Positions 1-44,711 of a stretch of DNA of 44,711 nt are shown one piece after another. Below the pieces are notes generated by a model. The model did not search any database, was not told where the DNA came from, and saw only the letters and a list, made by a program, of their open reading frames with translations. The position numbers were made by a program, and so were the translations under genes. Source of the stretch: a virus. Numbering within the stretch: position 1 is the first letter of the stretch; each line of letters begins with the position of its first letter. The stretch covers positions 1-44,711 of the IMG/VR virus record IMGVR_UViG_3300008120_000085. One strand, given 5' to 3'.

Positions 1-1
1 A

Positions 2-229
2 ACAACAGACAGACTTTGGTATCTTGGCAACTGGGATATATCTGACCAAAGACTATGCAATGTCAATAACATACTTGAACTTTATAAAAAGATGCGTGAC
101 TATGTTAAAAACTGTGGCTTTGATTGTGGCTGCGGATGTCCTGATAACTGCAGCGATTGCCAACCATGTAACGGATATAGCTATGCACCTTCTCCTTCAA
201 ACCCATCAACTCCCTGCGGATGCAAGTAA
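2..229 (+). CDS. C-terminal fragment of a Cys-rich virion-type protein
   Basis: Frame 2 is open from the left edge to a TAA at 227-229; the start lies outside the window. The visible 75 residues begin with an aromatic stretch (DRLWYLGNWD) and end in a tail with ten cysteines in CGF-DCGCGCP-DNCSDCQPC spacing, then a Pro/Ser-rich segment and a final CGCK. I do not recognise the family. The tail resembles the cysteine clusters of other late-operon proteins in this window, and the next gene starts inside it (10-nt overlap), so it probably belongs to the late structural operon. Metal binding or disulfides are possible. A competing frame-3 reading of the same DNA gives a less protein-like product. 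Confidence 0.65.
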   Translation, partial: TTDRLWYLGNWDISDQRLCNVNNILELYKKMRDYVKNCGFDCGCGCPDNCSDCQPCNGYSYAPSPSNPSTPCGCK

Positions 230-687
230 TAACAGACTTCGATAGACGAGTAGGCAATGTATATGAGATTGCCAACAAAGTAACACAAAACTGGGCATGC
301 TCTTACTATGAACTTGGAAAGTGGGGCATAACCAGTAATGGCAAACAGATGCTAATGCTTCAAGATATGGGAGTGTTATACTTGTTTCTTGCTATGCTAG
401 AATGGAAAGCAATGGAGCATAACACATATAGTCTGACATACGATGTAAACAATTGTCCAGAGTGGAAATACCCTGGTAACTTTGTAGATGAAAAGTTTGT
501 AGACTGTCTAGTAAAGCACTTTCATTGCCAAGGCATAGACATTAGGACAATACTTAGAAAGTTTGGTGTACTGCCATTAGATGGCAAGCCTGATGGTATT
601 GACTATATGCACATAGAAAGTGGCAATCCACCTTGCGACAATAGACTATTTCAGATTAACAAACCTTATGGAACTGATTTCGTATAA
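220..687 (+). CDS. Unknown late-operon protein (155 aa)
   Basis: The ATG overlaps the end of the truncated upstream gene by 10 nt, and the tail-collar gene follows 16 nt downstream, so it is part of the distal late operon. The product is soluble-looking with no signal peptide or membrane segment. The N-terminal half is rich in Trp, Tyr and Met (around NWACSYYELGKWG and an LFLAMLEWKAME helix); the C-terminal half has scattered Cys and a DGKPDGIDYMHIES stretch. I do not recognise the family. A tail or baseplate accessory role is suggested only by position between virion-type genes and a collar/fibre gene. Confidence 0.75.
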   Translation: MQVITDFDRRVGNVYEIANKVTQNWACSYYELGKWGITSNGKQMLMLQDMGVLYLFLAMLEWKAMEHNTYSLTYDVNNCPEWKYPGNFVDEKFVDCLVKHFHCQGIDIRTILRKFGVLPLDGKPDGIDYMHIESGNPPCDNRLFQINKPYGTDFV

Positions 688-703
688 CTAAAAATATAAA
701 GCC

Positions 704-1873
704 ATGGCATTACGACAAAGAAACTTCTTCTTCGACCCAACAAACACAGATAGATTTAACTCTCAGGATATTCCAACAGAGCAAACAATGTCTGACTGGT
801 GCGATTCGGTACCGTTTATTAAAGAACCAACAGACAAAGCACAGCTTACTAGAGCCGGCATTGCAAAGACTACAACCGATGCAAAGATAAATACTGGTGA
901 TAATACCGATGCAGCTGGTGTATCTCCATTAGGATTCACATCATTTGTACGCCCGGCACAGATACCAAAGATACTTGATAGCCCATCAATAACCTGGACT
1001 AAAGTAGCAAGAGGTGGTGCAACTAATACTGATACAGGTGTAGGTATTGAAGATTGGCAAGCTACTGTAAACTTTCCAGTTGATCCAGTAGAAACTCCAG
1101 TATCAGTTATATTAAATGATGATTATAGTGCAAGAAATCTTAACGCTACTGATCCATGTAACATGACTGAAGATACTGTAATTACAGCATCTGGTCTTGG
1201 ATTAAATGTATATTTAGGCAATTTAGAACAGGCAATAAGTTTAGCAAATCAAAGTATTATTATGCTTGCTAATAAATTATGTGATGCTGAATCAAGTCAA
1301 GTAGCATTAGGTGATGTTATAATGTCTGTTACCTCTTCAGGTTCTTGGTCTGATAAATGGCTAGAACCAAATGGAAATGAAATAAGCATTGCGGCATATC
1401 CAGATTTATATGCAATAATAGGTTTTACTTATGGCGCGCCATCTACACCAGGATTTTTTAAGTTACCAGATTTAGTATCTCCATCAGAACAAAACTATCT
1501 TAGAGCAAGAACTAATACAGGTCTTTTGTTGCCAGGTAATATCAATGGTGGAACTATTCAAAGAATATTAGGTGATACTGATATTCCTGACCATAGTCAT
1601 ACTGTTACAGGAAGCACTACATCAACTGGTGAACATACTCATACATTTGATGTATGGGATAATGGTACACCAAATCAAGGAAAAGTAGATGGTAGTCCTG
1701 GAGATAATGGTGCTACTGGATTTACAACACCAAATGGTGGAACTCACAATCATACAATATCAGGAACTACAGATACTTATGGAGAAGTTTCACCTGATCC
1801 AGTATGGAACACAAACACATCAGTTACTCCAAGATACACAAATGTTTACCTTAAAATGCGCGTAAAACTATGA
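704..1873 (+). CDS. Tail fibre protein with phage tail-collar domain and HxH metal motifs
   Basis: A 389-aa virion fibre/baseplate protein. Residues about 211-255 match the phage tail-collar fold: a SGSWSDKWLEPNG opening, then YPDLYAIIGFTYG and FFKLPDL, the usual WLxCDG...YPxLYxxIGxxYG...FxLPDL layout. The region from residue 296 holds three His-x-His motifs (297-299, 311-313, 348-350) separated by Ser/Thr/Gly-rich linkers, and the protein ends in the common fibre tail TPRYTNVYLKMRVKL. HxH motifs coordinate metal along the trimer axis in fibres such as the T4 gp37 tip; the same is inferred here. The N-terminal 200 residues are probably the virion-attachment part. It overlaps the downstream endolysin by 4 nt (ATGA), so the two are co-expressed. 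Likely host recognition. Confidence 0.85.
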   Translation: MALRQRNFFFDPTNTDRFNSQDIPTEQTMSDWCDSVPFIKEPTDKAQLTRAGIAKTTTDAKINTGDNTDAAGVSPLGFTSFVRPAQIPKILDSPSITWTKVARGGATNTDTGVGIEDWQATVNFPVDPVETPVSVILNDDYSARNLNATDPCNMTEDTVITASGLGLNVYLGNLEQAISLANQSIIMLANKLCDAESSQVALGDVIMSVTSSGSWSDKWLEPNGNEISIAAYPDLYAIIGFTYGAPSTPGFFKLPDLVSPSEQNYLRARTNTGLLLPGNINGGTIQRILGDTDIPDHSHTVTGSTTSTGEHTHTFDVWDNGTPNQGKVDGSPGDNGATGFTTPNGGTHNHTISGTTDTYGEVSPDPVWNTNTSVTPRYTNVYLKMRVKL

Positions 1874-2817
1874 CAACAATAAAAATAGGAAGCGAAGGGC
1901 AAGATGTTATAACGCTTCAAAAAATACTAGAAGTTGCCGTAGATGGGTTCTTTGGCGCCGATACACACGATGCAGTAATAGACTTTCAAAAGCAATATGG
2001 TCTTGTCGCCGATGGCATTGTAGGACCTATTACCTGGGCAGCATTACTTGGTACTGGAGATAGTAGTGTCAATAAAGAAACTGAGTTTGTTGAGTACATG
2101 CTAACAAAAGGTAAGCAGGAAAAAGACAAATGGATTCCTAATTATTACCTGGGTCCTTTCCAAAAGAAATGGTTAATGTTTCATCATACTGCTGGTTGGG
2201 ATAATCCAAAGGCTACAGTAGATTTCTGGAGCAATGATTCAAACTCTATTGCTACTGAGTTTGTAGTTGGTGGTGTTCATATAAGTGGGAGAGATAACGG
2301 ACATGATGGGATAACTGTCCGTTGTATGCCGAAAGGATCTTATGCCTGGCATGCATCAGTAGGTAATACTCCACTACACAGAGAGTCTATTGGCGTAGAG
2401 ATATGTAGTATGGGAGGACTGACAAAAGGTGGGTACTATACAATAGTAAATGGAAAACAAGCTTGGATAGCAGGACAGACAAACTCTTACTACACTGCTT
2501 ATGGCAATGTTGTTTCTGAATCACAAGTTTATGATTTAGGGTGGACATATAGATTCCATAGGTATTTTCATAAGTATTCAGACAAACAGATAGAGCAATG
2601 CCAAATAATAGCAGAGCATTGTCGTGATGAATATGGCATGGATTTAAAGAAAGGACTTGCAGAGCATATCAGAAAGTATGGAGTAGAGAAGGCATTCGGG
2701 TACATACTCGATTATGCAAACAGAGTGCCGGGCATATATACTCATGGCAATGTGTTTCAAGGTAAGAACGATATATACCCGGACCCTCGTATGATTGATA
2801 TGATTTTATCTTTGTAG
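1870..2817 (+). CDS. Endolysin: peptidoglycan-binding domain plus N-acetylmuramoyl-L-alanine amidase
   Basis: A 315-aa lysin expected to cleave the amide bond between MurNAc and the stem peptide at the end of infection. Residues about 8-60 form a PG_binding_1 repeat (LQKILEV..DGFFGADTHDAVIDFQ, then DGIVGPITWAALL). The amidase_2 domain starts at about residue 100, with zinc-ligand candidates His105/His106 in MFHHTAGW, the usual ESIGVEICS strand (Glu177), and a late His292 followed by Asp305 in the GKNDIYPDP segment. No signal peptide is visible, so release would need a holin. Its ATG overlaps the collar-protein stop, and it is the last gene of the plus-strand block, ending 12 nt inside the convergent minus-strand gene. 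Confidence 0.92.
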   Translation: MTTIKIGSEGQDVITLQKILEVAVDGFFGADTHDAVIDFQKQYGLVADGIVGPITWAALLGTGDSSVNKETEFVEYMLTKGKQEKDKWIPNYYLGPFQKKWLMFHHTAGWDNPKATVDFWSNDSNSIATEFVVGGVHISGRDNGHDGITVRCMPKGSYAWHASVGNTPLHRESIGVEICSMGGLTKGGYYTIVNGKQAWIAGQTNSYYTAYGNVVSESQVYDLGWTYRFHRYFHKYSDKQIEQCQIIAEHCRDEYGMDLKKGLAEHIRKYGVEKAFGYILDYANRVPGIYTHGNVFQGKNDIYPDPRMIDMILSL

Positions 2818-3009
2818 TTTTACTTTTACTTTGTTCTGGTAAAATGTAATCTTAGTATTATCTACAACCATGTATTCGCAGTTGTCTAATGTTGCTCCAT
2901 TTGACAAGATTATAAAAAACTTGTTGATTTGGTACTCAACATCTGCATCAGGATTGTAATCGATTAAATAAACTTCACCATTGGTAAAATCAAGAATAAC
3001 TATGCTCAT
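2806..3009 (-). CDS. Small unknown protein (67 aa), last gene of the minus-strand block
   Basis: ATG at 3007-3009; the 3' end overlaps the convergent endolysin gene by 12 nt. The product is soluble-looking and beta-rich, with an acidic N-terminal half (DFTNGEVYLIDYNPDADVEY) and a basic tail (KVKVKLQR). No motif identifies a function. It follows the radical SAM gene by 9 nt and is probably on the same transcript. No terminator hairpin was seen between the two converging genes. Confidence 0.7.
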   Translation of the reverse strand: MSIVILDFTNGEVYLIDYNPDADVEYQINKFFIILSNGATLDNCEYMVVDNTKITFYQNKVKVKLQR

Positions 3010-3018
3010 ATTATTTGT

Positions 3019-3882
3019 TTAAAAGATGTAACGTATTTTGTTCCAGGGTATGATACTATGATGTAAAGATACAAATCGATTGACAAGTTTTGCTTTCAAA
3101 TCGTGGCGATATCTGATATTCTCAGACCCAAAAGAACTGGTTTTATTCTCTTGCCATTCTGGATTCCATAATAGCTTTTCTACATCAGACGGCGCGTTCT
3201 CTAGGTTATGTATATGCATCTTCTCGTTATGAGTTAGCATGATACATTCTGCGAGGACGTGCTTTTTTATTTCGTCGTCTACAATGTCATTGACTTGCTC
3301 AAACAACTCTGTGTACAAAGCTTTTGAATCTGTTAATGCAAGTATTGGACTAAAGTTAATGTGCACGTCATAGCCTGCAGCATAAAAATCATTGATAGCT
3401 TTGATGCGATCTATAATCTTTGATGTGTCTGGCTCCAATATATCAGATAGTGACTGCGGCATTAGTGAAAATCTAATCCGTATCTTTCTGTTTGGATTAT
3501 ATTCTAGTAGCTTTTGATTGACATACTTTGTAGCAAATGTAGCCATTGCAACAGGATGCTCTACAAAAAAATCAAATATCTTCTGCCATTCATGATACTT
3601 AAGATGCAAAGCAAAGTCTTCATTGCAGGATATATCGTAGGTAGTGTATACTGGATGTGTCTGATTTGGTTTATCAACTGTAGTAAACAAAGCATGCTTG
3701 TTAATGACATCTAGTATTTCATCTACGTTGGTAGCAATAGATATTCCTTCCGGTTTATTACGGCGCATGTAACAATAATGGCACTTATATAAACACCCAT
3801 GAATAAAAGAAGGAGTAATGAAATCACTACTCCTTCCAGATGGTTTTATATCTAATGCCTTTCTTACTACTTTTGTAATCAT
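3019..3882 (-). CDS. Radical SAM enzyme, spore-photoproduct-lyase-like family
   Basis: A 287-aa protein with the radical SAM 4Fe-4S motif Cys30-x3-Cys34-x2-Cys37 (HGCLYKCHYCYMRR). Further landmarks are typical of the SPL-like family: a YTTYDISCNEDF strand, IRFSLMPQS, ILEPDTSKIIDRI, AGYDVHINFSPILAL and an RYIF C-terminus. Two further Cys occur (86 and 213); there is no Cys-rich SPASM domain. Classical SPL repairs the thymine spore photoproduct, a lesion of spores, so the substrate here is unlikely to be that and is unknown; DNA-lesion repair is one possibility. The start codon overlaps the stop of the upstream metallopeptidase gene (ATGA), implying translational coupling. The family call is confident, the reaction is not. 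Confidence 0.82.
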   Translation of the reverse strand: MITKVVRKALDIKPSGRSSDFITPSFIHGCLYKCHYCYMRRNKPEGISIATNVDEILDVINKHALFTTVDKPNQTHPVYTTYDISCNEDFALHLKYHEWQKIFDFFVEHPVAMATFATKYVNQKLLEYNPNRKIRIRFSLMPQSLSDILEPDTSKIIDRIKAINDFYAAGYDVHINFSPILALTDSKALYTELFEQVNDIVDDEIKKHVLAECIMLTHNEKMHIHNLENAPSDVEKLLWNPEWQENKTSSFGSENIRYRHDLKAKLVNRFVSLHHSIIPWNKIRYIF

Positions 3883-4295
3883 AGCTTTAGATTTTCTTTT
3901 ACAATCTTGAACACTTCTTTAGTTTCTTCATCGGCCCAAGTAATAATCTCTTCTTCTTTTCCTGCATCCCAGTTGTAAAGTTCAAATGCTCTGTGCATTA
4001 GTTCATGAAAGATAAGTCTTATTGTTTCTATTGTACTATTACATCTGCTAAGATTAATAAAGACAAAGAAATCATCACCATGTTCGTACTTAAAATCTTT
4101 TTTCTCTGCTTCTGTTAAATGTACTGGAACATAGTTGGAAAAGCCTGCAATGTAAGCACTTTGCTTATTGTTTTTGTGCATTACACATTCGTCATATTTT
4201 AAACCATGTAGCTCTCTTTCACCATAGTAGTCAAAGATTTCACAAGGATTAAAGCTAAGTAACAATGTGTAAGTTTTTCTACGTACTTCTATCAT
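3879..4295 (-). CDS. HExxH zinc metallopeptidase-like protein (138 aa)
   Basis: Residues 97-101 read HELMH inside an amphipathic helix (IRLIFHELMHRAFELYNW), the zincin signature: two His zinc ligands and a catalytic Glu98. A downstream acidic helix (KEEEIITWADEET, residues 113-125) could supply the third ligand. The N-terminal half is beta-rich and ends in FFVFINLSRC. No signal peptide or membrane segment, so it would act in the cytoplasm. It may be a true protease or only a fold relative; its target is unknown. The stop overlaps the start of the radical SAM gene, making these two a coupled pair. Confidence 0.72.
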   Translation of the reverse strand: MIEVRRKTYTLLLSFNPCEIFDYYGERELHGLKYDECVMHKNNKQSAYIAGFSNYVPVHLTEAEKKDFKYEHGDDFFVFINLSRCNSTIETIRLIFHELMHRAFELYNWDAGKEEEIITWADEETKEVFKIVKENLKL

Positions 4296-4298
4296 ATT

Positions 4299-4577
4299 TT
4301 AATTGTATTTAAAGCTTTTACACCAATTTTTGTAGTTCATGTGAGTTTCGGGATGATCAATAGTATTGTAAAGCCAGTCGAGTATTCTTCCTGCAGGCTG
4401 CTTAGTGTCTACATCATAACGTATGTCATCGAAACCAAAGTACATAACATCGCCAAAGCATGCTATTGTACCGATTTCATTAGCCACCCATGACTCTAGT
4501 ATCATGTCTTGTTTCTTGCAGAACGCATCCATATATGCTTCTACAATAGCTTTGTATTTAGTCTTTAAGCTGCTCAT
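4299..4577 (-). CDS. Small unknown early protein (92 aa)
   Basis: Starts at ATG 4575-4577, 20 nt inside the preceding gene, and ends 3 nt before the metallopeptidase gene. Mostly helical at the N-terminus (KYKAIVEAYMDAFCKKQ), with an aromatic beta segment (VMYFGFDDIRYDVD) and a C-terminal WLYNTID helix. No recognised domain. It sits in a run of tightly packed tiny genes typical of phage early regions that encode host-takeover factors; any such role here is inferred from position only. Confidence 0.65.
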   Translation of the reverse strand: MSSLKTKYKAIVEAYMDAFCKKQDMILESWVANEIGTIACFGDVMYFGFDDIRYDVDTKQPAGRILDWLYNTIDHPETHMNYKNWCKSFKYN

Positions 4578-4743
4578 TGAGTTGTTTTATTACGTCTTTA
4601 AATCCAAATGGGAAACAAGTGTATTCCCATATATAGAAATCACATTGTTCATCTGTCCAGTCAGGCCTAAAATGTTTTACCCAATCTTTGTATGAAGTTT
4701 TGTTTGCAATATCCATTGCCATTTCAATTGTTAGTTCTGTCAT
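4558..4743 (-). CDS. Small unknown protein (61 aa)
   Basis: ATG at 4741-4743 overlaps the stop of the upstream paralogue gene by 4 nt, and its end overlaps the next gene by 20 nt. The sequence is Trp- and acidic-rich (DWVKHFRPDWTDEQC, then YIWEYTCFPFGF). It lies directly after the three TAVEWL paralogues but does not share their motif. No function recognised. Confidence 0.65.
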   Translation of the reverse strand: MTELTIEMAMDIANKTSYKDWVKHFRPDWTDEQCDFYIWEYTCFPFGFKDVIKQLNEQLKD

Positions 4744-4946
4744 TGTTGGTTAGAGGGCTTATAGGTTTGATTGTAATATTGTTCGGGTTCATTCTCCACA
4801 TAAGGATGAAGAAACTTATACTGAAATGCATCTATTATCTGCTGCTTTTCAAGTTCTTTAGCTTTTTCAATTATTTCATAAGCTAAATCAAGATAATCTA
4901 TTCCATTATCTTTTAATTCATCTATTAACCATTCTACTGCTGTCAT
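4740..4946 (-). CDS. TAVEWL-family small protein, copy 3 (68 aa)
   Basis: Begins MTAVEWLIDELK, then a helix ending EKAKELEKQQIIDAF, and closes with a PEQYYNQTYK tail. The same layout (TA-[VI]-EWL, then an E-x-EQI-x-AF/AY helix, then YY-x-x-TY/IY near the end) occurs in the two genes upstream, so these are tandem duplicates. I associate the family with Bacteroidetes phages; its function is unknown to me. It starts at the last base of the upstream copy (1-nt overlap). Confidence 0.75.
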   Translation of the reverse strand: MTAVEWLIDELKDNGIDYLDLAYEIIEKAKELEKQQIIDAFQYKFLHPYVENEPEQYYNQTYKPSNQQ

Positions 4947-5176
4947 TACTTTTTAGATTTATAAATATGATCATAATATTGTTCTCCTACATCTTTATCA
5001 TCAAATGGTAAACAAGTTACACCATCTTTGTATGCTTTGACTATCTGTTCCTTTTCAAGTTCCAAAGCTTTATCAAGCAGCTTGTGTGCAAACTCTTGAT
5101 TCTTGTTTGGATCATTTAGCATAAGAAACAACCATTCAACAGCAGTTAAATCACTATTTTCTGTAGGTTTCTTCAT
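4946..5176 (-). CDS. TAVEWL-family small protein, copy 2 (76 aa)
   Basis: ATG at 5174-5176 is preferred (MKKPTENSDLTAVEWLF); a TTG at 5194 would add six residues. It carries the family pattern: TAVEWLFLML, a DKALELEKEQIVKAY helix, and EQYYDHIYK at the C-terminus. It overlaps copy 1 by 23 nt and touches copy 3. Copies 2 and 3 look closer to each other in the helix than either is to copy 1. Function unknown. Confidence 0.75.
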   Translation of the reverse strand: MKKPTENSDLTAVEWLFLMLNDPNKNQEFAHKLLDKALELEKEQIVKAYKDGVTCLPFDDKDVGEQYYDHIYKSKK

Positions 5177-5372
5177 AGTATATTTCACATTCAAGCTTTC
5201 CAGTAGATGGGTAAAAGAAATCTTCGCTGTTTACTCCTGCATTAAAAGCGTTTTCTATCTGCTCTTGTTCCATCTCAATAGCCCTGTTTATCATCTCCGG
5301 ATTAACGTATGTAGATATAAACGGGTCTGCATTGAGGTGAGCAGCTAACCATTCTATAGCTGTCTGTTTCAT
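5154..5372 (-). CDS. TAVEWL-family small protein, copy 1 (72 aa)
   Basis: Starts MKQTAIEWLAAHLN at 5370-5372. The central helix reads NRAIEMEQEQIENAF and the tail EIYYEETYRK, matching the two downstream copies. It is the first of three tandem paralogues; 32 nt separate it from the gene upstream. No enzymatic motif; probably a small binding protein. The evidence for the family is the internal repetition itself. Confidence 0.75.
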   Translation of the reverse strand: MKQTAIEWLAAHLNADPFISTYVNPEMINRAIEMEQEQIENAFNAGVNSEDFFYPSTGKLECEIYYEETYRK

Positions 5373-5404
5373 AATTTATCTTTTCTAAATGTTTTAAAAA
5401 GTGA

Positions 5405-5713
5405 TTAAATAAATCTTTCAGATAAAAGCCTTGCTTCTGATATAATATTATCTAAAGTAAAATTTTCATCAAAAGCTATTTTTTGAATAAATTTTGCCAT
5501 TTCTGGAGCATTTGTTATAAGTATAGCATTTGCATCAATTTCTGTTTGTGCGATATTAAATTGACCTATAACCGAACATAAAGGTATTGTTTCATTATTT
5601 TTATTATTGTAACATATCACATACCCAGCTCTATCTCCATATTTTGAAATATGATCTATTCCCCAACTGCTATTTTTTATAGCTTTCCATTTGTTTCCTG
5701 AATATTTAAACAT
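5405..5713 (-). CDS. Small phage protein with an ANA-x-LI...APEM motif (102 aa)
   Basis: Residues about 58-75 read DANAILITNAPEMAKFIQ, resembling the DANARLIAAAPEL helix common in small phage and prophage proteins of unknown function. The N-terminal half is a beta-rich region with many Asn/Lys and a YVICYNNKNNE strand. ATG at 5711-5713. A 93-nt gap upstream (5714-5806), A/T-rich and without a gene, could hold a promoter, but I cannot point to boxes. Function unknown. Confidence 0.7.
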   Translation of the reverse strand: MFKYSGNKWKAIKNSSWGIDHISKYGDRAGYVICYNNKNNETIPLCSVIGQFNIAQTEIDANAILITNAPEMAKFIQKIAFDENFTLDNIISEARLLSERFI

Positions 5714-5806
5714 AATAAATACGTTTTTTTATAGGTTTTAAACTATTTATGCAAATAACTATTAAAAATAACACCACAAAACTATTGCATAACGCAGAAT
5801 CACTCC

Positions 5807-6091
5807 TTAATAATTATTATGTTCTTCAAATAAAGCTTCTTGCAACCAGTCATCCATTGCATAGAAATCTAATCCAAATATTTCTTCTGTTTCTTCATCT
5901 GTCTTGTACTCTCCATCTACATAGAAGTCAAGAATCTCAAAGTGTGCTGGTTCATCCGGTTCTTCTGGTACGCCTAAACTATCGCGGCTACCTCTTGAAA
6001 ATGGATGATAATAATAATTAAAACTAATTTTTCTTTCTACTCCGTTCACATCTTCTTTGTAGAATATTGCTTCTGAACTATATTTTTTCAT
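5807..6091 (-). CDS. Small acidic unknown protein (94 aa)
   Basis: ATG at 6089-6091 overlaps the upstream gene by 14 nt. The C-terminal two thirds are strongly acidic (PEEPDEPAHFEI, DEETEEIFG) and end in a WLQEALFEEHNNY helix. Acidic small early phage proteins are often inhibitors or DNA mimics, but nothing here proves it. No domain recognised. Confidence 0.62.
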   Translation of the reverse strand: MKKYSSEAIFYKEDVNGVERKISFNYYYHPFSRGSRDSLGVPEEPDEPAHFEILDFYVDGEYKTDEETEEIFGLDFYAMDDWLQEALFEEHNNY

Positions 6092-6488
6092 CTTTATTCA
6101 TATTTTGTCTGTTGTAAGCTACATAGGATAGCTTTACACATTCTTCTGTGAACCAATCTATTTGTTCTTGTGGCATCTTAGATATCAATCCAAATAAAGT
6201 TGTTGCAGCGGCCACGTTATTAAACGATATGTCCTGCAATATTTCAATGTCTTGTCGTTTTGATGCCTTTGCAAAAATGTTATCTAGGAAATAAGTAGCA
6301 TTAATCTTCATGCTATTGAACATCATTTTGTGTTCCTGTTTTAAGGTATCTACACCAATCTGTGCAATACAATATTTGACTGTGTTTAGTGATGTAAGCA
6401 GCATATAGTAATGCTCTTTTCTTCTTTGATATTCTTCTTCTGTTAACTCAACTTTTACTTTAACCTTTTTTGCTACTAACTTACTCAT
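6078..6488 (-). CDS. Unknown helical early protein (136 aa)
   Basis: Starts MSKLVAKKVKVKVELTEEEY at 6486-6488. After a Lys/Val-rich N-terminus the sequence is predicted all-helical, with few Gly/Pro and a WFTEECVKLSYVAYNRQ C-terminal helix. Overlaps both neighbours by a few nt (8 upstream, 14 downstream), as expected for a compact operon. No recognised motif. Confidence 0.68.
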   Translation of the reverse strand: MSKLVAKKVKVKVELTEEEYQRRKEHYYMLLTSLNTVKYCIAQIGVDTLKQEHKMMFNSMKINATYFLDNIFAKASKRQDIEILQDISFNNVAAATTLFGLISKMPQEQIDWFTEECVKLSYVAYNRQNMNKDEKI

Positions 6489-6750
6489 ACTTTAAGTGCT
6501 TTTTCGCTATTCTGGTAATCCATGCGCATATTCTATGTTGTCCTGCAAACTCAGATATATCTGTTACTTCCATTCTTATAACAAATGTGCCGGTTGATTC
6601 GTCAAGATAAACTTCTTCAATAGCAACACCCATATTACCAGCAGCAACTTTTAAGTCACTTATAAACACACTCATGTTGTTTACTAATCCTTTTTCTGAT
6701 ACATAAGCCGGTATAGGTATGCTTACTTCTAATGCTTTTATGGTTACCAT
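6481..6750 (-). CDS. Small unknown protein (89 aa)
   Basis: ATG at 6748-6750 shares its first base with the upstream stop codon. The sequence alternates strands (VTIKALEVSIPIPAYV, GTFVIRMEVTDI) with helices, consistent with a small alpha/beta domain, and ends in a basic ARG/LYS helix (ITRIAKKHLKYE). No family recognised. Confidence 0.65.
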   Translation of the reverse strand: MVTIKALEVSIPIPAYVSEKGLVNNMSVFISDLKVAAGNMGVAIEEVYLDESTGTFVIRMEVTDISEFAGQHRICAWITRIAKKHLKYE

Positions 6751-6962
6751 TACTTTTCTTTTATTACTCTTACAATAGTTTTTTCAGGATATACATTGTT
6801 GACCCAATCGCATTCATTCTCTGGCAATGATGTTGTAATGCCTGCAGAAGACATGGCTACTTTTTTATCAGCCCATTCTTTTGCTTCGTCTATAGAGTTA
6901 GGTCCCACAAATGTGTATTCTACATTAAAAGTGTATCTAACTTTTACTTTGTATCTGTCCAT
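6750..6962 (-). CDS. Small unknown protein, beta-hairpin plus helix (70 aa)
   Basis: Starts MDRYKVKVRYTFNVEYTF, followed by a SIDEAKEWADKKV helix and a C-terminal strand IVRVIKEK. The strand-strand-helix layout with an EA-x-x-A helix is seen in several small phage proteins (for example DpnD/PcfM-like), a weak resemblance only. Overlaps the upstream gene by 19 nt. Confidence 0.62.
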   Translation of the reverse strand: MDRYKVKVRYTFNVEYTFVGPNSIDEAKEWADKKVAMSSAGITTSLPENECDWVNNVYPEKTIVRVIKEK

Positions 6963-7483
6963 AGCTTTTTTAGATTGCTGATTGATTTGTTAAGACGCAT
7001 TGGGTTTCTCCAGATTGATTCACACAGGATTGTGTAATCATTACTATCTATTGGGTTTACTAGGTAAATATCAGTTTGCTCTTCAGATATTTCATACTTG
7101 TATCGCTTTACTTCGTATGCTAATATTTCTGTCATTTCTGTAACATAATAAACTATAGAGCCAAGTTCAAAGTATTGCTCATTGTTTTCAGATGCAACTT
7201 TGTTTAGATTATCTAACAACTTTGCTGTTCCTTTTCTTGTGCCACATTCATACAAGATATCATCTTTAGAAAACAGATGTTCCTGGCCGGAAGAAATCAT
7301 TAGTTTATTGGCACCAAACGTATCTGTATACATGTAAGATATAAGAAAGCTTTCAAAGAGAATAGTAGTTTCGCCTTGATTACTTTTACTCACTTTCTTA
7401 TTCTTACCGTTAGCAATAACAAGCATTTCTTTAGAGCTTGCTTGATTCTTTACGCAGTAAATGTTACCCTTCCTGACGTTCAT
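6944..7483 (-). CDS. Unknown early protein (179 aa)
   Basis: ATG at 7481-7483. The N-terminus (MNVRKGNIYCVKNQASSKEML) and following strands suggest a small beta-barrel; the C-terminal half is Tyr/Glu-rich and ends SISNLKKLWTDTK. Mixed charge, no membrane segment and no recognised catalytic motif. It overlaps the coiled-coil gene upstream by 20 nt. Confidence 0.68.
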   Translation of the reverse strand: MNVRKGNIYCVKNQASSKEMLVIANGKNKKVSKSNQGETTILFESFLISYMYTDTFGANKLMISSGQEHLFSKDDILYECGTRKGTAKLLDNLNKVASENNEQYFELGSIVYYVTEMTEILAYEVKRYKYEISEEQTDIYLVNPIDSNDYTILCESIWRNPMRLNKSISNLKKLWTDTK

Positions 7484-7697
7484 TTTTTAATAACTCTTGT
7501 GTATATTGCTCTACTTTATCGTAAGCAAAATCAATGTCTTTTCTTACTTTCTCTTTGTGTAGTTCTATTACTCTATCGGCTTCTTCGCTAATCAATCCAA
7601 TTAAAGTCTGCAAACCACGCATTTTACCTTCAAGATAGGTTAGTGTTTCTTTCCAAGTTTGTAACATTTGTTGGTTCTCTATCTGGTTTCTGCTCAT
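7464..7697 (-). CDS. Small coiled-coil protein (77 aa)
   Basis: Almost entirely heptad-like helix from about residue 10 to 72 (LQTWKETLTYLEGKMRGL, then EEADRVIELHKEKVRKDI), rich in Glu, Lys and Gln, without Pro. ATG at 7695-7697; it overlaps the upstream gene by 68 nt and the downstream gene by 20 nt. Probably oligomeric; partner unknown. Confidence 0.62.
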   Translation of the reverse strand: MSRNQIENQQMLQTWKETLTYLEGKMRGLQTLIGLISEEADRVIELHKEKVRKDIDFAYDKVEQYTQELLKNERQEG

Positions 7698-8079
7698 AGT
7701 ATTCTTTTATAAAATGTAAAAAGTTTTTCTTAAACCATTCTTTGTGTTCACCTGGAAATTCAACAAAGTCAGCTGATCCATAAACATTGTTATTTGCTCG
7801 GAGCATGTACCAGCAAGCCATATAATCACGACCATTTTTTGGTTTGTATGTCATGATTTCAAAGTAGCCTTTGTCAAATGTAAAATCTTTAGACCACATT
7901 TCTACTTCATTGATTACACAATCTGGAGTATCGTGCCTCATAAGATTAAATGAGCTTATCTCCCAGGCTTCATCTGTTACAGCTTCGTAGCCAACAAGCT
8001 TAACATAGTACATAAAGTCGATAAAGTCATCGACAGTTTTCTCTGATTCAATGTATTTTTTTAAGTTGATATATTGCAT
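7630..8079 (-). CDS. Unknown early protein (149 aa)
   Basis: ATG at 8077-8079. Rich in Tyr, Phe and Trp with an acidic helix at the start (KYIESEKTVDDFIDFMYYV) and an aromatic middle (YMACWYMLRANNN, then EHKEWFKKNFLHFIKEYY). No recognised domain, signal peptide or membrane segment. The 68-nt overlap with the following coiled-coil gene is long; the last 20 residues may be less constrained. Confidence 0.68.
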   Translation of the reverse strand: MQYINLKKYIESEKTVDDFIDFMYYVKLVGYEAVTDEAWEISSFNLMRHDTPDCVINEVEMWSKDFTFDKGYFEIMTYKPKNGRDYMACWYMLRANNNVYGSADFVEFPGEHKEWFKKNFLHFIKEYYEQKPDREPTNVTNLERNTNLS

Positions 8080-8091
8080 TAAAACAAGGTA

Positions 8092-8367
8092 TTAAACATC
8101 TGAAAATAAGTCCTTTGATTTAGGTGTGAACACTGGCATAGGATATTCCTTGCCATTCTTTACCCAACAGATAACATCTTTGAGATCATACATTTCAAAA
8201 CCTTTATCAATAGACATATCAAGCAGACATTCTTTGTCATTTATTTCGTACCATCTGTATAGTTTGCCACACTTGGGTTTACCTGTAAGATGTTGTTTTA
8301 CCTTCAGATAAACCCCTGTGGCTCTAGCTATTTTATAACATTTATCTCGATATTCGCGTAAGTTCAT
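8092..8367 (-). CDS. Small unknown protein (91 aa)
   Basis: The ATG at 8365-8367 (MNLREYRDKCYKIA) is chosen over an in-frame TTG five codons upstream. It contains a basic N-terminal helix, a GKPKCGKLYRWYEI strand pair and a C-terminal PVFTPKSKDLFSDV tail. It is the first gene downstream of a possible promoter at about 8417-8424, so it may open a transcription unit running to 2806. Function unknown. Confidence 0.65.
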   Translation of the reverse strand: MNLREYRDKCYKIARATGVYLKVKQHLTGKPKCGKLYRWYEINDKECLLDMSIDKGFEMYDLKDVICWVKNGKEYPMPVFTPKSKDLFSDV

Positions 8368-8416
8368 CCCACAAAAATACAATACAAAAAGATTATTAGA
8401 TAGAATACCATTAAGG

Positions 8417-8424
8417 CAAATATA
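8417..8424 (-). promoter_or_regulatory. Candidate -7 box for the distal minus-strand operon
   Basis: Read on the minus strand this is TATATTTG, an exact match to the Bacteroidetes primary-sigma -7 consensus TAnnTTTG, 50 nt upstream of the ATG at 8367 and inside a 96-nt A/T-rich gap. No clear TTTG is seen at -33, so the assignment is tentative. Confidence 0.35.
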
Positions 8425-8463
8425 ATTAATCTTTTATACATTTCTTTGTACATTTTATGGTGA

Positions 8464-9063
8464 TTACAAAATACTATTATCAACAAACGAATAATATCCG
8501 TCAATAGTTATAATTAAATGTTCAAGTAGTTTTAAATCAAGTACATCTGCTGCTAACTTTATCTTCTTAGTAAGAGTAATGTCATCCTGAGATGGATTTA
8601 TATTACCACTAGGATGGTTATGCGCAATGATAAAACCAGACACACGATTGTGTTCTAATATCTTTTTGAACAATATCTTAGTGTCAACAACAGTTGCAGA
8701 TACACCGCCTTTAGAAATCTGTATGGGCTTGCAGATAGCTACATTGTTTCTAGTCAATGGTAGGAAGTAAAACTCTTCGTGATTCAATAATCCCATGAAC
8801 TTGAAATACTGGTAGCAATCATTACTTCTAGTTATCTGTGCGTTGTTTATGTCAGCCGGCACAATATTCTTTGCAAGATGTAGTTTTCTGGCACCTGATT
8901 TACTAAGCCCAATTTTTAAATAATCCTCTTCAGATGCAATCAAAGCTACATACTCATTGGGAAAATAGCCATATAGTTTTTCTGTGTCCTTGACGCCAAT
9001 AAGCTCTTGGATTAGTTCTTTATTAGGCTTTTTGTAGTCTGATTCGCTTTCTCTGAATATCAT
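8464..9063 (-). CDS. RadC-like JAMM/MPN domain protein (199 aa)
   Basis: The C-terminal domain holds a complete JAMM metal motif: His148-x-His150, PSGNINP, then Ser158-x-x-Asp161, with an upstream Glu in the HEEFYFLPLT strand (residues 95-104). This matches RadC-family DNA-repair-associated proteins, which usually carry an N-terminal HhH domain and are slightly longer; here residues 40-70 (YVALIAS, KSGARKLHLAKNI) could be a diverged HhH region. The biochemical role of RadC proteins is not settled; a peptidase- or nuclease-like zinc enzyme is possible. ATG 9061-9063 overlaps the upstream stop by 4 nt (ATGA), preferred over a TTG at 9084. Confidence 0.85.
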   Translation of the reverse strand: MIFRESESDYKKPNKELIQELIGVKDTEKLYGYFPNEYVALIASEEDYLKIGLSKSGARKLHLAKNIVPADINNAQITRSNDCYQYFKFMGLLNHEEFYFLPLTRNNVAICKPIQISKGGVSATVVDTKILFKKILEHNRVSGFIIAHNHPSGNINPSQDDITLTKKIKLAADVLDLKLLEHLIITIDGYYSFVDNSIL

Positions 9064-9686
9064 AACTCCTGTGAAATCTTCCAAAATGATAATGCTTTTT
9101 CTTCTGTTGACTCTTTTAATCTTTCAACAGCGTTAATGTAAAGATAATGAGGAGAATTGACAAATTCACCAGTTTTCATGTTCAAATAACATATATGCTC
9201 ATCAAGTGTATCAAATGTAGCTTCATCATGAACCAACTCTACGTATGGTTTGGTTCTGATATGATTGTCGCTAATAATCTCACCAGTGAAACATTTGTTA
9301 AGCACATATCGATTAAACTTTCTGCTATCTTCTTTGCTGTACGCAAACACATTTACCCCTTCGGTAACACTAGCAAACTTAGATGCCATATCCTGTACGT
9401 TTGTAATTGGTGCGCTCATTACTATACTGCCACCTCTAACAACAACAATGTAAATAGGAGTTGCTATTGATGTGTGGTGTACATAGTGAAGATACCAATC
9501 CCGGGGATCTGTATGCTGCGTAATGTAGTTCTCAAAATCTCTGATATTTTTTTCGAATAGCTGATTGAGAAACAAGTTCTGCTGAAATACTGACAAGCTA
9601 TCAAAAGAAATAGCTGGGCCGCCGTATACAACGACAGCCACAGCAATATTTCTACTCTGATACTTGCTAAAAGGAAATGTGTCCAT
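9060..9686 (-). CDS. Unknown protein between ParB-like and RadC-like genes (208 aa)
   Basis: Starts MDTFPFSKYQSRNIAVAVVVYGG, sharing one base with the stop of the ParB-like gene, and is coupled to the RadC-like gene by an ATGA overlap. Strand-rich segments (PIYIVVVRGGSIVMSAPI) alternate with charged helices. No catalytic motif recognised. Its fixed position between two DNA-metabolism genes suggests a linked function, which is inference. Confidence 0.72.
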   Translation of the reverse strand: MDTFPFSKYQSRNIAVAVVVYGGPAISFDSLSVFQQNLFLNQLFEKNIRDFENYITQHTDPRDWYLHYVHHTSIATPIYIVVVRGGSIVMSAPITNVQDMASKFASVTEGVNVFAYSKEDSRKFNRYVLNKCFTGEIISDNHIRTKPYVELVHDEATFDTLDEHICYLNMKTGEFVNSPHYLYINAVERLKESTEEKALSFWKISQEL

Positions 9687-11725
9687 TAGCCGATAACTTG
9701 ATATTTGTTCTTATCATTTTTGTAAGCAAATGCTGTCTTAAAGTTAAAGCATTCTTTCACTTTCGTAAAGAACGAAACAAACATTGCCCTTCTTCTCTGC
9801 TCTGTATCACTAGACTTAATGATGCCTTTGATATCAAATGTCTGCAACATAGCATTTGCATTGACAAAGTTATGCTCGTGCATTAAACTAGCAAGTTCTT
9901 TCATTTTGGCATTTAAATCAGTGCCATTAAGAGTTTCCTCTTTAGTTGCGGCATTAAACATTTCAGCGCCTTTTTCCTGACAAAGTTTTATCATTGCAAG
10001 GCCTGCAAGCATACTATCAGTATCGGCATCATCATCGATAGTGTTTAGTATCTGATTTACTAGATTCTTAACACGCATTCTCATAATAAACTCACTACCC
10101 TTGTATGGAATACCAATGTTTTTACAGATGTAAGTAAGCAATGCCTCATCAGCTTCGTCAATAGAATTGTACATGCTTTTGCCTGTTTCGTAGACATTGA
10201 TATAGCACATATCTGCAACAAACATACGTCTAGTTTTAGCATCGTCGTCAATCTCTTCAGATTTTTCTGTTGCTTTCTCGGTCATATCTGCACGCTTTAA
10301 CTCAATGTAGCCATACTCATTTTCGTATTCTTTCTCTAAATCAATGTTGTTGTCTTTAAAGAACATACTAAGAACATTAGGAGAATAGGATGCCATTGTC
10401 ATTAGATTGGCCTGCAAAAACACAGTCATTGCATACGATGCTCCGGCTTTGTCAACAAGGTCTACGCCATTGCTAATGCTATCATCAAGCAAGTGATCTA
10501 TACAAGCTTTCAATGTATTATTGATATGCATACCTTTAAAGAAAGCAAGTACAGCATAATCTAGTGATGCTCCATCTTGATTAAGTCGCTTCATCAATTT
10601 AAATACAACATCTTTTCTTGCTTGTTCTTTCAAACTAGTAATCTTACGATTAACGCGCTCAATAGCAGCATCTTGCTTTTTCTCTACATAGCTTTCTTCT
10701 GCTTTGACACTTTCAATCAAAGATGGCTTGACAAAGAACTTGATGCTACCATCATAATCCCAGCAAGCAACCTCTTCAGGATGTGTACCCATATCACATG
10801 GGACGTAGCCCATAATAGAATATCTATCAACGATTTTGAGTTTGTTATCATCGATAAACTTTTCCCAGTATGCTCTTGCTCTATCTTTTGTAGCATCACT
10901 ATCAGATGTTCTTGGCCTATCAAACATATTACCTACATTGATATACCATTTCTCTTCTTTAATATTTGGATGCACATTGCCATATAAATCAACAAAGCTT
11001 TCTTCAGGAACACTTTCAGATATTTCCGGCATGCAGTAGTTAGACAATCTTACTATTTCGCTGTCATCAAGTGCTTCTCCTTCTGTATGCAAATCACGAT
11101 CATAAATCTCTTCAATAATCATTTTCTGAACAGCATCAGGCATATCGCACAATGCAGTGGCACCAGACTCATCGATAACACCCTCAAAGCAGAGCTTGAT
11201 AGCTTCTTTGTTTAATGCTGCTATCTTACGAAGAGATGTTGCTCTATTGACAGAAATGCCAAGCTGACTAGCAATCTTTGGCAGTGTTACACCTTTGACA
11301 GCAACAGCCTGTCTTATTGCATGGGCCAGTGTAATAAAGTGCTGCTCACTACGAAGTACATTCTCAGTTAATGAATCGACAATGTTAATGCCATCCATGA
11401 TATAGACTGGTATCTCTGCAGTTACTCCAATCTCCTTACACAACTCTTCATAACGAGTGACAAATGTCATTGCTCTAGTATAACCGGCACGAACAACATA
11501 CTTGCCTTTTACTTGCTCGCAGATGATTGGCTGCAGTAATAATGAACCAGTCTTTTTGTAGGTCTCGACCATTGAACCATACATCTTATCAATAGCATCA
11601 CCATATGGAGTAGCATCATTTACGTCATAATCTATGCCGGCAAACCTAGGATTAGGTATAGAAAAGTCAAGCAAATCTGGAGTTACTTTCAACATTTCGT
11701 TTTTAATTTTAATATTAGAAGCCAT
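9686..11725 (-). CDS. parB: Large ParB-like DNA-binding protein (679 aa)
   Basis: The N-terminal 175 residues match the ParB/Spo0J core: a LLLQPIICEQVKGKYVVRAGYTRAM segment (65-86; GYTRA at the place of the GERRxRA CTP-binding box), LTENVLRSEQH (119-129; equivalent of ENLQRxDL), and an HTH around TLPKIASQLGISVNRATSL (147-165). ParB proteins bind parS and load as CTP-dependent clamps. The remaining 500 residues are helical, acidic and unfamiliar, making it about twice the usual ParB length. No ParA is visible in the window. It follows the SSB and ERF genes, so it may serve genome partition, recombination or replication control. A parS-like palindrome lies at 21528-21543. It appears to have its own unit, as a terminator sits just upstream. 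Confidence 0.8.
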   Translation of the reverse strand: MASNIKIKNEMLKVTPDLLDFSIPNPRFAGIDYDVNDATPYGDAIDKMYGSMVETYKKTGSLLLQPIICEQVKGKYVVRAGYTRAMTFVTRYEELCKEIGVTAEIPVYIMDGINIVDSLTENVLRSEQHFITLAHAIRQAVAVKGVTLPKIASQLGISVNRATSLRKIAALNKEAIKLCFEGVIDESGATALCDMPDAVQKMIIEEIYDRDLHTEGEALDDSEIVRLSNYCMPEISESVPEESFVDLYGNVHPNIKEEKWYINVGNMFDRPRTSDSDATKDRARAYWEKFIDDNKLKIVDRYSIMGYVPCDMGTHPEEVACWDYDGSIKFFVKPSLIESVKAEESYVEKKQDAAIERVNRKITSLKEQARKDVVFKLMKRLNQDGASLDYAVLAFFKGMHINNTLKACIDHLLDDSISNGVDLVDKAGASYAMTVFLQANLMTMASYSPNVLSMFFKDNNIDLEKEYENEYGYIELKRADMTEKATEKSEEIDDDAKTRRMFVADMCYINVYETGKSMYNSIDEADEALLTYICKNIGIPYKGSEFIMRMRVKNLVNQILNTIDDDADTDSMLAGLAMIKLCQEKGAEMFNAATKEETLNGTDLNAKMKELASLMHEHNFVNANAMLQTFDIKGIIKSSDTEQRRRAMFVSFFTKVKECFNFKTAFAYKNDKNKYQVIG

Positions 11726-11737
11726 ACAAATAGTTTA

Positions 11738-11771
11738 AAAAGTAGCCTGCACACAGTTTCCTTGTGCAGGC
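11738..11771 (-). terminator. Rho-independent terminator after ssb
   Basis: On the minus strand a perfect 9-bp stem GCCTGCACA/TGTGCAGGC (11745-11753 with 11763-11771, 9-nt loop) is followed by TACTTTTT. It lies between the ssb stop and the ParB-like gene start, so it should end or attenuate the upstream operon. Confidence 0.75.
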
Positions 11772-11786
11772 ATAGTGAAATAATAA

Positions 11787-12191
11787 TTAGAACGGCAAAT
11801 CACCTACAGGTTGCTCATCTTGTGAGCAAATCCATGAACCTGATTCATAGTACCAGCCTTCAATCCAAGTTGCTTTATAGCGAACTGTAGACTTTTCAAT
11901 CTTAGTATTATTGTCAGTCCACTTTTCAAGCTTAGGTAGTACGCGAACAACAGCCATCTGCTTTTGCAATACTATGTCTTTTACTTGTCTTACAAGTTTA
12001 TCGCCATAGGCAATGCAATTAGCATAGTACGGATCACTCTCCTGCTTGTTGCCATCTTTGTCTTTCCAGACATCTTTGATAAGGACAACAAACTTTACGC
12101 CTGGTCCTCTTTCGGTTGTGAACTCTTCTACTTTAGTGTCAAGGATTTTGCCCGACAACTGTGTGCCAGGGAGATACTTCTGTGTTTTCAT
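11787..12191 (-). CDS. ssb: Single-stranded DNA-binding protein (SSB-like)
   Basis: 134 aa, OB-fold-like beta-rich sequence: SGKILDTKVEEFTTERGPG, VKFVVLIKDVWKD, ANCIAYGDKLVRQV, MAVVRVLPKLE. The decisive feature is the C-terminal tip, DEQPVGDLPF, which mimics the acidic DDDIPF tip of bacterial SSBs used to recruit partner proteins. It would coat single-stranded DNA and work with the ERF annealing protein two genes upstream. A terminator follows. SSB identity is inferred from OB-like pattern, size, tip and context. Confidence 0.78.
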   Translation of the reverse strand: MKTQKYLPGTQLSGKILDTKVEEFTTERGPGVKFVVLIKDVWKDKDGNKQESDPYYANCIAYGDKLVRQVKDIVLQKQMAVVRVLPKLEKWTDNNTKIEKSTVRYKATWIEGWYYESGSWICSQDEQPVGDLPF

Positions 12192-12193
12192 GA

Positions 12194-13105
12194 TTAAAAT
12201 ATTAAATTTGGAATAACTTGTTTAGATAATACGCCAGCATCGTGTAATAGAAGAAGCACCGTAAATAGTCCTCTCTTTGTGAATACCGGGTATGTTGTCA
12301 TCTTATCTGCATCGTGGACATTGTAGCCAAAGCCATAAGCAACAAATTCTTTAGCGAGAAAATAATTGTTTTTGTAGTTTGCATCATTCATATCCTGTAT
12401 AATGATGCCATGCTCAACCAATACTTTCATTGTATCACGCAGTAATACTTTGTATTTATTGAATAAGAACTTATGAAAATCAAGTACATGAGTTTCTTTC
12501 TCAAAGTTCTCAACAATAGTTTTATTGTCTTCGCACATAGCACGGTAGGTATTTATGCTTAATCCGTACTCTCTGTAAAATGAATCTTCTTCAACTTCAG
12601 TATGTAGTTTATCAAGTAGTTTAGATCTTTTATTCTTTAACTCCTTATCTTCCTCGACATCTTTCTGCTTTTCTTGATAAGTATGTGGTACTATTACTGT
12701 TGTGTCTACAATATCTTTACGATATGCATTCTTAAGCATCGTAGTAAATATCTTCTCGAGATACAACTTCATATCGTAGTTACACCAAGTGTACATCTGT
12801 GCAAGCCAAAGATGTGATACAACGTAGTAACACATATCAGCTTTAGAAAATACACAGGCCATGGTAATTGTCCTGCCAATCTTATTGAGTTCTATATTTG
12901 TTTCCGCTATAAACTCATCTTTTGGTGTCCAGTTGCAGGCAAGTATGTAAGAGCTACAAACAAGAGGACATTCGATGTACAAATGCCCTCCAATAAACTT
13001 ATGTCTATATTGTTTTGTGAAGTTCCTAAGCATAGAATCTTTTACTATCTTAGGTTTTGGCTCTTTTATTACCTTTGGCTTTTCAGTAGGCTTTCTTTTA
13101 GCCAT
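12194..13105 (-). CDS. Unknown protein in the recombination operon (303 aa)
   Basis: Begins with a Lys/Pro-rich tail (AKRKPTEKPKVIKEPKPK) likely to be disordered and basic, followed by a globular domain with many Tyr and Cys, a Lys/Glu-rich linker near residues 150-170, and a helical C-terminal domain. The last 70 residues (LVEHGIIIQDMND, then TTYPVFTKRGLFTVLLLL) faintly resemble a KilA-C/antirepressor-like winged helix, a weak call. It starts inside the end of the ERF gene (8-nt overlap) and ends 2 nt before ssb, so it is probably part of the single-strand annealing or replication machinery. Confidence 0.72.
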   Translation of the reverse strand: MAKRKPTEKPKVIKEPKPKIVKDSMLRNFTKQYRHKFIGGHLYIECPLVCSSYILACNWTPKDEFIAETNIELNKIGRTITMACVFSKADMCYYVVSHLWLAQMYTWCNYDMKLYLEKIFTTMLKNAYRKDIVDTTVIVPHTYQEKQKDVEEDKELKNKRSKLLDKLHTEVEEDSFYREYGLSINTYRAMCEDNKTIVENFEKETHVLDFHKFLFNKYKVLLRDTMKVLVEHGIIIQDMNDANYKNNYFLAKEFVAYGFGYNVHDADKMTTYPVFTKRGLFTVLLLLHDAGVLSKQVIPNLIF

Positions 13106-13919
13106 GCTTATGCTTGGCTTGCTTTACGATATGCTCTCTTCTAATGTCATCTACAACAAAGTAATTGAATTTACCTTGTGTATAAGTATAAATGTACTTG
13201 CCATAAAGAAGTGTAGCACCATTCTTCTTCCAGTTTGCAAGAATGCCATCCAAGTGAGTAGCTATTATTGCACCATCGCCATTATAAAGCATGGTTTGAA
13301 TAGCCTCTTCAGTCGGATATTGAGGTTTAGTGCGCTCTGGTACATCAACAGTAGGCTTTGGCAATGTAACTACCTCAGTCTTTGGAGATATCTTTGGAGT
13401 TTCAATGTCCATACTATGAATCTTGTCAGTATCTTCACCGGTTGGGACCATAAAAATATTCAACAAGAAATATTTCATAGCATAAGTCATAGCCTTGCCC
13501 GGTGATTTATCCTGTGAGTCAATGCCATGGCCAGATGATTGACCTTCAATGTGTGCACCTGATGTATGATAAAGCCTGAAAGTAAACACAATATCAGAGA
13601 ATATTTGTTGCTTCTGCTTTACAGCACCAGTTTTAGAATAAGGATCTAGCTCTTGCCAGCGCTCGTGCTTTGTTTCCTTTTGTATCTCTACAGGAACACA
13701 GATAAGACCATGAGTAATCATGGATTTTCTGATAGTATCTCTAACTTTTTCATCTGATATTCCCTTGTAAGAACCAGAGCCGGTACCAACAGTATCATCT
13801 TTCTGCAGATAGTTTACCTCAGACATTACATTGAGGACTGCCTCAATCAGTTGTATATCTGGTGTCTTTTCTTCTGATGATTGTTTCGAGATTTCTGTCT
13901 TCGCCATATCTTCTTGCAT
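13098..13919 (-). CDS. erf: ERF-family single-strand annealing protein
   Basis: 273 aa. The N-terminal half matches the ERF family of phage annealing proteins: LIEAVLNVMSEV, GSYKGISDEKVRDTIRKSMITHGL, FTFRLYHTSGAHIEGQSSGHGIDSQDK, and SPGKAMTYAMKYFLLNIFMVPTGEDTD (roughly residues 24-165). ERF proteins anneal complementary single strands in phage recombination and genome circularisation. The C-terminal 100 residues form a separate charged part with a short TEEAIQTML helix. SSB lies two genes downstream. Two ATGs are possible (13919 and 13907); the first is given. Its 5' end overlaps the upstream gene by 77 nt. Confidence 0.9.
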   Translation of the reverse strand: MQEDMAKTEISKQSSEEKTPDIQLIEAVLNVMSEVNYLQKDDTVGTGSGSYKGISDEKVRDTIRKSMITHGLICVPVEIQKETKHERWQELDPYSKTGAVKQKQQIFSDIVFTFRLYHTSGAHIEGQSSGHGIDSQDKSPGKAMTYAMKYFLLNIFMVPTGEDTDKIHSMDIETPKISPKTEVVTLPKPTVDVPERTKPQYPTEEAIQTMLYNGDGAIIATHLDGILANWKKNGATLLYGKYIYTYTQGKFNYFVVDDIRREHIVKQAKHKHG

Positions 13920-14196
13920 AACTAATTGTGAAATATTTTATTTTAGAATTCTTCATTGCAGTAAATGACACTTCGACATTGTTCCTGATGCAATGAGATA
14001 CAGACTTGAATATATCATGCAGCATAACGCTACATATATTTTCCATTTCTTTTTCAGGTACAAGCATATCGTAGTTTAGGAAAAGTCTTTCAAACTTATC
14101 TTTGTGCTTGGCATACAAATACTTTCCGTACTCGCGTGCTGGCATCTCAGCATGATTAGACCTTGCCAGTCTACGTCGTATCATATCAAGTCCCAT
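13843..14196 (-). CDS. Unknown basic protein (117 aa)
   Basis: ATG at 14194-14196. Arg/Lys-rich with an N-terminal GLDMIRRRLARSNHAEM segment and a helical middle containing ENICSVMLHDIFKSV. The last 25 residues are read within the start of the ERF gene in another frame, an unusually long overlap (77 nt), so part of the tail may not be under selection. Located between two genes of the recombination region; possible nucleic-acid binding from its charge. No family recognised. Confidence 0.62.
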   Translation of the reverse strand: MGLDMIRRRLARSNHAEMPAREYGKYLYAKHKDKFERLFLNYDMLVPEKEMENICSVMLHDIFKSVSHCIRNNVEVSFTAMKNSKIKYFTISYARRYGEDRNLETIIRRKDTRYTTD

Positions 14197-15053
14197 AGTG
14201 CTTTATAGAAACATATTGGTTCGTTAGCAAACATTTTCTTAATTTCGGCATGTTCAGGAGTATATATCTTATTGGTAATTAAGATATTTTCTTTGTCATT
14301 AACCCAAGATTCTAGATTCTTCTGAATAAATCCTTTTAACGACAAGATATACTCGTCAGGAGTATTATCATCCTTACATTCCCAAAGATACAAAAACCAT
14401 TTCTTAATGATAAATAGAAATCCACTATATTGTGCATCATCACGCTCTTTGCCAGTGCTATTTGTACCTCCGCTAATACGCAATGCAGCATTAATCATAG
14501 TATCTTTAGTTGACCACTTATCGCCTTTTTCAAACCTAGACCACGCAAGAGCAAACAAACGAACTATTTCTCCTGGTTTTCTATAGTCTTTGATAGGTTT
14601 GATATTGAATAAGGTTTCAATGTCATCAATAAATGTTTCTATCTTATCTTGATTCCAATCAGAAAACTCAATAGTATTTTCATTGATTACAAGATAAGCA
14701 TACTCATCGTATTTGTAATGGTATTCACAATCTTTTGATTCCGGTATGTATTTAAGTCCTATGTACTGATAGTAAATATCAACAATTCCCTCTATTTCAG
14801 ATGTCCAGTATAAATCTTTTGGACAGGTAACAAGTTTGTTTTTGATAAAATAACTATATAAATTATTCTCTACAGTACCATAGTTATTATCAAACTTTAC
14901 ATCAAACTTCTGGCAGATTGACATAACAACATCTTCTGTTTTATGCTCTGCTTTTTCATCCACAATAATTGATAAAAAGTAAAGGGCATTATACCTTTTT
15001 AGTGATAAATGCCCTTTTATACAATTACTTGCGCTATACACAATACTATTCAT
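14181..15053 (-). CDS. Unknown protein in the recombination region (290 aa)
   Basis: ATG at 15051-15053 is preferred to a TTG one codon upstream. Rich in Tyr, Asp and Lys with no membrane segment. Landmarks: YYQYIGLKYIPE, a YRKPGEIVRLFALAWSRFEKGDKWS stretch around residues 158-182, and ISGGTNSTGKERDD. I see no nuclease or NTPase signature. It overlaps the glucosaminidase gene by 8 nt upstream and the next gene by 16 nt, so is co-transcribed with both. Confidence 0.72.
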   Translation of the reverse strand: MNSIVYSASNCIKGHLSLKRYNALYFLSIIVDEKAEHKTEDVVMSICQKFDVKFDNNYGTVENNLYSYFIKNKLVTCPKDLYWTSEIEGIVDIYYQYIGLKYIPESKDCEYHYKYDEYAYLVINENTIEFSDWNQDKIETFIDDIETLFNIKPIKDYRKPGEIVRLFALAWSRFEKGDKWSTKDTMINAALRISGGTNSTGKERDDAQYSGFLFIIKKWFLYLWECKDDNTPDEYILSLKGFIQKNLESWVNDKENILITNKIYTPEHAEIKKMFANEPICFYKALWDLI

Positions 15054-15906
15054 CAAGATTTGCTAAATTATAAGAGTTAATAATATGCCTCAACTCAGCT
15101 ACGTACCTACTAGTAACGCCATCACTTGCAGGCCATGCACAAGCACTTGCATAAAGATATCCACCTTTATCAGCAAGTCTTTTGGAGTCTGATGCAAGCA
15201 TACGACTATCACTACATCCACAAATAGCAGCAAGCCAGGCTTCTCTTTTGTTTTGAATGTTTATTAGTCTTGGAGCATAAGTTTTATTCAATAGCTGCAC
15301 ATGATTCCACATAGACCACCAACGAGATTCATACTTGCGAAAATGATAACTGATGGTCTTGCCATTGATATTCTTATCGTAGGCTTTTACACTACCAGAT
15401 ATACCGCGTGATGTTTCTGTTTTACCACCCATATGACCAAACAAGTTGTTAGCTACAATAGCTAGTCTACTGGTACCATAACCTGATTCAAGAATAGCTT
15501 GTGCTGCAATGATACTGGCCGGGACATTGAACTTAATAGCTAAGTCTTTAGCATTCTTAGATATCTCATCTATAAATGCTTGTCTTTCTTTGCCTATTCT
15601 AGTTCTTAGTCTTGCTAACTTTTCCTGATCACCTTTTAGATGATGACCATGAAACTCACTAGTTGACATATACCCACGCTTAGACCAACCATCTTCATCA
15701 TATCCAACATCAGGATATAACTCATCGGCACCAGCATGTATGTACTTATGTTCAACAGATTCTCTGCTAGTCATTTTGCCGTTAGAATGACTTCTTTCAG
15801 CTACACTAGTGCCGTAATCTATAGATTTTGCTGTTGGTTCATCAACTATGCAATAAGCTGCAATAGCAACTATCAGCAAGAATAAAGATACATTGATTGT
15901 TTTCAT
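15046..15906 (-). CDS. Exported glucosaminidase (FlgJ/LytG-type) peptidoglycan hydrolase
   Basis: 286 aa. Residues 6-22 form a hydrophobic signal or anchor (VSLFLLIVAIAAYCIV), so the catalytic domain faces the periplasm. The domain starts near residue 108; VPASIIAAQAILESGYGTSRLA (128-149) contains the catalytic Glu140, and ANNLFGHMGG (152-161) is the classic second block. The tail LADKGGYLYASACAW...RYVAELRHIINSYNL is typical of the family. It would cut the glycan strand at GlcNAc linkages. Unlike the amidase endolysin it lies in the early/recombination block, next to genes of unknown function, suggesting a use other than final lysis, or a different timing. Confidence 0.88.
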   Translation of the reverse strand: MKTINVSLFLLIVAIAAYCIVDEPTAKSIDYGTSVAERSHSNGKMTSRESVEHKYIHAGADELYPDVGYDEDGWSKRGYMSTSEFHGHHLKGDQEKLARLRTRIGKERQAFIDEISKNAKDLAIKFNVPASIIAAQAILESGYGTSRLAIVANNLFGHMGGKTETSRGISGSVKAYDKNINGKTISYHFRKYESRWWSMWNHVQLLNKTYAPRLINIQNKREAWLAAICGCSDSRMLASDSKRLADKGGYLYASACAWPASDGVTSRYVAELRHIINSYNLANLDE

Positions 15907-16631
15907 AACTTTGCCATTAAAGCTGTTAAGGAATTGGAACTCTTCTCTCGTTCTTCAGCGAACACTGGTGAAGTTTCCTTTCTTATGGTATTCAAGTTAT
16001 CTATACCAGCAACAAACATAGTATAACGCTGTGTGCCTACAAGCTTTTTCATTTTACGCTTTCCTTCAGCACAGATAGCTAAACGCCATTTATCTGCTAG
16101 TTTTAGATCAGTAGCTACATATATCAGGCCTTTAGGACTATCATATCCTCTGATGCCATATATTACATCAAGTACATACTGAATATGGAATGACAACTCA
16201 GGATAATACAACTCACCTTCTTCATCTTTGACAGCTGGATAAAACATACAGCTAAGTATGTCAGATTCCTGCTGTGGTGTTATAAAGGCCATGTCCTGTA
16301 TTTCTTTATTGTCAACGCTAAACAATGGTGCCTTGCCTGCTTCTATGATACTATCAATACATAACCACATAGGAACAACAGTTTCTATTGGTTCGAAGTA
16401 GATATCACATAGTGCTACTTTGAATACCGGGTCTGCATACCTTACCTTAATAGTCCAAGGTGCTATAAGGTATACCTTTTCTAAGAATAACATAGCTATA
16501 AGATTATCAAGCTCTTGAAATGTTCTTATGCAATCAAAACCAAAAGAACGCAGCAAAGAGTTCCTCTCAACTGCGTCCTGTGGTATGACGTTCTTCTCAG
16601 AAAGGAGGTTTAGTAGCTCCCGTAACGACAT
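15903..16631 (-). CDS. Unknown protein (242 aa)
   Basis: ATG at 16629-16631 lies 35 nt inside the upstream gene; the stop overlaps the glucosaminidase start (ATGA). The N-terminus is helical (LRELLNLLSEKNVIPQDAVERNSLL); the middle alternates strands (VYLIAPWTIKVRYADPVFKVALCDIYF); the C-terminus ends in SSNSLTALMAKL. Mostly neutral, no transmembrane segment, no recognised motif. Together with the gene upstream it follows the Gp157-family gene, an arrangement that suggests one functional cluster. Confidence 0.72.
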   Translation of the reverse strand: MSLRELLNLLSEKNVIPQDAVERNSLLRSFGFDCIRTFQELDNLIAMLFLEKVYLIAPWTIKVRYADPVFKVALCDIYFEPIETVVPMWLCIDSIIEAGKAPLFSVDNKEIQDMAFITPQQESDILSCMFYPAVKDEEGELYYPELSFHIQYVLDVIYGIRGYDSPKGLIYVATDLKLADKWRLAICAEGKRKMKKLVGTQRYTMFVAGIDNLNTIRKETSPVFAEEREKSSNSLTALMAKL

Positions 16632-17430
16632 TATGTGCCGACTTAATATGTTCTACGATGCTACTATAGGTTGACATAGCAAGATGTGCTTCCTTATGAT
16701 GTTTAACATCTTGATAAAGCCTATGCGGTATGTCTTTCAGCGCATCTTTGTATACTTCGAAGTACCAGTTAAGTGGATCAAAGTAACGCACTTGTTTGTG
16801 TTCACGAAGCTTAAAGAAGTTATCTATGTTTGGCACCAGATGTGCTTTCTTGGACTTCAATAGTTCAAGCTTTTTGCCTTCGAAGTTTAGCTGCATATCC
16901 ATAGTAAACAATAGTTTGTTGCGGATAGCACCGATATTTTCCTGTGCTTGCTCAGACATCTTGTACAATAGATTCACTGCTAGCTTTAGCACACCAAGTG
17001 TTACTGGCTTGGTTGCTACTTTCTCGTAGTAGTTTTCTAGTTGCATAGCCATACGAAAGCATTTGCCTGATGTGTTACCCATACGAGCGATAAGCTCAAA
17101 TGTAGGTAAGAAGTTCATCTCTTTCAGCTGTTGCTCCTGGCTAGAAACACTTAATACATTTTCTGCATCTTCTGTTTCCAATAGATGCTTTGCTGTATGT
17201 GATGTGTGTTCTGACTGTGAGTAGTATATAGGTTCTACACCAACGAGAGAGTTTTCCCAAGTAAGCATCTCTTCCGGTTGTAGACTAATATACTTTTGAA
17301 GTATTTTTGCAGCGTCATCAGTCTGAAACCCAATAAGGTTAGTGCTGATAGAGTAGTGATCACCACGTTCGGTATCACCCATGAACGATGCAAGGACTTC
17401 AGCTATTCTTTTCTGTTCCTGCTTTTTCAT
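16597..17430 (-). CDS. Unknown helical protein downstream of Gp157 (277 aa)
   Basis: ATG at 17428-17430, 2 nt after the Gp157-family stop. Strongly helical with Gln/Glu/Lys-rich segments (SSQEQQLKEMNFLPTFELIARMG, VLKLAVNLLYKMSEQ). The C-terminal part contains WYFEVYKDALKDIPHRLYQDVKHHKEAHL. No NTPase or nuclease motif seen. Likely an accessory DNA-metabolism protein by position. Confidence 0.72.
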   Translation of the reverse strand: MKKQEQKRIAEVLASFMGDTERGDHYSISTNLIGFQTDDAAKILQKYISLQPEEMLTWENSLVGVEPIYYSQSEHTSHTAKHLLETEDAENVLSVSSQEQQLKEMNFLPTFELIARMGNTSGKCFRMAMQLENYYEKVATKPVTLGVLKLAVNLLYKMSEQAQENIGAIRNKLLFTMDMQLNFEGKKLELLKSKKAHLVPNIDNFFKLREHKQVRYFDPLNWYFEVYKDALKDIPHRLYQDVKHHKEAHLAMSTYSSIVEHIKSAHNVVTGATKPPF

Positions 17431-17432
17431 TG

Positions 17433-17915
17433 TTATCTGATTAGTAATGAAAACTTCTCTACTATTGTAGCGCCAGGGACATCAATGCCTGATTCCAGAG
17501 CTTCTTTTATAGCAGTTTTGTTTGGTTCTATTTTTAAACGACAATATTGTGATGGAATATCAGCATCTTCTGCAATCTCTACAGATTTGTTTCTCCTTGT
17601 TGAGATGCTGACGAAGTTTGTTTTAACGCTTCCAAGCTGAACAATAGATGATAATAGGTTATCTTCAAGTCGCTCAACTGACTTGTCATATGTTCTAGCT
17701 GCATCAAGTAATCGTTTTGCTTCCCTTTTAAGGAGTTCAGACTTTGACTTAAGCTGTCTAATGACAGCAGCATATCCCTCACACTTTGATTCCCTATCAT
17801 GTTCAGTTATGATTAATTGTTCTTCAAGTTCTGGTGTCAACTCACCGCCATTTTCTTCGATCTGCTGATGCAATCGGAACATGTCATCATTGATGTTAAA
17901 AAGATTCTTTGCCAT
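17433..17915 (-). CDS. Siphovirus Gp157-family protein
   Basis: 160 aa. The layout fits Gp157: N-terminal helices with GGELTPELEEQL, a long coiled coil from about residue 40 to 92 (VIRQLKSKSELLKREAKRLL...VERLEDNLL), then a compact C-terminal part VSISTRRNKSVEI...IPSQY and IKEALESGIDVPGATIVEKFSL. Proteins of this family sit beside annealing and SSB genes in many phages; their role is unknown, though the original member was linked to altered phage resistance in Streptococcus thermophilus. It starts at the stop of the gene upstream (1-nt overlap). Confidence 0.85.
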   Translation of the reverse strand: MAKNLFNINDDMFRLHQQIEENGGELTPELEEQLIITEHDRESKCEGYAAVIRQLKSKSELLKREAKRLLDAARTYDKSVERLEDNLLSSIVQLGSVKTNFVSISTRRNKSVEIAEDADIPSQYCRLKIEPNKTAIKEALESGIDVPGATIVEKFSLLIR

Positions 17916-18256
17916 TATAGTACGTTGTTTTCTGTGGTTACTATGTTAATCAATGCTGGATTCAAATCAAATACAGCTCCATTTGAAGTCAAAACATACC
18001 AGTCATCGTTAAATCCGCTGACAATTTTACCTTGTCTACCATTGTAAGTAACTATATCACCATCACGATATTTGTATGGCATACCGTAAACAGTAGCATC
18101 TTGCTTTAGCCAGACGTTGTTATCGTTCTCACTTGAATGTAACCAGAGTTCACCATCGGTGCTCATTCTTAGGCTTTTAATATCAAAGGCCAAGAATACT
18201 TGATCACCTTCTTTGTAGTTTCTTTCAGATAGTTCCGATGCTTTAAACTTTTCCAT
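17915..18256 (-). CDS. Unknown beta-rich protein (113 aa)
   Basis: ATG at 18254-18256. Contains a KOW/Tudor-like stretch, KYRDGDIVTYNGRQGKIVSGF, followed by DWYVLTSNGAVFDLNP, typical of small beta-barrels. The N-terminus (FKASELSERNYKEGDQVFLAFD) is also consistent with a short beta-barrel. It follows a terminator, so it probably begins a new transcript with the Gp157 operon. Function unknown; a nucleic-acid or protein-binding adapter is possible. Confidence 0.7.
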   Translation of the reverse strand: MEKFKASELSERNYKEGDQVFLAFDIKSLRMSTDGELWLHSSENDNNVWLKQDATVYGMPYKYRDGDIVTYNGRQGKIVSGFNDDWYVLTSNGAVFDLNPALINIVTTENNVL

Positions 18257-18270
18257 AATCGATTGTTGTT

Positions 18271-18308
18271 AATAAAAATGCCTGCAGACTCGTTTGATCT
18301 ACAGGCAT
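18271..18308 (-). terminator. Rho-independent terminator
   Basis: Minus-strand stem of 11 positions with a single mismatch (ATGCCTGTAGA with TCTGCAGGCAT; 18278-18288 against 18298-18308), 9-nt loop, followed by TTTTATT. It lies between the exported-protein gene and the next gene on the same strand, splitting the block into separate transcripts. Confidence 0.7.
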
Positions 18309-18328
18309 ATAGTTGTGAAATAAAATGT

Positions 18329-18817
18329 TTAGTTTTTGCTGATGCAGTCGAATGTATTCATTAGCTTTGTAGCAACCTCATCACTAAGATCTTCTTGAAG
18401 ATAGCCACTACTTGTATACACACGCATGGTCTTTATTCTCTTAGTTCTAAACTGAGTTAGATTGTACTCATTGCCGAAGTTACCACCAAAGTAAATGACA
18501 AAGCTACCTTTACAGTTGAAATCATTTACGTTGGTCATGGTAATTCTTGTATCATCATCGAACAACACTTGAAGTTTTGCTCCTTTTTCGATACATTTAC
18601 TTGGCCCACCAACAACATCAATGCTCCAGATAAGAATACTTGGCTTTAGAAAGTCAATAACAAAACCCTTGTTGCCTGATTCTGAAACAGCAATTCTTTT
18701 CTTGATGGTTAAGGTTTTCTTGTCATCCATCTTATCGTAATGGATATCAAGCATGTCACAATCCTGTGCAAACAAAGACACAGACATGAGCATAAGCATA
18801 CTAATCAATGCTTTCAT
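18329..18817 (-). CDS. Exported (periplasmic) unknown protein (162 aa)
   Basis: The ATG at 18815-18817 gives a textbook Bacteroidetes signal peptide, MKALISMLMLMSVSLFA with cleavage before Gln18; a TTG ten codons upstream would add only a basic extension. The mature part is beta-rich with three or four Cys (DCDM, SKCIEKG, FNCKG, DCISKN) that could form disulfides, and an IYFGGNFGNEYNLTQF segment. No recognised domain. An early phage gene exporting a small protein fits superinfection exclusion or envelope modification, but this is inference. A terminator follows. Confidence 0.75.
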   Translation of the reverse strand: MKALISMLMLMSVSLFAQDCDMLDIHYDKMDDKKTLTIKKRIAVSESGNKGFVIDFLKPSILIWSIDVVGGPSKCIEKGAKLQVLFDDDTRITMTNVNDFNCKGSFVIYFGGNFGNEYNLTQFRTKRIKTMRVYTSSGYLQEDLSDEVATKLMNTFDCISKN

Positions 18818-19016
18818 TTTCTTGTTTGTTTTTAATATGTTCTTCAATAAGTTCCTCGATAGATGTATAAGCTAGTTGCCATTCGTGTGAAGGAGAACCG
18901 CCTTCGTCTATCTCATCGATTGCAAGATAAATGAAATCCATAATATCATTAAATAATTCTGGATATTGTTTAATCATATTATCTGCAAACATTGTTACTG
19001 TTCTTTTGTCCATCAT
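18801..19016 (-). CDS. Small acidic unknown protein (71 aa)
   Basis: The ATG at 19014-19016 overlaps the upstream stop as ATGA and is preferred to a TTG at 19037. Helical and strongly acidic (DFIYLAIDEIDEGG, YTSIEELIEEHI). No motif recognised. Its 3' end overlaps the exported-protein gene by 17 nt. Confidence 0.65.
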   Translation of the reverse strand: MMDKRTVTMFADNMIKQYPELFNDIMDFIYLAIDEIDEGGSPSHEWQLAYTSIEELIEEHIKNKQENESID

Positions 19017-19612
19017 TTGTAACCAATCATTGTGCAAAGAGGTCCCAAGATATCAGCTACAAGCATAACAGCTTTAGCCTTAGGTCTTGCGTTGTCATTT
19101 AATCCATCTAATCCTTTGTTTAACGAAGGATATGATGGCATGATACTGTTCCAGTTTCCTAATATGCAACTGCTACTAATAACATTGCATTCTTCTTGGA
19201 TGCTATTTGTTTTTAATGAACCGGTTCTGTCTACAACAGTATATGCTTTGGTCATAGCAGCACTAAGCTCTTTACCATTACGCTTATACTCATGTGCTAT
19301 AGTCATAACATAGCTCATATCTTTCTTAAATCTTGGCTCATATCTCTTACGCGCTAACTCTACAAACAATGTAGAGATATAATGTGATAAATAGCTGAAT
19401 CCAAACTGTCTGCCCTGGTACTCATAGTCCCATTTGTAATGGAAGAAGTTTCTATGCTTTGCTTGCAAGCCGGCAAACTTTCTGACAATAGCAGAGCATG
19501 CATCAACAATAGCTTTCTTCTCTTCTTTAGTAGCCAGCTCGCATTCAAAGGTTTCTTTAGCCTCGATAATCTGAGCTGAGAACTTATCGATTGTTTCTTG
19601 AATATCTCTCAT
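19013..19612 (-). CDS. Unknown helical protein (199 aa)
   Basis: ATG at 19610-19612, first gene after a terminator. The N-terminal 60 residues are helical with Lys/Glu/Ala (SAQIIEAKETFECELATKEEKKAIV), followed by a Tyr-rich middle (FHYKWDYEYQGRQFGFSYLSHYI) and a C-terminal RPKAKAVMLVADILGPLC stretch. The last hydrophobic part is too short and broken for a clear membrane span. No family recognised. Confidence 0.7.
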   Translation of the reverse strand: MRDIQETIDKFSAQIIEAKETFECELATKEEKKAIVDACSAIVRKFAGLQAKHRNFFHYKWDYEYQGRQFGFSYLSHYISTLFVELARKRYEPRFKKDMSYVMTIAHEYKRNGKELSAAMTKAYTVVDRTGSLKTNSIQEECNVISSSCILGNWNSIMPSYPSLNKGLDGLNDNARPKAKAVMLVADILGPLCTMIGYK

Positions 19613-19637
19613 GATAATATGATTTAAAGAATGAAAT

Positions 19638-19664
19638 AAAAAGGGCAGCCATTACAGCTGCCCC
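19638..19664 (-). terminator. Rho-independent terminator
   Basis: Minus strand: perfect stem GGGCAGC/GCTGCCC (19643-19649 with 19657-19663), 7-nt loop, followed by TTTTT. It lies 25 nt past the stop of the gene at 19689 and ends that transcript. Confidence 0.78.
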
Positions 19665-19688
19665 AACACTTATAAAACAAACACTAGT

Positions 19689-20174
19689 CTAATCTTCAAT
19701 ATCGTAATGATATACACGCTGGTATTCATCATCACGCATAACTTTTACGTTGGTATTGTTACCTTTCAACTGTGCAACAGCGCATTCGTATGGTACTATA
19801 TACCCATACTTGTTGAAGTACACAGGCTTATAAACTAAATCTTCACCAGATGTATATTTGTACCCGGTAAACTCTATTGTTTCTATGTAAGCTTGTACAA
19901 AAGATGATAAATCTCTTACAACTATTTCAGGCTTTATGTCGCTAAACACAGCAAGACATTCAACTAAGTCTTTACTCTTAGCTAATGATTCAAGGTTATG
20001 GTATGCAATAATAGTATCGTACTGTCCTAAATCTTCTTCAGGAACAGCAATAGATACCTGTACTTCCATAAGATTGTTATCACGCTGTCCGAATACAGTA
20101 CAAGCATTCATTAGTAATACGATAACCGCAATAATAATAGCGTTTACCATATAGTTGTCATAATTGTTTTTCAT
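19689..20174 (-). CDS. Membrane-anchored or exported unknown protein (161 aa)
   Basis: Residues 9-30 are hydrophobic (MVNAIIIAVIVLLMNACTVFG) and followed by Gln-Arg, fitting either a signal peptide cut at VFG-Q or, with the Cys in MNAC, a poorly matching lipobox. The rest is acidic and soluble, with paired strands (NLMEVQVSIAVPEED) and a Tyr-rich C-terminus. It starts 2 nt after the preceding gene and precedes a terminator. An envelope role is plausible; no family recognised. Confidence 0.7.
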   Translation of the reverse strand: MKNNYDNYMVNAIIIAVIVLLMNACTVFGQRDNNLMEVQVSIAVPEEDLGQYDTIIAYHNLESLAKSKDLVECLAVFSDIKPEIVVRDLSSFVQAYIETIEFTGYKYTSGEDLVYKPVYFNKYGYIVPYECAVAQLKGNNTNVKVMRDDEYQRVYHYDIED

Positions 20175-20176
20175 AA

Positions 20177-20518
20177 CTAGATAAATGTTTTAAATGAAAT
20201 AATCTTTTTAATCTCTTCAATACTACTCACTGCATCAGCATCACCACCATCGTCGTCTTTACTACTTCCAACGATAAGCGCATTGCCAATTAAATGTTGT
20301 TCTCCCCAACTATTACCTGGTACGCTAATGACAAATCCATTCCTATTTGTTTGGAATAATCCTTCATCATCAACGTACATGTAGTCGCCATTGTTAAAAG
20401 AATATCCTCCAGTGATAACATCGCAGCCTATAAGACTGCGAATCTCTCTAAAGTCATTGCCTTTAATCCTGGCCTCGTAGACATTCTTGTCATTGCTATC
20501 TATGAATATCGCTCTCAT
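20177..20518 (-). CDS. Unknown protein (113 aa)
   Basis: ATG at 20516-20518, overlapping the upstream membrane-protein stop by 4 nt. Beta-rich, with GCDVITGGYSFNNGDYMYVDD and a GSSKDDDGGDADAVSS acidic loop before a final helix. No signal or membrane segment, no recognised family. It sits between two membrane or exported proteins. Confidence 0.65.
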   Translation of the reverse strand: MRAIFIDSNDKNVYEARIKGNDFREIRSLIGCDVITGGYSFNNGDYMYVDDEGLFQTNRNGFVISVPGNSWGEQHLIGNALIVGSSKDDDGGDADAVSSIEEIKKIISFKTFI

Positions 20519-20706
20519 AACTCTGATTCATTATATAAGTTATTAGATGCAGCTATACACAAGAAACCACCAATGATATAAAGAACCATAATAGTAGCAC
20601 TAAATAGTACACTATATGAATGATCATCAGTAACTACAAATACAAAGCTACCTACAAACGCAAAGATACCCATCAAGAAAAAGATGGCGCTAAAAAATAG
20701 TTTCAT
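20515..20706 (-). CDS. Small two-helix membrane protein (63 aa)
   Basis: Two hydrophobic segments, residues about 3-25 (LFFSAIFFLMGIFAFVGSFV) and 32-54 (YSVLFSATIMVLYIIGGFLC), separated by a short DDHS turn, with a charged C-terminal tail NLYNESEL. ATG at 20704-20706 lies inside the end of the upstream gene (17-nt overlap). Small inner-membrane protein of unknown role; holin and superinfection-exclusion functions are both conceivable. Confidence 0.7.
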   Translation of the reverse strand: MKLFFSAIFFLMGIFAFVGSFVFVVTDDHSYSVLFSATIMVLYIIGGFLCIAASNNLYNESEL

Positions 20707-21241
20707 TGTTAATGTGTTTTAGAAATAAAATAATATTGTTTTCAAATGTTTCGCCAGTTACAGTAGTAGTTATATCATCCAGCTGAATCACATAACTACA
20801 ATGATGTAAGTTCAGCTCCTGTAAATACAAATCGTTGCTTCTCATGATTTCTATAGCTAACACTAATCTGTATGATGTATTAAACCAGATGGTTAACGCA
20901 ACAGATATACTCTCATGTGTTATCTTCCTCAACTTATCATGGAACTCTGTGCAGTAGTCATAACAATCACCAATATCAAAATGATAATCATTATATACAT
21001 AGTGTCTTGTGCTACCCTCGAAGAACTCTAATCCATACTCATCATCAGATGATATACCAGAGGTTTTAATAGCATGCATCACCAACTCATCTGCTATGAA
21101 ACTTAAATATGTTCCAATAGCATACTTCTGTTGTAATGAACTGCTATCAATCATAGATTGTAACAACAATAAAGATAGCTCCACATCTCCAGCCAAGAAT
21201 AATGTAGAGCATTTCTTTATCATATCATCTAGTTCTTGCAT
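20690..21241 (-). CDS. Unknown protein (183 aa)
   Basis: ATG at 21239-21241, 13 nt inside the small membrane-protein gene upstream. Mostly helical, acidic, with many Ser, Leu and His (ELNLHHCSYVIQLDD) and an N-terminal helix containing LELSLLLLQSM-like hydrophobic repeats that are not long enough to be membrane spans. No motif recognised. Confidence 0.68.
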   Translation of the reverse strand: MQELDDMIKKCSTLFLAGDVELSLLLLQSMIDSSSLQQKYAIGTYLSFIADELVMHAIKTSGISSDDEYGLEFFEGSTRHYVYNDYHFDIGDCYDYCTEFHDKLRKITHESISVALTIWFNTSYRLVLAIEIMRSNDLYLQELNLHHCSYVIQLDDITTTVTGETFENNIILFLKHINNETIF

Positions 21242-21375
21242 GCTGGTCCTATTATAGCAAAGAAACTAAGTACAGCAGTAACTAATGTAGGTAACTGTGT
21301 CCAAGTACAGTAAAGGAACACAGACAATACTAATGTCATCAGCATTCCCCAATAGTTAGATATAAACTCTTTCAT
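21229..21375 (-). CDS. Tiny two-helix membrane protein (48 aa)
   Basis: A minus-strand frame from ATG 21373-21375 to TAG 21229-21231. The product starts MKEFISNYWG, then two hydrophobic stretches at about 10-25 (GMLMTLVLSVFLYC) and 29-44 (PTLVTAVLSFFAIIG), and ends PACKN. Overlapping the next gene by 13 nt is consistent with operon structure. It is the promoter-proximal gene of the long minus block, directly beside the parS-like region. Function unknown. Confidence 0.6.
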   Translation of the reverse strand: MKEFISNYWGMLMTLVLSVFLYCTWTQLPTLVTAVLSFFAIIGPACKN

Positions 21376-21630
21376 AATGTATATTTAGTTTAGTTAATAA
21401 TCACCTATAAATAAAAACATTCAATCGCTAGCAGTATCAGTAGTATAACACTAATAGAGTTGTGCGATATGACATAGAGTAGAGTAATGCGCAGCAAGAG
21501 GTAGCCACTCACACCTTTTCCCTATCATGTTCCACGTGGAACAATAGCACTAACAGTCTGACAGTCAACGCTATAAGTATAATCATTATCTAATAGTTGT
21601 GCCTCTTACTAACAGTAGTATGAACATTCT
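21376..21630. other. Non-coding intergenic region, possible partition/origin region
   Basis: 255 nt with no convincing gene on either strand. It holds the 16-bp parS-like palindrome (21528-21543) and two copies of the 9-mer ACTAACAGT (21549-21557 and 21608-21616), and is bounded on the right by a terminator. It lies next to the point where minus- and plus-strand gene blocks diverge, the sort of place where phage origins and control regions occur. No iteron array or DnaA-box cluster was recognised. Confidence 0.5.
21528..21543. other. parS-like palindrome
   Basis: TGTTCCACGTGGAACA, a perfect 16-bp inverted repeat. It agrees with the bacterial parS consensus TGTTTCACGTGAAACA at 14 of 16 positions; the two differences are symmetric and at sites that vary in natural parS sequences. 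It is non-coding and the genome encodes a ParB-like protein at 9686-11725. Only one copy was noticed. Confidence 0.7.
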
Positions 21631-21659
21631 AAAAAAACCCCACGTCCGAAGACGCAGGG
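21631..21659 (-). terminator. Rho-independent terminator with UUCG tetraloop
   Basis: Minus strand: CCCTGCGTC-TTCG-GACGTGGGG followed by seven T, i.e. a 9-bp stem (two wobble pairs) closed by a very stable C(UUCG)G loop. It lies 7 nt past the stop of the 21667-21990 gene and isolates that gene from the rest of the minus block. Confidence 0.85.
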
Positions 21660-21666
21660 ATTTCTC

Positions 21667-21990
21667 TTAATTCTGTGGTACAGGTATTCTTGTCTCGACT
21701 ACGGCTTTAGCAGCTATAGTAAGATGTAACTCTGTACCAATCTCGAAGACGAACTCGCCATCCTCTAGGAATTGGTCAAGTATCGAATCCTTTCTCATTT
21801 GATCGATTAGTTGGAATGCTCCGATAGTTCCCTTGTCAGTAAGAATACAAGCGGACGCCTTAGCACCCCAAGTACCTTTACCGATAAGTTTAACTTCGTG
21901 GTCACCTTCTTTCATGAACAGCGGCTGATTTTTCTCGCCCTTTTCAATGATTGAATCAACTTTGCCTAATGAAACTTTTGATGTGCTCAT
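21667..21990 (-). CDS. Unknown protein, monocistronic at the divergent switch (107 aa)
   Basis: The ATG at 21988-21990 (MSTSKVSLGKVDSIIEKG) is chosen; a further 44 codons open upstream but run through the hairpin and read like non-coding sequence. The product has charged N-terminal residues, then KLIGKGTWGAKASACILTDKGTIG and a beta-rich end FEIGTELHLTIAAKAVVETRIPVPQN. No family recognised. It has its own terminator, lies at the divergent control region and is therefore a candidate early regulator or an abundant DNA-associated protein; this is positional inference. Confidence 0.68.
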   Translation of the reverse strand: MSTSKVSLGKVDSIIEKGEKNQPLFMKEGDHEVKLIGKGTWGAKASACILTDKGTIGAFQLIDQMRKDSILDQFLEDGEFVFEIGTELHLTIAAKAVVETRIPVPQN

Positions 21991-22026
21991 AATACATGAA
22001 ATTAAAAGAGTTAGATAATGATTTAA

Positions 22027-22072
22027 CGCGGGGGTACGATACATTAAGTGCCCTCCCGTCTTTTTTCTTTTT
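22027..22072 (+). promoter_or_regulatory. Strong hairpin plus T-rich tract between divergent genes
   Basis: CGCGGGGGTAC (22027-22037) pairs with GTGCCCTCCCG (22048-22058): 8 Watson-Crick pairs, 2 G-T wobbles and 1 mismatch, 10-nt loop, followed on the plus strand by TCTTTTTTCTTTTT. It looks like a plus-strand terminator placed upstream of the plus-strand module, or a structured leader of the minus-strand gene. Confidence 0.5.
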
Positions 22073-22086
22073 CCTCTACCAAAAAC

Positions 22087-22117
22087 TTGTATAGAACACA
22101 CTATCTGTGTATATTGT
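22087..22117 (+). promoter_or_regulatory. Candidate promoter for the 22152-25030 module
   Basis: TTG at 22087-22089 (within CTTG) and TATATTGT at 22110-22117 are separated by 20 nt, close to the Bacteroidetes -33 TTTG / -7 TAnnTTTG layout with an imperfect -7. An inverted repeat ACACA-CTATC-TGTGT (22096-22110) sits between the boxes and could be an operator. The start codon is 35 nt downstream. Confidence 0.4.
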
Positions 22118-22151
22118 GCCATTATTCGTTCACTATTAAATCTATATTATT

Positions 22152-22658
22152 ATGCAGACTAGGGTAAATTATTATGTAAAGACTGCTTCTGGTGGTCATG
22201 TAAAGTTGGGTACATTGGTTACGACTAAAGATTGTCGGGTACCGGGGGTAATTGAGGAGGTTGGAAGATTATTGGGAGTAGATGGTTGGAACTGTTATGA
22301 GGTTAATGGCAAGATGGTTGTTGATGGCCCTGGTATTCCTAGTGAGAATGTGTATGATTTTGTTGTTAGTCATACTGGTCAGGCTATGAGTTTGAAGTAT
22401 GATGATAAGATTGATATTAGTAAGTTTGTTGTTCCTAAGATAGGGGGGTATAAGTACGTTGCTCCTGTTGTTGGTGATGAGGTTGTTGAGGTTGAAGTGG
22501 CTGGTGCTGCTCCGAGTGAGAGTAATGGAGAGTTAAAAGAGCCTGATTATAGCAAGATGAAGAAGTCTGAATTGTTGGAGATACTTGGTGATGATGGTGA
22601 TGGCAGGTTGAGTAAGGCAGAGTTGGTAGAATTGATTGTTAACAAGTTAAAGAAGTAG
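22152..22658 (+). CDS. Unknown protein with C-terminal HeH/SAP-like domain (168 aa)
   Basis: First gene of the plus module, ATG at 22152. The N-terminal 110 residues are beta-rich and unfamiliar (RVNYYVKTASGGHVKLGTL, then WNCYEVNGKMVVDGPG). After an acidic Val/Ala/Ser linker the last 38 residues (DYSKMKKSELLEILG...GRLSKAELVELIVNKLKK) match the helix-extension-helix layout of SAP/HeH/Rho-N type domains, usually nucleic-acid binding or structural linkers. Codon choice is strongly G/T-rich (GTT, GGT, GAG, GAT), unlike the late genes. Possibly a DNA-binding or head-joining protein; uncertain. Confidence 0.7.
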   Translation: MQTRVNYYVKTASGGHVKLGTLVTTKDCRVPGVIEEVGRLLGVDGWNCYEVNGKMVVDGPGIPSENVYDFVVSHTGQAMSLKYDDKIDISKFVVPKIGGYKYVAPVVGDEVVEVEVAGAAPSESNGELKEPDYSKMKKSELLEILGDDGDGRLSKAELVELIVNKLKK

Positions 22659-22662
22659 GATT

Positions 22663-22965
22663 ATGATGTCTATATTGGAATATTTGGAATGGCGTGGTGT
22701 CAATGTTGATGACCATGAGGAGCGTATGTGGTGGATTGGCTGGGAGGATGCTCATTGTATGGGTAGGAGTTATGATGGCTGGAAGGATTTAAGTAGTAGT
22801 TCTGATGGTCGTTATGAGAAGTTTGCTGCATTGGTTGTAGATTACTTGCTTTATTGTAAGGTTGCTGCTGAGAATGTTAGCAATCATTATGTTTATAATG
22901 AGCCGGGGGTATCTTATGAGGAAGTGGTTGTTGGTTGCCAGAGGGGAGGGGCTTGTCATGAATAG
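22663..22965 (+). CDS. Small Trp-rich unknown protein (100 aa)
   Basis: ATG at 22663 (a second ATG follows immediately). The N-terminal half is unusually rich in Trp and acidic residues (LEWRGVNVDDHEERMWWIGWEDAHCMG), the middle has a helix FAALVVDYLLYCKVAAENV. The start lies 4 nt after the upstream stop and the end overlaps the next gene by 8 nt. No family recognised. Same G/T-rich codon use as its neighbours. Confidence 0.68.
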   Translation: MMSILEYLEWRGVNVDDHEERMWWIGWEDAHCMGRSYDGWKDLSSSSDGRYEKFAALVVDYLLYCKVAAENVSNHYVYNEPGVSYEEVVVGCQRGGACHE

Positions 22966-23290
22966 GTCTTTGCTTGTTTACGGTAGCATTACTGCTGTGA
23001 GTTTGGTGTTTATGGCGATGCAGATAGCTTTTACCAGGTATAGTATTGTAAGGAATGATCAGTTACAGGATAAGATTGACAAGATTAACACTGATTTACG
23101 TGTTTTAGATGTTGAGGTTAGGATGAGAGATAGTATGTTGGTTAGGAGTATTGAGAGTAGTTATAGGAAGATAGAGGAACTGACAGAGATTCGTAAGATG
23201 AACCAGAAGCAGATTGATAGTTTACATGATGTTATCTTAGATGACATTAAGGTGATAGAGGATTTAAAGGATGACTTGTTAAGATGGTAG
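22958..23290 (+). CDS. Membrane-anchored coiled-coil protein (110 aa)
   Basis: The start at ATG 22958, preceded by a purine-rich GAGGGGAGGGG, gives MNRSLLVYGSITAVSLVFMAMQIAF, a single N-terminal membrane segment; an earlier in-frame ATG would read through the upstream gene and lacks such a site. The rest (about residues 32-110) is a long charged coiled coil (DKIDKINTDLRVLDVEV, MNQKQIDSLHDVILDDIK). The topology (N-terminal anchor, periplasmic coiled coil) resembles an i-spanin, but position in an early-type module argues for caution. Confidence 0.68.
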   Translation: MNRSLLVYGSITAVSLVFMAMQIAFTRYSIVRNDQLQDKIDKINTDLRVLDVEVRMRDSMLVRSIESSYRKIEELTEIRKMNQKQIDSLHDVILDDIKVIEDLKDDLLRW

Positions 23291-23321
23291 TATTTATTGT
23301 TCACTTTTAAATAAATGTATT

Positions 23322-24158
23322 ATGTTCGAAACTAAGGTTTATGACACGCTCGTAACTAAGATGCGGGCTTTTTTTAGGGGCAGAGGATTCAAGGAAGTTC
23401 CTACTCAGTCGAGGTTGTCTATACTTGCGGCATGTGAGAATCCGCATAGTATTGCTACTTTTAATTACAATGGCGATGTCTGGCCTTTGCCTCAGACTGG
23501 ACAGATGTGGCTAGAGCATGAGTTGCTTAATAACCCTGAATGGGAGGGAGTGTATTGCATTAGTACTAGTTACAGGCAGGAGAAGAATCCGATACCCGGT
23601 CGGCATGAGTTAATATTTCCTATGTTTGAGTTTGAGAGCAAAGGGAATATGAATGTGATGCTAGAACTTGAAAAGGACTTGTTGCAGTATCTAGGTTTTA
23701 GCACTGGTGTTGATGTTGACTATGACGATATCTGTGTTGCCTATGGTACTGATATTATTGAGAATGAGCATGAGTCAAGGTTGAGAGATGAGCAGGGCGA
23801 TGTTGTATTCTTGAAAAACTTTCCATTGCGCACTAATCCTTTCTGGAACATGTACTGCAAGTATGCTGACATCTATGCCAAGTGTGATGTCATCATGTAT
23901 GGGCAGGAAACTATTGGTTCAGCACAGAGAAGCAGTGATCCAGAGAAGATGCGCGAGAACTTTTACACGATTGAAGGTGGCAAGTATGCCGAGAAGTTGT
24001 TTGAGTTGTTTACTGAAAAAAGAGTTGTTGCTGAACTAGATAAGTTTTTGCAGCATAAGTTCTTTGATCGTTTTGGTGGTGGCATCGGAATGACCAGATT
24101 AGCAAGAGCCTGGAATATCAAGGAGTTTGAAAATAAAATACAGGATGCCCGGGTATGA
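23322..24158 (+). CDS. Class II aminoacyl-tRNA-synthetase-like catalytic core (stand-alone)
   Basis: 278 aa. Motif 2 is clear: VYCISTSYRQEKNPIPGRHE (77-96) with Arg85, Glu87, Arg94 and then FPMFEFE, as in the Asp/Asn/Lys-tRNA synthetase group. Motif 3 is DRFGGGIGMTRLARAW (249-264), Arg259 as the ATP-binding Arg. Residues 54-65 (WPLPQTGQMWLE) match the substrate-binding QTxQ-type helix. There is no N-terminal OB anticodon-binding domain; the protein starts directly in the catalytic region. Relatives lacking that domain include asparagine synthetase A and archaeal AspRS-like asparagine synthetases, and EpmA-type protein-modifying enzymes. So it may activate an amino acid (Asp, Asn or Lys) for synthesis or for modification. 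Substrate unknown. Confidence 0.82.
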   Translation: MFETKVYDTLVTKMRAFFRGRGFKEVPTQSRLSILAACENPHSIATFNYNGDVWPLPQTGQMWLEHELLNNPEWEGVYCISTSYRQEKNPIPGRHELIFPMFEFESKGNMNVMLELEKDLLQYLGFSTGVDVDYDDICVAYGTDIIENEHESRLRDEQGDVVFLKNFPLRTNPFWNMYCKYADIYAKCDVIMYGQETIGSAQRSSDPEKMRENFYTIEGGKYAEKLFELFTEKRVVAELDKFLQHKFFDRFGGGIGMTRLARAWNIKEFENKIQDARV

Positions 24159-24616
24159 AAGTAATATTGTTTTTACTGCTTCCTCTACTGGCATATAGTC
24201 AGTTTGATACGGTTCATGTGTATGGTGATATTAGCATATCCTATATGACAAGAAAAGATACTGTACTTATATCTGCTAAGAAGTGGAATGATGTTATTGG
24301 AATTATTAGATCTAAGGAAAAGACTATTGGTGATTATAAGAGTATCATTGATAAGAATGAAAATACTATTAGGTCTTTTGATTTTCAGATAGCAGAACAC
24401 AAGAGTATAGAGCGAACTTTAGAGGAACGAGTAGGTACTTACCAACGTGCGTACAATATGAGTTCTGATAAGATAATTGAGTTAAATAATCTTTGGCAGC
24501 AGGGCATGAAATATGCTAATAATGAGCGAAAAAGAGGTATCTTTACAGGAGTAACCTGGGGTATTATCGGAGGGTTTGCAGCAGGGATTATTACTACAGT
24601 TATTTTATTAAAGTAA
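24155..24616 (+). CDS. Exported coiled-coil protein with C-terminal membrane anchor (153 aa)
   Basis: ATG overlaps the aaRS-like stop (ATGA). MKVILFLLLPLLAYS-Q is a Bacteroidetes-type signal peptide. The mature part starts with strands (VHVYGDISISYMTRKDTV), continues as a coiled coil (residues about 47-115) and ends in a 21-residue hydrophobic segment (TWGIIGGFAAGIITTVILLK). The layout suits a periplasmic bridge between membranes. No family recognised; envelope remodelling or spanin-like action is conceivable. Confidence 0.7.
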   Translation: MKVILFLLLPLLAYSQFDTVHVYGDISISYMTRKDTVLISAKKWNDVIGIIRSKEKTIGDYKSIIDKNENTIRSFDFQIAEHKSIERTLEERVGTYQRAYNMSSDKIIELNNLWQQGMKYANNERKRGIFTGVTWGIIGGFAAGIITTVILLK

Positions 24617-24619
24617 AAC

Positions 24620-25030
24620 ATGGAACTAGACTTGTATTTGGACATTGAGCCGATTGGTGCCGTAAGGACTACACAGAAACAGATGTATGCTGACAAGCGT
24701 TACAAGAAATATATGGCCTGGAAGGACGATATTAGAATCTTGTGGAACGCAGAACTTATTAAGCTTGGAATAAAACCAGACGAGTTTAAGTTTTCTGAAA
24801 TAAAAAGTATTACATTTGTGGTAACAATTCCAATGAGCCAGACATTAAGCAAATCAAAAATGAAAGAACGTGAGGAAAGGATTGATATGCCGCATCAGAT
24901 GAAGCCGGATATTGATAATATGCTCAAAGCTTTTATGGATGCGCTAATGAAAGAAGATAGTCATGTTCATACCATTGGTAAAATGACTAAAATCTGGGGT
25001 GTACATGGTCATATTAAGGTGGTCATATAG
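24620..25030 (+). CDS. rusA: RusA-family Holliday junction resolvase
   Basis: 136 aa, the usual RusA length. The signature KPDIDNMLKAFMDALMKE (95-112) supplies the conserved Asp residues (Asp97, Asp99, Asp107) that bind Mg2+ for cleavage of four-way junctions. The N-terminus has the expected IEPIGAVRTTQKQMYADKRYKKY segment with Lys/Arg for DNA contact. It would resolve recombination and replication intermediates before packaging, complementing ERF and SSB. It is the last gene of its transcript, ending 25 nt before a strong terminator. Confidence 0.9.
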   Translation: MELDLYLDIEPIGAVRTTQKQMYADKRYKKYMAWKDDIRILWNAELIKLGIKPDEFKFSEIKSITFVVTIPMSQTLSKSKMKEREERIDMPHQMKPDIDNMLKAFMDALMKEDSHVHTIGKMTKIWGVHGHIKVVI

Positions 25031-25054
25031 TTTTGGTTTAAAAGTGTTTCGATG

Positions 25055-25084
25055 TGCCTGAGTAAAAACTCGGGCATTTTTTTT
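25055..25084 (+). terminator. Rho-independent terminator separating early and late plus-strand genes
   Basis: TGCCTGAGT (25055-25063) pairs with ACTCGGGCA (25068-25076), one G-T pair, 4-nt A loop, followed by eight T. It ends the 22152-25030 transcript just before the late promoter. Confidence 0.9.
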
Positions 25085-25112
25085 GCGGTATTAAATAATA
25101 TTGTTATGTTCG
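25082..25112 (+). promoter_or_regulatory. Candidate late promoter
   Basis: TTTG at 25082-25085 and TATGTTCG at 25105-25112, 19 nt apart, matching the Bacteroidetes -33 TTTG and -7 TAnnTTTG boxes with one mismatch. It lies directly behind a terminator and in front of the first late gene, so it probably drives the whole structural operon. Confidence 0.6.
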
Positions 25113-25130
25113 CACTATAAAAGCGATTCT

Positions 25131-25682
25131 ATGTTTTATCTTAATATGGGAGAAGTGTGTGTTACTCCTGCAGGACAAACGGTACCGGAATATTTAGCTG
25201 TTAAAGGTGAGTTTCCAAAAGAGGTAAAGTTTGCACAGGTGATTACTTATATTTACTTTGTCTATACCAAGAAAGATAACCCTTACTGGCAACTGCCACC
25301 GGTAGAAAGAAGAGAGCAGGTCACTGCAAACTACGGACTGTTTAAAGACTGGTCCAACTGGAAAAACATAGAGAAAACGGAACAGGTTATTAACCTGATT
25401 GATTTCTACAAAAGAATACAGTTGTCCGAAAACGATTTGAACGTCGAAATGTTTAAGGCTAAAGCAGAGCACTGGAGAAAGATGTTAATGAGTCTTGACA
25501 ATACTCCCGAGGATGAGTTGCAGATAGCTAAAGCATTAGAGGTGTCTACTAGGTTGTGTGAAGAGTTTAAGTTAAAGTCTGAAATGGAAACTGGTAACGA
25601 GGAACAAGAGGGATTGTCATTGTATTTATTTGAGATTCCTGAAAACAAAAAGCCTTATCACGCAAGAATGAAAATCAACTAA
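25131..25682 (+). CDS. Conserved-looking unknown protein opening the late operon (183 aa)
   Basis: Start chosen at ATG 25131, 18 nt past the -7 box; ATG 25146 and TTG 25101 are alternatives. Landmarks: an N-terminal EVCVTPAGQTVPEYLAV segment, VITYIYFVYTKKDNPYWQLPPVERREQV (residues about 39-66), and a helical C-terminal half ending KKPYHARMKIN. The YIYFVYxKxxPY pattern feels familiar from Bacteroidetes phages, but I cannot name a function. Its position before the fibre and packaging genes suggests a structural or assembly role. Confidence 0.7.
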   Translation: MFYLNMGEVCVTPAGQTVPEYLAVKGEFPKEVKFAQVITYIYFVYTKKDNPYWQLPPVERREQVTANYGLFKDWSNWKNIEKTEQVINLIDFYKRIQLSENDLNVEMFKAKAEHWRKMLMSLDNTPEDELQIAKALEVSTRLCEEFKLKSEMETGNEEQEGLSLYLFEIPENKKPYHARMKIN

Positions 25683-25683
25683 C

Positions 25684-26529
25684 ATGGGATTCTTTAAGAA
25701 AAAATCAATCAGCTTTACATCAAGTCCAAATGGCGGTGCTGGATGCTGCGATACTTTTGGCGCCGGCACAGGACTAAGAGAGTTTGAGTTTACAGACAAC
25801 TTTGGCTATAAATATGGTACGCAGTTTGAAGAGTTTGACAATGATTTTATTTATTTTGGTCCTGAAACTTTTGAAGGTGCCGGAACTTATTATAAAGATC
25901 CAAATTCTGATTCGTATTATAATGATTTTTTCTACAATAACAACATACCTTTTTTCGGTGGAGATGGAACTACATTACAACCTTTTCACATAAAATCACT
26001 ATATGATAGTTACTCGGAATTATTATCTGGAACTTATCATTTTCCATATCAAATCTGGTCAGAAGTTAGAAATATATTAACAAATGAGTTTACAGAAGTA
26101 TCTCAATATACCGATGAAATATATTTTCAGATTAATGACAGTGGAACAAATAGTTCTTATATTAGCTTTGAGCCTAGTGATATTCAAATGTCTGTAGCTA
26201 ATATTCTGTCATTAAATTATGGCGATTTTATATTAAGAGAAAGCGAAGCATCATTATCATTAAATAACTCTATTGCAATAGGTGCTACTGGTCAGTTTTT
26301 GATTTATGAAAAAACAGGTATATTGGAAACTGCAATGATTACCGGTAATACTACACAATTAGTTTCAGGTTCTATTAAAATACTAGCCAATCCTGCAAGC
26401 GCAACATTACCAATAAGAGTAAATGTTAAAGGATTAAATACTTATGCAGATCTAACTGCAGCAACTGCCGCTGGCCTTTTAAGTGGTGATTTATTTCTTA
26501 TTGGAACAGCATTAAATATTGTACCATAA
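25684..26529 (+). CDS. Virion/fibre-type protein with N-terminal dicysteine (281 aa)
   Basis: ATG 1 nt after the upstream stop. The N-terminus is basic and glycine-rich with a CC pair (MGFFKKKSISFTSSPNGGAGCC), the middle is Asp/Tyr/Phe-rich, and the C-terminal 100 residues look like a beta-structured fibre (EASLSLNNSIAIGATGQFLIYEK, LPIRVNVKGLNTYADLTAATA). Similar M-G-x-F starts and cysteine pairs occur in other late proteins here. Likely a tail-fibre or virion-surface component. Confidence 0.72.
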   Translation: MGFFKKKSISFTSSPNGGAGCCDTFGAGTGLREFEFTDNFGYKYGTQFEEFDNDFIYFGPETFEGAGTYYKDPNSDSYYNDFFYNNNIPFFGGDGTTLQPFHIKSLYDSYSELLSGTYHFPYQIWSEVRNILTNEFTEVSQYTDEIYFQINDSGTNSSYISFEPSDIQMSVANILSLNYGDFILRESEASLSLNNSIAIGATGQFLIYEKTGILETAMITGNTTQLVSGSIKILANPASATLPIRVNVKGLNTYADLTAATAAGLLSGDLFLIGTALNIVP

Positions 26530-26539
26530 AAACATTATT

Positions 26540-26776
26540 ATGATTACTTATACTATTCTAGAAAAAACAGAAACTGAAGTTACTATCCAGATTGAAGATT
26601 CTACTCAATGGAACTTTAAAGGAGAAAAAGACATCAAAGTAAAAAAGATGAAAAACGAAGATGCTCTTGCGTTTTTCACTAAACTAAAAAGTCAGCGCCA
26701 AGAACAACAAGTAGCTATAGCTGCAAAGATTACTGCAGAAATAGCAGCAATAGATCAAGTATTAACAGAACTATAG
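26540..26776 (+). CDS. Small helical late protein (78 aa)
   Basis: ATG at 26540 (MITYTILEKTETEVTIQIED) is preferred to an in-frame TTG. The N-terminal half is a beta-meander, the C-terminal half an Ala/Gln-rich helix (KLKSQRQEQQVAIAAKITAEIAAID). Located between two fibre-type genes and of chaperone-like size; a fibre assembly or capping role is possible. No family recognised. Confidence 0.68.
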   Translation: MITYTILEKTETEVTIQIEDSTQWNFKGEKDIKVKKMKNEDALAFFTKLKSQRQEQQVAIAAKITAEIAAIDQVLTEL

Positions 26777-26777
26777 T

Positions 26778-27461
26778 ATGGGATTATTTGATAAGTTCAA
26801 TGATTCGGTAATGTTTCCCAATCCATGTCCACCGGGTTGTGAAACTTGTTGTCCGCTAGATATTCAACTTGCGTATGACCCTGTAACTAACATACTAACA
26901 TTAACGTACATTTATGACAATGCAACTGTAGTTAGAACTGTTAATCTTACAGATTTACAAGAACCATTAACTATTGGTCTTACTTTTGATGCTTCTACTA
27001 ATATTATTACACTTGCCGGTACTTATGCCGGCATTCCTTTTAGTAGCAACATAGATATAAGTCATAATTTTGATTTAGAGTTAATATTAAATGGTACTAT
27101 ACTTGAACTTACTGGTGAACATGATGGGGCGCAAGTAATAACATCTGTGGATTTAGCGCCTATTATACCAGTTGGATTATTTTTTAGTGAAAATAATATC
27201 ACATATTACAATGTTTCTGGAACATTTCAGTTAACTGAATATATAATAGTTGTTGATACCGATGGAATAACTTTAACTTTACCCGCTAATCCTGTTTTAG
27301 GTCAAATGTATAAAATTTATTGTACTGTTCCAACAGCAACAGTTAATGGTAATGTAGGTCAATCAATATCTGGTAGTGGAAATTCTGTTAGTATGGTAAA
27401 TGGTAATGGAATGATATTTCAATATATTAAAACAAATCAATGGGGTGTTATAAATCTATAA
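26778..27461 (+). CDS. Virion/fibre-type protein with Cys-rich N-terminus (227 aa)
   Basis: Starts MGLFDKFNDSVMFPNPCPPGCETCCP, a cluster of four to five cysteines, then repeated beta segments (LAYDPVTNILTLTYI, LTFDASTNIITLAGTY) typical of fibre shafts. The C-terminal domain (TDGITLTLPANPVLGQMYKIYC...GNVGQSISGSGNSV) resembles a carbohydrate-binding-like or fibre-knob fold found in many phage tail proteins. Probably a receptor-binding or decoration protein; the Cys cluster may anchor or bind metal. Confidence 0.72.
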   Translation: MGLFDKFNDSVMFPNPCPPGCETCCPLDIQLAYDPVTNILTLTYIYDNATVVRTVNLTDLQEPLTIGLTFDASTNIITLAGTYAGIPFSSNIDISHNFDLELILNGTILELTGEHDGAQVITSVDLAPIIPVGLFFSENNITYYNVSGTFQLTEYIIVVDTDGITLTLPANPVLGQMYKIYCTVPTATVNGNVGQSISGSGNSVSMVNGNGMIFQYIKTNQWGVINL

Positions 27462-27465
27462 TCAT

Positions 27466-27954
27466 ATGAGTTTATTTTTAACAATACAGGTGTACGAGCA
27501 GGATGGCGCTATAGTATTTAAAAATCCTGCAGATTCGGCACCATTTGCTGCATATCCAAAAGGATCTGTTAAGTTAAGAAACTATGGAATATCAGGTTTT
27601 TTATTTGAACGCATAGTTGACAACGCAGATATTGCTTATGTAGAAGAAGCTGATGACATATTAGACATTAATTCTATTTCATACGGATTAACGAGATCTG
27701 CAGTGTATGAATTATTATATCCTATTTTATCAATTACATCAATGTTAGACGAACTTTCAGAGTTGGCTAACTTTGATATGATACCTGGAAACAATATTAA
27801 CATTACTTATTATCCAGGAGTTGATACTGGAAACCCTAGTGGCAACACAAACAACATTTATACTATTGTGTATTCAACTGGTATGACTGTAGTAGCTACA
27901 AAAACCTTATCGTATAATGCTGCTGATAATGTTATTAGCGTAATCACAACTTAA
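27466..27954 (+). CDS. Unknown late protein (162 aa)
   Basis: ATG 4 nt after the upstream stop. Beta-rich N-terminal domain (MSLFLTIQVYEQDGAIVFKNPADSAPFAAYPKGSVKLRN) followed by an acidic helical part (VEEADDILDINSISYGLTRSAVYELL) and a loose C-terminal tail. Resembles a small virion decoration or fibre-connecting protein by context, without a recognised family. Confidence 0.68.
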   Translation: MSLFLTIQVYEQDGAIVFKNPADSAPFAAYPKGSVKLRNYGISGFLFERIVDNADIAYVEEADDILDINSISYGLTRSAVYELLYPILSITSMLDELSELANFDMIPGNNINITYYPGVDTGNPSGNTNNIYTIVYSTGMTVVATKTLSYNAADNVISVITT

Positions 27955-27955
27955 T

Positions 27956-28999
27956 ATGCCGTATAAATTTAACCCCGTAACTGGCAAGCTTGATTATTAC
28001 GAAGTAGCATCTTCTGGAGGAATTACTCATGCTACTGCAACTGGTACCGATACTTATGTTGCTACAATTACAGGAGTAACAGCTTATGCTGATGCAGATG
28101 CTTATCTTATTAGATTTACTAATGGAAACACTGGAACATCTACTTTAAATATAAATGGTCTTGGCGCTAAAACACTTTACAGAAATAATGACGGTGTATT
28201 ATTAGGTGGAGATATTTGGGATGGTGCTGAAATGCTTTGTGTCTTTAATTCTACTACTGATGGATTTCAATGTATAGGTACTACATCAAATAGTTTATTT
28301 TCTTATGTTACAAATGCCGATAGTGTTACACTTACTAAAGGAATGCCTGTTTATGCTTTTGGTGGTACGGGGGATAGAATGACTGTTAAAAGAGCTAATA
28401 ATACAGCAGATGCAACATCAGCACAAACTGTTGGAATAGTGTTTACATCATCAATAGCAGCAGGTCAGAAAGGTATTATAATGATGCAGGGTTTGTTGGA
28501 TGGTTTAAGTATTCTTCCAACTGCAACCTGGTCTGATGGTGACCCTGTGTATTTAGGTGCAACAGATGGAAGTATCACTAATATAAAACCATCTGCTCCA
28601 AATCACTTAGTTTATCTTGGTGTAGTTACAACTGCAAGTAATGGTAGTTCTGGTAGAATGTATGTAAGAGTACAGAATGGTTATGAACTTGATGAGCTTC
28701 ATGATTTAAGTATAACAACTCCAAAAAAAGGTGATACTATAGAGTATGATGGAACTGGTCTTTGGTTTAATAGTGGAATTGTTTATACAGTAGAATTAAT
28801 AGATGCACTTACAGTTGATTTTTATGCTCCTTATGATTTAAAGATTAACACAATAAGTAATGTTTTAAATAGTCCTACTATTACAATACTTGATGATGGA
28901 ACGTCTTATACACTAACAAATACTATTGCCATAGGAAGTAAAATAACAGTTACAGCAAATACAGCAGCAGTTATTAACTTAAATATTAACAAAGCATAA
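27956..28999 (+). CDS. Tail fibre-type protein (347 aa)
   Basis: Starts MPYKFNPVTGKLDYYEVAS, an N-terminal pattern (NPxTGKLDY) shared by many phage fibre proteins, followed by a Thr/Ala/Gly-rich beta domain (ITHATATGTDTYVATITGVTAYADADAYLI) and a domain with GIVFTSSIAAGQKGIIMMQG, WSDGDPVYLGATDGSI and LVYLGVV, a layout typical of phage head-fibre and tail-fibre shafts. The C-terminus ends in a beta-rich cap (ITVTANTAAVINLNINKA). Probable trimeric fibre. Confidence 0.78.
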   Translation: MPYKFNPVTGKLDYYEVASSGGITHATATGTDTYVATITGVTAYADADAYLIRFTNGNTGTSTLNINGLGAKTLYRNNDGVLLGGDIWDGAEMLCVFNSTTDGFQCIGTTSNSLFSYVTNADSVTLTKGMPVYAFGGTGDRMTVKRANNTADATSAQTVGIVFTSSIAAGQKGIIMMQGLLDGLSILPTATWSDGDPVYLGATDGSITNIKPSAPNHLVYLGVVTTASNGSSGRMYVRVQNGYELDELHDLSITTPKKGDTIEYDGTGLWFNSGIVYTVELIDALTVDFYAPYDLKINTISNVLNSPTITILDDGTSYTLTNTIAIGSKITVTANTAAVINLNINKA

Positions 29000-29001
29000 C
29001 T

Positions 29002-29592
29002 ATGGACATATATATAAAAGCAGTGCCACCAAGTAGTAGCAGAAGCACGGCACAACTAATGAAAACTGGGCAAACTACAAGTTATCGTACGGGTGATGAT
29101 GGAGATTTAGAAAGAGGTAGAAATGTTAGTTTTTTTCTTCTTGCTGAAAACAATGTTTTTGGCAACACAAATCGTTTTACCGATGAGTTGGGAGGACAAA
29201 CATACACTAAAAATATTGTAATTGATTGGAGTACCTATGATGGTAGTACGGTTTTGGGGTGGAGAAGAACAACAGGTTCAGGAAATTGGAACGCTTCAAT
29301 AGATGCAGCTTTATTAGTAAGTATAGCACCTTTTACAAGTGGATGGAGGTTGCCCAATTTTATGGAGTTAATGAGTTTAGTAAATTTTTCAAATGCTAAT
29401 ATGTTAAATTATTCTCCATTTAATATATCAGCTGTAAATTTATGGAGTTCAAATACAACGGCAGGAGCAACGACAGGGGCTTGGTTTTTAAGTCCTGCTG
29501 GAAATTCAATAAATACAAATTTTAGCAAAGCAAGTTCATCAAGTTGGATTCCCTGCCGCACTTTCACAGTAACAGGAACAACACTTTCATAA
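29002..29592 (+). CDS. C-type-lectin-like (DUF1566/Lcl) receptor-binding candidate (196 aa)
   Basis: Residues about 113-192 carry the DUF1566/Lcl landmarks: SGWRLPNFMELMSLVNF, then NLWSSNTTAGATTGAWFL, and SSSSWIPCRTF at the C-terminus; upstream, DELGGQTYTKNIVIDWSTYDG is part of the same domain family. The family adopts a C-type-lectin-like fold used as a ligand-binding scaffold and as variable protein in diversity-generating retroelements. No reverse transcriptase is present in the window. Genomic position among fibre genes supports host-surface binding. Confidence 0.75.
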   Translation: MDIYIKAVPPSSSRSTAQLMKTGQTTSYRTGDDGDLERGRNVSFFLLAENNVFGNTNRFTDELGGQTYTKNIVIDWSTYDGSTVLGWRRTTGSGNWNASIDAALLVSIAPFTSGWRLPNFMELMSLVNFSNANMLNYSPFNISAVNLWSSNTTAGATTGAWFLSPAGNSINTNFSKASSSSWIPCRTFTVTGTTLS

Positions 29593-29608
29593 CATAAAAA
29601 ATAATACA

Positions 29609-29845
29609 ATGGCTACATATAAATTTCCACAATTTCAAGTAGAGATTACTACTGACATTATGGAAGTAAATCTAAACACTATATCAGATAAGGCAGTAGA
29701 TAAACTTTTATCTGTTGACATTAAGTTAATTGCTAATGATGCTACATTTGGATTAAGAGCAGAAGATATGCCTTATGTAGATACTTGGGAAGATACAGAT
29801 GTACCTAACATGGTAAACAATTGGTTAAATCAATTTGCAGTTTAA
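29609..29845 (+). CDS. Small late protein (78 aa)
   Basis: ATG at 29609. Starts with strands (TYKFPQFQVEITTDIMEVNLNTI), then a helix and an acidic C-terminal half (ADMPYVDTWEDTDVPNMVNNWL). It lies between the lectin-like gene and another fibre gene and ends 2 nt before the latter. Possible small assembly factor or fibre subunit; no family recognised. Confidence 0.65.
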   Translation: MATYKFPQFQVEITTDIMEVNLNTISDKAVDKLLSVDIKLIANDATFGLRAEDMPYVDTWEDTDVPNMVNNWLNQFAV

Positions 29846-29847
29846 TA

Positions 29848-30660
29848 ATGGGAGTTTACATTAAAAGCAGAGCAGGTACACCAGCATTTGATTCTGATGC
29901 AGAAACTTTTATAACTGCTGCAGGAATAACAAATGATATTCAAAAAACAGCTATAAACTTTTTAGTTGTTTATACTAAAATCATTGGAGTGTGGACTAAA
30001 CTATCTGCTTTATATCCTTTTGTTGGTGGTACTGCATCAAGCCACAAATGGAACTTAAAAACTCCTTTAGATACTAATGCAGCTTTTAGACTTAACTTTG
30101 TTGGAGGTTGGACACATTCTTCTCTTGGTGTACAAGCTAATGGAACAACAGGGTATGCTGATACATTTTTTGTACCTTCAGCACATCTTACAGCTACTAC
30201 GGGTATGATGGGTGTATATACAAGTACAGCAACATCTTCTCCAGGTACTGCATTTGGAGTAGTAGATAGTGTTGTTGAAGGATATGCGTTACTAATAAAA
30301 TTTTCAGGGGATAACAATTGTTATTGGTCAGTTCACGATAATCTTTCACAAGGTTTATTTGCAAATAATAACTCATTAAAAGGGTTATGGTCTATTGGAG
30401 TCAATGCAGCAAATACAGCACAAAAAGTTATTTATAAAGACAGTACACTTATAACAACAATTGCAAGAAGTACAAATGCTGTTCCAACAAGTAGTATGGT
30501 TTTTTCTGCAAGAAAAGTTAGTCCGTCAACTATTACTAACTACGATAACCGACAATATAGTTTATTTTATATAGCAAATTCTAATTTAACATCTACTGAA
30601 ATGGCAAACTTTTACAATGTTATACAAGCATATCAAACACTATTAAATAGACAAGCATAA
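29848..30660 (+). CDS. Tail fibre with LamG/ConA-like lectin domain (270 aa)
   Basis: Start at ATG 29848 (MGVYIKSRAGTPAFDSDAE), 2 nt after the upstream stop. The opening FITAAGITNDIQKTAINFLV and the block LYPFVGGTASSHKWNLKTP, then AAFRLNFVGGWTHSS and NGTTGYADTFFVPS, are a pattern I know from Bacteroidetes phage and prophage tail proteins; the following beta-rich 150 residues resemble a LamG-like jelly roll ending in LTSTEMANFYNVIQAYQTLL, where a closing helix is usual. Likely carbohydrate or surface recognition. Confidence 0.82.
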   Translation: MGVYIKSRAGTPAFDSDAETFITAAGITNDIQKTAINFLVVYTKIIGVWTKLSALYPFVGGTASSHKWNLKTPLDTNAAFRLNFVGGWTHSSLGVQANGTTGYADTFFVPSAHLTATTGMMGVYTSTATSSPGTAFGVVDSVVEGYALLIKFSGDNNCYWSVHDNLSQGLFANNNSLKGLWSIGVNAANTAQKVIYKDSTLITTIARSTNAVPTSSMVFSARKVSPSTITNYDNRQYSLFYIANSNLTSTEMANFYNVIQAYQTLLNRQA

Positions 30661-30665
30661 TAAAA

Positions 30666-30854
30666 ATGTTGGGTGGTATCTTAGACGAAGAAGAACTAAA
30701 ATACCTTACAGGTAAATATTATATAGATGGGCATATTTTTACTCCATTACGTATGACAAATGGAACTTGGATATTACCTTTGTATCAAATACATTATAAC
30801 GAAAACATAGATTGCTGGTGGGTTAAATATTTAACTATAACTGAATATAAATAA
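30666..30854 (+). CDS. Small unknown late protein (62 aa)
   Basis: ATG at 30666; ends 2 nt before the next gene. Aromatic-rich (KYYIDGHIFTPLRMTNGTWILP, then WWVKYLTITEYK). No motif recognised. Located between a fibre gene and membrane proteins of a holin-like type. Confidence 0.62.
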   Translation: MLGGILDEEELKYLTGKYYIDGHIFTPLRMTNGTWILPLYQIHYNENIDCWWVKYLTITEYK

Positions 30855-30856
30855 AC

Positions 30857-31156
30857 ATGAAAACATTACTATTACAAGTAGATCAAACGGTTTTAACAAA
30901 TCTTACAAACTATGGAGTTTTAGGCATTTTTGCTATTTTGATGATTGGCGTTATTTACTTTATGGGCAAACAGTTTTTTGTCTGGCATAAAAAAAACGAA
31001 GCAAGAATACAGGAACTTGAAAAAAGACTAGAAGAGTATCTTGTAGAAGATCGAACAAAACTAATGGAAACTGTTGCATCAAATAATCATGTCATTGAAA
31101 ACAATACATCAATGATGAAAAAGCTTCTTAACCTTGTTGAAAAACTTGAAAAATAA
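30857..31156 (+). CDS. Holin-like single-span membrane protein with coiled coil (99 aa)
   Basis: One membrane segment at about residues 19-38 (YGVLGIFAILMIGVIYFMG), then a charged coiled coil (KKNEARIQELEKRLEEYLVEDRTKL) to the C-terminus. This layout resembles BhlA/UviB-type holin-like proteins. It neighbours a second membrane protein; together they could make the pore or anchor needed by the endolysin, whose gene is far away at the left end. Holin function is inferred from topology alone. Confidence 0.68.
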   Translation: MKTLLLQVDQTVLTNLTNYGVLGIFAILMIGVIYFMGKQFFVWHKKNEARIQELEKRLEEYLVEDRTKLMETVASNNHVIENNTSMMKKLLNLVEKLEK

Positions 31157-31157
31157 T

Positions 31158-31436
31158 ATGTTCAACTTCCTTAAAGAAAGCACAGACTATAGTTCAATGC
31201 GCGTTACATTATTACTTGGAACGCTTTGCATTTGTCTATTGTCATTGGGTATTTTTATTTACCTAATTATTCATGCAGTTAAATGCTCTTCACTTGACTG
31301 GTCTGGTATGTCAATCTTCTTGACATCTATAGCAGCGTTTGCCGGAACCTTGTTGTATGGAAAAGTGCAACAGAAAAAAGTAGAAAAATCAAATATTGAT
31401 AATCAAAACATAGAACAAAATGGCCAGAATGTTTAA
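31158..31436 (+). CDS. Two-span membrane protein, holin candidate (92 aa)
   Basis: The start at ATG 31158 (MFNFLKESTDYSSMRVTLLL) is 1 nt after the upstream stop. Two membrane segments at about 16-40 and 51-68, then a basic, hydrophilic tail (GKVQQKKVEKSNIDNQN). Size and topology fit a class II holin, but no signature proves it. It overlaps the next gene by 17 nt. Confidence 0.68.
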   Translation: MFNFLKESTDYSSMRVTLLLGTLCICLLSLGIFIYLIIHAVKCSSLDWSGMSIFLTSIAAFAGTLLYGKVQQKKVEKSNIDNQNIEQNGQNV

Positions 31437-31920
31437 CTCAAATAAAGTACGTTCTTTCTTTCAAAAGAAAAAACAAATACTTGTAGATGCTTGCTGCGAT
31501 ACAGAAACTTGTTGTGATGCAGTAACTGGAACACCTTGTGGATTTAATATTTATTTCACAGATAAATTATATACCACTAGAACTGAAATCACAACAATTC
31601 AAGCACCATTTATAGGTTATGTATCATCTGCCCCTGGATTATTACCTATTAATTTTGAAATATATGCACAGGCATCTTCACTAGATATTAGCAATATAAA
31701 TGTTACCAATGTCAATAGTGGACCTTCATTGACAACATTACCAGCAACACCATATACATTAGCAGCTAATAGTTATGGTGTTTTAGCAGGAATTGTAAAT
31801 AATTCTCCAGCAGGTGGTACTTGGGTATTGGGACAATCTTATAATTACATAATTACATTCACAATTACATGTGGTGCAATTGTTCAAAATGCAACCATAA
31901 ACTTAACAATTAAAGCATAA
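31420..31920 (+). CDS. Dicysteine virion-type protein (166 aa)
   Basis: ATG at 31420, inside the membrane-protein tail. The basic N-terminus (RSFFQKKKQILVD) is followed by ACCDTETCCDAVTGTPC, five cysteines in 17 residues; the rest is a Thr/Asn-rich beta domain with an Ig-like feel (ITTIQAPFIGYVSS, YNYIITFTITCGAIVQNATINLTI). It shares the M-x-x-F start and paired cysteines with other late proteins. Possibly a capsid or tail decoration protein. Confidence 0.7.
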   Translation: MARMFNSNKVRSFFQKKKQILVDACCDTETCCDAVTGTPCGFNIYFTDKLYTTRTEITTIQAPFIGYVSSAPGLLPINFEIYAQASSLDISNINVTNVNSGPSLTTLPATPYTLAANSYGVLAGIVNNSPAGGTWVLGQSYNYIITFTITCGAIVQNATINLTIKA

Positions 31921-32075
31921 TGGCACTATTCACAAAAAATCCAAACAGTTATGGTCTTATAGGTAAGAACATGAAACTATATGCAGCATGCTGCACTGAT
32001 ACAGATGCTTGCTGTGTACCAAAAACATCACCAAAACCAGATCCAAAAGATCCACCAAAAGATTCAAAAAGATAA
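31920..32075 (+). CDS. Tiny dicysteine protein (51 aa)
   Basis: The ATG overlaps the upstream stop (TAATG) and its stop overlaps the terminase start (TAATG), so it is tightly embedded in the operon. The sequence starts MALFTKNPNSYGLIGKN, then CCTDTDACC, and ends in a Lys/Pro/Asp-rich repeat (KPDPKDPPKDSKR). The N-terminal part resembles the neighbour at 31420, as a short relative without the beta domain. Confidence 0.68.
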   Translation: MALFTKNPNSYGLIGKNMKLYAACCTDTDACCVPKTSPKPDPKDPPKDSKR

Positions 32076-34213
32076 TGAGTAATGTCATAGACATTGCCGG
32101 ATATAAAATAAATGCCCAATCAAACATTATTCTTGATGGCACTAAACCAGTCAACAAAAGATATTATCGATCTTCTTTGTTGCCTGAGAACATATCTTGC
32201 TATGATGACCACATGTGTAAGTTTCAAAACGTAGAGTTGTTTCAGCCGGTAATCTATGACCTTGACAACCCTATGCCAAAATACAATCGCGCGTGGGAAG
32301 TTTATGACAATCCAAATATTAAAAAGAAAAAACTGATACGTATTAACTTTCCAAGACACTACATGGAATGGTGGTACGAACAACGCAGAAGATGTATCGA
32401 AGGCTATACCATTGGTGGAGTTCATCTTACTGGAGCAAACTATTGGTATTTAAACTTTTGGCGCATTAAGACTAAAGAAAAAGGTGCTGGTCTTATACCG
32501 CCAAGGTTTGTTGATATGGACAAAGAGTTCTTTGATTTACTGGAACAGGCTAAATTAAATGATAAAAATCTACTTTGTCTTAAGCGACGTCAGATTGGTT
32601 TTACCGAAAAAATGGCAGCATTATGCGCTCTTGAAGCTTTGCTATATCCATCTTCGCAGACATTGATAGTAGCCGGTCTTGATGACTATGCTACTAACTG
32701 TTTTAATAAAGTTGTTATGGGTATAGATGCCTTGTCGCCATACTCACAGGAGCAATCAGGCAGAGAGTTTTTCAAACGCAAGCTAAAAGATATTCCTCAG
32801 TACGTTAAGTTTGGCTTTGAAGCAACAAGTGTACAGAAAGGATATCTGTCAGAAATATTTGCCATAACTACTAAAGATAATGCACAGGCCGCATCAGGTA
32901 AATCTCCAACCTTAGTGTTTATGGAGGAAGCTGGTATCAATCCACTTTTAAAAAGAGTGTACAATATGATACAACCCTCTATTGAAGAAAATGGAAAGCA
33001 GAACGGCCGTATAAATGTCATAGTTGGTACCGGTGGTGAAATGAGAAAAGGTGTTGCTGATTTAATGGATATGTTTTATAAGCCAGACAAGTATAATCTT
33101 TTGGCAGTACAAAACACTTATGAGCCTGGTGCAGAAAATACAAGATGTTGCCCATTCTTTCCTGCATGGTATTTTTATGTTATGGACAATGATGGCAATA
33201 GTTATAAAGAACCATCACTAGAACTTATTAAGCAGAAACGAAAGAAGATTGGTAACAACAAAAAAGATTTGCACGAAAACAAAACACAGATGCCATTGAC
33301 TCCTACAGAGGCATTTAGTTCATCTGGTTTGTCACCATTTAATACTGAAAAACTAGAAAGGCAACTACAAAAGTTATTATCAGAAGAATGGGAAGAAAAG
33401 TTACAGCAGGGAAAGTTTGAAGAGATAGTAGAACATGGCAAAATAGTTGGGGTGCGCTGGATTGCGGCGCCAATGGGTATGGAAGATGCGTTAGATCATG
33501 AAGGAGATTTTATGTACCCATTTATTATAATTGAACATCCTGATAGGCCCGAATACGTAAGTTCTATTGGATATGAATACTACACTGGTTCTGGAAATAT
33601 CCAAGGTTTGTATGGTGCTGGCACCGACTCTTATGATAAAGATGAAGCAAATGCATCAGACTCAGAGGGTTCATTTGTTGTGATGAAAGGATATCATTCT
33701 TCAAACAAAACATCAATGATGCCTGTTGCCAGATTAACCTGGAGGCCTGTAAAGAAAGAAAAGTTTTATAAGCAGACAGCATTGGCTTGTATGTACTATG
33801 GTGATTGTGAAAACTTGATAGAGTGGTCTAATATTGCTATCTTTGACTGGTACAAAAATAATGACTTTGACCACTTGTTAAAAGAAAGACCTGAAATAGC
33901 TTATGCTACAGTAAAGGATAGTAAAGTAAATAATAGATTTGGTGTTGACCCTAATACTAAACCAGTATGGATTGAACACTTTTCATCTTATGTAGAAGAT
34001 TATGCGGACAATATATATGACCTTGTAATGGTTCAAAAACTAAGAGACTTTCGTTCTAGAGATCATAACTGCGACATTACCATATCAGTTATGTTAGCAT
34101 ACGAAGGTATACTAGATGACATAAAAAAAGGTTATGATAAGGTGGTAGAATCAACAAATAGTGTTATGTTTACAGGATATATGAAAAGAAACGGCAGATT
34201 ACAAAGAGTATGA
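32075..34213 (+). CDS. terL: Terminase large subunit (packaging ATPase/nuclease)
   Basis: ATG 32075 gives MSNVIDIAGYKINAQ, 712 aa; an earlier ATG would overlap the tiny gene. The ATPase domain has an atypical Walker A, LKRRQIGFTEK (169-179), Walker B SPTLVFMEEAG (277-287) with a catalytic Glu, and a coupling motif VIVGTGGEM (315-323). Around residue 407-420 is a PLTPTEAFSSSG segment typical of the domain boundary. The RNase-H-like nuclease begins at about residue 511 (GLYGAGTDSYDKDEA), Asp518 being a likely metal ligand. It drives DNA translocation into the prohead. No small terminase subunit was identified. The portal gene starts within its stop codon (ATGA). Confidence 0.9.
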   Translation: MSNVIDIAGYKINAQSNIILDGTKPVNKRYYRSSLLPENISCYDDHMCKFQNVELFQPVIYDLDNPMPKYNRAWEVYDNPNIKKKKLIRINFPRHYMEWWYEQRRRCIEGYTIGGVHLTGANYWYLNFWRIKTKEKGAGLIPPRFVDMDKEFFDLLEQAKLNDKNLLCLKRRQIGFTEKMAALCALEALLYPSSQTLIVAGLDDYATNCFNKVVMGIDALSPYSQEQSGREFFKRKLKDIPQYVKFGFEATSVQKGYLSEIFAITTKDNAQAASGKSPTLVFMEEAGINPLLKRVYNMIQPSIEENGKQNGRINVIVGTGGEMRKGVADLMDMFYKPDKYNLLAVQNTYEPGAENTRCCPFFPAWYFYVMDNDGNSYKEPSLELIKQKRKKIGNNKKDLHENKTQMPLTPTEAFSSSGLSPFNTEKLERQLQKLLSEEWEEKLQQGKFEEIVEHGKIVGVRWIAAPMGMEDALDHEGDFMYPFIIIEHPDRPEYVSSIGYEYYTGSGNIQGLYGAGTDSYDKDEANASDSEGSFVVMKGYHSSNKTSMMPVARLTWRPVKKEKFYKQTALACMYYGDCENLIEWSNIAIFDWYKNNDFDHLLKERPEIAYATVKDSKVNNRFGVDPNTKPVWIEHFSSYVEDYADNIYDLVMVQKLRDFRSRDHNCDITISVMLAYEGILDDIKKGYDKVVESTNSVMFTGYMKRNGRLQRV

Positions 34214-36828
34214 TATACGGAGAGTTTTATCCAGTGCCCTTAGAAAGCTTACCAAAAGACGAGCAGGAAAAATATGCTAAGTCTTTAATGGACAGCTATA
34301 TAGAGCAGAATCACAGGGATGGTGGACTTCAAATGAATGTACCACTTGAAAGCACTTCTGTCCGTTCTCGCATGGACAAAATAACCTATTGTCGCGCTCT
34401 TTGGAATAACGAACTTGATGATGCAAGGTTTGGTTATCTCTACAATAAGATAGACAAACAAATACATGATAGTCAATCTGGAATAGATGACATTATTACT
34501 CTTGAGATGCCTGCCCGGGTGCGTAACATTCCAATAGTAAGGCCAAAACTTCAAGCACTTATATCTGAAGAAATGTCAAGACCTGTTGTTACAAAAGTAA
34601 TTGGAATGACAGATGAAATAGTTGGAAAGAAACTAGAAAATATTAAAAATGACATTTTAGATAAGCAACTACAAAAAATAAAACAGAATCAACTTATAAA
34701 TGCAACTAATCAAGCTTTGATTCAGATGCAACAGCAAATGATGCAGCAGATGGCGCAAGACCCACAAGCGCAACAGATGATTATTCAGATGCAAGTTGAG
34801 TTAGAGCATTTACAAAATTTATTACAAAATGATATTGTAATAACAAACGAAGAGGTAAGAAGAATCAGAGAATATTACCAGTACTCTCATAAAGAGTTTG
34901 AAGAAAAACTTTGTTCACAAGCATTAGAAGAGTTTATTGATAGCAAAAGATTGCGACATCTAATGAACAACTTCTTTGAGGAAATGATGATTACTGGTGA
35001 GCCTATTTGGTATTGTGATTGGGAACCTGGATTAGCTGAACCCGAAGTAAGATTGATAAGACCAGAATATCTTTGGTATCAAGCAAACGAAGCGGCAAAG
35101 TATTTACACGAACTAGACTGGATAGTAGAATATAGTCCAATGTCAATAGGACAAGTTATTCAATATTACGGAGCAGACATAACAGAAGAAAACTTAGAAA
35201 CACTAAGAAGCGAGTTTCCAATGTTTTCACAAGACGCGTGGTACAGAACAAATCTTACAAACTTTCCTGATGGCAGTCCATCTGGTTGGTATAGCGGTAA
35301 TGATTATTTGTACTCACACCAAGTAGACACATATAAAGTTAACTGGAAAGAACAAGTTGAAGTTTATGCATTGTATTCAGAAAACAAAAACGACACACCC
35401 TACTTCTCGGAGAAGCCGCCTTTCGTTAAATTCCTCACGCCGGAAGAGTATCAAGATCTTACTTCCACAGAATCAAAAAGAAAGCGTCTTGAAAAGAAAG
35501 GACAGAAAATCCTTAAAGCATATCGTGTTGATAGATGGTCAGGTGTCCGAATAGGAACAATGACTTACATTAAAATCAAAAAACATGATTTTCAATATCG
35601 CACTCATGACAGGCTTTCAGACATTGCGCTGCCATACATAGGATTTGCTAACAACAGATTCTATAAAGCATATTCTCCGCTATGGGAAACTAAAGACATT
35701 CAGGAACTTTACAACATATTACATTACCAAGAAGAACTTCTGATTGCTCTATCTGGTGTAAAAGGTATTATCTATGATCTATCGCAAATGCCAAGCGGTA
35801 TGACACCACAAGAGGTAATGTACTACATGAAGCAAGGTCTTGGTTTGATTGAAACTGTTAAGCCAAATGGTAAAGCGGTACGCACTTCATTTAATCAGTT
35901 TGCCACATACGATATGACTGTATCTCCGGCAATACAATCAATAATGATGATTAAGGAATCTCTTAATACATTAGCTGGTGAGATTACTGGAGTAACAAGA
36001 CAAAAGACAGGACAGGTATTGGCATCGGACCAAGTAGGTACATCTCAAATGGCATTGGCACAATCTAATGTTGTTACCGAGTATTACTTTATGAAAACCG
36101 ATGAACTTAATGAACTTTTATTTACAAGACTTTGTAATATCTTTCCATACGCATATGCAGAAGGTAAGCGCGGAATGTATGTAGTAGGCAAAGAAAGACA
36201 GGAGATACTCAACATACAAAAAGACCAGTTGAAAGGTGAGTTTAGATCTATAGTAAACTCTGGCAGCAAAGAAAGAGAAATAATGCGTACGGCAAAGCAG
36301 ATGGCTCAAATGAAGTTTCAACAAGGACAGATAGGAGCATCTGATTTTCTTGATTTGCTAGATACTGATACAATGTTTGAAATGCGTAAACTATTAAAAG
36401 ATGCCGAACAACGTGTGTTAGAAACCAGTCAAAAGATGCAAAGCGATTCTGTAGAGCAACAGAAACAAGCGCAAATAGAAGTAGAGCAAATGAAAATGCA
36501 GATGCAGCAACAAATAGCACAAATGTCTAGTCAAGTTGAAGGCCAACTACTGCAACTTAAAGGACAAATAGACTTGCAGAAAGAGCAAATGAAAATACAA
36601 AATGCACAAACTCAGTTACAAGTACAACAGCAAGCCGACCAACAAAAATTAGAAATAGAACAAGAAAAAATAGAAAATGAGAAACAAGTTGAGTTAGCTT
36701 ATCTTAACTTTGCATATACAGAACTCGAGGTTAATGCGACGAACCAACGAGCACAGATGCTGATTAATAGAGCAAAGACAGCATTGGAAATGAAATCGTC
36801 CGCTAAAAAAGAACGTGTAAAAGACTAG
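34210..36828 (+). CDS. Portal protein with long Gln-rich coiled-coil tail
   Basis: 872 aa, directly after terL with ATGA overlap. The central region (RIREYYQYSHKEFEEKLC, WYCDWEPGLAEPEVRLIRPEYLWY, LPYIGFANNRFYKAYSPLWETKDIQELYNIL) and the TRQKTGQVLASDQVGTS loop fit large portal proteins of Bacteroidetes phages. Gln/Met-rich helices occur near residues 170-200 and from about 725 to the end. Portals form the dodecameric DNA gate of the head. The identity rests on position between TerL and the capsid genes and on size and layout; no sequence motif is diagnostic. Confidence 0.82.
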   Translation: MIYGEFYPVPLESLPKDEQEKYAKSLMDSYIEQNHRDGGLQMNVPLESTSVRSRMDKITYCRALWNNELDDARFGYLYNKIDKQIHDSQSGIDDIITLEMPARVRNIPIVRPKLQALISEEMSRPVVTKVIGMTDEIVGKKLENIKNDILDKQLQKIKQNQLINATNQALIQMQQQMMQQMAQDPQAQQMIIQMQVELEHLQNLLQNDIVITNEEVRRIREYYQYSHKEFEEKLCSQALEEFIDSKRLRHLMNNFFEEMMITGEPIWYCDWEPGLAEPEVRLIRPEYLWYQANEAAKYLHELDWIVEYSPMSIGQVIQYYGADITEENLETLRSEFPMFSQDAWYRTNLTNFPDGSPSGWYSGNDYLYSHQVDTYKVNWKEQVEVYALYSENKNDTPYFSEKPPFVKFLTPEEYQDLTSTESKRKRLEKKGQKILKAYRVDRWSGVRIGTMTYIKIKKHDFQYRTHDRLSDIALPYIGFANNRFYKAYSPLWETKDIQELYNILHYQEELLIALSGVKGIIYDLSQMPSGMTPQEVMYYMKQGLGLIETVKPNGKAVRTSFNQFATYDMTVSPAIQSIMMIKESLNTLAGEITGVTRQKTGQVLASDQVGTSQMALAQSNVVTEYYFMKTDELNELLFTRLCNIFPYAYAEGKRGMYVVGKERQEILNIQKDQLKGEFRSIVNSGSKEREIMRTAKQMAQMKFQQGQIGASDFLDLLDTDTMFEMRKLLKDAEQRVLETSQKMQSDSVEQQKQAQIEVEQMKMQMQQQIAQMSSQVEGQLLQLKGQIDLQKEQMKIQNAQTQLQVQQQADQQKLEIEQEKIENEKQVELAYLNFAYTELEVNATNQRAQMLINRAKTALEMKSSAKKERVKD

Positions 36829-36832
36829 AAAC

Positions 36833-37966
36833 ATGGAAAACGAAAACAACTTTGTAGACACATCGAGTGCAGATTTTGCCACTCAGTTTAAAGCTCCTGA
36901 TATGGATTTTCAGGATGACTTTTATGGTGATGAAGGATTACAAGAACAAGATGATGTTCAAGAAAAATTTGATGAGTTTGATAATCCAATAGAAAATGAT
37001 GATGATGATTATCAAAACAACAATAATGATAATGACTCAAATGACACTACCGGTAATCCAGTATTAGATTCTTATTTGCAATGGGCCGTAGAAAAAAACA
37101 TTGATGTAAGAAATCAAAACATTGATGTAGAAAACTTTGATGCCGAAACAATGGATAAGTTGGTAGGAGAATACTACATCCAAAAGAAACTTGGTGGTGT
37201 AGACCCTCGTATAGCTGAACTATCCGAACAGGGCATAAGTCTTGATGAATATATGCAGCACAAAAACTATTTGCTTAGTATTGCCAATCAAGATCCAGTT
37301 CAACTTTATAAAGCATCAATGTATGACCATTTGCTTAAATCGGAATCACAATTAGGTTCTATTAATGTAGACCAGTATGGAAATCCAGATGAAGCAAGTA
37401 TGAAATACCTTGTAAATGAGGTAGAGCGTAGAATACAAAGTATGAATCCTGATGCTATTAAGCAAAGAGGACAACAGATTCAACAATCTTACATGCAGGA
37501 AATCAATAAACTTCCTGACAACTTAATTCAGCAACAACAACAGAAATATATATCCGAACTTCAGAGGTATAATACCGAAGTCGAAGAGCTTACAAGTTTA
37601 TTTAAAGATAGGCTTTCAAAAAGTGATAATCTTGTCATAGACTTCTCAGGCCAAGCCGAGAAAGATGATTTTATCAATTACATGAAACAAAATCTTGAAA
37701 TACACAATTATCAAGGACAACAGGTGGTGCCCCTGTTGCACCGATTGCAAAACGACGCTGAATATTTGGCTACTACTATGAGGTTGCTGCACATGCACGA
37801 TAAAGGTTATTTCACAGACTTGAAAAATATGGAGCGCAACGCTGCATTCAAAAAGTTAAGTGTTACGCCAGTATTGAGCAAAAATTCAAAACAACAATCA
37901 ACGGGCGGACCTGGAAAGTATGTAGATACATCCGACCCGAATTATCTTAAAAAGTTTAAACGCTAA
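36833..37966 (+). CDS. Probable capsid scaffold or head-assembly protein (377 aa)
   Basis: Lies between portal and major capsid genes, the usual place of scaffold proteins. The N-terminal 75 residues are strongly acidic and Asn-rich (DDVQEKFDEFDNPIENDDDD, then NNNNDNDSND), the middle is helical and Gln-rich (QQIQQSYMQEINKLPDNLIQQQQQ), and the C-terminus is basic (LKKFKR). That charge layout fits a scaffold that binds the capsid subunit. No protease motif is visible. ATG at 36833, 4 nt after portal. Confidence 0.75.
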   Translation: MENENNFVDTSSADFATQFKAPDMDFQDDFYGDEGLQEQDDVQEKFDEFDNPIENDDDDYQNNNNDNDSNDTTGNPVLDSYLQWAVEKNIDVRNQNIDVENFDAETMDKLVGEYYIQKKLGGVDPRIAELSEQGISLDEYMQHKNYLLSIANQDPVQLYKASMYDHLLKSESQLGSINVDQYGNPDEASMKYLVNEVERRIQSMNPDAIKQRGQQIQQSYMQEINKLPDNLIQQQQQKYISELQRYNTEVEELTSLFKDRLSKSDNLVIDFSGQAEKDDFINYMKQNLEIHNYQGQQVVPLLHRLQNDAEYLATTMRLLHMHDKGYFTDLKNMERNAAFKKLSVTPVLSKNSKQQSTGGPGKYVDTSDPNYLKKFKR

Positions 37967-37971
37967 AAAAA

Positions 37972-39534
37972 ATGGGACTTGAAAAGTTTGGCGTACCCGG
38001 CCGCGTTGTTGTAGGTAATCCGCGTGATTTGACTAACTTCAAGATGACGGACTACAATAACCTCCGCAATATCGCCGCAGTTCGCCCTGATGTTATTCAG
38101 GGTCTATTCAAACACTTTTCTGAAAGAACCGGTATGATTACCGAACTTCTTTATTACATGAAAAGTAACTATGACCCAACTGTAGAAAGATTTAAGCAAC
38201 AGAACTTTGGCCAGCAAAAATCAGCTTGGGCAAAGAACTTCAAAATGCTTAACAATCTTGAATACGCTTGGTGTTCTCCTGCACCTTCAGGATGGGTGTA
38301 TCGTATTACGACTGCTCCTGACGATGACAATGGTTTTGTTGGTCGTTACCACCGAGAGTTTTACTTTAACGTAAACAAACAACTTGGTGACAAAGATGAT
38401 GTATTATTGCTTGCCGATGGTACTACACAAATCATCATTACCAAACAACCAGAAGCACAAGCTGATGGAACACTTCGCATTCGTGCAAGACTTCTTACTA
38501 AAGAAGGAGAATGGGGTCAAGCTATTCCTGCATACTTACTTGAAGTAGGTCAAGAGGTTTCTCCTCCATTGTACAACATGAAGCCTGAGGCATCTGAGCA
38601 TGGTAGCAAAAGCCGTGTATCTTTTGGTGAATGGCATCGTGGTTGGATGACAACTATGCGTTGGGAATGGAACATCACAGGTCATGCTGCTCACGTAAAA
38701 ACCGATAAATCTCCAATGGGTATCGTTTACACAAACGACAAAGGAGAAATCGAAAATTACTGGACAGAAACCTGGAGATACCAAATGTGGAAGAATGCTT
38801 ATGAGCATATGGACAATCAGTTGTTCTGGGGTATGTCATACACCGACAATGAAGGTCGTTTCCAAAAAGATGAGCGTGGCTACCGCTACTACTCTGGTAT
38901 GGGTATCTATCATCAGGCAAATCGCCGCTTGAAGCGCGAGTATGTCAAGATGAATGACTTCTCTATCCTTGATGACCTTATCAAAGGCATGTACAATGAC
39001 TCAATCGAAACTGGTGTTAAGCCTGAGATTTTCCTTTGTGCTGGTCTTGAACTAAGAACTGATATTGACCGTTTGATTCGTAATGAGTTCAAAGGTTCTC
39101 CTGAGGTTCTTTACTTTGATGGCAAAGGTAACTATCAAGCTGGTGGTACTGGTAATGAAACTATGGGTATTCGTTCTAACTTCCGTTACTACGAAACTCC
39201 TGCAGGTAAAATCATTGTATCAGACTGTCCATATTTTGACCGTAAAGGTATGCCAAGCGTACGTACAAGCGAAGGTAATCGTGAGCAATCTCATCGTGGT
39301 ATTTTGATTAACCTTGCTAAAATGCGTGGTGGTCAAGATGCAATGACTATGGTTACTCTACAAGGCCGTCAAAATGTTGTTGGTAAAGTACACGGTATGT
39401 CAGATCCTGGCCCCGGTGGTGCATTAACAACTACAGCTGACGTACAAGGTGAGCACATGCTTACAATGCAGGGTATTGCTTTGCACAACCCTAACTGTAT
39501 GGCAGAGCTTAAACTTGCTCGCGGTCGTCGATAG
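37972..39534 (+). CDS. Major capsid protein (probable, HK97-like)
   Basis: 520 aa; the codon use differs from the neighbours, with more C-ending codons (GAC, TAC, CGT) as expected for an abundant protein. Landmarks: an N-terminal helix region with FKHFSERTGMITELLYYMKS, a SGWVYRITTAP strand, WRYQMWKNAYEHMDNQLFWGMSY, a KPEIFLCAGLELRTDIDRLIRNEF stretch, and a basic end AELKLARGRR. The identity is inferred from position after portal and scaffold, size, and expression-type codon use. Confidence 0.82.
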   Translation: MGLEKFGVPGRVVVGNPRDLTNFKMTDYNNLRNIAAVRPDVIQGLFKHFSERTGMITELLYYMKSNYDPTVERFKQQNFGQQKSAWAKNFKMLNNLEYAWCSPAPSGWVYRITTAPDDDNGFVGRYHREFYFNVNKQLGDKDDVLLLADGTTQIIITKQPEAQADGTLRIRARLLTKEGEWGQAIPAYLLEVGQEVSPPLYNMKPEASEHGSKSRVSFGEWHRGWMTTMRWEWNITGHAAHVKTDKSPMGIVYTNDKGEIENYWTETWRYQMWKNAYEHMDNQLFWGMSYTDNEGRFQKDERGYRYYSGMGIYHQANRRLKREYVKMNDFSILDDLIKGMYNDSIETGVKPEIFLCAGLELRTDIDRLIRNEFKGSPEVLYFDGKGNYQAGGTGNETMGIRSNFRYYETPAGKIIVSDCPYFDRKGMPSVRTSEGNREQSHRGILINLAKMRGGQDAMTMVTLQGRQNVVGKVHGMSDPGPGGALTTTADVQGEHMLTMQGIALHNPNCMAELKLARGRR

Positions 39535-39563
39535 TATTTATTAACTTAAAAGTGAAACAGATT

Positions 39564-40748
39564 ATGAACAATACAATTTTTTATCCAAAACAACACGAAG
39601 AACTTTTGAGAAAGGCAGGACTTCTTGGAACTGGCTATCTTGAAGTAAGGGCGGTACAAAAGTACAAAACAGTAAATGTTAGTGAAGATGGCATTACTTT
39701 TCGTGAAGAGAAAAGACCTGAAATAGATGACATAGCAACAGGCAATACATCACCAGTTTTTGACAGTTCTGGTTTGATTGCTGGCTATTGGGCAAATGGT
39801 CTTACATCAGAAGAAAAGAGAATCATCAACGAGGAGTGTGGTGTTCCATTCTTTTACTTGAATGAACCAACAAATCCACTAACAGGAAAACCGTATCATC
39901 CCGACACAGTTCTTTCATTAAACGAAGGGCAACTTTTTAATCTTTCTAATCCACGCGATGTAGCTTATGTGCGTGTTCTTTTTGAGGTTGTATCTACAAT
40001 CGGCAAAGACAAACAAGAAGCTTTAGATCATGGAGCATTCTTTTATTTCTTTTCTAAAGAAGAAGAGAAGCAAGAGAAAGAGAAAGAAATCAAAAAGAGA
40101 AAAGGTGCTGCTGCACTCATTGACAAACTTAGCAAAAAACAGAAACGTGACTGTGTAAGAATACTTATTCTTGATGGTGACTACCCTGCCGATCCTTATA
40201 TCAATGAGGATATAGCTGAGGAAATCTTTGATGAGGTTGCATTCTCTATGCCTTACGAAGTGTTACGTGCTCATGATACCGAAAAGAAAGAAAACTATAT
40301 TTGTGCAAAAGCATTGATACATTCAGGCCATATTGAAGCAAATAGTATTGACGGTCCATATTTTAAAAACCCAACGGTTTATGGACAAAAAACACATCTT
40401 GCTGATAGTTTTAGCGAACTGATGGTTAAAATAGATACGCATTTTGACTTGATGAAAGCTTATAGAGAACTTGAAGGTATTGTTGTTGGCGAGAACAGAA
40501 TCGAAAAAGAAAGATATGTTCGTGACGCTGCATCTGTATCGTTTCTTTCCAAACATGGACTTTATGAAAAAGGAGAACAGTCTAATGTTGTAACTGCAAC
40601 AAAAAAGCAAGTTCCGGCAAACTTAAAGTTTATGAACCTAAAGCAGTTGATTGACTACATGGATGGTGAAAATATTGTTCATGATTTTACAGAAAACTCA
40701 AACCTTAAGGAAGCAAAGGAATATCTGACTAACTATATTGAGAATCAA
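39564..40748 (+). CDS. Unknown head/tail-region protein (395 aa)
   Basis: ATG 39564 (MNNTIFYPKQHEELLRKAGLLG) is preferred to a GTG at 39552. The middle contains a highly charged helix (SKEEEKQEKEKEIKKRKGAAALIDKLSKKQKRD, residues about 168-200) followed by VRILILDGDYPADPYINEDI. C-terminal helical part with KQLIDYMDGENIVHDFTE. No recognised domain. It lies right after the capsid gene, so may be a head-completion or connector protein. The next gene starts 2 nt after the coding sequence given here plus the stop. Confidence 0.72.
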
Positions 40749-40750
40749 TA

Positions 40751-41473
40751 ATGGTACCAGTAGTTGAAGTATATAAGGCGGTACTTGCTGAACTAAAGCA
40801 TTACAATACCACTAGTATGACACCCGATGAGTTTAACTATCACATCTGGATAGCTACGCTCGAATATGTCAAGAATAGGTATTGGGCACACGAACAGCAT
40901 CAAAAACAGATAGACGATTTATCTGTCATAAAGGTTGTAACTGATGGTATTGCTGGATTTCCTGCGCCATTAGTAAATCTTGGTCCTGCTGTTGCCGGTC
41001 AGGAATATGTACAACTTCCTGCTAACTATCTTCACCTACTGGCTGTATCTGTCAAAGTAAAGTATAAAAATCAACCTTGCGAAGTTGATAATACTATATC
41101 CGGGTATATTTCTGCTACTCACTTGAAAGATGATTTTAGATTTACCATTGAAGATGACTACTACAAGAAGCCGTCTGCCGAATGGCCAAATCTATACTAC
41201 GATCAAAGAGGAAACAGACTTACATTTAGATGCGGAGACAGTATAGTTCAAGATGTAAAAATTGCATATTTACGATTGCCACAGCGTATATTTTTTGATG
41301 TAACAAATCAAAACAATGTAGACTCAGAGTTTGCATGGCCTCAAACGCTAGAAATTGTAAAGCACTGTGTAATCTCTTATCTTGAAACCATTAAAGACCC
41401 AAGAGTTCAGTCAATGCTTCCGATAACTGAAAGAAATTTTTTACAAACACCCCCGCCTAACGTACCAACGTAG
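40751..41473 (+). CDS. Probable head-tail connector (adaptor/ring) protein (240 aa)
   Basis: ATG at 40751, overlapping the upstream stop codon. Helical N-terminus (EVYKAVLAELKHYNTTSMTPDEFNYHIW), a beta-rich middle (EYVQLPANYLHLLAVSVKVKYKNQPCEVD, then RFTIEDDYYKKPSAEWPNLYYD) and a VQDVKIAYLRLPQRI strand. The layout and position, two genes after the capsid, suit an adaptor or stopper that docks on the portal; this is inference. No named family recognised. Confidence 0.7.
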   Translation: MVPVVEVYKAVLAELKHYNTTSMTPDEFNYHIWIATLEYVKNRYWAHEQHQKQIDDLSVIKVVTDGIAGFPAPLVNLGPAVAGQEYVQLPANYLHLLAVSVKVKYKNQPCEVDNTISGYISATHLKDDFRFTIEDDYYKKPSAEWPNLYYDQRGNRLTFRCGDSIVQDVKIAYLRLPQRIFFDVTNQNNVDSEFAWPQTLEIVKHCVISYLETIKDPRVQSMLPITERNFLQTPPPNVPT

Positions 41474-41492
41474 CGGTAAATAATTTAATAAC

Positions 41493-42671
41493 ATGCAAAG
41501 TAATGCTCAAAAACTTTGGATTCCGAATCCAAACGCAGGTACACTAGTGGATGTTGAAGCACTACAGGGGCCTGATTTTGCAAATGAAGTGCGTATTGTA
41601 GACCAAATCTCAATACTATCTACATCTGTAACACGTTGCCAAAAGGTTTGTGCATCACCATGTGAAGAAAACATCTGGACTATTGAGTTTGGTGATGTTG
41701 ACTTTGGTGATTGCAATTCTTGCGGCAAATCAGTAGGATTTACTCTGTTGCTTAACAGAAATCCTGATTTTGACAATCAAACGTATTTTGAATACAACCA
41801 ACGTAAACAATATGTTTACCAAGGTAATCTTTCTGGTACAGTTACTGGTATTCAGTTAGCTCAATGGTTTTACACTTACATTACAGACCTACAAAATCAA
41901 AATGATCAACACGATCAGTTTTTGGTTGAAGCATCTGTAAGTGGTAACACATTGACACTAACATTTCCATGTAGTGGACTTATTGCTTACAGTTTGATTG
42001 GTATCTATCAACTACCAAACAACAATCTTACTACTGCAGAAACTCCAGTATTTACTGAAACACAAGAAGCAGTAGAAGCTGTATTAAGTCGCGAAAAACT
42101 ACTTCAGCAGTTTCCACAAGAAATCGGTCACGTATTTGGAGAAGCTCCGCGCGACCAATGGATGTGGTGCCAGACTGTTTGCGTTATTACACTGAAAGGT
42201 TGTATTGATGCTTGCAGTAGTTTCTTCGACAATCAGAATAGTGGTCACTTACATACCGGCGCAACTCCATTTGATTTGTTGCTTTATGTAGATAGTTCTG
42301 CTCCTGGTTTTGCTGATTTTATTGATGCATTGAATACATTGTTCCCTAATGCTTGTGATCTTGATGCTCTTCCAGGTTTCCAATCTGGTGTACAAGGTGA
42401 CATAACTGCTGGAATTGATATTACACCTATTGTTGATAATATTGATGCAATCAATGGAACACTTATTAATGTTACCATTGGATCATTATCATTTAGTGTA
42501 ACAGCTACAAGTGGAACAGACTTAGCTACACAAATCAATGGTTTGTTTGCTCCGGCAACACCAGCTACGTATTCTGCGCCAGATATAACATTTGGTGCGC
42601 CTCTATCTAGTTTTGGTTCAACAGCTGTTATAAGCATTGTATCTGATCCAGTTAACTACGTAGGAGAGTAA
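41493..42671 (+). CDS. Cys-rich virion-type protein (392 aa)
   Basis: ATG at 41493. Two Cys-rich regions: residues about 49-76 (TRCQKVCASPCEENIW... and GDCNSCG) and about 228-246 (WCQTVCVITLKGCIDACSSFF). The rest is a Thr/Ser/Asn-rich beta structure typical of tail-tube or decoration proteins (QGNLSGTVTGIQLAQWFYTYI; TPIVDNIDAINGTLINVTIG). At the usual position of a tail or head-completion gene. No family recognised; the metal-type cysteine spacing recurs in other virion proteins here. Confidence 0.75.
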   Translation: MQSNAQKLWIPNPNAGTLVDVEALQGPDFANEVRIVDQISILSTSVTRCQKVCASPCEENIWTIEFGDVDFGDCNSCGKSVGFTLLLNRNPDFDNQTYFEYNQRKQYVYQGNLSGTVTGIQLAQWFYTYITDLQNQNDQHDQFLVEASVSGNTLTLTFPCSGLIAYSLIGIYQLPNNNLTTAETPVFTETQEAVEAVLSREKLLQQFPQEIGHVFGEAPRDQWMWCQTVCVITLKGCIDACSSFFDNQNSGHLHTGATPFDLLLYVDSSAPGFADFIDALNTLFPNACDLDALPGFQSGVQGDITAGIDITPIVDNIDAINGTLINVTIGSLSFSVTATSGTDLATQINGLFAPATPATYSAPDITFGAPLSSFGSTAVISIVSDPVNYVGE

Positions 42672-43090
42672 TGACGATACTGAGCGAGACCTTGTTCTTT
42701 TCTGTCTTAGTTTCGCTTTTTACACAGGGTTTGAGTGCCGCTGCTAACAGTGGCGGCATTCTATACCCGATTAAAGCGTGGATGGAAAATATATCTAGGT
42801 CAAAAAAACTAGACAACAGAAAGATAGAAATATCTGGTTACAAGGAAAATAGAAGACGACAATACCAATCTTCAGAGTGGATTAACCCGGCATTGCAAAA
42901 GCTTGAACTATTACATCTTTACCGCAATCTCTGGCATAAGCCATTGCTAACATGTATGGTATGTATGTCTTCTTTTTATGGAACATTGATTTACTGGATT
43001 GTATATAACCAGTACCCATTATATATTTGGATTCTAGGTATTCCAATATCATCAGCAATAACTGTATTAACCCATAAACTACGAACATGA
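42671..43090 (+). CDS. Membrane protein with CxxCM motif (139 aa)
   Basis: The ATG shares a base with the upstream stop. Predicted spans at about 5-22, 98-113 and 116-134; between the first and second is a basic soluble stretch (RSKKLDNRKIEISGYKENRRRQYQ). KPLLTCMVCMSSFYGTLIYW contains Cys95-x-x-Cys98 just before the second span, a layout found in small phage membrane proteins such as DUF1360-like ones. A membrane protein inside a virion operon is unusual; the function is unknown. Confidence 0.72.
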   Translation: MTILSETLFFSVLVSLFTQGLSAAANSGGILYPIKAWMENISRSKKLDNRKIEISGYKENRRRQYQSSEWINPALQKLELLHLYRNLWHKPLLTCMVCMSSFYGTLIYWIVYNQYPLYIWILGIPISSAITVLTHKLRT

Positions 43091-43716
43091 GTTTTCAAAG
43101 CCTTGAAGCAGTAACATCAAGATTGATGAATGACTTGATTGCTGTTTATGACGATACAAGATTAAACAGAAAAATGATACGCGATAAAGTACTTGTTGCA
43201 AGAGCAAATATTTTATCTAAGTATCTTCGTCAAAATCTTGGTTCTATTGCGGGTCAATACTATAATCAGTGTTGCTTTGAGGTAAATTGTGAACCTGTAT
43301 GCCCGGGTGCTCCTGTAACTGTTATCAGAGGAAAGATACCAGAACTTCTAGCTCAATTAGGCAGGAGAGCATTAAAGTATCTTGGTACCGTAGATGGTAA
43401 ACATCCTTTTGAATGGCGCGATGAATCAAGCACAGAGTTTGTAAGTTATGCTCAGTTTGGTTGTGATAAAAAGAATCCATATTTTGTTCTTACTGGACAA
43501 AAAGCTGATGTGTATGATTTGCCAACAGTTGATACAAAAATGCTTATGGTTAAAGGAATCTTTGCCGACCCATTTGCTTGTGGTTGTCCTGAAGATGATG
43601 TGTTTGTGCCGGCAGATCACATAGATGAAATAGAACAACAAATCAAAGTAGATTTATCGACATTCTTGATACAAAGAAGAATCGATAAAATGAACAATAC
43701 AAATAGCGATAACTAA
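43087..43716 (+). CDS. Unknown virion-region protein with Cys cluster (209 aa)
   Basis: ATGA overlap with the upstream gene. Helical N-terminus (LEAVTSRLMNDLIAVYDDTRLNRKMIRDKV), then QCCFEVNCEPVCPG around residues 61-74 (a four-to-five Cys cluster), IRGKIPELLAQLGRRALKYLG, and a Cys pair in FACGCPEDDVF. The C-terminus is a basic helix. Possibly a tail or connector protein; no family recognised. Confidence 0.72.
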   Translation: MSFQSLEAVTSRLMNDLIAVYDDTRLNRKMIRDKVLVARANILSKYLRQNLGSIAGQYYNQCCFEVNCEPVCPGAPVTVIRGKIPELLAQLGRRALKYLGTVDGKHPFEWRDESSTEFVSYAQFGCDKKNPYFVLTGQKADVYDLPTVDTKMLMVKGIFADPFACGCPEDDVFVPADHIDEIEQQIKVDLSTFLIQRRIDKMNNTNSDN

Positions 43717-44165
43717 TGCCAGGAATACAAAAAAACTTAAAGTACAATGACTTGTACGTTGAAGCACAAAAAAACTATGTGACTGTAGATCCGTTTGGTA
43801 AAAGGTATATCATTTATCAAGGCATGCAGTTTAAGTTTGATTCATACGAAGACATAGAAGTTGGATGCGGTTGCGGTGGAGTTCCAAAAGAAGTTCTTAG
43901 GCATTACAACATTAATGCATTTGCTACTTGCGAAGAAGGAAAATACTTATGGCCTACTGCAAAAGGTTCTTTTTTAATGCTTGTAGTAACGTCAAAACAT
44001 TTTATAGAAACTGATTCTTTAAAATATCCACCTGTAAAAAGTGCATACGAAGACGAAACATCAGGAAAGGATGTAGATTTATTTACACCACCATGGAAAA
44101 GATCAATACCGAGAGAGGGGGGACTGTGGTATACAGACCCTTGGGAATCACAAAAAGGAAGTTAA
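43716..44165 (+). CDS. Unknown virion-region protein with GCGCGG motif (149 aa)
   Basis: Shares one base with the upstream stop. Contains DIEVGCGCGGVPKEVLRHYN (residues about 46-65), an aromatic Trp-rich C-terminus (FTPPWKRSIPREGGLWYTDPWESQKGS) and several Tyr/Lys strands. No family recognised. Its last 73 nt are overlapped by the next gene. Confidence 0.7.
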   Translation: MPGIQKNLKYNDLYVEAQKNYVTVDPFGKRYIIYQGMQFKFDSYEDIEVGCGCGGVPKEVLRHYNINAFATCEEGKYLWPTAKGSFLMLVVTSKHFIETDSLKYPPVKSAYEDETSGKDVDLFTPPWKRSIPREGGLWYTDPWESQKGS

Positions 44166-44711
44166 TAAAAAGGAAAAGAGCCTATAGAAATCATGGAACA
44201 AACTATTTTATAAGAAAGAAAAGATATAGGTTAAACAGAAAGATTGACAACTTTGATAACATAAACTATAGGATATTCTTTGACGAAAACAACTGGGATT
44301 ACGACGAAAAAAGAAACCTACATAGAGCAGTGCGCATTGGAAAGTTAGGTAGGTTTATGAAGCGAAAATGGCTGCCAGATACAGATACACAGCCAAAAGG
44401 AATGTTTGAAAGAAAGAAGAAAAAGTTTGTAATGTACTTGGCCGATTTGTTAATAAAGTTACTGATTGATGACATGATAGAAACTGGTAACAAGATTACA
44501 TTTGCGGCAACCAAAACAAATAATCGTACACTTGAAGGATATTTTAAAATAGGAGTGTTTAAAGATAAAGGTATTTTTACTAACTTTGAGAATCTTATTC
44601 TTTCAATAGTTCCAGGTACGATAGAGCGCATTTCAGATTATTATCCATTAGTGATACTAGAAAACGAACTAAAAAGAAAGCTAAAGAACGCGTACATTCT
44701 TAAAAAAAGAG
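44093..44711 (+). CDS. Lys/Arg-rich protein, truncated by the right edge (206+ aa)
   Basis: Open from ATG 44093, the only ATG near the 5' end of this frame, to the last base; the 3' end lies outside the window. The first 110 residues are strongly basic and Tyr/Asn-rich (KRKLIKRKRAYRNHGTNYFIRKKRYRLNRK), then GMFERKKKKFVMYLADLLIKLLIDDM. The overlap with the preceding gene (73 nt) is long; a GTG or TTG further in could be the true start. Looks like a nucleic-acid-binding or tail-completion protein; not recognised. Confidence 0.65.
   Translation, partial: MEKINTERGGTVVYRPLGITKRKLIKRKRAYRNHGTNYFIRKKRYRLNRKIDNFDNINYRIFFDENNWDYDEKRNLHRAVRIGKLGRFMKRKWLPDTDTQPKGMFERKKKKFVMYLADLLIKLLIDDMIETGNKITFAATKTNNRTLEGYFKIGVFKDKGIFTNFENLILSIVPGTIERISDYYPLVILENELKRKLKNAYILKKR

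Follow-up and report, generated by a model that had tools for sequence, protein, structure and literature searches.

A conserved chromosomal-type parS palindrome in a phage genome: a candidate docking site for host ParB

Introduction

By analogy, the nearest precedent for a chromosomal parS carried by a phage is SGI1, a mobile element that carries copies of the parS of a co-resident replicon and uses the ParB of that replicon (PMC10954446). The SGI1 case is reported from experiment and concerns mimicry of the IncC plasmid parS, whereas the phage described here carries a chromosomal-type parS. Chromosomal parS sites of the ParABS system follow the consensus TGTTnCACGTGnAACA, and the 16-mer present in the phage, TGTTCCACGTGGAACA, is identical to the one listed for Pseudomonas putida (PMC7022226). 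The phage site differs from the chromosomal system in its setting: it is found on a phage, once per genome, where no ParA was detected and no ParB seems fit to read it.

Phages also encode ParB-CTPase-fold proteins with fused domains (PMC12704722), and the Staphylococcus phage Lacachita has a lone ParB (PMC10286716). The ParB-like protein of the present phage, termed P0001, resembles both in having a diverged ParB fold and an extra region in a genome that lacks ParA. It is unlike the fused-domain proteins in that its C-terminal ∼450 residues match no family over cut-off in Pfam, PHROG or NCBIfam, and Lacachita differs in having a genome without an exact canonical parS. Partition systems of phage plasmids, such as that of cyanophage Mic1 (PMC7156551, where P1 and N15 are also named), may share a possible aim, the retention of a circular phage genome as cells divide. 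Mic1, however, is reported to have its own ParA and ParB and a non-canonical palindrome, and neither a ParA nor a parS-type ParB was found here. PMC10197239 deals with gut bacteria, both with their chromosomal parS and with prophages, but its parS passages do not mention parS inside prophages. Among the published papers listed in literature searches, none was recognised as describing phage-borne chromosomal parS.

The parS site and the probable host

The window, i.e. the whole stretch of DNA analysed, is 44,711 bases in length, and PHROG matches for portal, terminase and major head protein identify it as phage. The site and its surroundings are as follows.

21528..21543, no strand: parS, TGTTCCACGTGGAACA, an exact canonical chromosomal parS and the proposed host ParB docking site
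21440..21600, no strand: conserved non-coding block around parS, 95.6% identical to G001 and 94.9% to G003

The palindrome is perfect over 16 bp and matches the consensus exactly, and the window has no other perfect palindrome of at least that length (sizes to 30 bp tested). At the window's own base composition, 0.00017 exact 14-position matches would be expected by chance in its 44,711 bases, in line with the figure of about 0.0002 given by an earlier sequence-only reading. That reading had described the palindrome as a parS match in non-coding DNA and both parts hold; the site is non-coding, since the longest stop-to-stop frame across it is only 36 codons. It had also proposed searching related genomes for the palindrome, with loss of the site beside a retained ParB as the refuting case. 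The site is kept in three of three relatives, which are 87–88.5 kb in length and carry one exact copy each at the syntenic place; all four clade members (the window and the three relatives) thus have the site in single copy.

Sequence similarity places the phage as distantly related to Crassvirales and to the Flavobacterium phages FpV4 and Fpv3: among the matches listed, the values are 19–23% for the portal and 25–29% for the terminase, i.e. homologous but distant. The listed hosts of FpV4/Fpv3 and of Crassvirales are Bacteroidota, and this distant similarity in structural genes points to a Bacteroidota host. The exact site is absent from 12 of 12 Crassvirales/Fipvunavirus records. Of 47 relatives that are more remote by terminase, taken from the best 80 of 577 matches and often only fragments, 46 lack it as well, and parS is therefore not an order-wide trait. 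One relative, G127, has a site with one mismatch, but this lies inside a 6,603-aa open reading frame and was taken as chance.

The parS consensus is found in 72 of 99 Bacteroidota genomes, with 1–5 copies each, or in 71 of 98 when the centre genome of the set, which was chosen for carrying the consensus, is left out. The reversed-pattern control is found in 1 of the 99.

parS in other viruses

Intergenic parS sites also turn up in many other viruses. Among the IMG/VR matches listed, 60 of 127 copies of TGTTCCACGTGGAACA and 78 of 145 copies of TGTTTCACGTGAAACA, the other symmetric parS form, lie outside open reading frames of ≥80 aa, compared with 2 of 54 copies of a control palindrome whose list is complete. 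The non-coding share among the matches listed is thus 47–54% for the parS forms vs 4% for the control (Fisher p = 1e-9 for TGTTCCACGTGGAACA and 3e-12 for TGTTTCACGTGAAACA, counted by site and without lineage correction). Similarly, the longest open frame is under 100 codons in 48 of the 127 TGTTCCACGTGGAACA matches listed, vs 3 of 54 and 0 of 6 in the controls. These comparisons are to be read with the sampling in mind: the parS matches listed come in unknown sampling order, the control lists are complete at 54 and 6 stretches, only one control palindrome is frequent enough for comparison, and the controls are not matched for contig GC. Ratios of parS abundance are lower bounds, since the parS counts are "at least" values while the controls are complete. 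For TGTTTCACGTGAAACA, 119 of the 120 listed stretches had new ids and were classified.

The 56 non-coding TGTTCCACGTGGAACA loci listed are not independent; 20 fall in one cluster and the other 36 in 33 clusters. Within the DNA covered around each locus, a ParA or ParB match accompanies 1 of 120 non-coding parS loci of both forms among the matches listed, as sought with HMMs built from 15 Bacteroidota sequences; by comparison, ParB matched in 1 of 54 control loci. Among annotated phages, two exact copies are found in a phi29-like phage, two in a Herelleviridae phage and six in an inovirus, and nine of these ten are intergenic. Glutamicibacter phage Voltaire, which comes from cheese, is another example of an annotated phage that bears parS. 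No exact parS is present in the 11 annotated phages that are terminase-related to the largest parS cluster.

The explanation judged most probable, with moderate confidence, is that the palindrome is a genuine parS read by the chromosomal ParB of the host, and that P0001 is a separate factor which does not read it. Host ParB is the likely reader, and its mode of action may be envisaged as follows. Once phage DNA is inside the cell, host ParB would nucleate at parS, loading on the phage genome as CTP-dependent sliding clamps that would join it to the host ParA/SMC segregation machinery. A parallel is provided by an engineered parS on phage lambda, which collects CFP-ParB foci after injection (PMC13190303). 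The most likely benefit would be positioning or partition of a circular phage genome in a persistent, carrier-like infection, with compaction or protection of the phage genome a close second.

Similar intergenic sites in many other phages raise the prospect that phages may recruit the host segregation protein more widely. It is slightly better than an even chance that many unrelated phages (crAss-like phages, Pelagibacter-phage relatives, phi29-like phages, Herelleviridae and inoviruses) have independently gained intergenic chromosomal-type parS while themselves lacking a parS-type ParABS, and that loading of host ParB-CTP clamps on viral DNA is a general, undescribed strategy. Carrier states are a feature of crAss-like phages. 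If host ParB does load on phage parS, the infection cycle would come to involve a core protein of chromosome segregation, and this could explain the persistence in dividing hosts of phages that have neither integrases nor partition genes. parS would then be an easy mark by which to pick out such phages in genome scans, and direct tests in laboratory phage–host pairs are opened.

The same sequence evidence for host ParB binding would also fit a decoy, in which the site titrates or misplaces host ParB or acts as a roadblock, disturbing segregation or SMC loading during takeover, while the phage genome is not partitioned. Some viruses carry 5–6 parS copies (loci L107, L521 and L548, and the inovirus), and parS occurs in phi29-like and Herelleviridae phages, which are lytic groups. 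However, the one exact site per genome in the present clade is set against 1–5 in Bacteroidota that have parS, and would titrate only weakly unless the phage reaches a high copy number. A decoy is considered rather unlikely.

The ParB-like protein

P0001 and its neighbours are encoded on the minus strand.

9686..11725, minus strand: P0001, 679-aa ParB-like protein, 92–93% identity in three relatives
11342..11566, minus strand: P0001 residues 54–128, diverged ParB/CTPase-fold boxes (G81..R84; E121-N122..R125)
11090..11341, minus strand: P0001 residues 129–212, ParB-type helix-turn-helix, with changed contacts L148, I157, V159, S164, S187 and T190
11787..12191, minus strand: SSB-like gene adjoining the ParB-like gene (SSB E 0.0022, below cut-off); its context is a recombination/DNA-processing module
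8464..9084, minus strand: RadC-like JAB-domain gene within the cluster of the ParB-like gene (context)

The sequence-only reading described a 679-aa ParB-family gene with N-terminal ParB boxes and a helix-turn-helix. The N-terminal third is indeed ParB-like, but it is diverged, its matches are below cut-offs, and the strand is corrected to minus. NCBIfam Noc (E 8.6e-6) and parB_part (E 7.4e-4) are both far below their curated cut-offs, Pfam HTH_ParB (E 0.007) is also below cut-off, and a PHROG helix-turn-helix protein matches at E 0.0023. No PDB entry matched at E ≤ 1 when the search was made with a profile, and a single-sequence search found only Noc (E 0.18–0.24). AlphaFold2 from four sequences gave a mean pLDDT of 38 and hence no usable model. 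A weak PADLOC match is to PbeC (E 0.0018).

The residues that contact parS are those of Jalal et al. 2020 (PMC7383237), in Caulobacter numbering; position 172 varies among hosts and is excluded from the count. For the host set, 15 of 17 genomes supplied 16 HTH_ParB loci, of which L284 gave no open reading frame with the motif and was dropped. All 15 Bacteroidota ParBs keep Gly170, Lys171, Arg173, Asn178 and Gly201, 14 keep Gln162 and 13 keep Arg204. By a weak but ungapped alignment of P0001 to the host ParB helix-turn-helix (hhalign E 5e-4, probability 30%), P0001 keeps one of these seven positions, Gly170, in all four clade members. The other six, Gln162, Lys171, Arg173, Asn178, Gly201 and Arg204, are changed, and of these Arg173 and Gly201 are called absolutely conserved in ParB orthologs (PMC7383237).

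These changes bear on the proposal that the palindrome is a parS recognised by P0001 itself, whose C-terminal ∼450 residues would stand in for ParA. The site and P0001 occur together in four of four genomes, with no P0001 homologue in the site-less relatives examined. The ParB fold and helix-turn-helix are recognisable, and the conserved Arg (R84) and E121-N122..R125 of the putative CTP binding/hydrolysis region remain; for ParB-CTPase-fold proteins, nucleotide specificity is not reliably predictable from sequence (PMC12704722). ParBs with diverged recognition helices do act as partition proteins at other sites, e.g. SCP1 (PMC13245405). Joint retention nevertheless proves no link between site and gene, since conservation extends over the entire block around the site. 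G168 has the exact site but no P0001 homologue in its 32 kb, and there was no parB_part match in 26 other parS-bearing virus records, some of them short contigs. The LG[KR]GL ParA-binding motif, present in 14 of 15 host ParBs, is absent from P0001, although it can be missing in plasmid ParBs (PMC13245405). No ParA was found at E ≤ 1 with PF13614 in the window or the three relatives (0 of 4 records, vs 14 of 14 control genomes matched), as the sequence-only reading had noted for the window. Its suggestion that the extra C-terminal residues replace ParA or tie a clamp to packaging found no support, as they have neither a family over cut-off nor a PDB match.

With most parS-reading residues lost, a partition or CTP-clamp system of the phage's own is improbable. 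The other half of the earlier proposal, that the palindrome is a decoy or anchor for host ParB, is supported at the sequence level by the Bacteroidota consensus, the lost contacts and the viruses that have parS but no detected ParB or ParA. The palindrome and the ParB-like protein probably do not belong together, and P0001 seems to be a separate factor: a DNA-binding protein with a diverged ParB fold, belonging to the recombination module. It appears confined to the clade: no homologue was found in annotated phages, in IMG/VR beyond the three relatives (two pattern-based queries), among 35 candidate stretches in genome contigs, or in nine further records covered whole or in large part.

The non-coding block

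Conservation across the clade is of the whole block and not of the palindrome alone. The gene at 20690-21241 beside the block is 73–75% identical to the relatives, vs 95.6% and 94.9% for the block; on the opposite side, the gene at 21667-22000 is 95.5% identical to G001, like the block. Three other measured genes are 89–92% identical. Structured RNA was rejected as the cause of block conservation, the fold z-scores being -0.31 and -0.02, with no fold signal at 21440-21570. Rfam gave no match within the block at E ≤ 1, a SNORD75 match found elsewhere is below gathering score, and no tRNA was found.

Still less probable than a reading by P0001 is that some other factor uses the palindrome as an operator or as an element of a replication origin, the identity with parS being incidental. 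The block does lie upstream of a minus-strand gene cluster and near a GC skew switch, and in a consensus scan a minus-strand sigma-70-like site overlaps the edge of the palindrome. However, sigma-70-like sites are no commoner than in shuffles (4 vs 5.3), the skew switch follows the change in gene strand, and the block has no exact TTATnCACA box and no RNA structure signal. In addition, the two parS forms differ only at positions 5 and 12 and both are intergenic-enriched across viruses, which fits reading by ParB. That the site arose by chance, or is a host fragment carried along neutrally, is hardly credible, for although 67 of the 127 TGTTCCACGTGGAACA copies listed in IMG/VR are inside open reading frames and a coding background therefore exists, the chance expectation per window, the retention of the site in all four clade members despite divergence of the genes measured, and the non-coding excess over the control all stand against it.

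The consensus scan also gave one feature beyond the block.

21638..21659, minus strand: hairpin followed by a T run, resembling an intrinsic terminator, downstream of the minus-strand open reading frame 21667-22122

The palindrome and its conservation

Positions 21528-21543 of the window are non-coding and hold a palindrome that fits the bacterial parS consensus exactly, as the sequence-only reading had stated:

21528-21543, palindromic: TGTTCCACGTGGAACA, an exact fit to TGTTnCACGTGnAACA

At the base composition of the window 0.00017 exact matches are expected. At the lengths tested, from 12 to 30 bp, the window has no other perfect palindrome of at least 16 bp, and the longest stop-to-stop frame overlapping this one has 36 codons.

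The record, 44,711 bases in length, is that of a virus, with matches to phage families for its terminase, portal and head proteins. The closest relatives with annotation belong to Crassvirales (19-23% identity in the portal, among the matches listed); by terminase, the Flavobacterium phages FpV4 and Fpv3 are also near (25%). Three IMG/VR records of 86,966, 88,548 and 87,877 bases (G001-G003) carry the window's ParB-like protein at 92-93% identity. The portal gene of the 86,966-base relative is divided between both contig ends, which suggests that this record is complete and circular. No DNA polymerase, helicase or primase was found among the scanned proteins of window positions 3000-31000; replication in this clade may rely on the replisome of the host. 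Giant open reading frames occur outside the window, in G001 (29484-51995, plus strand, 7,503 aa), G003 (1-19836, plus strand, at least 6,611 aa) and the more distant relative G127 (27984-47795, 6,603 aa); those of G001 and G003 contain a GYGGVGKS stretch.

All three close relatives (3/3) have one exact site each, in a syntenic intergenic region that aligns with the window along 282-294 bases, at 94, 88 and 88%. For the inner block, 21440-21600, identity is 95.6% to G001 and 94.9% to G003, against 74.8% and 73.1% for the neighboring gene at 20690-21241; the block thus seems to be a non-coding element under constraint. On the opposite side, the gene at 21667-22000 shares 95.5% identity with G001; with G003 only a 140-base piece aligns, at 74.3%. 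The palindrome is no better conserved than its flanks, and 21440-21570 gives no RNA fold signal (z -0.31 and -0.02). More distant relatives are mostly without the site. Of 12 Crassvirales/Fipvunavirus records, which include one near-identical pair, none has it at up to one mismatch, and a single two-mismatch match occurs. Among 47 terminase relatives, taken from the best 80 of 577 and many of them fragments, an exact TGTTTCACGTGGAACA lies between open reading frames in G168 (32.1 kb), and G127 has a one-mismatch site inside its giant open reading frame.

The ParB-like protein

9686-11725, minus strand: gene for the 679-aa ParB-like protein P0001

The gene had been placed on the plus strand, which was wrong. 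Its co-occurrence with the palindrome stands as an observation, but a functional link between the two is probably mistaken, since by alignment P0001 is without the parS-reading residues. Caulobacter ParB is described as contacting parS through Q162, G170, K171, S172, R173, N178, G201 and R204, with R173 and G201 absolutely conserved among ParB orthologs (PMC7383237). P0001 was aligned by MAFFT and hhalign with 15 Bacteroidota ParBs, whose donor genomes were picked for carrying the site, and both methods pair the recognition helices ungapped. In these host proteins G170, K171, R173, N178 and G201 are present in 15/15, Q162 in 14/15 and R204 in 13/15; position 172, variable among them, was omitted from the count. 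P0001 has L148, G156, I157, V159, S164, S187 and T190 at the seven contacts, as do 4/4 clade members, and so differs at six of seven, on a weak alignment whose hhalign probability of only 30% (E 5e-4) is the weak point of the residue argument. The ParA-binding motif of 14/15 host ParBs is absent from P0001, and no ParA was found in the window or the three relatives (0/4 records).

P0001 lies among SSB-like, Erf, Gam-like and RadC-like genes, and is therefore taken to be a DNA-processing factor with another target. In region 8464-9686 (minus strand) the RadC-like JAB gene overlaps the gene for a 208-aa protein of no convincing family, which in turn adjoins the ParB-like gene; these genes may form a functional unit. 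The minus-strand recombination-gene cluster also includes an endolysin-like gene with a hydrophobic N-terminus (15046-15906, minus strand; PHROG 3513, E 4e-19). Two further window proteins have homologues in the distant record G140. One is a radical SAM protein of the spore-photoproduct-lyase family (3019-3882, minus strand; 56% identity), over the Pfam SPL cut-off (E 4e-28) and under that of NCBIfam (E 7e-92). The other is a class II aminoacyl-tRNA-synthetase-like protein (23322-24158, plus strand; 59% identity), resembling AsnRS and asparagine synthetase A, in PHROG 29758, a family of unknown function.

A putative docking site for host ParB

The palindrome is likely a docking site for the ParB of the host, which would be a member of the Bacteroidota. 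In an even draw of this phylum around Flavobacterium soli the consensus is present in 72/99 genomes, at 1-5 copies each (71/98 without F. soli itself, picked for having it; 16 further genomes also chosen for the site are excluded), and a reversed control pattern in 1/99. The Bacteroidota matches listed include C/G, T/A and mixed forms. The C/G form is listed as parS of Pseudomonas putida (PMC7022226) and, according to one paper, is common to all chromosomal parS of Pseudomonas (PMC5450999).

Host ParB would bind the phage parS, load clamps and spread, and this loading would place, partition or compact the phage DNA. Alternatively, the site may titrate ParB, but a single site per genome is more centromere-like than sponge-like. 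Carrier states occur among crAss-like phages; these and the one centromere-like site favor positioning or partition in persistent infection for this clade. When parS was engineered into lambda, CFP-ParB was reported to collect on infecting phage DNA, and cells with foci later lysed (PMC13190303). A parallel to the use proposed here is SGI1, which is described as carrying copies of the IncC plasmid parS, binding the ParB of that plasmid and becoming more stable as a result (PMC10954446). SGI1 mimics the parS of a plasmid; the phage carries the chromosomal parS sequence.

parS in other viruses

Carrying a chromosomal parS seems to be common among phages and may be an undescribed habit, of which the present site is one case. 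Exact 16-mer scans of IMG/VR found TGTTCCACGTGGAACA and the other symmetric form, TGTTTCACGTGAAACA, in at least 120 stretches each (119 of the latter, with new ids, classified); complete scans for two control palindromes, TGTTCCAGCTGGAACA and TGTTCCTCGAGGAACA, gave 54 and 6. Outside simple open reading frame calls of at least 80 aa, here termed non-coding, lie 60/127 copies of TGTTCCACGTGGAACA among the matches listed, versus 2/54 of TGTTCCAGCTGGAACA (Fisher p 1.2e-9 by site); for TGTTTCACGTGAAACA the figure is 78/145 among the matches listed (p 3e-12). The longest open frame is below 100 codons at 48/127 copies of TGTTCCACGTGGAACA (among the matches listed), 3/54 of TGTTCCAGCTGGAACA and 0/6 of TGTTCCTCGAGGAACA.

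HMMs from the 15 host ParBs and neighboring ParAs found neither protein at 120 first-form loci, two ParB and no ParA at 119 TGTTTCACGTGAAACA loci, and one ParB at 54 control loci. Among the non-coding loci of both forms (56 + 64 = 120), one has a ParA/ParB hit within the locus DNA. Searched over their full records (6.5 to 351 kb), 25 of the 56 first-form non-coding loci have 1-5 sites each; at E<=0.001 parB_part has no match in these 25 or in G168, only G001-G003 being positive. The longest open reading frames of the 56 loci match 68 PHROG families, and the 25 of these listed include head, tail, terminase and portal families, with 8 members in one portal family; many of the loci, not each, are therefore in phage DNA.

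No recognized report of chromosomal parS in phages appeared among the matches listed from the literature searched, also by site letters, which took in few subscription papers and no preprints. The available text of a ParB-fold survey that covers phage ParB-like fusions has no mention of it (PMC12704722). A phage ParB without ParA is reported for Staphylococcus phage Lacachita (PMC10286716), and cyanophage Mic1 is reported to have its own ParA, ParB and palindrome (PMC7156551).

Five loci of one cluster (L051, L073, L101, L110 and L111) have both symmetric forms 7-8 bases apart, and three others (L107, L521, L548) have five copies. The site pair in L051, L073, L110 and L111 is at most 61 bases from a 487-aa open reading frame, which in L073 is the large terminase. 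This terminase shares 64% identity with its counterpart in Pelagibacter phage HTVC027P. As a point against generality, the exact site is in 0/11 annotated phages related to L073 by terminase, close or far.

A 40-base double-site query located annotated phages, with four examples from 20 listed of 226 records, which do not represent a rate. In Glutamicibacter phage Voltaire (phi29-like, 18.4 kb) two intergenic copies are separated by 3 bases, and the 26 annotated features include no ParA or ParB. Inovirus bajarodino virus 6 (PQ006135.1, 5.9 kb; locus L626) has six exact TGTTTCACGTGAAACA around its genome, five intergenic, and neither protein in 9 annotated features. Lactobacillus phage Iacchus (Herelleviridae, 138 kb) has two copies, intergenic by the 11 listed of its 177 features, and a single copy is present in an unverified human-gut phage clone. 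Listeria phages make up 79 of the 226 records, two being listed at 93.5% over 30 bases.

Follow-up and report, generated by a model that had tools for sequence, protein, structure and literature searches.

A stand-alone class II aminoacyl-tRNA synthetase-like core shared by phages and prokaryotes, probably an enzyme of pyrimidine nucleotide synthesis

The gene at positions 23322–24158 of the window (the whole 44,711-nucleotide stretch of viral DNA analysed, IMG/VR record IMGVR_UViG_3300008120_000085) encodes a stand-alone class IIb aminoacyl-tRNA synthetase (aaRS) core, and the family of such cores to which it belongs, given the working name CORE, adjoins late pyrimidine genes in genomes from which the customary early steps are missing; its probable task is thus to produce an RNA and DNA building block. 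The balance of evidence leans towards CORE being an aaRS-derived, ATP-dependent enzyme that feeds orotate/UMP synthesis without carbamoyl phosphate and that boosts the pyrimidine supply in phages. The observations behind this explanation are the fold, the stand-alone architecture, a pocket that keeps its residues for ATP and amino acid, the linkage to pyrD, pyrE and pyrF in cells, and the missing CarAB–PyrB–PyrC in nearly all sampled CORE genomes. The family is real, widespread and unstudied in the open-access PMC literature, and its membership of the pyrimidine pathway, which was not considered in the initial annotation and is indicated by neighbourhoods and co-occurrence, is rather likely; what is new is the proposed pathway role, the fold being of a familiar type. 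A search of the open-access PMC literature returned no paper linking an aaRS-like protein to dihydroorotate or to a bypass of carAB-pyrB-pyrC, and a passage of a 2026 article (PMC13260591) still calls carbamoyl phosphate a pyrimidine precursor in all domains of life.

The open reading frame starts with ATG, is intact, is more than a chance frame and is under selection: a 278-codon open frame is expected by chance about 1e-4 times in the window, and the gene differs from that of a 97%-identical relative (L006) by 53 silent and nine replacement codons. The protein matches Pfam tRNA-synt_2 (D, K and N) at E=8.8e-13 (48.4 bits against a cut-off of 25) and the profile of PHROG 29758, a family of function unknown, at E=2.5e-88 over residues 3–263 of 278, which together with the motifs bears out the class II core with motifs 2 and 3 that had been read at this place. 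The features of the gene are as follows.

23322..24158, + strand: CORE, stand-alone class II aaRS-like core (PHROG 29758), 278 aa, by Pfam, PHROG and structure model
23421..23450, + strand: flipping-loop equivalent ILAACENPHS, residues 34–43; C38 and P41 in 162/162 sequences, E39 in 161/162
23484..23516, + strand: PLPQTGQMWLE, residues 55–65; E65 in 162/162, aligned with the Glu of AsnRS QLYLE
23562..23636, + strand: motif 2 (STSYRQEKNPIPGRHELIFPMFEFE), residues 81–105; R85 and E87 aligned with human AsnRS R322 and E324, H95 and F99 invariant
23841..23852, + strand: family-specific FWNM, residues 174–177; N176 in 162/162, AsnRS and AspRS differing there
23901..23930, + strand: GQETIGSAQR, residues 194–203; E196 (metal-site position) and R203 (Arg of GSQR/GSVR) in 162/162
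24069..24098, + strand: motif 3 (RFGGGIGMTRLARAW, RFGGGIGMTR), residues 250–259; R259 in 162/162, R250 family-specific

The tRNA-synt_2 match starts at residue 9, leaving no N-terminal extension, and no OB anticodon-binding domain was found in the window protein or in any homologue recovered; an OB domain in the homologues, which would have marked the gene as a fragment, was thus not observed. Since all 162 full-length relatives are equally short (median 281 aa, 161/162 of them at most 330 aa), CORE is a stand-alone core and no fragment, in agreement with the initial annotation, which was also right that the window holds no tRNA gene (no tRNA or other Rfam family was found within it). The exported coiled-coil frame downstream (24155–24616) does overlap the gene by ATGA, but this coupling carries little weight: in most of 80 viral relatives, the first 60 nt beyond the 3' end of the gene are occupied by a terminator-like hairpin or by intergenic or other sequence. 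That downstream protein has a signal peptide and a C-terminal anchor, and the one upstream (22959–23290) is a coiled-coil protein with an N-terminal anchor, both looking spanin- or holin-like by eye; further downstream, 24620–25030 encodes a RusA-family Holliday junction resolvase (PF05866, E=8e-8; PHROG 140, E=3e-13).

Structure prediction and structural search, the check that had been proposed for this protein, were carried out on an AlphaFold2 model built from 27 sequences (pLDDT 91.7, pTM 0.89). The best match is AsnRS (Z 27.2, 2.1 Å over 245 residues), followed by AspRS (Z 26.3), AS-AR (3rex, Z 24.2, 2.6 Å over 240 residues) and EpmA (Z 23), and the best-matching entries are AsnRS structures with bound adenylate. 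The window protein nevertheless belongs to no characterised family, with AsnRS nearest by fold: the AsnRS (TIGR00457, NF003037) and AspRS (NF003483) models score 25.7–28.7 bits against cut-offs of 342.6–414, the AS-AR model (NF005053) 17 bits against 322 and the EpmA model (TIGR00462) 13 bits against 286.9, and asparagine synthetase and EpmA were rejected as its identity on these scores. CORE shares with the AsnRS catalytic domain the fold, the motif 2 and 3 residues, the flipping-loop Glu and the QxxQ...E motif, but it lacks the OB domain, has a changed flipping loop (CENPxS) and its own FWNM and R250, has lost the TVPHS segment, and reaches 28.7 bits against 414. The AS-AR structures 3p8t and 3rl6 are likewise stand-alone class IIb cores of near length, and EpmA (GenX/PoxA) is a stand-alone class II core acting outside translation; both differ from CORE in model score, and also in context, as CORE is linked to pyrimidine synthesis genes in cells. 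PHROG 29758 and the cyanophage cluster T4-GC 194 are the same family (50% identity to the P-SSM7 protein) and come without an assigned function, 'tRNA ligase' being a generic annotation.

Residue equivalences were taken from HMMER (human and Brugia AsnRS) and MAFFT alignments, with conservation counted over 162 sequences. R85, E87, F99, D189, E196, R203 and R259 are invariant in 162/162, the motif 2 and motif 3 arginines of the class II signature (R85 and R259) thus both being present throughout, and the pocket residues E39, Q58, E65, R85, E87, R203 and R259 are invariant or nearly so. All ATP-site residues are kept, and the broken ATP pocket on which the initial reading would have fallen was not observed. 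Invariant or near-invariant residues peculiar to the family are C38, FWNM, K187 and R250, the last lying where aaRSs show a His region. E39 falls on human AsnRS E279, a residue in contact with the asparagine moiety of Asn-AMP, and human R322 and E324 contact the phosphate and the adenylate part of the same molecule, respectively (PMC10831071). AspRS has Gln at the position matching E65, and residue 50, upstream of PLPQTGQMWLE and variable in CORE (S, A, N, Q, G), matches a Lys in the E. coli AspRS flipping loop. These two positions would separate Asn from Asp recognition, which provides a lead, and judged from the alignments the CORE pocket resembles that of AsnRS more than that of AspRS. The reading as an intact stand-alone class IIb core that keeps its ATP-site residues and most likely acts outside translation is supported; the particular roles suggested for it (supply of asparagine, modification of a host factor such as an elongation factor, or counter-defence) are not favoured, for the reasons given with each below.

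At about 45–51% identity, relatives of CORE occur in the Prochlorococcus phages P-SSM2, P-SSM5 and P-SSM7, where they are annotated just 'tRNA ligase', and in huge phages (484 and 735 kb); the IMG/VR stretches that encode relatives number at least 598. A scan of GTDB genomes gave 128 relatives, the matches listed being 50–64% identical to the window protein, and the cellular bearers comprise Patescibacteria, DPANN archaea, Dependentiae/Babeliales, Chlamydiota, Midichloriaceae, Gammaproteobacteria, Myxococcota and Bacteroidota. The window protein falls within a mostly viral clade of the tree, and since P-SSM2 and P-SSM7 branch apart from it, beside an alphaproteobacterial protein, phages have probably acquired CORE more than once.

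The surroundings of CORE in cells were surveyed at 80 loci by clustering the neighbouring frames and identifying them with NCBIfam, and the chief neighbours are orotate phosphoribosyltransferase and dihydroorotate dehydrogenase. PyrD, PyrE or PyrF lies within 5 kb at 27 of the 80 loci (within 1.5 kb at 25), in several phyla, with any of CarA, CarB, PyrB and PyrC near CORE at one locus only. The arrangements include CORE-pyrF-pyrE-pyrD-prs-transketolase in Midichloriaceae (L104, L112 and L121, whose small PyrE and PyrD are under the NCBIfam cut-off); CORE-pyrE-pyrF-pckA in Gammaproteobacteria (L131); divergent pyrEF followed by pyrD-CORE in Bacteroidota (L144, L115); pyrF, CORE, pyrD, pyrE at L164; and pyrD-pyrE-pyrF-argH-CORE in Parcubacteria (L126). 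The linkage is no single inherited block, since the arrangements vary (same-strand operons, divergent genes, CORE flanked by pyrF and pyrD) and the CORE tree calls for at least nine changes of the linked state. Near CORE, PyrG was met once and Prs three times, AsnB, carbonic anhydrase and AsnA were not found, and 86 viral stretches showed no linkage to PyrD, PyrE or PyrF.

The co-occurrence sample comprised 50 CORE genomes, mostly MAGs of unstated completeness, and 14 controls. ATCase/PyrB (TIGR00670) was over the cut-off in 2/50 CORE genomes, both Coatesbacteria, and in 14/14 controls, with any carbamoyltransferase-like match wholly absent from 46/50; CarB (TIGR01369), the large subunit of carbamoyl-phosphate synthetase, was over the cut-off in 2/50, plus one split gene slightly under, and in 14/14 controls; DHOase/PyrC (TIGR00857) passed in 2/50, the same Coatesbacteria that have PyrB, and dimeric-type PyrC in 0/50. 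The late enzymes are common in the same mostly MAG-derived genomes of unstated completeness, OMP decarboxylase PyrF being present in 40/50 and the PyrD family (PF01180) in 32/50. Ten genomes (G012, G016, G018, G027, G031, G035, G036, G045, G048 and G052) have PyrF and no PF01180 dihydroorotate dehydrogenase over the cut-off, perhaps owing to an unrecognised dehydrogenase or to incomplete bins, and eight, mostly Patescibacteria, have neither. The two Coatesbacteria (G009 and G022, loci L089 and L109) keep PyrB and PyrC together with CORE, CarB being not over the cut-off; G009 has two pyrB-pyrC pairs.

CORE is thus anti-correlated with the canonical early pyrimidine enzymes. Aureispira, with a 7.4 Mb isolate genome, and other large Bacteroidota genomes are not reduced, and in the class of Aureispira (247 genomes) full-length CORE is confined to Aureispira itself, with ATCase over the cut-off in 229/246 others. 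PyrB was found in 0/12 CORE carriers of the Bacteroidota versus 229/246 non-carriers (Fisher p=4e-13, indicative only, as the genomes are not independently sampled). The best PyrC-like gene of the isolate Aureispira CCB-QB1 (261 bits, a sub-threshold PyrC match) was rejected as a DHOase and is an allantoinase (529 bits); sub-threshold PyrC matches occur in other Bacteroidota too, the allantoinase identity being established for the Aureispira gene alone.

Taken with the fold, these patterns suggest that CORE was recruited to pyrimidine nucleotide synthesis from a class IIb aaRS core. It would adenylate an aspartate-family substrate with ATP and yield a precursor for PyrD/PyrE, most simply dihydroorotate, which PyrD, PyrE and PyrF would turn into UMP with the carbamoyl-phosphate route bypassed. 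The presumed product and the downstream partners would be those of the CarAB, PyrB and PyrC route; CORE is homologous to none of these enzymes. As a speculative reaction we propose L-asparagine + CO2 + ATP -> L-dihydroorotate + AMP + PPi, in which the N-carboxylate would be adenylated and the ring then closed by the side-chain amide; asparagine is suggested as substrate because the CORE pocket is nearer to AsnRS than to AspRS, and the reaction is chemically possible since adding a single carbonyl carbon to asparagine gives dihydroorotate. A precedent is dethiobiotin synthetase, where an activated carbamate is closed into a cyclic urea; the poor nucleophilicity of the side-chain amide speaks against this route; carbamoyl-aspartate, or aspartate plus urea, might serve as substrate instead. 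In its fullest form, which we regard as tentative and rather improbable as a whole, the proposal has one enzyme descended from AsnRS standing in for carbamoyl-phosphate synthetase, aspartate carbamoyltransferase and dihydroorotase, with asparagine, CO2 and ATP as inputs and dihydroorotate as product. Among prokaryotes it would serve symbionts, predators and some free-living forms, and hundreds of phages, many of which are large, would carry it as a way round the feedback control of pyrimidine synthesis. If the pathway reading is true, CORE would fill a metabolic hole in CPR bacteria, DPANN archaea, Chlamydiae, Midichloriaceae and others, and a gene carried by several hundred viral contigs or more would gain a function; the reading makes a clear prediction that is testable with a single purified protein.

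Several observations count against the pyrimidine explanation. Many CORE bearers are host-dependent, and a mere loss of carAB-pyrBC is to be expected in such organisms too, although Aureispira and other large Bacteroidota genomes are not reduced; to this are added the tRNA that adjoins CORE in cyanophages, the PyrF and PyrD gaps, the PyrB and PyrC of Coatesbacteria, the freshwater phages lacking PyrD, PyrE and PyrF, and the phages that have PyrE and no CORE.

The first alternative, to which we give a small but appreciable chance, is an ATP-dependent dihydroorotase, in which CORE would adenylate the side-chain carboxylate of N-carbamoyl-L-aspartate and cyclise it, the carbamoyl-aspartate coming from salvage or from a lyase such as an ArgH-like neighbour adding urea to fumarate. 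Such chemistry would be near that of AsnA, which activates a beta-carboxylate, but with PyrB not over the cut-off in 48/50 genomes the substrate has no known source. ArgH adjoins CORE at L087, L088, L094 and L126, at L087 and L094 together with a PRK06886 amidohydrolase of function unknown; this linkage, which the dihydroorotase alternative can claim, is limited to 4 of 80 loci, and argininosuccinate lyase is possibly part of the pathway of CORE. The regions in three of these loci are the following.

L094, 5634–7931: argininosuccinate lyase region beside CORE
L087, 5488–7901: argininosuccinate lyase region beside CORE
L126, 5153–6241: argininosuccinate lyase region beside CORE

An asparagine synthetase of the AS-AR type (Asp + NH3 + ATP -> Asn), with the pyrimidine gene link incidental, appears improbable. 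It would fit the shared stand-alone architecture, the alignment of AS-AR structures at Z ~24 and the PckA neighbours at seven loci, PckA being a source of oxaloacetate/aspartate; yet the AS-A model scores far under its cut-off, the pocket has the AsnRS-type Glu, the flipping-loop Lys of E. coli AspRS is not conserved, and both the pyrDEF linkage and the absence of carAB-pyrBC would be left unexplained. The asparagine supply suggested in the initial annotation is not favoured on the same score and on the pyrimidine context.

That CORE charges or modifies a tRNA is quite unlikely. Directly 3' of CORE, within about 20 nt, P-SSM2, P-SSM5 and P-SSM7 carry a tRNA with a GUU (Asn) anticodon, which would be the partner in cyanophages, at these places.

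L001 (P-SSM2), 10804–10891: GUU-anticodon tRNA 3' of CORE
L002 (P-SSM7), 10796–10882: GUU-anticodon tRNA 3' of CORE
L003 (P-SSM5), 8765–8852: GUU-anticodon tRNA 3' of CORE

The tRNA is odd: its variable arm is long and paired, giving it a class II shape, and its CUGUUUA loop has U37. No other tRNA was found in P-SSM2 or in P-SSM5, which, with the AsnRS-like pocket, speaks for a tRNA substrate. CORE has no anticodon-binding domain, however, and no such adjacent tRNA occurs at the 80 viral and 80 cellular loci or in the window, so that a dedicated AsnRS and tRNA pair was rejected as the general role of CORE. Modification of a host protein in the manner of EpmA, or the countering of a defence based on tRNA or amino acids, is very improbable, in spite of the structural alignment of EpmA and the phage-encoded gene, as the EpmA model is far under its cut-off and cellular CORE sits in chromosomal operons with housekeeping nucleotide genes.

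Under the pyrimidine explanation, phage CORE may be an auxiliary metabolic gene that provides more pyrimidine for DNA replication around the feedback-regulated steps of the host, working with host enzymes or, in cyanophages, with phage PyrE; an enzyme outside CPSase/ATCase feedback control would be useful to a phage. Phage PyrE was searched for by tblastn with gammaproteobacterial and cyanophage PyrE proteins, and among named cyanophage records orotate phosphoribosyltransferase occurs in exactly the six that carry CORE (P-SSM2 three times, P-SSM5, and P-SSM7 twice), against a background of several hundred records with the cyanophage-type T4-like portal. As the six records represent three phages in two genera, this evidence is small in number, and its direction is as predicted. 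Huge phage LR756511 has PyrE without a CORE match, as do several marine single-cell virus fragments, and PyrF in phages is confined to Listeria records. Five large freshwater phage contigs with CORE, in which none of PyrD, PyrE, PyrF, PyrB, PyrC, CarA and CarB was found, would for that reason rely on the host. An ArgH-like match beside CORE in one large freshwater phage (G007; L231, 15008–17519) was rejected as ArgH and is the adenylosuccinate lyase gene purB, which precedes CORE by about 1 kb, and in P-SSM2 purH lies about 5 kb upstream of CORE.
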